30,081 bases of DNA, taken from IMG/VR virus record IMGVR_UViG_3300044846_000852, positions 1-30,081 of that record. One strand, written 5' to 3'. The DNA comes from a virus. Below, in pieces: positions 1 through 30,081 of this stretch. The notes under the pieces were generated by a model, which had not been told where the DNA came from, did not search any database, and was given only the letters and a program-made list of their open reading frames with translations. The first letter of the stretch is position 1. Each line of letters begins with the position of its first letter. The translations under genes were made by a program, and so were the position numbers.

Positions 1-1
1 T

Positions 2-1225
2 GAGTTGGCAGAGTCTCAAGACCCTAAGGTTCGTGCAGAAAACCGTAAGACTTTCTTGAAGGATATCGGAATGAATAGTGAAGGAGTACCTGATGAAGCT
101 TTGCTATCTGATGACTTCTACAAGAATCGCTATGCAGATATAACCAAGAACATTGAAAAGAGTTTTGGAGAAGGCGACTTCCGTCCTTCTATGGGTAATG
201 ACTTGATGTCTGGTTGGGAGCATTACGATGCTATCAACTATCAAGGTAATCCAATGTACGAGGATGTACCTGAAGAACCTGAAAATCCAGGAGGTATTCC
301 TGACCCTAACTTCCCAGAAAGAGGTAAGTATACTAGAATGCCTTATGACACCATGCAGGCCATTCCCGGAGCTTATGGATTAGCCCAAGCACAAGATATA
401 TTCCCTTATGCAATTCCTGAGGTTCAGTCTCCTTATATAAAGCCACAGACTTTAAACATTCAAAGTGAGTTGCAAGACATCGACAACATGCAGGCTTCTG
501 CTTTACGTGCAGGTGCTGATCCAAACATGACCTATGCAATGTCCTTGGATGCTAAGAACAAAGCATTCCAAACCAAGCAGAACTATGATGCTGAAGGTCG
601 TTGGAAAGCAGATGCTACTAACTTTGATGCTGAGTTAAAGACTAATGCTATGAACGCTGAACTCTTTAACAAGACCTACAATGATATGTATGCTACTGCT
701 AAGTCTAATCAATCTGAAGCTAAGTTAGCAGCAGTTACTGGTTTGGTAGGTAGTCGTGCTCAATACAATGCAGACGAAAACATGAAGGAGTTCTACCACA
801 ACAACTTTATGCCTTCTTACAATTGGGACCCTAAGACAAAGACTTGGTCTGTTGTTAATCCTGGTGATATAGTAGACTACGCAAACAAAAAGCAAAGTAC
901 AGGTACTACAGGTACTACTGGAAAAACAACCACTACTGGAACCACAGGGACTACCAGCACTACTGCCAGCACTACTACTACCGGTTCAGCGTCTGCTCAA
1001 CCTACTACAGCTAAAGGCACACCTATGGTTAGAGGTATTGCAGAACCTTCTGCACCCGGTACGTTCCCCTTTATGTCTACCCCTTCATTTGACGAGGTTG
1101 ATGGGATGGCTACTGATCCAACACAGAATTTAGGTACTAAGTTCCAAAAGAAAAACGGAGGTCTTCAACATGCCTACTTAAAAGCAGGCGGAAAGATTTA
1201 CCATTTCACATACCCTAAAAGTTAA
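2..1225 (+). CDS. crAss-like virion structural/cargo protein, C-terminal part (5' end outside window)
   Basis: The frame is open to the left edge. The first in-window start is a TTG at 5, preceded in frame by GAG, so the true start is probably upstream and this is a 3' fragment of about 407 codons. From the TTG, residues about 130-270 are Ala/Asn/Gln-rich and helical (NAELFNKTYNDMYATAKSNQ type pattern), which I associate with crAss-like virion proteins lying next to the giant genes. Residues about 299-335 form a Thr/Gly/Ser low-complexity linker, and a short Gly/Tyr-rich tail ends in FTYPKS. The next gene follows after 7 bases, so the two are probably co-transcribed and both act in the particle. 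No enzymatic motif or membrane segment is visible. Family assignment rests on pattern and position only; the exact virion role (tail, muzzle or cargo) cannot be decided. Confidence 0.6.
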   Translation, partial: ELAESQDPKVRAENRKTFLKDIGMNSEGVPDEALLSDDFYKNRYADITKNIEKSFGEGDFRPSMGNDLMSGWEHYDAINYQGNPMYEDVPEEPENPGGIPDPNFPERGKYTRMPYDTMQAIPGAYGLAQAQDIFPYAIPEVQSPYIKPQTLNIQSELQDIDNMQASALRAGADPNMTYAMSLDAKNKAFQTKQNYDAEGRWKADATNFDAELKTNAMNAELFNKTYNDMYATAKSNQSEAKLAAVTGLVGSRAQYNADENMKEFYHNNFMPSYNWDPKTKTWSVVNPGDIVDYANKKQSTGTTGTTGKTTTTGTTGTTSTTASTTTTGSASAQPTTAKGTPMVRGIAEPSAPGTFPFMSTPSFDEVDGMATDPTQNLGTKFQKKNGGLQHAYLKAGGKIYHFTYPKS

Positions 1226-1232
1226 CTAACTC

Positions 1233-3128
1233 ATGATTTCGCATAATTCCAAAACCTTCAAGTACCCAGACTATATCTCTCCTCTACCATCTGATGAGTA
1301 CATCAAGTATGCAGAGAAGAAACAGTCAATGTATGATGAAGGCTTAGCCCAAGTTAAACAGACTGTAGATAACTATGCAAGTCTAAGACAGAATATCTTA
1401 ACTGATGTAGAGAAAGAGTACTACGACAAAGCAATGACCAACCTTGTACAAGGTATCAATAAAAATGCTGGTGTAGACTTCTCATTCAAAGGAAACGTAA
1501 ATGCTGTTCTTGGCATGGGTAAGACACTCGAAAGAGATAGTAATATCCTAACTGCCATAGGTAACGGTAAAGAAGTTCAGCGTAGACAAGAAGCCTTAGC
1601 TAAAGTAGATGGTTCTAAACGATCTGCTGCTAATGATCACCTCTACATGAAGGACGTTCAAGAATACTTGAAGTCAAACAAGCTAGGTCAGAAACTTTCA
1701 TACGGTAAAACCTATGAAGAGTACTATGACATCAGTAAGGATTGGAAAGACTTCTGGGGTACCATCAAAGGTTCTAACCAAACAGAAGAGATAAACATGC
1801 AGTCTAAGTTTGGACCTGCTTACATGGAAAAGGTAACTAAGGAAGGATTTACAAAGTCAGAGATTGCTCAAAAGTTTGAAGCTTATCTTGCTAACAATCC
1901 TAAAGCACTTCGTCAATTACAGATTGACGTAGGGTATAACCTAGACAATCTTGGTAAGGAGAATGCTTACACAGGTTACGTACAGAACATGCGTCAGACA
2001 GCTGATGCAGCTTCATCTACAGTTAACAATTTGGATAGAGCTATTGGTGAGTTGGAACAATCGTATACAAAGACCAAGTCACCTATCATCAAAGAACAAA
2101 TAGACCAGTACAAGTCTATGCGTGACTATCAGAATCAGGTAAGGGTTATGGCTATTCAGAAATCAGAAACTCCTTTTGAAGAGTTTGATGTTAATGATTA
2201 CGCAGGTATCTATAAGTCTGAGTTTATCAGCAACATGTCTAACATGTATGCAGGTCAGAAAGTATCTAGAGACTTAATTAAAAATGAGTACTGGGTACAA
2301 CAGAAAGAGGATAACCGTATCTTGATGCGCCACAATCTTTCTATGCAGAGAGATAAGGCTAAGTTCCAGATGGAAGTACAAGACCGTTACATCACTACCA
2401 AGAAAGACGTTGAGTTGGATGTTCCTCAGATGACCGCTGTTATTAAGAACGTGCCTCATGCTATTAATCAGCTTGACAAGGTAATTGGTAAGGCAGTAAA
2501 TCAAATGGGTATTCCTAGAAACTCAGGAGCTGCTATGAATATTGAGAGAGCACAGAAGGCCCTTAGACAAGCACAAGGATTAACTGGTGTTGCTCAGTTG
2601 AGTAAAATCAAGGAAGCATTTAATTACCTTGGTCCATCTAAAATAAATGCAAGACTAAAACAAGATATTGCTAGTATCTTTGGTCTTACTAACGTGAACA
2701 CTGCGGCTGAGTATGATGACTTTGTAACACAGGTTAGTCAACAATTGAATACAACAGCTTCAATGCTTTCTGCTGAAGTAGCTAAAGGTAAGAGACCTGG
2801 CGTAGAAGGAGACATGGCTCGTTCAAGACAAATCAGTTACAACGATGCATTTGACTACTCTGTTGGTAGCATTGAGAATATGAACTTCATTCTTAATGGG
2901 GATGCCTTGACAGGAAGACTTGCTATTGCTTCTCCTGAATCTACTGGCTACAGTAGTGAAGAAACTATACAAGTGCCTAAGTTAGATGCACAAGGAAGAC
3001 CTGTCATGAGTGAGAAGGGAAAACCTATAATGGTAGACAAGGTAATCAAGACTACCACCAAGGCAAGCAACAAGGTAAACAGACCTGAAAAATACAAAGT
3101 GAGTGCTAGTACAGAAAGTGAAGATTAA
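1233..3128 (+). CDS. crAss-like virion/cargo protein, 631 aa, helical
   Basis: This lysine- and glutamine-rich, almost wholly alpha-helical protein has no signal peptide or membrane segment. The N-terminal stretch (residues about 10-75) has the pattern PLPSDEYIKYAEKKQ...YDEG...VD followed by DVEKEYYDKAM and GINKNAGVDFS. I associate this arrangement with structural/ejected proteins of crAss-like phages. Helices with coiled-coil character continue through residues about 250-330 and 380-480. The C-terminal part (from about 560) is less structured and ends with a basic, Lys/Thr-rich tail. It lies 7 bases after the preceding gene and 11 bases before the giant gene, with no promoter between, so one transcript probably covers all three. 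The start at 1233 is an ATG without a Shine-Dalgarno. Packaging inside the virion is inferred from neighbours; no catalytic residues were recognised. Confidence 0.6.
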   Translation: MISHNSKTFKYPDYISPLPSDEYIKYAEKKQSMYDEGLAQVKQTVDNYASLRQNILTDVEKEYYDKAMTNLVQGINKNAGVDFSFKGNVNAVLGMGKTLERDSNILTAIGNGKEVQRRQEALAKVDGSKRSAANDHLYMKDVQEYLKSNKLGQKLSYGKTYEEYYDISKDWKDFWGTIKGSNQTEEINMQSKFGPAYMEKVTKEGFTKSEIAQKFEAYLANNPKALRQLQIDVGYNLDNLGKENAYTGYVQNMRQTADAASSTVNNLDRAIGELEQSYTKTKSPIIKEQIDQYKSMRDYQNQVRVMAIQKSETPFEEFDVNDYAGIYKSEFISNMSNMYAGQKVSRDLIKNEYWVQQKEDNRILMRHNLSMQRDKAKFQMEVQDRYITTKKDVELDVPQMTAVIKNVPHAINQLDKVIGKAVNQMGIPRNSGAAMNIERAQKALRQAQGLTGVAQLSKIKEAFNYLGPSKINARLKQDIASIFGLTNVNTAAEYDDFVTQVSQQLNTTASMLSAEVAKGKRPGVEGDMARSRQISYNDAFDYSVGSIENMNFILNGDALTGRLAIASPESTGYSSEETIQVPKLDAQGRPVMSEKGKPIMVDKVIKTTTKASNKVNRPEKYKVSASTESED

Positions 3129-3139
3129 AGTTAAAAACA

Positions 3140-6100
3140 ATGCCAAACGATCCATATAAAATTATTCCAGGTAAACCACTTAACACACCTGAATTTAGAA
3201 AGGCCCAAGACATTATTGATACTGCTGATGCAGGTATTCGTGCAACTAAGTTTGTCGATGCCGTAGATCAGATACAAAAGTTTGAGGCAGATAAAGCTAA
3301 GTTAGAGCAGTCAGTTAGTAGTGGTATCACTGATATCTTAGCTACTAAGGCTGCTATTGATGTAGCACCTGCTCCATCTTTTGGTGATTTAATTACTGCT
3401 GGTGCTGAATTGGATAACATGGGTGGCTTAGGAGGTACGCCAGAATCTGTTCTTAAGAAGAAAAAAGATCTAGCTGACTTTACTAAGGATCCGGACATTG
3501 TTAGAGCTGCAACTATTTACAAGGATAAAATCCAGAATGGTACGCCTAGTGAAATTTACAAAGCAATCAATGATTTGCGTAGTAGTTACAGTGCGGCTAA
3601 TTACAATCTCAGTAAGGATGATCGTGCTGGGTTTACTAAGTCTTACCAAGACCTAGTAAACTACGGTAAGAGTGTTGCTATGTACAAGTATGCCCAAGAC
3701 AACGTAAACAAGTGGATGTCTGAGGGTAGCGCACTCCCAAAGAATGTAACACCTAAAGGACTTAAGAGTCAGAAGACTACTGACAAAGAAATCCTAGACA
3801 TGGTTGCTGGTTTTGATGGATTGAATATTGGTTCTAAACTTTACAACAATGCTGACTTACAGGTATTCCGTAATACCTCTGATCAAGAGTTACGTAGTAC
3901 TACAGGTAGTCGTGCACTTATAGCTGGGTTAGAGACTCAGTACAATCGTGCTGTATCTGATGTACTCCGTGATAAGAGCGGTGAGTTATCTCAAAAACTT
4001 AATGGATTGAACAATGAAATTAAGCGAGCAAGTACAGACGAGCAGAGACAAGCATTAATTAATCAAAGAATACAAGTACAACAAGCTGCTGCTAACATAG
4101 AAGGTTTAAGTAAAAAGATGAGTCTTTTTGCTAATGAAGACAACTTTCTTAAAGCAAACTACAAAGACCTTTACGAAGAAAAGCAGAATCTTAAGCGTAG
4201 GGAATATTACAAAAACGAAGTAGACCCTAACGAAACTGTAATCTTTGGGGAGAATAGTGACCCAGGCGAGTTCTTCAGTCGTACCGCTGAGATGGTAGGT
4301 GCCAACCTTGCTAGAACTTGGTCTGGTTTACAGTCTCTTACAGGTTTTGAGAAGTCTGCTTTCTTTACAGGATTAGCTGCTGATAGATTAGCTCCTTTGA
4401 GCTATCGTATGGGTAAGGACTTGAATAAAAATTACCAGATTGATGAGAGTGAATTGACTAGGGATATTAACGGTAATATTGTTACTCATGATATGCCTGT
4501 CTACACTGACGCTAGTGGTGAAAGACAATGGAGCGGTGAGGCTATCTTTGAGCAAGTACTACCTATTGTTACAGACATAGCAGTTACTACTTTAGTGAGT
4601 AGGGCTACAGGTGGTCTTGCTAGACTCGCACCTATGGGTGCTTTGCGTTGGTCTAACATAGGAAAAACTGTAGGACTAACTGCAGAAGGAATGAATGCTG
4701 TAAGACCTTACGTGTCTACTTTTGGTTCTGTTACTGCTAGTACATTCCCCAGATTCTATGCGGAAGAAAGACGTAACTTTAAAGAAGGTGGAGCTGCAGG
4801 TACTGCATTCTTAAGGGCTGCTGCAGAAGGTTTGACTGAATCTATTTTACCTGATACAGATTTGTTTTTAGGTTCTAGAGGAAGTGTCGGATTGCTTGAC
4901 AATGCTTTCAAGCGTGGTGCCGGTTATGTAGGAGGCAAAGTAGATGACCTTACAGGTGGTTCTTTGGGTAGATTAAATACCAAACTTACTGCTCAGACAG
5001 ATTTAATGTTAAGCATGCTTCCTAAAGGTATGGTAGATCGTAAGGTAATGGCTGCATTGCTTGCTCCTGGTTTACGTAAAACTCTATCTGCAGGTACTCA
5101 AGAATCTATAGAAGAAGTAGGTTCTTTGGTTGCTAACTACTTTATTGATAAATATGCTGCCACTCAAAACTTTGAGTACGAGCAAAACAACGAACTTACA
5201 TGGGGTTCTGTTTGGGAAACCTTTGTTACCTCCCTAGGTCCCTCTGCTATTATTGGTGCAGGAACAGCGTTTGGTCGTCGTAGTATGAAGGAAGCTAAAG
5301 ACTCTGATGGTAACACTATCCGTAACAGTGATGGTACTATTAAGTATGTAACCGATTGGAGTACAAGTGCTTTGGCACACGAACGAGCAAATACCGCACG
5401 TTGGAACGTAGCCAATAACCCTGAAATTTATAAGAAGTTAATCTCGCAGAAAAAAGAATCTGGGGAGTATACTGCAGAAGAAGCAATTAGGCAGACAGCA
5501 GTTGTAGAGCGTATGTCTCAGAAGTTAAATGAGATGCTACCTTCTATCAAGAGCATTAAGAACTTGAACACTATGTTGGATGACCCCAACACTATGGTTG
5601 AGTACTTCAATGATAAGATGTTTGCAGAAGAGTTGCTTAATGTAAACATAGACGAACTATCTGATGAGGATAGAAAGGCTTATGAGGCCTCTGTAAACAA
5701 TACGGCTAACAAGTTACAAAAGACTGAGCGTATCATTGACCAGTACTCTAACATGACTGAGATTGAGAAACGTGCTGTTATTAAGAAATTGTATGATGAT
5801 AAGGTAGCCGAGGCTCAGTCTGATAACAGTACTATAGCAGAATTGCTTACTGCTAGCTTTATGCTAGATCCAACTGATTTGGAAAGACGTAAGAAGGATG
5901 AGAGATTCCAATTCATTGCTGACTTGAATGACCGTTATCAAGGTGCTTTAGTAAACACTCTAGCTAGACGTGTTGCTAACTTCAAAGACACTCTTCTGAA
6001 TAACCCAGAGAATCTTACAGTACGTGAGCTTCTTACTATGGCAGAAGTTTTTGCTCCTGCTCTTGATAAATTAGAGCAAGCAAATATGGAGGTACCATTC

Positions 6101-9100
6101 TCTCCGCTTGCACAGACACAACAGAATGCAGAGTTAACAAACATTCCAGGACCTCAGCCTTTATTTGCTGCTCCTGAACTTGCTCAGTTAATTCGTAATG
6201 AGTTGGCTAATAGATCTACACTTACAGAACTCCAAGCTATTGAACAAGGTGCTATGAACCTTAACATTCCAGATGTTAAGAGAGAGCAAGAGTTCGACAT
6301 GGCTTTGGCAGAACTTAGTGAGGATGAATTGTCAAAAGGTTTTATTGAAGAAGACGCTCATCCTGAGTGGTCACCTGCAGTACGTGCAGTAATTACTGGT
6401 ATGTTGGAAGCCCACATGGCTGAAAAAACCAACACTGGTAATGAGACTAGCCTAGAGAAAAAAAGAAAAGCAACTCTTACTAACTTCTATGGAGTAACTT
6501 TAAAGGAAACTGATCCGTCTGCTAAGATTGCTCAGATAAACAAAGCAATAAGAGAAAAGGCTGCGTTGACTCCTGCTCGCCAAGACTTTGGTGGCCGTAG
6601 ACAACCTGCTCCAGTGCCTCAAAGAGATGATAACTTCCGAGGTTTGGCTGCTGTAAACCCAATAGTATTTGATGAGTTCACAGGATACCGTAATAGCTTT
6701 GAAGCAATTATTAGGAATACTGACCTAGACGAGTCTACTATAAAAGAAGAGACGGCAGCATTCTCAGTGGCAGTTGTACAGGTATTGTCTGGCTTAACTA
6801 CTTTTGAGGATTTGTATAGTGCCTTGTCTGGACTTTACCCTTCTGCAAACTTGGCGTTTAGTAAGTTCTTCCAAGAAGCAGCTGAAGGTAACTTCGATGT
6901 ATCTACTATAGATGGTTTAGGTTTATCGCCTTCAATGGTTAGTAGAATTTTCTACTTAGCAAAAGTTGCTACTGTTGCATTGACTCCATACCAGAAGGTT
7001 GAAAATTACATACAGTCTTTCTACGCAATTGAAAGCATTGAGGAACTAGAAGCATTTGACAATGCTGTACACCCTGAAGATCCAGACAGACGCTTAATCA
7101 ACAATAAGATGGTTAGAGCCAAGCGTAAGGAGATTCAGACTCGCTTGTCATTTGACATGAAGAAGAATCAAGGGTTTACTTCCACAAAAGTAGGGAATAA
7201 GACATACTTGTTTCAGATTATTCCTCAGCCTAACAACAAGAAAGAACTGCGTATTGTAGACCCTAACACAGGTAAGTCCCTTAAACGTGGTAAGGTAGTA
7301 GATACAATCGTTAGTCAGTTGATTACTTCTGGCCAGTTGTTTGATTCGCATGACTTTAGGTATGCCATGACTGAATCTGAGAGCATCCGGTATGTCACTG
7401 AAGATGCTCAAATTGATTTCTTGATTGACCAGTTCTTAGGTCAGATAGGTGGAGTGTATTTGAACAAAGCCTCTTTAGATATGCTAGCATCTGCAGATAG
7501 ACCTACTGCGTTTAACTTCTCTCCTTACACATCTAATAAGAGAAAAGATGGTGGTATGTCGGTTATGTCTTTGGAAGATTTAGCTAGCAATGCAGAACTT
7601 TTGGATTCAGCAGGATTGACTATTGATGACATTGTTGATTTCTTGCAACGTCATAAAACTCAGAAATATGTATCAAGAGTAGGAAAAGCTGTTGCTGATA
7701 GAATAATTAAGAATGAAGTTATTGATGGCTTCGGTGTATCTATTAGTGATGATGTGGTACGTCAGTTAGTTTCTGCATACACATCTCGCTTTACAGTAGA
7801 CCCTGTATCTAATGCAACTATTGACTTGAACAACTTACCTTTTGAGTTACGCAATGATCTAGTAGAAGTGATGCGTGAGCGTAACAGAGGTACTATGTTT
7901 GAAGAACTTATTCCTTCTACTGACTCAGCGCTTAACTTCTATGACCCAATCATGCTTGGAATGATTGGAGATGTACTTGATACTCCAGCATTTAGAAATA
8001 CTTTAGACCCACAATACTTACAATATTTAGATGAATTTTATGAAGACGCAACCAACACAATCTACCCCCTCAACACCTACGAAGACATTAGCGGACTTTT
8101 TTCGGAGGAAACTACTGATGTCAGCACAGACCAAGAAATAGAGAATCCCTACGATGAGGTTATAGATGCTGCTCAAAAAACCTTCCAGGTACAAGTAGAC
8201 AATGACTATCAGATTAGTTTATCAATAATTGATACTGATATATTTGACGAGTCTTTACTAGGTGACCCTGCAGTAAGTTTTGCTTACCGAGTTCTTCACC
8301 AATACCGTGAGACTGGTATGGTCGGACAAGACTACAATGTGTTGGTAGGTTCTATGATGGACATCTACAAACTAGTCTTAAATGCCGAAGATTATCAGTA
8401 CCTAGTTAATGTTAAGAACAGTCCTAAAGGTACTCCTGTAGACGGTGCTAGAATCAGACAGATTCTTAGTACTGAAGGACTCCCTATGCATAACAAAGGA
8501 TTCTTTAACTACATTATCACAAATCCTTCAACAATTGGTAGCGGCCTAGGTTCTGTATTTGTAGACAGCGATAAACAGATTCTTAAGTTTAACCAAGCAG
8601 GTGTAGTATCTAGTGAAGGTTCTCCTTTGATTAGTACTTTGAAGAAGAAGACTCCTGCAGAATTAGCTCTTAGAGAAAAGATTACTAGTTCTCCTGGACA
8701 GATACTATTTACTAAAGTAGTAGGGCTTAGGTCAGGTAAAGAAGCAGTAGTAGATGCAAGTAAAACTGTAGGTACTATTGTTTTGAACACAGATGAAAGT
8801 AATCGTGTTATTACTAGTGCTTTCGGTGAGTACACTTTGTTCAAAGGAGGCGTATACATTCAAAACAATGACTCTGTCTATCCATTCCAAGCGGTGATTT
8901 TGCCTAGTGCTCCTGATGGATTTGTATCTGCCTTAGTAGATGCATTTAACAACGGAACATTACCTGCTGGTTTGCCTACTGAATTATCTGAAAACCCTAA
9001 AGCATTTGTAGAGTATGTTAACGCTTTACTTTATCTGTCTCCTAAGAATAACGGAGGTTTGATTCTAGGTACTAACTCTAAAGGTAAGATCACATACAAA

Positions 9101-9820
9101 GCTAAAAACAAAGCAGGTAAGTACCAGCACATTACAGGTAAACCAGAGGTTCAAGCAAAACGAGTAGCAGAAGCTTTTACTAACATCCGCTACAACGTAA
9201 ATAAGGATAACCTAGACTTAAATGGTCCATTCTCTTTGATCAAGATGCTGGGAAACCAGTTGGCTGTAATACCTTTTAACACTTACGAAGGTATGCTTAA
9301 GAGCGATGAGTTTGGTGCCAAAGTTAGTACAACCGTAAACCAAACCTTTGCTTTAGATAGTGAGTACACTATCCATACAGAAGACACACTTCTTCCAGAA
9401 CAAGCAGGTGTTGAGGTAACTGTGCATCCAACTGCAGATACTGTCTCTACTCAACCTACAGATGCTGTAGCTGATATAGAAAGAAGAAGACAAGAAGAGT
9501 TAGCAGAATTTGATGTTTTTGTAAAACGAGAAGATGGTAGACGACAAAAACCTCTTAGTAAAGATTTTATAGAAGATACAATTTCTAAAGTAAATGCTAA
9601 GTATGATGCCGAACTGACTGCTTTAGGACAACCTACTCAACCTGCTCCTCCTAAACGTTCTATGAGTGCTTTAAACGCTATGCGTGTAGGTGAAGTTGAG
9701 AAAGTAGAACAAGCAAGCGATTCTCCCTTCAGTGATGCTTTGTTAAACGAAGATGAGTTGAGAGCACAAGCAAAAGAATCTAAAGATGCTTGTAAAGGAG
9801 ACTTAGACGATTTAGCTTAA
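3140..9820 (+). CDS. giant crAss-like virion cargo protein, 2226 aa
   Basis: This is one of three giant proteins of the vRNAP block. The N-terminal 400 residues are helical and charged. A canonical EF-hand-type loop lies at residues 427-438 (D427, N429, N431, I434, D435, E438), with Tyr replacing the usual Gly at loop position 6. Hydrophobic or amphipathic segments follow at about 466-490 and 697-712 (SAIIGAGTAFG), separated by Gly/Leu-rich helices, as would suit a protein that meets a membrane during genome delivery. Residues about 740-1080 are again helical. From about 1380 to 2120 the sequence is mixed alpha/beta without a recognised motif. Residues about 2110-2226 contain an ERRRQEEL-type charged helix and an acidic, flexible end. 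The start ATG follows an A-rich leader (AGTTAAAAACA). I do not recognise a catalytic domain. A role as ejected cargo or ejection-channel protein is inferred from size and position beside the vRNAP. Confidence 0.6.
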   Translation: MPNDPYKIIPGKPLNTPEFRKAQDIIDTADAGIRATKFVDAVDQIQKFEADKAKLEQSVSSGITDILATKAAIDVAPAPSFGDLITAGAELDNMGGLGGTPESVLKKKKDLADFTKDPDIVRAATIYKDKIQNGTPSEIYKAINDLRSSYSAANYNLSKDDRAGFTKSYQDLVNYGKSVAMYKYAQDNVNKWMSEGSALPKNVTPKGLKSQKTTDKEILDMVAGFDGLNIGSKLYNNADLQVFRNTSDQELRSTTGSRALIAGLETQYNRAVSDVLRDKSGELSQKLNGLNNEIKRASTDEQRQALINQRIQVQQAAANIEGLSKKMSLFANEDNFLKANYKDLYEEKQNLKRREYYKNEVDPNETVIFGENSDPGEFFSRTAEMVGANLARTWSGLQSLTGFEKSAFFTGLAADRLAPLSYRMGKDLNKNYQIDESELTRDINGNIVTHDMPVYTDASGERQWSGEAIFEQVLPIVTDIAVTTLVSRATGGLARLAPMGALRWSNIGKTVGLTAEGMNAVRPYVSTFGSVTASTFPRFYAEERRNFKEGGAAGTAFLRAAAEGLTESILPDTDLFLGSRGSVGLLDNAFKRGAGYVGGKVDDLTGGSLGRLNTKLTAQTDLMLSMLPKGMVDRKVMAALLAPGLRKTLSAGTQESIEEVGSLVANYFIDKYAATQNFEYEQNNELTWGSVWETFVTSLGPSAIIGAGTAFGRRSMKEAKDSDGNTIRNSDGTIKYVTDWSTSALAHERANTARWNVANNPEIYKKLISQKKESGEYTAEEAIRQTAVVERMSQKLNEMLPSIKSIKNLNTMLDDPNTMVEYFNDKMFAEELLNVNIDELSDEDRKAYEASVNNTANKLQKTERIIDQYSNMTEIEKRAVIKKLYDDKVAEAQSDNSTIAELLTASFMLDPTDLERRKKDERFQFIADLNDRYQGALVNTLARRVANFKDTLLNNPENLTVRELLTMAEVFAPALDKLEQANMEVPFSPLAQTQQNAELTNIPGPQPLFAAPELAQLIRNELANRSTLTELQAIEQGAMNLNIPDVKREQEFDMALAELSEDELSKGFIEEDAHPEWSPAVRAVITGMLEAHMAEKTNTGNETSLEKKRKATLTNFYGVTLKETDPSAKIAQINKAIREKAALTPARQDFGGRRQPAPVPQRDDNFRGLAAVNPIVFDEFTGYRNSFEAIIRNTDLDESTIKEETAAFSVAVVQVLSGLTTFEDLYSALSGLYPSANLAFSKFFQEAAEGNFDVSTIDGLGLSPSMVSRIFYLAKVATVALTPYQKVENYIQSFYAIESIEELEAFDNAVHPEDPDRRLINNKMVRAKRKEIQTRLSFDMKKNQGFTSTKVGNKTYLFQIIPQPNNKKELRIVDPNTGKSLKRGKVVDTIVSQLITSGQLFDSHDFRYAMTESESIRYVTEDAQIDFLIDQFLGQIGGVYLNKASLDMLASADRPTAFNFSPYTSNKRKDGGMSVMSLEDLASNAELLDSAGLTIDDIVDFLQRHKTQKYVSRVGKAVADRIIKNEVIDGFGVSISDDVVRQLVSAYTSRFTVDPVSNATIDLNNLPFELRNDLVEVMRERNRGTMFEELIPSTDSALNFYDPIMLGMIGDVLDTPAFRNTLDPQYLQYLDEFYEDATNTIYPLNTYEDISGLFSEETTDVSTDQEIENPYDEVIDAAQKTFQVQVDNDYQISLSIIDTDIFDESLLGDPAVSFAYRVLHQYRETGMVGQDYNVLVGSMMDIYKLVLNAEDYQYLVNVKNSPKGTPVDGARIRQILSTEGLPMHNKGFFNYIITNPSTIGSGLGSVFVDSDKQILKFNQAGVVSSEGSPLISTLKKKTPAELALREKITSSPGQILFTKVVGLRSGKEAVVDASKTVGTIVLNTDESNRVITSAFGEYTLFKGGVYIQNNDSVYPFQAVILPSAPDGFVSALVDAFNNGTLPAGLPTELSENPKAFVEYVNALLYLSPKNNGGLILGTNSKGKITYKAKNKAGKYQHITGKPEVQAKRVAEAFTNIRYNVNKDNLDLNGPFSLIKMLGNQLAVIPFNTYEGMLKSDEFGAKVSTTVNQTFALDSEYTIHTEDTLLPEQAGVEVTVHPTADTVSTQPTDAVADIERRRQEELAEFDVFVKREDGRRQKPLSKDFIEDTISKVNAKYDAELTALGQPTQPAPPKRSMSALNAMRVGEVEKVEQASDSPFSDALLNEDELRAQAKESKDACKGDLDDLA
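4418..4453 (+). other. EF-hand-like calcium-binding loop in the 2226-aa giant protein
   Basis: The codons encode D-L-N-K-N-Y-Q-I-D-E-S-E (residues 427-438). Positions 1, 3, 5, 8, 9 and 12 of the loop match the EF-hand/dockerin calcium-loop consensus; position 6 is Tyr rather than Gly. It is a single loop, and a partner was not found nearby, so calcium binding is plausible but unproven. Confidence 0.45.
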
Positions 9821-9825
9821 CATAA

Positions 9826-9858
9826 TTGAAGCATACTTTCAATAACGTATTATATTTG
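9826..9858 (+). promoter_or_regulatory. Bacteroidetes-type promoter upstream of the vRNAP gene
   Basis: A -7 box TATATTTG (9851-9858) matches the Bacteroidetes consensus TAnnTTTG exactly, with TTG at 9826-9828 as a candidate -33 element and a 22-base spacer, slightly long. It sits in the 85-base gap between two giant genes, where the other genes of this block are separated by only 7-11 bases, so the gap itself supports a regulatory role. Transcription would begin near 9865, leaving a leader of about 40 bases before the ATG at 9906. Confidence 0.55.
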
Positions 9859-9864
9859 TAATAC
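9847..9864 (+). repeat. inverted repeat GTATTA/TAATAC spanning the -7 box
   Basis: GTATTA (9847-9852) and TAATAC (9859-9864) are perfect inverted copies with a six-base spacer, and they enclose most of the TATATTTG box. The same hexamers occur in the opposite order around the next promoter at 18282-18303. The arrangement could be an operator, a phage-specific promoter element or a short RNA stem at the transcript start. Confidence 0.5.
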
Positions 9865-9905
9865 ACCCAGTAAACATTAATCTATAGTATTAACTAACAT
9901 AAGAA

Positions 9906-12900
9906 ATGATTTGTCCAAATTTAAGTGATAATAAAGTACGTGCGGAGTTCACAAACCTTACTAATCTTGTAGGAGAAGACTTCGCTTACTTTGTATGGAA
10001 TAGGAATGGTGGCTATCCTCTAGACAAGAAGGTAGTTACAGTAAAGGGGAAAGAAACAGTAATTGATAATCCTTTATACAATCATTTCTTAGGCTCTTAC
10101 AATAACGTAAAGCAAGCAACTCTTGCTACTAGTATTTATTACAGTAAGAAGTTACAGAAGAGTAATCCTGGATTTGATAATCTTCCTATACAAGAACAGG
10201 CAAACATTATCCATGACTTTGTACAAGAAAATGAAACCTTAGAAAAAGCTTCTGAAAGAGTAATGAGATTCATTGCTCAAGGATTTAAAGCAGAACGTGT
10301 ACTAGATGAATCTATTAGAAGGGTAGCCTTTGACGAAGCACGTAAGATAGCTAACGGAAGACAATTACTTGACTCTTATGTTTGGTTTAAGACTTCGCCT
10401 CTTTCTTTGTTTGTAGATTTTGCAAACATGCAGAACAAAGAGGAAAGTTCTTTTGCTACTTGGACTAAGTCAGCAATTACTTTATACAAAGGATCTGATT
10501 ACTCAGATCTTTATCATGAAGGTTGGCACGAATTTACACAGCGATTCATGACTAAGGAACAAAGAATTGCTTTGTACCAGTCAGTTAAATCAAGACCGTC
10601 TACTGCTCTTATTAATGGTGTTCAAGTTCCTTACTATGCTTTGACTAGTCGTCAAATAGAAGAAGTACTTGCAGAAGAGTTTAGGTCTTTTTCTTTGAAT
10701 AAGTCTAATCCTGAAGTAGTTGTTCCTAGAATAGAAGCTCCTGTAAGAAACTTGTTTCAAAAGATCTGGGATTTCTTAACAAGTATATTTAATGCTTCAC
10801 CTCAAGAGATTGCTTCTAGACCTGCAGAAGAAGTACAAGACGGTATAACTGCTTTGTTTGAAAAACTCTACGCAGGTAAAATATATGAGTACACGCCTAG
10901 TGTTACTAACATTAGTGAGAAAGTATTAAACAGAAACAAATCTTTTCAGATTAACTATGTAGCTAAAGACGGAAGAACAATTCCATTTGAGTATAATGCT
11001 TTAGAAGCTGCAGAGATCTTTAGTGCTATTGACTTCTTCCTAAGTAAGGCAATGGATGACTTTAAGACAAGTGATGGTACTAAGATTAAGTTAGAAATGT
11101 CTTTCTTGTTGAACAAAGATCTTAAGCAAGTATACTTGCCTCAACTATATGAAAGTGCTAGAAACTCTATGTTACAGTATATCCGTGCATTAGAGGAAGA
11201 AGCAACTACTGCTGACGAGGCTACTGCAGAAGTACTTAAGCTACGTGTTAAAAACTTAAAAGGATTAGTAGTAAGAACTGCAGCAAACGATGGTTGGGCT
11301 ACTGTAGTAGAGAATCATCAGAGAGCATCTAAGGGTGGAGTATTTTACTTAGAAGAGAATAAGAAGTCTTACGATGTAGACAACCGAATAGATGACCAAG
11401 ATGAATCAGAGTTAAGAAGGGATAGTAGAAGTTTTGCTAACGCAGAAGACGTAGACCCTATGTCTCTAGCTTCTCCTGAAATTCTCCAGTTAATTAAGAT
11501 TCTTCCTGGCACATACTATAACTCTTTAGGAGAAATGGTTACTGCTACAGGTCCTTCATTCGGATTACCTCAGTCAGGTGATTTCTTAAGAAATAAAAAC
11601 TTAGTCTTAAGTAAAGTAAGTGGATCAATTTCTTACGAAGAGGCTATACAAAGATTAGAGAATACATTAGATATTGCTCCTCAGTTAAGACAATTAATTG
11701 ATAGACTTCCTCCTACTGATACTTCTTTAAGTCTTTCTCAGCTCGCACTTAAATCTCAGTTTATGCAGTTTGCTGCAATGCCTACGGTATATCCTTACGA
11801 GATCAAATCTTTGGTGCAAAATGAATTGTCTGCTGTAACTAAGAAGAAAGAAAAACGTCTGGAAACAAAAGCATTCTTAAACAATACTCTTTCTCAAGAC
11901 AAACTGATAGAGTTCTTTGACCAAGACTTTGTAAGTAATAGACTACGTAAGTACAGATTAATAGATCCTAAAGAAATAGATCTAGCAGTTTATGATAGGG
12001 CTAGTGTACTATCTGACTATAGAGCTTACACAGAGAATGGATTCACTTCTGATCAAGTTGCTTTTGAATTCTTAAATGATGCCTTTGGTATCAACTTAAT
12101 TGCAGACAAGAATCCTAACTTATTGTTTAATAAGCGTGGAGAATTACAGTTAGGAGTTAATCCTATCTTTACTACTACAAACCTAAGAAACCTTGTCAAG
12201 ATAGCTAACAATGCTTTGTTTAAGCTGAAGCTTCTTAGCCTTATAGATTCTTCTGGGGAAAATCTTAACACCCCTACTATCTCTTATAATCCACTGCTTG
12301 CTCTTTCTTCTGATATATCTAAACAGTTGAAAGAACAAATTAAAGAACTTAAGTCAGGAGAGAAGAACAAAGTAATTAAAGAATACTTTGAAAAACATTT
12401 TAAGGCAGCTACTCTCGACAACGAAAGAACTTCTGCTTTTTCTACTATAGAAAAACTTTATAATATCTCTAACTCTGCTTCTTATTTAAATCCAGAAGGA
12501 AACTTAGAGTACGCAGTAAGAGAGTGGAATCACTTGTTAGACTCAGCATCTAAGATTAACAATGTAAAAAACATCTACGAACTAGAAGGACACTTAAACC
12601 CAGAGTCTAATAACTTCCTTGAGTATAGTTTAGTTATGAATGCTATGTTCCGTAAAGACGATGGAACTAGGAGGACTACTAACTCAGGCGAAGGAGTATA
12701 CTTAGAGGTTTTAAACATGTCAGGCTTTACTATTGGTAAAACTAGAGGAGATAAGACAACTAACTTATCTGGTGACGGAAAACTCCTACAAGACTTCCTT
12801 TCTTTTATCCAAGACGCTACCATAGAAAACATGAGGGTAGGAGCAAAGTCTAGTTCTTTTGCTACACGTTTGTCTGGAAACAGAGGAGAAAGGGAATATT

Positions 12901-15900
12901 TTAAATATGATCAGTATCAGTTCAAGAATCAAGCTGTAGTATCCTCTGACTTTATCAGACAGATGCAGAACTACTTGAACTTTGAGGCTATGCGTATGTT
13001 TGACGACAGAGCTAAGTCTACGAGAAAAGAAAAAGCTGGATCTGAGTTTATCATACTAGACACTATACTTCCACAAGACATTAAAGATAAAGTAAAAGAA
13101 GCAGTTAATGAGGCTCCTAACAAAGAAGCTCTTAAGTTGACTCTTAGGGGTATGTTTGGTTTGAGTGCTAATAGTCTCTATGGTCCATTTAAAGATGCTG
13201 TTACAGCATACTTTAAGAGTTCTGCTGATGTATTGAAAGTTTCTTTTAATGAAATTTTAAGTAAGGGAGAGTCTAAGAATCTTGCAAAAGAATTTTATCG
13301 TATCCACAAAAAGCAAGATGGGACTGCCTATACATCAGAGGAGATAGATTCTGTTCTTCTTTACTTTACTACTAATTATTTTGCTCACCAAGTAGAAGTG
13401 ATGCACTTGTTAATTGGTGATCCTTCTAATTATAAGATTAAAAATAATGAATGGAGGGAAGCATTCAAACGTCTTGGTCCTGCAATTTCTCCAGGTAAAC
13501 AACCTAGATTAGACCTACAAGACATTAACTCTTGGAATACAGATCCATCTCTTAGTAGAGGACTTGAAGAAGTACAAAGAGGAAAAGGAAAAGGTAGACC
13601 TTATGATACTAATTTAAACTACGTACAGTATGAGGATATCAAAACCTTTGAGTATTTAGATGAAGTTGCTAAGTCTTCTATCAAAGAAAGTATTAGACAA
13701 AACTACTTAGATGCTTTGGTAGCAGCTAAGGGTCCCTTGAGTCCAGAGGAACTTGCAAGAGAGTCTGCTCAAATAGACTCAAATACTGATGCAGTACTAG
13801 TACAAGACGAAGAAGCGAATGCTCAGGCTTACGCAGGCTTAGACTTTATAAGATACTACTTAAATTCTATTGGAGAATGGCTTCCAGAACTAGAAGAAGC
13901 TTATAAACATGAGGTAAAGGTATTACAGGCAATTAAAAACTATAGACAATCTAACTCTACTGAAGATCTTGCTAAAGTAAAAGAGTTGGTTAGACAGAGT
14001 AATCTTGGAATACTGACTTCACTTAAGCTAGGATACTATGGATCACCTACAGATTACAACAAGTACAATGTACTAGGTAAGTATTCTGTGTTCCCATTAA
14101 GTCCTTCTATGGTATTTGATACAGACTTAGAGAATCTTATGTTTGACTACCTAGACAAAGGAGTAGACATGTCTACTTTCTCTAGTGGTAATAAGATGTC
14201 TCTTCCTGTAAATGAAATGGCTTTTTACAATTCTGTTGAGTTGAATGGTAAAAAGATTCCAGTACCTAATGCAAATGGAGCTTTAGAAGTAACTAAGGTA
14301 GATCCTAATCTTATTGTAAGACTTCCAATAGATGGTCTCCGTAGACAACAGTATATTGCTCCTAAGTTTAAGGGAGAAGCAACCTTGTCTACTCAGATGG
14401 TTAAGTTAATTTTCTCTAACTTTTTTGTATCAGGTAAGATTAACCCTAAGTATGCACACATTCAAGATAAGATAGAAGCTTTACAAGAGGCGTTTATTAA
14501 TAACATTAAAACTATTGTAGAGGTAGAGAAAGCAAAAATTTATTCTAAGATTGGAGCAACTGTTAACGCAGAAGGAAAACTGACTAGCATTAACACAAAA
14601 GACTTTACTAACTGGTTACATAGAGAGTTTGATAAGAAAGAAGTACCTAGTTCTGTCTATGACTTTATTAGACCTTCTAATAACAATCAGTTTGTATTTT
14701 CATTGGATGCAGGAGTACAAAGATCTCTCATAGACCAAATCATCTCTAGTGCTTTGTCTAAGCGTGTATTGAAGCCTAAGATGTTTGGTGAGGCTTATAT
14801 TCAGTTGGCTTCCTCAGGATTTAACAAACTAGGTACCCGTAAACAAAAGCCTACTGTTGATGAGATTAAGACTATATCAAAAGAATTCAATGTAAGCGGT
14901 TTAAGAGACTATCGCATTGAGGATGGTGTAACTCAACCTGCTGATGTTTTGATTCCATTTAACGCAAAGAAACATGCTCCCTTGCTTAATTTAGTTTGGA
15001 ACGGAGAAGTTATTGGAACACTAGATAGACTTAATGACGCACTAGATGATCCTCAATGGGTTAAGACACACTCAGCTAAGATAACTCTTGTAGGTGTACG
15101 TATTCCTGTACAAGGATTAAACTCTATGGAGTACTTTAGAGTACGTAGATTCTTAGCAACTGTAGGTGGTCCTGTAATGGTTGTACCTCCTTCAATCGTA
15201 ACTAAGTCTGGATCTGACTTTGACATAGATAAATTGTTTATGTACGAGCCTGAACTTGACGAGAACGGAGAGTTAATAGTTAACGCTGAACTAGCAAGTG
15301 CAGAATACAGAGCTAAGATTATTGAAAACATCCTAGACAAAAACGTTTACTTAAAAGGTAAGGCACTTTTTCTAGATAACTTGTTTGATTCAGAAAGCTT
15401 TAGAGAAGCAGGCTTAGTATCTCAAGAGATTGATTCTATTAAGAAAATGATCTCTGACTTAAAAGGTATTAAGACTTCTGGAGAAGAAGACGACATAGCT
15501 TACTTCAAAGAGAACATAGGTCCTTTGAACATGAAGTTAGGTATTGCTATTGAAAGATTTAAAACTTTACGTAACCAAGATCCTAATGTTGTTCAGTTTC
15601 TAGAAAACTTAGCACAGTACAAAGAAGTTCTTTCTGAGATGGAAAACATTTCAGAGAAACTGATAAAGGGTTCAGCTTCTAACAATATGATCTCGGTAAT
15701 ATCTGGTGTATTGTCTGAAGCTTCTATTTACTCAGAGTTTACAAAACCCAACGTTAATAAGATTCTTCCTGAGATTGCTAGAGAGTATCAAGCACTGAAG
15801 GGCAGAGATAGTAAGATTGACTCTAGTGCAATGTTCTTGATTGAGACTTCAATAAGAATCTTTACAGAAAACAACTTGGGTAAGAAGTCTTTAGGTGTAG

Positions 15901-18281
15901 ATGCAAAGACAAACGCTTTACATAAATTGTTCCAACAAGTAGGTTTGAGATTTGCTTCTAATCCACAGAATATAGACATTAACTCTTTCTACCTACTTAA
16001 GTCAAACAAGAATCCTAACACAGGTGAGATTGAGTTAGGGGGTCTTTACGATGCTGATGGAGTTAACTTAATCTCTGATGTAATCAACGAGTTTATTAAT
16101 GGTCACGTAGATATCGAGAAGGAAGATTGGATTAACTTCTTTAACGCTGATAGAGAACGTACTCCTTTAATTCTTCAAATGGTACTTAACGGTACTCCTG
16201 TAAAGGACGCTATCTTACTAGTAAACCAACCTATCATTCAACACTATATTAGATCTAGTAAGATTACTAAAGTAGGAAAAGCATTGGGTCAAAAGTCAGC
16301 AAGTTTATTTAAAGACTATATTACCCCTGCAATGAATTACTTAGACATTACTCCAGTAACTGTAGATGGTATAGTAGACGAGGCTGCTACTGTAGAAAAA
16401 GTACTTAGCATGCCTTCTATCAATAAGGCATTGTCTGCAAAAAACTTTAACAAAGAAAACTTTGCTCCTAATCCTTACGTAAGAAGATTTGCTTATGATA
16501 AAATTAAAGCAAATAGAAATACTCCTGAAGGTCAATCTGCACTAGAAGCTCAGTTAGCATTTGCTGCTCAGTATTATGTTGTTAAAGAACAGAATAAAAT
16601 CTTGTTAGAGTTAACTAGTAATATTGACTTTAACACTTCTTCATACCGTATCAATACAGAGTTTTATGCAACTACTCAAAACATTAAAGTAGCTGCTCCT
16701 AACTTTGCAGCTGAAGGGTTTAACAGAATACTAGAATCAAGTGTAGTAGCTCCTTTTAACATCCTTGAGGACACCGAAAAACTTATCGACCAAGTTTGGG
16801 ACTTCTTCTCTCTAGAAGAGATCAAAGAACACCTGTACAACGTTAAAGAATCTTACGGTAAATACTGGGGTAGAGATGAGTCTGTTACCAACTACAATCA
16901 ATTGGTTAACTCTTTTATGTTGTCTTTTATTCAGAATATGCCAAGCCTTAAGTCTTTTCAAGATAGTTATGGTATTAGTTCTGGTTTATTTGATTTAAAG
17001 TCTGCTAATAACTTAAGAACTAGATTCGATAAACTGTTCTCAAGTACAGAAGACAAGGCTCTTAAGAGATTTGCTGAGAATAACTTAATCTTAAACAACT
17101 TTAGTCCTATAAGTATACCTGATAGTAACTACTTCTATCCTGGTATGATTACAAATGAAAAGGACGTAGATACAGTTAATGCTGCTCAAAAAGCTTTCTC
17201 TGATGGTTTGAATCATCCTAATCCAGAAGTATCTAAGTTCTTTAGGGACTTAGCTAATGGTGTACTTGTATCTCAAGGTTTTAATATTAAGTATCGCTCA
17301 ATCCAAAACTTTATTCCTTTAGAGGCAAAGAGCGACTTAATGATAGAGTTGTCTATTGCCCTTAAGAAAATTAAGATAGGCTTAAGTAAGCCAGTAGAAG
17401 AGATGACAGAAAAAGACAGTGAGGACGCTATGGCATTTATGAGTTTGCTTGAAAGTACTACCTCTATGCATGCTAATCTTTATTGGCCTTCTAAGGATAA
17501 CGATTTCATTCCTACTGCTTATATGAAAGCCTTTCCTAACTTCAAAGAAGAGGAAGCAAAGGCTGTTACTACTGAGAAGAAAAACTCAAGAGTAACAAAC
17601 CAAGATGACTTGGACGAGGCAAAACTTTATGCTCAGCAGTCTGACAATGATGTTCCTTCTATGGATGAACTAGACGAAGAACAATTAATAACTAGGAGAC
17701 TAATAGCTAAAGGCAAAACTGTTCCTGCTAAAACTCCTGCAACTTCTGTATCTACTAATGTTAGTCCTGCAAGTAATAAGATAAACATCTATGCAGGAGG
17801 TAAAGGAGAGAATGCTGAGTTAAGTAATTTTGCAGTAAGGCCTTTTTCTGAAACTTGGGATCTTTCACCACTAGGTATGGACTCGGAAACGTTAACTTTT
17901 AATACGGTAGAGGGGGCATTCCAGGCTACTAAGATTTTGTATAGTGCCGATCTAAAAAATTATGATTTGTTACCACAGTTTCAAAAATCATCTGGAGCAC
18001 AAGCAAAAGCATTAGGTCAAAAAATTAAAGGATTGGATACAGAAGCATGGGATTCAAACTCTTCTGTAGTAATGAAAGATTTAATTAAAAAGTCTTTTGA
18101 ACAAAATCCAGATGCTCTTGCTAAACTTATTGCCACAGGTAATGCCACCCTTACTCACACACAAGATAAAAGTAAGTGGGCTAAAGAATTTCCTAGAATC
18201 CTGATGGAAGTAAGGGCTGAGTTAAGAGACAATAACCTAGAAGGATTTGATTTTGAAGTGACTAAGTGTATCGTAGATTGA
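9906..18281 (+). CDS. crAss-like virion RNA polymerase with N-terminal zincin and C-terminal NADAR domain, 2791 aa
   Basis: This is the DNA-dependent RNA polymerase of the two-barrel type expected to be packaged and ejected with the genome. Residues 1771-1775 are DFDID within SGSDFDIDKLF, matching the catalytic magnesium-binding motif DxDxD of crAss-like vRNAPs and of cellular polymerases (DFDGD). Residues 1732-1736 (RIPVQ), 39 residues upstream, correspond to the conserved Arg/Pro motif that precedes that loop in cellular enzymes. The N-terminus (CPNLS...GEDFAYFVWNRNGG) resembles large polyvalent phage proteins. A zincin motif HEGWH (His204, Glu205, His208) is followed by candidate third ligands Glu257/258 and by IWDFLTSIF. 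A linker rich in Pro, Thr, Ser and Ala (about 2602-2625) leads to a NADAR domain (2626-2773). The Cellulophaga phi14:2 vRNAP is shorter, about 2180 residues from memory, so the extra modules account for part of the excess. It has its own promoter and ends in TGA. Confidence 0.88.
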   Translation: MICPNLSDNKVRAEFTNLTNLVGEDFAYFVWNRNGGYPLDKKVVTVKGKETVIDNPLYNHFLGSYNNVKQATLATSIYYSKKLQKSNPGFDNLPIQEQANIIHDFVQENETLEKASERVMRFIAQGFKAERVLDESIRRVAFDEARKIANGRQLLDSYVWFKTSPLSLFVDFANMQNKEESSFATWTKSAITLYKGSDYSDLYHEGWHEFTQRFMTKEQRIALYQSVKSRPSTALINGVQVPYYALTSRQIEEVLAEEFRSFSLNKSNPEVVVPRIEAPVRNLFQKIWDFLTSIFNASPQEIASRPAEEVQDGITALFEKLYAGKIYEYTPSVTNISEKVLNRNKSFQINYVAKDGRTIPFEYNALEAAEIFSAIDFFLSKAMDDFKTSDGTKIKLEMSFLLNKDLKQVYLPQLYESARNSMLQYIRALEEEATTADEATAEVLKLRVKNLKGLVVRTAANDGWATVVENHQRASKGGVFYLEENKKSYDVDNRIDDQDESELRRDSRSFANAEDVDPMSLASPEILQLIKILPGTYYNSLGEMVTATGPSFGLPQSGDFLRNKNLVLSKVSGSISYEEAIQRLENTLDIAPQLRQLIDRLPPTDTSLSLSQLALKSQFMQFAAMPTVYPYEIKSLVQNELSAVTKKKEKRLETKAFLNNTLSQDKLIEFFDQDFVSNRLRKYRLIDPKEIDLAVYDRASVLSDYRAYTENGFTSDQVAFEFLNDAFGINLIADKNPNLLFNKRGELQLGVNPIFTTTNLRNLVKIANNALFKLKLLSLIDSSGENLNTPTISYNPLLALSSDISKQLKEQIKELKSGEKNKVIKEYFEKHFKAATLDNERTSAFSTIEKLYNISNSASYLNPEGNLEYAVREWNHLLDSASKINNVKNIYELEGHLNPESNNFLEYSLVMNAMFRKDDGTRRTTNSGEGVYLEVLNMSGFTIGKTRGDKTTNLSGDGKLLQDFLSFIQDATIENMRVGAKSSSFATRLSGNRGEREYFKYDQYQFKNQAVVSSDFIRQMQNYLNFEAMRMFDDRAKSTRKEKAGSEFIILDTILPQDIKDKVKEAVNEAPNKEALKLTLRGMFGLSANSLYGPFKDAVTAYFKSSADVLKVSFNEILSKGESKNLAKEFYRIHKKQDGTAYTSEEIDSVLLYFTTNYFAHQVEVMHLLIGDPSNYKIKNNEWREAFKRLGPAISPGKQPRLDLQDINSWNTDPSLSRGLEEVQRGKGKGRPYDTNLNYVQYEDIKTFEYLDEVAKSSIKESIRQNYLDALVAAKGPLSPEELARESAQIDSNTDAVLVQDEEANAQAYAGLDFIRYYLNSIGEWLPELEEAYKHEVKVLQAIKNYRQSNSTEDLAKVKELVRQSNLGILTSLKLGYYGSPTDYNKYNVLGKYSVFPLSPSMVFDTDLENLMFDYLDKGVDMSTFSSGNKMSLPVNEMAFYNSVELNGKKIPVPNANGALEVTKVDPNLIVRLPIDGLRRQQYIAPKFKGEATLSTQMVKLIFSNFFVSGKINPKYAHIQDKIEALQEAFINNIKTIVEVEKAKIYSKIGATVNAEGKLTSINTKDFTNWLHREFDKKEVPSSVYDFIRPSNNNQFVFSLDAGVQRSLIDQIISSALSKRVLKPKMFGEAYIQLASSGFNKLGTRKQKPTVDEIKTISKEFNVSGLRDYRIEDGVTQPADVLIPFNAKKHAPLLNLVWNGEVIGTLDRLNDALDDPQWVKTHSAKITLVGVRIPVQGLNSMEYFRVRRFLATVGGPVMVVPPSIVTKSGSDFDIDKLFMYEPELDENGELIVNAELASAEYRAKIIENILDKNVYLKGKALFLDNLFDSESFREAGLVSQEIDSIKKMISDLKGIKTSGEEDDIAYFKENIGPLNMKLGIAIERFKTLRNQDPNVVQFLENLAQYKEVLSEMENISEKLIKGSASNNMISVISGVLSEASIYSEFTKPNVNKILPEIAREYQALKGRDSKIDSSAMFLIETSIRIFTENNLGKKSLGVDAKTNALHKLFQQVGLRFASNPQNIDINSFYLLKSNKNPNTGEIELGGLYDADGVNLISDVINEFINGHVDIEKEDWINFFNADRERTPLILQMVLNGTPVKDAILLVNQPIIQHYIRSSKITKVGKALGQKSASLFKDYITPAMNYLDITPVTVDGIVDEAATVEKVLSMPSINKALSAKNFNKENFAPNPYVRRFAYDKIKANRNTPEGQSALEAQLAFAAQYYVVKEQNKILLELTSNIDFNTSSYRINTEFYATTQNIKVAAPNFAAEGFNRILESSVVAPFNILEDTEKLIDQVWDFFSLEEIKEHLYNVKESYGKYWGRDESVTNYNQLVNSFMLSFIQNMPSLKSFQDSYGISSGLFDLKSANNLRTRFDKLFSSTEDKALKRFAENNLILNNFSPISIPDSNYFYPGMITNEKDVDTVNAAQKAFSDGLNHPNPEVSKFFRDLANGVLVSQGFNIKYRSIQNFIPLEAKSDLMIELSIALKKIKIGLSKPVEEMTEKDSEDAMAFMSLLESTTSMHANLYWPSKDNDFIPTAYMKAFPNFKEEEAKAVTTEKKNSRVTNQDDLDEAKLYAQQSDNDVPSMDELDEEQLITRRLIAKGKTVPAKTPATSVSTNVSPASNKINIYAGGKGENAELSNFAVRPFSETWDLSPLGMDSETLTFNTVEGAFQATKILYSADLKNYDLLPQFQKSSGAQAKALGQKIKGLDTEAWDSNSSVVMKDLIKKSFEQNPDALAKLIATGNATLTHTQDKSKWAKEFPRILMEVRAELRDNNLEGFDFEVTKCIVD
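10515..10679 (+). other. zincin-like metallopeptidase module in the vRNAP N-terminal region
   Basis: HEGWH at residues 204-208 fits the HExxH zinc-binding signature, preceded by an ITLYKGSDYSDLY strand-turn pattern common before this motif in polyvalent phage proteins. EEVLAEEF at 252-259 supplies a third acidic ligand about 54 residues on, as in gluzincins. A tryptophan/phenylalanine-rich helix (KIWDFLTSIF) follows. Cleavage of virion proteins or host targets is possible; no substrate can be named. Confidence 0.6.
17781..18224 (+). other. NADAR (YbiA/DUF1768-like) domain fused to vRNAP C-terminus
   Basis: Residues 2626-2773 carry the family landmarks in order: YAGGKGENAELSNF near the start, TVEGAFQATK with the conserved Glu2669 (aligning with TSEHYFQAQK of E. 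coli YbiA), AKALGQKI, a Trp, VMKDLIKKSFEQNPDA, LIATGNATL, then DKSKW and LMEVRAEL. NADAR enzymes are N-glycosidases acting on ADP-ribose-linked or related ribosyl compounds, and some remove ADP-ribose from guanine in DNA. All landmark blocks are present, so the domain is probably active. A low-complexity linker separates it from the polymerase, consistent with a separately acquired module. The substrate is not deducible from sequence. Confidence 0.8.
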
Positions 18282-18303
18282 TAATACACTTATATTTGTA
18301 TTA
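18282..18303 (+). repeat. inverted repeat TAATAC/GTATTA at the second giant-gene promoter
   Basis: TAATAC (18282-18287) and GTATTA (18298-18303) are perfect inverted copies ten bases apart, overlapping a TATATTTG box. They are the same two hexamers found at 9847-9864 but in swapped order. The repeat lies directly after the TGA stop of the vRNAP gene. Confidence 0.45.
18291..18298 (+). promoter_or_regulatory. Bacteroidetes-type -7 box upstream of the 1932-aa giant gene
   Basis: TATATTTG (18291-18298) matches TAnnTTTG, in the same TTATATTTGTA context as the promoter in front of the vRNAP gene. No TTG lies at the usual -33 distance (the closest upstream TTG is 10 bases away), so it may be weak, need an activator or be read by a phage factor. 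The leader to the ATG is AT-rich with a run of seven A residues and no Shine-Dalgarno. Confidence 0.45.
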
Positions 18304-18328
18304 ATTAAAATAAAAAAAGTAAACAAAG

Positions 18329-21300
18329 ATGCCAAACGGTTGTGTAATAAAATATCCTAATCCCGTAACTGGGATGAATCAAACTTCAGTACTCGCCTAC
18401 ACTCTTTCTCAGATGGGGTATAGCACTGAAGAGTCGATAAACTTAGTCAAAAGAGGCAGTACCTATTCTAAGAAGGATGGGTACAATGCCTGGCCTAAAC
18501 CTATTAACAGACCTGAAGCACGCTTTGGAAACTTTATAGAAATAGATTCAGACAATCTTGTAGCTAATTTAGGACTAGACTCTGTACTTAAACCTTCACA
18601 GGTTAGTTATATGAGAGCTGCTCAAGACTTGTTTGAGGATGTACAGGTAAGAGTAGACGCTCCTATTAACTTAAAACTGTTAATGGAGTTAGGAAACTAT
18701 GTTAAGAAAGGAGGAGAAGCTTCTCTTAAAATAGAAATAGTTAATCCTGAAGCACCATTACTCCAAAGGATGTATAAAGTATATCCTGTTCCTGCTACCC
18801 CACTTAACCGTGAGTATTTATTTAGCTTCATTGAGACAGAGATATTCAGCAAGAACGTATCTATTGGAAAAGAAACAAGACTTGATTTCTTAAAACCTTA
18901 TATAGATTTCTCAGAGCCTGATATCTATGATACAATGGCTAAAATGCTAAATGATCCTCAGACACCTGCACATGAAAAGTACTTGATTAAGAAACTACTT
19001 CCTATGATGGACTTAGTTCCGACTATTACTTTTGACTTCTTTACAGGCTCAGACATTCTTCAAGTAGAAAAGATTCCCGCAGGACAATACAATAGAGAGT
19101 TTAATAATATAAAATTAAACGTATTTGGACTTAAGAATGGGGATATGGCTAGTGCTAGGAGACTCATCCTACACGAAGTACTACACTCTGTACTCTCTTC
19201 TGCTATCGACAATCCTATTAGCGAGATAGACAAGAAACTAGTCAATGCCTTAAAGCCAGTATTAGCCTATTATAGACAGAAATATTCTAGCGAAAAGTTT
19301 ACAAATGAATATTACGGTCTACAAGATTTACACGAGTTCGTGTCTGAGTTCTTCACTAATCCCGAGTTTAGGGACTTACTAGAATCTAACGACAGTAATT
19401 GGTTTTTAAAAACAATTGATGCTATCTGGAAATTCTTTACAGGCAAACTTCTATTAAATAGTAACGTAAACAGTATAGAGAACATAGAGCAAATACTAGA
19501 AGATATCTTTAACGATATTCTATACGCCCAAGAAATCAATACGTCTCTTACTTATACCAGCACTTCGAAGTTTGAGTCTCCTCTAAGCTTCAATCAAATG
19601 CTTGAGATAGATAAGTTTACTGAGAATAACTCTGAACTTTTATCTGAATTCTCAGCTAACCTAGATAGATTACTAGCAGAAGATAATTTGCTTAACTGGT
19701 CTAAAATTATAGATCAAGCAGAGTTCCTAGGAGTAAACGTAAACAGTGTACTAAGAACAAAAGATACTTTCGTAGAGATATCTCCTGCTGAAGCAAAAGA
19801 GTCTTTTAAATCTATGGTTACATTCTTCCACGAAACTGCTAAGTATCTAAGAAGTATACGTAACTCTCTAGATAAGTTAGCTGCAGATCCTAACATAACA
19901 GCTGACCAAGTATTTAGACAGGCTTATCATGCTAAGGAACTAGGAGAGCAATACATAAACTTTGTAGAGAAGTACAGAGAAGTAATGGGTAACATAGGTA
20001 TAGACACTATTTTAGGAACTCAACTTCTTAATATAAAAAGTACTGCAGACTCCCTGAAGGAGGCTTATTTGAATAATGCAACTGAAGCCTTGGCTATTAA
20101 ATTAGCAGATGAGTTTGCTCCACAAACTAAAGATGCTCAGAAACGTATTCTAGAAAACATTGAGAGATTTAAAGTTAGCTTAGCGAGTGCACAAAGTTTG
20201 GGTAACGCTAAACTTATAAAACTTACTGAAGACAGGATTAAGAACGAAGAAGCTCGATTACAGAGTCTTGCTACAAAGTCTAATATCATTACTGCTCTTA
20301 AGGGACAGATTAAAGACATAGGTAACTTCTCTTTATTCTTAGAGTCAGCAGGTCTCTCAGGAAACGTAATTACTGGTACAGTAGGTGGTATGATTGCTAA
20401 CCAATTTGACTCTGCTAATGTTAAGGCACAGTCTATGGAGGTTAAACTTAAGAGATTAGCTGATGAACTACAAAACCACTTGAAGAGTAAGGGTGTAGGA
20501 GTAAACACTTCTTTTGATTTTGAGAATGTCTTTGGAAGATTTCTTAAAAAGACTGAAGTAGTTGAAATGAAGAGTGGTAAGATTTCTAAGAGAGACACTC
20601 TAGTCCTACTTAGTGAGATGGATGAGGTTCGCTACAACAACGACTTGATTAAACTAAAACAAGAATTAAGAGATCTCAAACAAACTAAAGTACAAGACTC
20701 TCAGGTAAAAGATCTTATTAAGGCTAAGGAAGCGCAGATAAGAAACTTTAAACAACAGTACGAAGAACAGCCTTACCAAGAAGTTTATTACCAAATCCAG
20801 AATATGTTAAGCTCAGAAGCAAGAGAAGCTAGAGACTTAATACTTCAAGAGATGGATAAGATTCAAGTAGGTAGTTTGAATGAAGAGAACTCTGAAGAAC
20901 AGTTAGATAAACTAGAAGATCTTAAAGAAGACTTGGATCGTTTGGAGTCTGATTACGATAAAAACAAAAACTTAAAAGACGAAGAAGGTTTAAGAATCGC
21001 AGCTAATATAAGAGAGTGGAAGAAGAGTAGAACTGCTGCTCAACTCTACACTTACAATATCACTAAAGAAAATCAGGAACTCTTCGATAACCAACTTACG
21101 GCTAAGAAGAATGCTTACGATAAAGCTGTATCAGACTACGAGCAGTCTTTGTCTGAGAAGGCAGATCCAGAAACTCTAGATTATAAAAAACAAACTGCAG
21201 AGTATTATAGAAAACAGTTTGAACTTTGGAAAGCTAACAACTGTGTTAGGAAGATTAGTCCAGAATTCTACAAAAATAGAAAGCAAATAACTGATTCTAT

Positions 21301-24127
21301 TGCTGCTATTCAGGGTAGATACCCTCTCCCTGACGGTGTACGTAAGATGGATGTGGTATGGGGAGAATTGTTTGACGTACTTAAAGGCTATAAAAATAGT
21401 GATAACTTTTATGAAGGCTCTAAGATTTCTTCTCCTAACGAAGACGGAACCCCTTCTAACATCTCTGCTATCGTAAGAAGCTTGGAGGAAGAGATTGAAG
21501 ATATTAAAACAGTCTACAAGAAAGAGAACAAGATGTCTAAGGAAGATCAAGACGCTCTTACTGGGTTGTTTGCGAGCTTCTCAGACATTCAAGAGAAGGT
21601 TTATACTCCAGACTACATAAAAGAATATACAAGTCGCTTAAACGCTGTTAAAACAAGTCTTATAGCAAAAGACTCTACAAGATACCAAGATCAATCAGAC
21701 GACTCACTTCTTAAACTTGATGCCGAGAAAGAACTTAGAAAGACAGAATGGTACAAACAAAACCACAAGAAAGTAAGTGTATGGGACTCGGTAAACTCTA
21801 TTTGGACAAATACTGATGAGCCTTTGTACTTCTGGACTGCTACTGAACCTACTGATAAGACTTTAATTAGCGAAACTTCTCCTTCTTTTAGATGGAATAC
21901 AATTGCAGTTAATCCTATCTATGTAAGACCAGAAATTAAAAATGTAAGATACAGTAAGCGTGTTCCCTTGCGTACAGATAAAACAGAATATAGGAATAAG
22001 GAGTACGACAAACTAGATACTAAAGAAAAAGAAATCTTAAAGAAGGTAACTGATATCTACTTAGAACTACAGAGTGGTACTCCTATGAATCTTAAAAAAG
22101 GATTAGAGTTACCTAGTGTAGTAATGGATGCTACTGAAAGATCTCTTAAAGGGACAAACTTAGGTACACTTAAATCTAAGATATCTTCTACAGCACAATC
22201 TATCTGGGACAAAGCAACCTTTGAAGATGACGAAGAGGTACAAAGAGATACTGCTGGAACAGTTATGCAAAAGGTAAATAAAAGACTTTACTTAAAGTAT
22301 AACAGACCTATCCCTGCAGATAAGATGAGCTTAAACATATTCAATAGCATTGCTATGTATGGAGCAGATCTTATTAGATTCAAAGAAGCTTATGCAGTAG
22401 TTCCTTACATCTACGGTATTCAAGACGTATTAAATAAGTCTATGCCTGGAAGTAAGATTGAAAAAATGATTAGCAACTTGTTTGAACGTAAATTACAGGG
22501 TAAGAGTCGTAAGTTTATAGTTAATAATAAAGCAGGAAGACTTGTAGAGAAAGTAGTAGACACAGCTTTAGCAGCTAACTCACCTATTACTTTGGCTTTC
22601 CGACTTCCTTCAAGTGTAAAAAACTTTATGGCAGGTTCTGCTAACGTATTTATTCAAGCAGAAATGTATGGTTTAAGTCGTAAGGAAATCTTTAAAGCTA
22701 TGGGTAAAAACTCTGTACACATAGCAGACTTGTTTCAGTCAGAAGTAGAGGATGGTAGGGACTCTGAGTATATCTCAAAGATGCGCTACTTTAACGTAAT
22801 GCCTGACGATCAACTTTCAGAAACAGGCAGAAAAGTATTTATATCTAAGCTAGGCAAATACCGTAAGTACAATCCTTTTAACTTTCTTGCGTTCTTTAGA
22901 ACATTTGGAGAATTTGAAATGAGGAGTGCAGTAGCTGAAGCTCTTTCTGAAAAATTTCTTATTCCTCTTACAGATAAACCTAATGGAGTACCATTGTTTG
23001 AGGCTTACGACTTTAAGGACGGAGTACTTGTTCCTAAAGAAAGTATTATTGATAAAGAAGGTTTTGAGAAAATAGAACAATACTACAGAGGAAAACTTAA
23101 CTTTATTAACGCAGCTATACAAGGTGCTTACGGAGCTTTAGATAGAGGGGAGTACTCAAGATATACCTTAGGTCGTATTATTGGTAATATGAAGGGATGG
23201 GTTGCTTATCAGGGTATGAGAAGATTTAAAACAACTAGAAGCATTAATCCTAGATCAGGAGAAGAGTTTCAGGGATTTTATACTACTGCTATACAGGCAA
23301 TTAAACTTCTTTATCAAACAAACTTTTCTCTTCCTGCAACTAAAAACCTAATGACTCCCCAAGAGAGAGCAGAGGTAGAAGGTGCAGCAATAGACATGTT
23401 AGTACTGGCTGTGATTATGGGAGTGTCTGCTGTTCTTAATAGCATAAGATATGATGATGAGGACGAAGAAGATATGTACATTGTTTATTTCTTCCTTTAC
23501 AACTTGTTGTTGATTGAAGACGAATTAAACAGTTTGAACCCTGTATTCAGTCCTTTGTCTATCTATCACTCTCGATTTGAAAACAACGTAGACGGACAGA
23601 ACTTTGCTCAATATTATTTGAATAGAAACGTTCTTCTTCCTTTTGCAGGAGCTACAGATGCACTTAAGTTAACTATGGAAATGGTTAATCCATTTGATGA
23701 TGTGAGTCCTTTTGACGAGTATGTACCTCGTAGTAAGAGTGGCAAGATTTCTAACCCAAAGAGATATCCACCAGATCCAACCCTTAAAGGAGATACAGAG
23801 ATCTCAGCAAGAATACAAAAGCTATTTGGACTAAACGCTTCTATCAATTTCTTCTTAAATCCTGAATACTTATTTAGAAAATATGAGAGGTATAACCCTA
23901 AGTGGTACGTAAGTAGTCTAGATGCAGATTTAAAGTCAGAAAAAAGATCTATTAACTCTATAGACAAACAAATTAAATCTATAGAAAGGCAATATGATTA
24001 CATAGATGATCCAGACACTAAAAGAAATCTTATGGATAAAGTTAGTGACCTTCAGAAACAAAGAGAAGAGTCAGGAGAAAGACAGTCTAGTTTAACAGAT
24101 ATATATTCAGAGACTGGGAGGAGGTAA
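18329..24127 (+). CDS. giant crAss-like virion protein with zincin motif, coiled coils and C-terminal membrane segments, 1932 aa
   Basis: This third giant protein follows the vRNAP after 47 bases. A zincin motif HEVLH (His282, Glu283, His286) is followed by LHEFVSEFF at 335-342, offering Glu336 or Glu340 as third ligand, and then by AIWKFFTGK; the order mirrors the zincin module of the vRNAP. Residues about 600-1000 are rich in Lys, Glu, Leu and Gln with heptad character, predicting long coiled coils. Residues about 1330-1640 are alpha/beta, with a Pro/Ser segment (PITLAFRLPSS). Two hydrophobic stretches at about 1686-1707 (LVLAVIMGVSAVL) and 1715-1729 (YIVYFFLYNLLLI), separated by an acidic DDEDEED turn, look like a membrane hairpin. 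The tail (about 1860-1932) is a charged helix. A virion protein ejected with the vRNAP and inserting in the host envelope is a reasonable inference. The peptidase could process co-packaged proteins; this is unproven. Confidence 0.65.
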   Translation: MPNGCVIKYPNPVTGMNQTSVLAYTLSQMGYSTEESINLVKRGSTYSKKDGYNAWPKPINRPEARFGNFIEIDSDNLVANLGLDSVLKPSQVSYMRAAQDLFEDVQVRVDAPINLKLLMELGNYVKKGGEASLKIEIVNPEAPLLQRMYKVYPVPATPLNREYLFSFIETEIFSKNVSIGKETRLDFLKPYIDFSEPDIYDTMAKMLNDPQTPAHEKYLIKKLLPMMDLVPTITFDFFTGSDILQVEKIPAGQYNREFNNIKLNVFGLKNGDMASARRLILHEVLHSVLSSAIDNPISEIDKKLVNALKPVLAYYRQKYSSEKFTNEYYGLQDLHEFVSEFFTNPEFRDLLESNDSNWFLKTIDAIWKFFTGKLLLNSNVNSIENIEQILEDIFNDILYAQEINTSLTYTSTSKFESPLSFNQMLEIDKFTENNSELLSEFSANLDRLLAEDNLLNWSKIIDQAEFLGVNVNSVLRTKDTFVEISPAEAKESFKSMVTFFHETAKYLRSIRNSLDKLAADPNITADQVFRQAYHAKELGEQYINFVEKYREVMGNIGIDTILGTQLLNIKSTADSLKEAYLNNATEALAIKLADEFAPQTKDAQKRILENIERFKVSLASAQSLGNAKLIKLTEDRIKNEEARLQSLATKSNIITALKGQIKDIGNFSLFLESAGLSGNVITGTVGGMIANQFDSANVKAQSMEVKLKRLADELQNHLKSKGVGVNTSFDFENVFGRFLKKTEVVEMKSGKISKRDTLVLLSEMDEVRYNNDLIKLKQELRDLKQTKVQDSQVKDLIKAKEAQIRNFKQQYEEQPYQEVYYQIQNMLSSEAREARDLILQEMDKIQVGSLNEENSEEQLDKLEDLKEDLDRLESDYDKNKNLKDEEGLRIAANIREWKKSRTAAQLYTYNITKENQELFDNQLTAKKNAYDKAVSDYEQSLSEKADPETLDYKKQTAEYYRKQFELWKANNCVRKISPEFYKNRKQITDSIAAIQGRYPLPDGVRKMDVVWGELFDVLKGYKNSDNFYEGSKISSPNEDGTPSNISAIVRSLEEEIEDIKTVYKKENKMSKEDQDALTGLFASFSDIQEKVYTPDYIKEYTSRLNAVKTSLIAKDSTRYQDQSDDSLLKLDAEKELRKTEWYKQNHKKVSVWDSVNSIWTNTDEPLYFWTATEPTDKTLISETSPSFRWNTIAVNPIYVRPEIKNVRYSKRVPLRTDKTEYRNKEYDKLDTKEKEILKKVTDIYLELQSGTPMNLKKGLELPSVVMDATERSLKGTNLGTLKSKISSTAQSIWDKATFEDDEEVQRDTAGTVMQKVNKRLYLKYNRPIPADKMSLNIFNSIAMYGADLIRFKEAYAVVPYIYGIQDVLNKSMPGSKIEKMISNLFERKLQGKSRKFIVNNKAGRLVEKVVDTALAANSPITLAFRLPSSVKNFMAGSANVFIQAEMYGLSRKEIFKAMGKNSVHIADLFQSEVEDGRDSEYISKMRYFNVMPDDQLSETGRKVFISKLGKYRKYNPFNFLAFFRTFGEFEMRSAVAEALSEKFLIPLTDKPNGVPLFEAYDFKDGVLVPKESIIDKEGFEKIEQYYRGKLNFINAAIQGAYGALDRGEYSRYTLGRIIGNMKGWVAYQGMRRFKTTRSINPRSGEEFQGFYTTAIQAIKLLYQTNFSLPATKNLMTPQERAEVEGAAIDMLVLAVIMGVSAVLNSIRYDDEDEEDMYIVYFFLYNLLLIEDELNSLNPVFSPLSIYHSRFENNVDGQNFAQYYLNRNVLLPFAGATDALKLTMEMVNPFDDVSPFDEYVPRSKSGKISNPKRYPPDPTLKGDTEISARIQKLFGLNASINFFLNPEYLFRKYERYNPKWYVSSLDADLKSEKRSINSIDKQIKSIERQYDYIDDPDTKRNLMDKVSDLQKQREESGERQSSLTDIYSETGRR

Positions 24128-24140
24128 TCTTCCCAATCTC

Positions 24141-24170
24141 TTGACTTTATTTTTTATTAAACTAAATTTG
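24141..24170 (+). promoter_or_regulatory. strong Bacteroidetes-type promoter for the fibre/lysis module
   Basis: TTG at 24141-24143 (-33 element) and TAAATTTG at 24163-24170 (-7 element) are 19 bases apart, the best match to the Bacteroidetes consensus in the window. The box is followed by TA, giving TAAATTTGTA, close to the TATATTTGTA of the two other promoters. It lies in the 110-base gap after the last giant gene, at a natural boundary between ejected-protein and fibre/lysis genes. The start point would be near 24176, leaving a leader of about 60 bases that holds two hairpins. Confidence 0.7.
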
Positions 24171-24177
24171 TACTACG

Positions 24178-24204
24178 GGCTAATAAGCCGAGTACTTAGG
24201 TACT
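24178..24204 (+). other. two tandem tetraloop hairpins in the leader RNA
   Basis: GGCT-AATA-AGCC (24178-24189) and AGTAC-TTAG-GTACT (24191-24204) are perfect stems of 4 and 5 base pairs, one base apart, each with a four-base loop. They fall just after the predicted transcription start and before the AT-rich stretch leading to the ATG at 24238. They could protect the 5' end of an abundant mRNA or act in translation control. No uridine tract follows, so they are not a terminator. Confidence 0.5.
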
Positions 24205-24237
24205 GCTACGATAATTTAACTTTTAAAATATATAATT

Positions 24238-24540
24238 ATGGAAAATAATGATTTGCTTAAAGAGCAATCCAAGCGTCTAAGACAGATTGCTTCAAGTACA
24301 GGTCTGATGGCAGGAGCTGGAGGCTTTGTAAGATATGGAACAGGTACTGTATCAAACGTACGCTACAATGCACTAGTAGTACAAGAAGATACTGTATTCA
24401 CAGAATTTCTTGTCAATGGTGCTTCTGAGTTGTCTAACAATGGTATGAGTGGTGTAACTTTTGTTCAGGGGGCATTTATCCCTGGAGGACTAATCACTGG
24501 TTTTGCTATCTCTTCAGGTAGTGTAATTGCGTACAAGTAA
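24238..24540 (+). CDS. small beta-rich virion/fibre-associated protein, 100 aa
   Basis: A short charged N-terminal helix (residues 2-19, ENNDLLKEQSKRLRQIAS) is followed by a Gly-rich turn (LMAGAGGFVRYGTG) and alternating beta strands to the end (NALVVQEDTVFTEF, GVTFVQGAFIPGG, GFAISSGSVIAYK). I associate this form, a helix that could trimerise plus a small beta domain with VVQEDT, with small genes preceding tail fibres in Bacteroidetes phages, though I cannot name the family. It is first in the transcript from the strongest promoter of the window, suggesting high expression and a structural role. Its stop overlaps the start of the next small gene by one base (TAATG). No signal peptide or Cys is present. 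Confidence 0.6.
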   Translation: MENNDLLKEQSKRLRQIASSTGLMAGAGGFVRYGTGTVSNVRYNALVVQEDTVFTEFLVNGASELSNNGMSGVTFVQGAFIPGGLITGFAISSGSVIAYK

Positions 24541-24677
24541 TGATTGGTATATTCATAAGTATCCTTAAAAGGAACACTAAACCAGTTGTTTTAACTACTG
24601 GCTTGTTGACTAAGCAAGATGGAGACTTCTTGTTATTACAATCAGGAGATCAAATTATAACTACAGTTAAGGTATAA
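24540..24677 (+). CDS. 45-aa small protein between structural genes
   Basis: The ATG overlaps the previous stop (TAATG at 24538-24542) and the stop is two bases before the next gene's ATG, so the frame fills the gap exactly, a strong sign of a real gene. The product starts MIGIFISILKRN and continues with a strand-rich part containing DGDFLLLQSGDQI. The LLLQSGD pattern recalls short beta-hairpin repeats found in phage fibre-type proteins. The N-terminus is hydrophobic but followed by Lys-Arg after nine residues, too short for a clear signal peptide. Function is unknown; a small virion or fibre-base protein fits the position. Confidence 0.55.
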   Translation: MIGIFISILKRNTKPVVLTTGLLTKQDGDFLLLQSGDQIITTVKV

Positions 24678-24679
24678 TC

Positions 24680-25981
24680 ATGGCAAATCAAAAAATAACC
24701 GAACTAGCTCTGATTGGAGGTATTGATGTCAGCAATGACATGATACCAATTGTAGATGTTAGTGTAGCAGCAGGCGTAGGAGAGACAAAGAAAGTAGCTC
24801 CAAGTCAACTGAAGGTTGCATTAGCATTAGATAACGTTTCTAATACATCAGATGCAAATAAACCTGTCTCAACTGCAACTCAAACTGCATTGGATTTGAA
24901 GGTAGATGAGAACGCTGCAATTACAGGAGCCACCAAGACAAAGATCACGTACGATGCAAAAGGACTAGTTACAGCAGGGGCTGACTTAACTGCTAGCGAC
25001 TTGCCTACAGGCATTGACGCTGCTAAAATTAGCACGGGATTAATCAGCAATGCTGAGTTTGATTATCTAAATGGGTTGACGGATAACATCCAGACGCAAC
25101 TTGGTGGCAAACAGCAAACATTAACATTGACCACAACCGGTACTAGTGGCGCTGCCACATTGGTTGGTGGTACATTAAATATCCCACAGTATAGCGGTGG
25201 TGGGGCAAGTGGTGTATCTCAGATTGTAGCAGGAACAAACGTTACCATTTCTCCAGCAGGGGGAACAGGAGTTGTAACTATTAACGCTACAGGTGGTGGC
25301 GGTGGAGGAAGTGGAACAGTTACTAACGTATCGGCTCTGACTCTTGGCACTACAGGGACAGATTTGAGTTCTACGGTTGCTAACAGCACAACTACTCCTG
25401 TCATTACATTGAATGTACCCAATGCATCTGCATCCAACAGAGGAGCTCTTACAAGCACTGACTGGAGCACGTTCAACGGAAAGCAGGACCAGATCACTGC
25501 AGGAACTACCTCACAGTACTACAGGGGAGACAAGACGTTCCAAACACTTGACAAGACGGCTGTTGGACTTGGCAACGTAGCAAACGCAGACACTACCAAC
25601 GCTGCAAACATCTCTAGTGGTGTGCTTGCTGCGGCCAGAATCCCAACAAATTTAAACGCTCAAGTTCTTCAGAACTTCATGCCAAATACAGCGAGTAGTT
25701 CAGTAAGTTTAACGCTTAACTCGGCCAACGCTGCTACATACAACTCAAGTGTAATTACACTGACAGGTGCTTTGACAATCACATTTGACGCATCACTTCC
25801 CAATGGCTTTAACGTAACGCTCATTCAGTTGGACGCTGCGATTTCTACCATTACGGGTACGGGCGGACTGGTGATCGGCAACAGACAGGGTCATGGCAAG
25901 AACAACGGGCAGTACTCAGTGGTGAGCATCATCAAGTACACCAACGTATTGGCAATCTTAGGCGGAGACACATCACTATAA
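24680..25981 (+). CDS. tail fibre protein, 433 aa
   Basis: The protein starts with MANQKITELALIGGIDVSNDMIPIVDVS, a typical phage fibre attachment start, then fibre-repeat phrases: LDNVSNTSDANKPVSTATQ (about 51-69), ITYDAKGLVTAGADL, SNAEFDYLNGLTDNIQTQL, a poly-Gly stretch near 204-210, GTVTNVSALTLGTTGTDLSS, STDWSTFNGKQ (about 262-272), GLGNVANADTTNAANISSGV, and a beta-rich C-terminus (about 340-433). These are common in trimeric tail fibres and receptor-binding proteins of Bacteroidetes phages. The 3' half uses more G and C (for example GGCGGACTGGTGATCGGC) than the rest of the window, pointing to a recombined part. One base separates its stop from the start of the next fibre gene, so the two are probably translated together. 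Host receptor binding is inferred; no catalytic motif is seen. Confidence 0.85.
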   Translation: MANQKITELALIGGIDVSNDMIPIVDVSVAAGVGETKKVAPSQLKVALALDNVSNTSDANKPVSTATQTALDLKVDENAAITGATKTKITYDAKGLVTAGADLTASDLPTGIDAAKISTGLISNAEFDYLNGLTDNIQTQLGGKQQTLTLTTTGTSGAATLVGGTLNIPQYSGGGASGVSQIVAGTNVTISPAGGTGVVTINATGGGGGGSGTVTNVSALTLGTTGTDLSSTVANSTTTPVITLNVPNASASNRGALTSTDWSTFNGKQDQITAGTTSQYYRGDKTFQTLDKTAVGLGNVANADTTNAANISSGVLAAARIPTNLNAQVLQNFMPNTASSSVSLTLNSANAATYNSSVITLTGALTITFDASLPNGFNVTLIQLDAAISTITGTGGLVIGNRQGHGKNNGQYSVVSIIKYTNVLAILGGDTSL

Positions 25982-25982
25982 T

Positions 25983-26786
25983 ATGTTCGCAGTCCCATCA
26001 TTCTTCGGATTTCAAAAAGCTGGCTTTGGGCCTACTTATGACGCAGACGCTCAAGCATTCTTTGATAGGGTGACGGCTGCCGGTGGCACATTGTCATTGA
26101 CTGAAATGAACGCAACAAACCAATTGGTGTTGGACTTAAAAGCCAATTCACTTTGGACATTAATGAAAGCCATTTATCCAATGGTAGGAGCAAGTGCGGC
26201 AGCGTGTGCTCAGAACTTAAAATCGTCAAGTTTTACGGGTACATTTACAAGCGGTTGGACTTTTGCGAGTACGGGCGTAACGGGTAATGGAACAAGTGCG
26301 TATTTTGATAGTAATTTGCAAGTGAGTACAAACTTATCCGAAACAAGCACTACTATATCAATTTATTCTCGAACAAACAACACAAAAGCAACGCACGATA
26401 TAGGTGCAAGAAACTTTGGCTATACAAATGCGTTGGGTATTTTGGCGAATTATAATTCTACCACATACAATGCGTGGGGTGATTATTTATCAAGTACATC
26501 AGGCGTAAATACTGCGGCTTACTTTATACAAACAAAAAATTCTACTACCGCAAAATTATTTAGAAATACAACAAATATCCTTACTGCTACAAGAACATTA
26601 CTTGCATTGCCTACAACAAATGTAATTGTAGGTGCGGCACAAGACGCAACACCTGGAACTTATAGTGCATTTTCAGATAGGCAATACGCCTTCGCTTCCA
26701 TCGGTGACGGATTAACCGACACACAAGCATCTAATCTTTATACCGCAGTACAAGCATTTCAAACCACTTTAAGCCGAAATGTATGA
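25983..26786 (+). CDS. receptor-binding fibre protein with lectin-like (LamG/concanavalin-type) fold, 267 aa
   Basis: Residues about 20-75 (DADAQAFFDRVTAAGGTLS...LVLDLKANSLWTLMKAIYPMVG) are a helical segment I associate with fibre proteins of Bacteroidetes phages and prophages. From about 80 to 250 a series of beta strands with GWTFASTGVTGNGTSAYFDS, TISIYSRTN, GTYSAFSDRQYAFASIGDGLTDTQASNLYTAVQAFQTTL matches the jelly-roll lectin-like layout, implying carbohydrate binding at the cell surface. It follows the fibre gene by one base and overlaps the next gene's ATG by four bases (ATGA), so expression is coupled. Base composition is unlike the giant genes, consistent with exchange of the host-range module. 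Sugar binding is inferred from fold pattern only. Confidence 0.7.
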   Translation: MFAVPSFFGFQKAGFGPTYDADAQAFFDRVTAAGGTLSLTEMNATNQLVLDLKANSLWTLMKAIYPMVGASAAACAQNLKSSSFTGTFTSGWTFASTGVTGNGTSAYFDSNLQVSTNLSETSTTISIYSRTNNTKATHDIGARNFGYTNALGILANYNSTTYNAWGDYLSSTSGVNTAAYFIQTKNSTTAKLFRNTTNILTATRTLLALPTTNVIVGAAQDATPGTYSAFSDRQYAFASIGDGLTDTQASNLYTAVQAFQTTLSRNV

Positions 26787-27010
26787 TAGGTTACACACTT
26801 ACACCCGAACAAAAGGATTTGATACAAGGGCAATACTACGCACCTTATCAGTTCTTTAATTGCGTTCAAGATATTAACGGAGTTTCATTTTTGTTCCTTT
26901 CCGATGAAGACAAGCCCGAAGTTGCCATCACCGAATACGCTTGGGTTTTAGATTTACCCGAAGCCGAATACATCCCACCACCAGCCCCACCATTCCCTCC
27001 TACTGAATAA
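26783..27010 (+). CDS. small acidic, proline-tailed protein downstream of fibre gene, 75 aa
   Basis: The start overlaps the fibre gene's stop (ATGA, 26783-26786). The product begins MIGYTLTPEQKDLIQGQYYAPYQFFNCVQDINGV, has an aromatic, strand-rich core (SFLFLSDEDKPEVAITEYAWVLDLPEAEYI) and ends in a proline-rich tail (PPPAPPFPPTE). The codons CCC and GAA dominate, as in the preceding fibre gene, so it belongs to the same exchanged module. Its position directly after a fibre gene fits a fibre-assembly chaperone or a small fibre-tip subunit; I do not recognise a family and no catalytic residues are visible. It overlaps the holin start by one base. Confidence 0.55.
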   Translation: MIGYTLTPEQKDLIQGQYYAPYQFFNCVQDINGVSFLFLSDEDKPEVAITEYAWVLDLPEAEYIPPPAPPFPPTE

Positions 27011-27444
27011 TGAAAACCTCTTTCCTCTTATACACAGGTACAACTCTCCTAGCTTTCTTAGGAACTTACTTCCTTAATCTAGGAGCAGATAATGCTGAAC
27101 AATACTTAGCGTTAGTTGCTGTTGTGTTTATAGATGGTTTCTTTGGTGTTTGGGCAGGAAGTAAGAAGGAAGGATTTCAAACTAGAAAAGCGCTTAAGGT
27201 TCTTAAGACTTTGTTTGCTTGGGTAGTTATCTTATCTGTTATACTTATGGTAGAGAAGGGTTTTGATGGGACATTTTGGCTAAGCGAAACTTTCTGTGCT
27301 CCCTTTATTGTTTTTCAGCTGATAAGTGCGCTTAAAAATGCCCACACAGTAGGAATCATAGACAACAGTGTACTCTCTCAGATCTTAGAGAAGATAGACC
27401 AACATAAATTCAACCACGATAAAGATGAAAAACCTCTCGATTAA
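27010..27444 (+). CDS. phage holin (holin_4-like), 144 aa
   Basis: Four hydrophobic segments are visible at about 5-23 (LLYTGTTLLAFLGTYFL), 30-48 (YLALVAVVFIDGFFGVWAG), 66-85 (LFAWVVILSVILMVE) and 95-112 (TFCAPFIVFQLISAL), with a charged C-terminus. The DGFFGVWAGSKKEGFQTRKALKVLKT block after the second segment (aspartate, glycine, then basic loop) is the pattern of the phage holin_4 family. Holins form lesions in the cytoplasmic membrane to time lysis. The ATG lies on the previous gene's stop (TAATG), and the 3' end overlaps the next gene by 20 bases. No endolysin is in the window, so that enzyme must lie elsewhere. Confidence 0.75.
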   Translation: MKTSFLLYTGTTLLAFLGTYFLNLGADNAEQYLALVAVVFIDGFFGVWAGSKKEGFQTRKALKVLKTLFAWVVILSVILMVEKGFDGTFWLSETFCAPFIVFQLISALKNAHTVGIIDNSVLSQILEKIDQHKFNHDKDEKPLD

Positions 27445-27742
27445 ACTTAACTTTATCTTTTTCTTTACTATTGTTTACCTTTTATACAGGTATGAATACG
27501 TACAAGAACAAGATACCAATCAAGTAATCTCTTTTATAGATTCTATTGATAAAGCAAACGATACTTACTTTGAAAAGATAGACTCCTTAGAGCATATCAA
27601 ACACGAAGAGTATAGAACTTACGAAAAAATCACCCTAAAGTATGACACCATTCAAATCGCTATTGACACTATGCCTGATATTGACGGCACAAAGTATCTA
27701 CTCACAATCTCTAGACAGCTTACCGCTAAAGGAATTGAATAA
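27425..27742 (+). CDS. membrane-anchored coiled-coil protein, inner-membrane spanin-like (Rz type), 105 aa
   Basis: A short N-terminal cytoplasmic part (MKNLSIK) precedes one hydrophobic segment (about 8-22, LNFIFFFTIVYLLY), followed by a charged, helical periplasmic region (about 25-90; DTNQVISFIDSIDKAN, KIDSLEHIKHEEYRTYEKI). This type-II topology and length match inner-membrane spanins, which connect to the outer membrane at lysis. It starts 20 bases inside the holin gene, and the next gene begins inside its 3' end in another frame, as in Rz/Rz1 pairs. There is no catalytic motif and spanins are not conserved in sequence, so the assignment depends on topology and context. Confidence 0.55.
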   Translation: MKNLSIKLNFIFFFTIVYLLYRYEYVQEQDTNQVISFIDSIDKANDTYFEKIDSLEHIKHEEYRTYEKITLKYDTIQIAIDTMPDIDGTKYLLTISRQLTAKGIE

Positions 27743-28001
27743 CGAGTTCCTTAAAGGAATTCAAGCACGTGAGAGAGTAGTAAGTCTTAAAAAAATAGTT
27801 AGGACTGACAGTATACAGTTATCTTTATATAAAGATTCTATTATTCCTAACTTTAGATTAGCTCTAGATACCGCTAAAGTAGAGATAGTTCGCTTAGATA
27901 CAAAGGTTAGATCTCAAGCAGAAACTATTAAAACATTAAAGAATGTTTTGAAAGGTGGATTAATTGCTATAGCTTTGTTAACCATAGGGTTAATACTCTA
28001 A
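27642..28001 (+). CDS. secreted helical protein with C-terminal membrane segment, spanin-partner candidate, 119 aa
   Basis: The N-terminus (MTPFKSLLTLCLILTAQSIYSQ) is a good signal peptide, with likely cleavage near residue 20-22 before SLDSLPLKE. The middle (about 35-95) is a charged helix with coiled-coil character, and residues about 105-119 (GLIAIALLTIGLIL) form a membrane segment at the very C-terminus. The first 101 bases overlap the previous gene in a different frame. The layout suggests an envelope-spanning protein at lysis, resembling a unimolecular spanin in having an export signal and C-terminal anchor. The Cys at residue 11 sits inside the hydrophobic core and is not a lipobox, so an outer-membrane lipoprotein is not supported. 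Confidence 0.5.
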   Translation: MTPFKSLLTLCLILTAQSIYSQSLDSLPLKELNNEFLKGIQARERVVSLKKIVRTDSIQLSLYKDSIIPNFRLALDTAKVEIVRLDTKVRSQAETIKTLKNVLKGGLIAIALLTIGLIL

Positions 28002-28006
28002 AGCCT

Positions 28007-29341
28007 ATGATACCAATCTCTAAACAGATTGTTCAGTATTACATGGACAATCCAAATACGAATGAGACAGCTATTGAAGTTGCTCTTCGTTTTAACTATC
28101 ATCCTGAAGAACGTAATCAGTTAAGGGGTAAGCGAGTTCGTGATTTGAAAAGATCAGCTATGGCTAAACTCCTAAAGGGTGATCCTCTTTACATGCCAAA
28201 TCCACAATCTGAGATTAATTCTAATACAACTCTAGGAACTTACGACGAAAACTTAGAAAAAGGTACCTTAGAAGTATCTAAACTAGTATCTGAGCAACCT
28301 AGATCTGCCGAAGAGATCATTAGGATTCATAAAATAGACACTACTAAGTGGAAACTCGTTCAGTATTGGAGTAAAGAAAAAAGCTCAGGATGGTTAGTAT
28401 CAGCTTTGTTTGCTCATATCAAACCTGAGGATACTTTTAATGACGACATAGAAGGCATTCTAAGAGAAGTTTTCCTTGAATCTGACATCACAGTACACCC
28501 AACACCTAAGAAAGCTCTTGTAAGCTCTAATAAAGGCTTATTTGTTTATATGAGTGACAAACATGTAGGTGCGCTTACACATTCTACTGCTCTCTTTGGA
28601 AACGAATACAATGAGAATGTCTTTGAGGAGAGAATGAACAGAACACTAGAAGAGATAGAGAAGCAAGTTAGAACTTATGGAAGACTACAAGACTTATTTA
28701 TCTGTGACTTAGGCGATTCTTTAGATGGTTGGAACGGCTATACCACTAGAGGAGGTCACCAGTTACCTCAGAACATGGACAATAAGGAAGCTTTTATGAC
28801 TTATCTTTATACTCATAAGAGATTCTTTGATACTTTAGTCGAGAGAAACTTAGCAAATAACATTCACGCAGTAATGCAAACCAATGATAACCATGCAGGT
28901 TCATTTGGGTATATCACTAATCAAGCACTTACTCTTTATTTAAACACAGCTTATCCATTCATCAAAGTAACGATAATGGAGAAGTTCTTAGAACATTTTG
29001 ATTATGGCAAACATACGTTTATCTTCACTCATGGAAAAGATTCTGAAGATCTTAAGCACGGTCTTCCCCTTTTCTTAACAGAAAAAGCAGAAAATTTCCT
29101 TAACAAGTACATTACTCACCACAATTTAGGAGAGAATAAAAATATCTCGATAGTAAAAGGAGACTTACATACAGAGAGTATGCAACAAGCATACAAATTT
29201 AGATACAGAAATGTTCTGTCTATGTACGGTTCTTCTAAGTGGATAATGAATAACTTTGGTCCAGGATATCCAGGAGTTTCATTTGATTTAGTAGAAAAAG
29301 ATACGGATTTGATTTATTCGTTTTATATTCGCTTTAAATAA
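28007..29341 (+). CDS. HTH-calcineurin-like metallophosphoesterase, 444 aa
   Basis: The two-metal phosphoesterase motifs are in order: D184-K-H186, GDSLDG with D237 (236-241), N293-D-N295-H296, H342-G343 and G385-D-L-H388. These match the DxH, GDxxD, GNH(D/E), H and GHxH motifs of the calcineurin-like superfamily; the last is GDLH instead of the usual GHxH. An N-terminal segment (about 1-55: SKQIVQYYMDNPNTNETAIEVALRF...KRVRDLKRSA) looks like a helix-turn-helix, so the protein may bind DNA or RNA. Members act on DNA, nucleotides or phosphoproteins; the substrate cannot be told. It follows the lysis genes after 5 bases and may belong to their transcript. Phages encode such enzymes among late or end-processing genes. 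Confidence 0.78.
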   Translation: MIPISKQIVQYYMDNPNTNETAIEVALRFNYHPEERNQLRGKRVRDLKRSAMAKLLKGDPLYMPNPQSEINSNTTLGTYDENLEKGTLEVSKLVSEQPRSAEEIIRIHKIDTTKWKLVQYWSKEKSSGWLVSALFAHIKPEDTFNDDIEGILREVFLESDITVHPTPKKALVSSNKGLFVYMSDKHVGALTHSTALFGNEYNENVFEERMNRTLEEIEKQVRTYGRLQDLFICDLGDSLDGWNGYTTRGGHQLPQNMDNKEAFMTYLYTHKRFFDTLVERNLANNIHAVMQTNDNHAGSFGYITNQALTLYLNTAYPFIKVTIMEKFLEHFDYGKHTFIFTHGKDSEDLKHGLPLFLTEKAENFLNKYITHHNLGENKNISIVKGDLHTESMQQAYKFRYRNVLSMYGSSKWIMNNFGPGYPGVSFDLVEKDTDLIYSFYIRFK

Positions 29342-29348
29342 AAATAAT

Positions 29349-29579
29349 ATGGTTACCCTAGCAGATATAGACAAATTAATAAATCAATTTTATTTAGACT
29401 CCGAGAAGGACGGTAGAGCAGTAAGACCTAACGTAATACTAATCACAGAGGATCAGTTTGAAGAGATACTAAAAGAAATGGGTATAGAAGACGAGGATGA
29501 CGTTACAATAGAAAGTATCCTAGGAATGGATGTCGTCATAGCAAATGGTTTAGAGTACCCAAGACTAATAAGACTTTAA
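29349..29579 (+). CDS. small acidic hypothetical protein, 76 aa
   Basis: The product is a compact alpha/beta protein: a helix (DIDKLINQFYLDSEK), strand (NVILITEDQFEEILKEMG), a strongly acidic loop (IEDEDDVTIESI), then LGMDVVIANGLEYPRLIRL. It starts with ATG seven bases after the phosphoesterase stop, behind an A/T-rich leader (AAAATAAT). I do not recognise a family and there is no catalytic, membrane or export signal. The gene is the last of the plus-strand set, and its stop is only six bases from the end of the convergent fibre gene. An accessory role to the preceding enzyme is possible but unsupported. Confidence 0.5.
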   Translation: MVTLADIDKLINQFYLDSEKDGRAVRPNVILITEDQFEEILKEMGIEDEDDVTIESILGMDVVIANGLEYPRLIRL

Positions 29580-29585
29580 TTAATT

Positions 29586-30080
29586 TTAAAAGGTCGTAAT
29601 CTTGTAGTAAATATCCATGTTATATGGATTGGGATTATTGACCGTAATATCTAAAGAAGGTCCTCCCGTGACACTAAAGCTTAGTTGTCCAAAAGAAGCA
29701 GGAGTAGGAGTTTGGAAATCTATCCAAAAATTATATCCTAAGGGATTTCCTGCTAAGTAAGTAACATACACAACACCAATTTCTTGTTCTCCATTGATTG
29801 CAGTAGAACGCTTAGCGTAGTATTCTAGTTTTAAGAACCCTACATCAGTACTAGTGTTATACAAATTAATAGTAGCTCCTGTATTTATAGTTGTAGTAGT
29901 AGGAGAGACTCCACCACTTCCATTAGCAGCCGAAGTAATTCTTCCTTGTGCGTCTACAGTAATGTTTGCGTTTGTATAAGCACCTGCTGTTACAGCGGTG
30001 TTAGCTAGAGATATAGTTCCACTACCAGTAATTGTTCCTCCGCTTAATCCTGTACCTGTTGCTACTGAAGTTACTGTTCC
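29586..30080 (-). CDS. second tail fibre protein, C-terminal part (5' end beyond window)
   Basis: Read on the minus strand, the frame is open from the right edge for 164 codons and ends with TAA at 29586. The repeat part reads GTVTSVATGTGLSGG..., AYTNANITVDAQGRITSA and NGSGGVSP, phrases widespread in tail-fibre shafts. The final 92 residues (from about 29864) are a beta-rich domain (YNTSTDVGFLKLEYYAKR, IGVVYVTYLAGNPLGYNFW, SFGQLSFSVTGG, MDIYYKITTF) typical of a fibre tip. The TTG at 29862-29864 is an internal codon, not the start. The strand is opposite to the other fibre genes, so it belongs to a second, separately transcribed fibre module. Its receptor role is inferred. Confidence 0.75.
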   Translation of the reverse strand, partial: GTVTSVATGTGLSGGTITGSGTISLANTAVTAGAYTNANITVDAQGRITSAANGSGGVSPTTTTINTGATINLYNTSTDVGFLKLEYYAKRSTAINGEQEIGVVYVTYLAGNPLGYNFWIDFQTPTPASFGQLSFSVTGGPSLDITVNNPNPYNMDIYYKITTF

Positions 30081-30081
30081 T

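Follow-up and report, generated by a model that had tools for sequence, protein, structure and literature searches.

The N4 RNA polymerase is T7-like and unrelated to the virion RNA polymerase (vRNAP) of crAss-like phages. In N4-like phages the vRNAP is known to be fused to other domains, namely zincin peptidases and ART (PMC5512222). The crass-type phages, described as the most abundant human gut viruses, carry giant cargo proteins, of which gp47, gp49 and gp50 of crAss001 were detected in virions by MS (PMC10172136); the phi14:2 proteins g065-g067 are annotated from MS/MS. NADAR enzymes are known from elsewhere: T4 gp30.3 is reported to take ADP-ribose off guanosine in vitro yet not to rescue cells from DarT1, and the last strand separates subtypes, with Glu in YbiA-type and Asp in DarT1-linked enzymes (PMC11125620), while roles have been assigned to the catalytic Glu and Lys positions (PMC11543638).

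The window, the whole stretch of 30,081 nucleotides analysed here, comes from a bacteriophage related to gut crAssphages. An uninterrupted ORF of 2791 aa encodes a crAss-like vRNAP with a C-terminal NADAR domain and a Cys tail, and lies between two further giants:

3140..9820, + strand: giant cargo protein upstream of the vRNAP (2226 aa), assigned to the gp47 / g067 type from its position and its Cys pattern
9906..18281, + strand: vRNAP, 2791 aa
9912..9914, + strand: codon of Cys3, the junction Cys at the N-terminus of the vRNAP
10515..10529, + strand: HEGWH zincin-like motif, residues 204-208 (motif only)
15216..15230, + strand: catalytic Asp motif of the RNAP, DFDID at residues 1771-1775 (motif, aligned cores)
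17703..17780, + strand: low-complexity linker from RNAP core to NADAR, residues about 2600-2625
17781..18224, + strand: NADAR domain, residues about 2626-2773 (Pfam, AlphaFold2, Foldseek)
17910..17912, + strand: codon of catalytic Glu2669, at the position of P. nicotianae NADAR E43 and E. coli C7 E88
17931..17933, + strand: codon of Lys2676, at the K50/K95 position
18156..18158, + strand: codon of the last-strand His2751, which aligns to the His in T4 gp30.3
18267..18269, + strand: codon of Cys2788 of the vRNAP, C-terminal junction Cys in the tail FEVTKCIVD, downstream of NADAR
18329..24127, + strand: downstream cargo protein, 1932 aa, gp49 / g065 type, with HEVLH at residue 282

The protein is called a polymerase because it has DFDID at residue 1771 and tblastn matches it to the annotated RNAPs of crAss001 (27.6%) and crAss002 (22.8%). 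The three Asp of the motif show no variation across 26 aligned RNAP cores, and the syntenic giant partners are likewise those of crAss-like vRNAPs; the whole 2791-aa protein had no phmmer match among PDB sequences. By analogy with polyvalent proteins (PMC5512222), HEGWH could have a zincin role. Since the C-terminal tail comes after NADAR, the domain lies inside the full-length ORF, and in NADAR-lacking relatives homology to the window vRNAP stops at the linker. A spurious fusion or assembly error is ruled out by the same fused ORF in contigs of other metagenomes (L001 at 99%, L002 and L003 at 100%) and further by purifying selection between related NADAR copies: dN/dS was 0.15-0.35 in 9 of 10 pairs, picked by hand. 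The pair L001 and L002 (the latter identical to the window) differs at 5 positions, with a dN/dS of 1.08, and is too close to inform.

Residues about 2626-2773 are confirmed as a NADAR domain. The motifs that the initial annotation had quoted for the vRNAP C-terminus, Glu2669 included, are all present, and PF08719 matches with 54.4 bits (E 2.3e-14; curated cut-off 35.1) as the sole Pfam family with E<=1 to the whole protein; phrog_1017 also matches (E 1.4e-19). The structure check proposed with that annotation agrees. The AlphaFold2 model (pLDDT 89.7, pTM 0.86) has only two Foldseek matches in the PDB at E<=0.001, the NADAR 8bau and YbiA 2b3w, and VIA Z scores of 17.0 to ADP-ribose-bound 8bau, 14.4 to 2b3w and 8.9 to the Geobacter lovleyi NADAR 8bat, the next row being at 2.4; matching three solved NADARs, the predicted structure appears to have the YbiA-like fold. 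Glu2669, expected to persist in relatives, does so: together with Lys2676, the ADP-ribose-site pair of the superfamily, and with His2751, it is invariant in 47 of 47 copies, a count that omits the partial NADARs L060, L064, L065 and L070 and the recoded gut phages cr130_1, cr131_1 and cr272_1. The last strand has Thr-His without the Glu of the YbiA subfamily in all 47, and the alignment of this His to T4 gp30.3 points to the phage, gp30.3-type group.

The anticipated survey of crAss-like vRNAPs found the fusion in 56 ORFs, 41 with a distinct full-length NADAR, so a one-off event is rejected. A further check confirmed four long vRNAPs as fusions. Nor is NADAR a universal polymerase part: it was present in only 3 of 80 vRNAPs collected by their RNAP core, and therefore lies outside core polymerase function. 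It sits on the N-side of the core in 7 ORFs and on the C-side in 49, and L162 has it as an insertion within a cargo protein of the crAss001 gp47 type that lacks the RNAP motif. PF08719 matched in 15 of 34 crAss records (three of the 15, TAG-recoded, were assigned by annotation), every time within a giant cargo gene, and no stand-alone copy was found in the 34, in a search with PF08719 alone that could miss a divergent PF08010-type gene. Among 31 stretches of NADAR-bearing vRNAPs, 30 hold the domain (the L054 stretch ends before it), 29 match PF08719 and 9 also match PF08010. By sequence comparison, NADAR is a mobile cassette exchanged between vRNAPs: L021 and L023 have NADARs 97% identical in aa and 95% in DNA with RNAP cores at 26%, while L010 and L011 are 99% identical over residues 1-2580 and 63% in NADAR. 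Delivery, rather than a place on the polymerase core, is what these arrangements have in common. The downstream cargo protein matches phi14:2 g065 and crAss001 gp49. Given the virion proteomics of these two phages, homology lends good support to virion delivery of the NADAR-vRNAP, which had been assumed beforehand; packaging and ejection we infer in the same way.

What would such a domain do? We think it probable that it is a particle-carried ADP-ribosyl N-glycosidase, accessory to the injected RNAP, that erases ADP-ribose adducts of host defence. The NADAR-vRNAP would enter the cell among the first proteins, ahead of any phage gene expression, and NADAR would strip the adducts being made by host defence at entry, the likeliest substrate being ADP-ribosylated guanine in nucleic acid and soluble ADP-ribose-type signals the second. 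That the module passes between unrelated vRNAPs and is retained in some lineages only fits an arms-race gene. A counter-defence role is likely; it is inferred, as are catalysis by the window's copy and its substrate.

The initial annotation had gone further, to an anti-DarT enzyme. Of this proposal, fold, catalytic residues, fusion and delivery by homology are supported, whereas DarT or DNA as the target is not shown: DarT-modified DNA is unproven as a substrate, the active site with its His resembling that of T4 gp30.3, an enzyme that reportedly failed to rescue cells from DarT1. A search of 16 NADAR-bearing phage records, fragments among them, detected no DarT (PF14487), which rejects a phage-borne NADAR-DarT pair; an adjacent darT is thus missing from these records, as the last-strand Asp of DarT1-linked antitoxins is from the 47 copies. 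Of 299 genomes belonging to the same order as one Flavobacteriales MAG, 6 have DarT; that order may not be the phage's host order. A phage anti-DarT NADAR is called AdfN, a name with 0 occurrences in the literature searched.

A second reading, less likely than adduct removal though to be taken seriously, is that NADAR clears soluble ADP-ribose-derived host immune signals or toxins (Thoeris-like) rather than nucleic-acid adducts, the view that Iyer et al. 2022 take of most NADAR, Macro and SLOG domains in phages (PMC9503650). Searched with two strict peptide patterns, cellular copies turned up in 2 Flavobacteriales-order MAGs only. They are joined to adenosine deaminase and not to DarT, which may hint at small nucleotides as the target. 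The tails of vRNAPs do contain SLOG (cpYpsA), in L041 in one tail with NADAR. But SLOG is equally frequent in tails with and without NADAR (5 of 31 each), every NADAR tested in PMC11125620 was active on guanosine-ADPr, and the literature consulted holds no phage NADAR demonstrated to degrade such a signal. The tails carry further polyvalent-type modules, namely an AlkB-type 2OG oxygenase, ART and helicase; AlkB, considered as proof of a base-repair kit, occurs in 8 of 31 tails with NADAR vs 3 of 31 without, which is not significant (p 0.18).

NADAR might instead work for the polymerase to which it is joined, for instance by dealing with modified template bases or 5' ends as transcription proceeds, close to the earlier suggestion that it protects the template in front of the enzyme. 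Physical fusion to RNAP in 56 ORFs speaks for such a role, but the variable side of insertion, the L162 cargo protein, the 77 of 80 core-collected vRNAPs without NADAR and the low-complexity linker weaken this idea and make it improbable. Slightly more doubtful still is a part in phage metabolism as a YbiA-like N-glycosidase, with riboflavin-pathway or other nucleotide intermediates as substrates: the function of YbiA is described in the literature consulted and TIGR02464 does match, but at 43.7 bits against a cut-off of 73.7, His replaces the YbiA Glu, and a metabolic enzyme would sit oddly in a module that travels in the virion, occurs sporadically and is swapped. NADAR could also be a passenger without activity, structural or carried along by recombination, as its mobility and sporadic occurrence would allow; this is very improbable given its invariant catalytic residues and the purifying selection between related copies.

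The ends of the cargo proteins showed an unexpected pattern. Consecutive crAss giants (gp47, gp50 and gp49 types) have one Cys per partner-facing end and, in most, hardly any other. In the window, the upstream protein has Cys2218 (codon 9791-9793) as its sole Cys, the vRNAP has Cys3 and Cys2788, and the downstream protein has Cys5 (18341-18343) and Cys972, the C-terminal one being absent; the NADAR-lacking relative L004 keeps the vRNAP tail as FEVTKCRED. In crAss001 the corresponding Cys lie at -3 of gp47, at 5 and -9 of gp50 and at 5 of gp49. Across crAss cargo loci, collapsed at >90% identity to 102, the partner-facing Cys was present at the vRNAP C-end in 96 of 96 and at the N-end of the next protein in 96 of 96, counts that omit L008, L013-L017, L060, L064, L067 and L070 (frame-broken, recoded, fragments or cut loci). 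The background for terminal Cys used at first (66 of 201 ORFs) was discarded for another, as it still contained cargo proteins. The N4 vRNAP lacks Cys altogether. The pattern suggests head-to-tail disulfide coupling of the cargo proteins: disulfides would join gp47/gp50/gp49-type giants inside the particle, the coupled giants would be pulled through the tail as a single string, and the string would fall into its parts in the reducing cytosol of the host. Accessory enzymes such as NADAR could be loaded by insertion beside the coupling tails or, alternatively, as extra small links bearing Cys at both ends. An intramolecular ring through the two Cys of the vRNAP was considered but leaves unexplained both the C-terminal-only Cys upstream and the missing C-terminal Cys downstream. 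We give an even chance to the NADAR-polymerase being the middle link of such a covalent, disulfide-joined train of injected giants, and this coupling may be a larger discovery than the fusion.

If the adduct-erasing reading is true, crass-type phages equip the polymerase that they inject with exchangeable enzymes for repair or counter-defence, and host defence can be answered ahead of any phage gene being read. The vRNAP tails, with their AlkB-type, SLOG, ART and helicase modules, are then a set to mine for further counter-defences, and the terminal-Cys rule gives a direct handle on the ordering and ejection of giant cargo, left open by the structural atlas of crAss001.

Among the known systems close to the domain, T4 gp30.3 and further NADARs that phages encode as stand-alone genes (PF08010 / PF08719) are alike in family, in Glu and Lys and in the last-strand His; gp30.3 is however a gene of its own, while the window NADAR is built into an injected RNAP. 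E. coli YbiA (2b3w) and P. nicotianae NADAR (8bau) have in common with it the fold (Z 14.4 and 17.0), Glu and Lys, but are cellular proteins with a last-strand Glu (Glu125 in 8bau) at what would be the position of His. The DarT1-linked antitoxins (8bat, E. coli C7) belong to the same superfamily (Z 8.9 to 8bat) and share Glu and Lys; they differ in their last-strand Asp, in the weaker structural match and in their link to DarT, absent from the phage records. Polyvalent proteins and N4-like vRNAPs, as here, combine a virion RNAP with conflict-related enzyme domains and zincin motifs (PMC5512222, whose main text lacks the word NADAR). Iyer et al. 2022 proposed virion-packaged NADAR/Macro/Nudix proteins, the same idea of NADAR entry with the virion, but call phage NADARs typically stand-alone, unlike the vRNAP fusion, in a text with 0 occurrences of 'crass' (PMC9503650). 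Finally, the genomes of phi14:2 and crAss001 have no PF08719 match, unlike the window vRNAP, but their g066 and gp50, crAss-type vRNAPs by annotation, have the same cargo partners and the same terminal Cys.

The window holds three consecutive giant ORFs of 2226, 2791 and 1932 residues (upstream cargo, virion RNA polymerase or vRNAP, and downstream cargo). The middle one contains DFDID, a motif of RNAPs, at residue 1771 and matches the annotated polymerases of crAss001 (27.6%) and crAss002 (22.8%). All the NADAR blocks named in the initial annotation lie within its last 165 residues, and the Pfam NADAR profile matches the protein at 54.4 bits (E 2.3e-14; cut-off 35.1). An AlphaFold2 model of the domain, computed from a 46-row alignment (pLDDT 89.7, pTM 0.86), predicts the NADAR fold: the two PDB matches at E<=0.001 in Foldseek were NADAR 8bau and YbiA 2b3w, and VIA Z was 17.0 (8bau), 14.4 (2b3w) and 8.9 (8bat), the next row falling to 2.4. 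The fusion itself is confirmed as first observed. Separately, zincin-like HExxH motifs, seen as motifs only, occur in two of the giant proteins:

HExxH zincin-like motifs
10515-10529: in the vRNAP
19172-19186: in the downstream cargo

The fusion recurs widely. A scan of viral contigs gave 57 loci with the NADAR domain, and profiles built here placed NADAR and the RNAP core together in 56 ORFs, a count that includes redundant loci; NADAR lies N-terminal to the core in 7 of them and C-terminal in 49, and the fused ORFs hold 41 distinct full-length NADARs. Thirteen more NADAR ORFs had no RNAP profile match: four are truncated by the contig end (L012, L017, L025, L056), three nevertheless contain DFDxD (L040, L044, L066), one directly precedes the RNAP ORF (L053) and five are recoded, partial or frame-broken (L015, L016, L060, L064, L070). 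The fusion is also found in gut relatives, cr126_1 (Steigviridae) and cr130_1, cr131_1 and cr272_1 (Oafivirinae). The contig L162 belongs to the bin of a Bacilli MAG, and its NADAR lies in a 2134-residue ORF (883-7287) lacking DFDxD; both ends match crAss001 gp47, with NADAR inserted between them near the C-terminus, and the next gene matches gp49. By these matches, the NADAR-bearing protein of L162 is a gp47-type cargo without the RNAP motif.

NADAR is an accessory of vRNAPs. Only 3 of 80 loci collected by RNAP core carry it, and none of the 80 has a NADAR elsewhere in the locus; the first 600 pattern matches included 475 relatives, of which these are the 80 with the best scores, so the set is biased to the window's type, and 17 of its RNAP ORFs are truncated on one side. 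Among 34 whole or long crAss records, picked with and without the fusion, PF08719 matched once in each of 15, always in a giant cargo gene (by annotation in three TAG-recoded records), and had no match in 19. Pairwise comparison of 41 proteins (820 pairs) gave a median identity of 57% between NADARs and 27% between RNAP cores; across the 742 pairs whose cores fall below 40%, the two values are uncorrelated (r 0.003). L021 and L023 have NADARs 97% identical (DNA 95%) in polymerases that are themselves 26% identical, and the flanks show no clear similarity; the NADARs of L038, placed N-terminally, and L039, placed C-terminally, are 92% identical. Conversely, the vRNAPs of L010 and L011 share 99% of their first 2580 residues (2553/2580) and 63% of their NADARs (89/142 aligned): here the cassette was swapped in place. 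Among ten hand-chosen NADAR pairs, dN/dS was 0.15-0.35 in nine and 1.08 in the tenth (L001 vs L002, 5 differences). The module is thus exchanged between vRNAPs and maintained as functional.

The slot after the RNAP core is shared with other enzyme domains. Comparing 31 stretches of NADAR-bearing vRNAPs with 31 tails of NADAR-lacking ones, we found AlkB-type 2OG-Fe(II) oxygenases in 8 and 3 (a non-significant excess, p 0.18), SLOG cpYpsA in 5 and 5, ART-PolyVal in 3 and 2, and the helicase AAA_30 in 3 of each; HD_4 and Zeta-toxin occurred once each, in the NADAR-lacking set.

Across 47 aligned NADAR copies (the 46-row set plus cr126_1), Glu2669 and Lys2676 are invariant, at positions where a Glu and a Lys are known to matter in NADARs (accessible text of PMC11543638). 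The catalytic Glu named in the initial annotation is kept in all of them. Thr2750 and His2751 are likewise invariant, and Trp2758 is conserved in 40 of the 47. The last-strand residue is reported as Glu in YbiA-type enzymes, Asp in DarT1-linked NADARs and His in phage gp30.3 (PMC11125620, accessible part). Our domain aligned with T4 gp30.3 at this His, the YbiA Glu falling in a gap column beside it, so by alignment it is classed as the phage His type; it shares the His with T4 gp30.3 and differs from the Glu and Asp of the other two types.

How would such a domain act? The accessible text of PMC10172136 reports gp47, gp49 and gp50 in crAss001 virions and cargo thought to exit before the DNA; phi14:2 g065-g067 are annotated from MS/MS. 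A NADAR built into the vRNAP would reach the host cell first, and NADARs of phages in virions had been proposed in general terms (PMC9503650, accessible part). The initial annotation proposed an ejected anti-DarT enzyme, perhaps shielding the template. That reading is supported in part: for the enzyme domain, and for delivery in the virion through homology. A DarT target and template protection are unproven. Against DarT, the T4 His-type enzyme gp30.3 is active in vitro on guanosine-ADPr yet fails to rescue cells from DarT1 (PMC11125620), and DarT occurs in only 6 of 299 genomes of the order of one Flavobacteriales MAG, which may not be the phage's host group. Two strict peptide patterns recovered four relatives in 84,980 species genomes: two phage-like contigs (L161, L162) and two chromosomal adenosine deaminase-NADAR fusions, whose NADARs show 46% identity to that of the window; among the matches listed, the remaining deaminase relatives align over the deaminase part only.

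Adenosine deaminase-NADAR fusions, in two MAGs of one Flavobacteriales order
L163 5002-6507
L164 4999-6507

On balance, ADP-ribosylated guanine in nucleic acid is favoured as the probable substrate; the main rival is that the domain acts on soluble ADP-ribose signals.

In the openly searchable literature on NADAR with DarT or phage, crAss-like, virion and AdfN/DarTG1, as far as its text was accessible, we found no description of a vRNAP-NADAR fusion. 'NADAR' and 'crAss-like' occurred together in one paper found, which lists a NADAR gene for a different group of phages (PMC10607447, accessible part), and NADAR, DUF1768 and YbiA have no occurrence in Yutin et al., 2021 (PMC7886860); the GenBank label of the cr126_1 protein is already DUF1768. 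A second, possibly larger finding is the pattern of terminal Cys in the cargo proteins:

Terminal Cys in the window
9791-9793: Cys2218, sole Cys of the upstream cargo (2226 residues)
9912-9914: Cys3 of the vRNAP
18267-18269: Cys2788 of the vRNAP, its only other Cys
18341-18343: Cys5 of the downstream cargo, which has one internal Cys (972)

Over 102 non-redundant loci, a Cys lies within the last 9 residues of the vRNAP at 96/96 closed ends and within the first 10 of the last cargo in 96/96, and in the last 9 of that cargo in 0/63. At the N-terminus of the vRNAP a Cys is present in 59/65; the upstream protein has one at its C-terminus in 51/62 and at its N-terminus in 1/14; internal Cys of the vRNAP are rare (median 0; 0.12 per 1000 residues). 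Of the six vRNAP exceptions, L038 and L053 have doubtful starts; the others (L054, L134, L137, L139) start like the upstream cargo of other loci and hold upstream cargo and vRNAP in one ORF of 4269-4798 residues without the N-terminal junction Cys, so the junction was fused away there. Among eleven upstream exceptions, five have their sole Cys at -15 to -24 (L048, L069, L071, L077, L081), the rest being L026 (a 158-residue ORF), L038, L053, L054, L137 and L139. Where small ORFs separate the RNAP from the last cargo, 13/16 of them carry a Cys at each terminus (one of the 13, the 202-residue ORF of L099, is doubtful), for example L005 18541-19527 and those downstream of the vRNAP in L021, L035, L041, L050 and L143, as if they were additional links in the series; the others are in L088 (start doubtful) and, twice, L055.

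Named phages follow suit. In phi14:2, g067 has Cys at -1 only, the vRNAP g066 at 3 and -2 only, and g065 at 3 only; in crAss001, gp47 has it at -3 only, even on the opposite strand, gp50 at 5, -1079 and -9, and gp49 at 5 only. crAss002 gp32 has Cys at -2, and gp33 (L156 16243-28980) fits the rule only from Met33 (MSC...), which points to a misannotated start, probably 32 residues ahead of the true one. In the gut Suoliviridae cr53_1, cr114_1, cr130_1, cr131_1 and cr272_1, those junctions that were seen retain the terminal Cys, but the interior is not poor in Cys: proteins or parts bearing the polymerase contain 4 to 33, and the cr126_1 vRNAP has 7; the constant feature is therefore Cys at the ends, not Cys depletion. 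As a control, among 62 other annotated crAss genes none had a Cys within the first 10 residues and three had one within the last 9; for 18 other ORFs of the loci the counts were 1 and 0.

This pattern, one Cys on every end of a crAss cargo protein that adjoins a partner, suggests that consecutive cargo proteins could be coupled head-to-tail by disulfides. Alternatively, the terminal Cys might bridge metals, or be a remnant of a split polyprotein; a head-to-tail disulfide chain would best account for the positions. The crAss001 structural atlas, in its accessible part, describes disulfides in portal-vertex and tail proteins, and the accessible literature on crass/crAss001 disulfide, ejection, cysteine and cargo yielded no report of cargo Cys. 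In N4, unlike in crAss phages, neither the vRNAP nor the neighbouring gp51 and gp52 contain any Cys. The mix of domains in the vRNAP tails, in turn, is like that of polyvalent proteins, for which the accessible text of Iyer et al., 2017 (PMC5512222) describes the same pattern.
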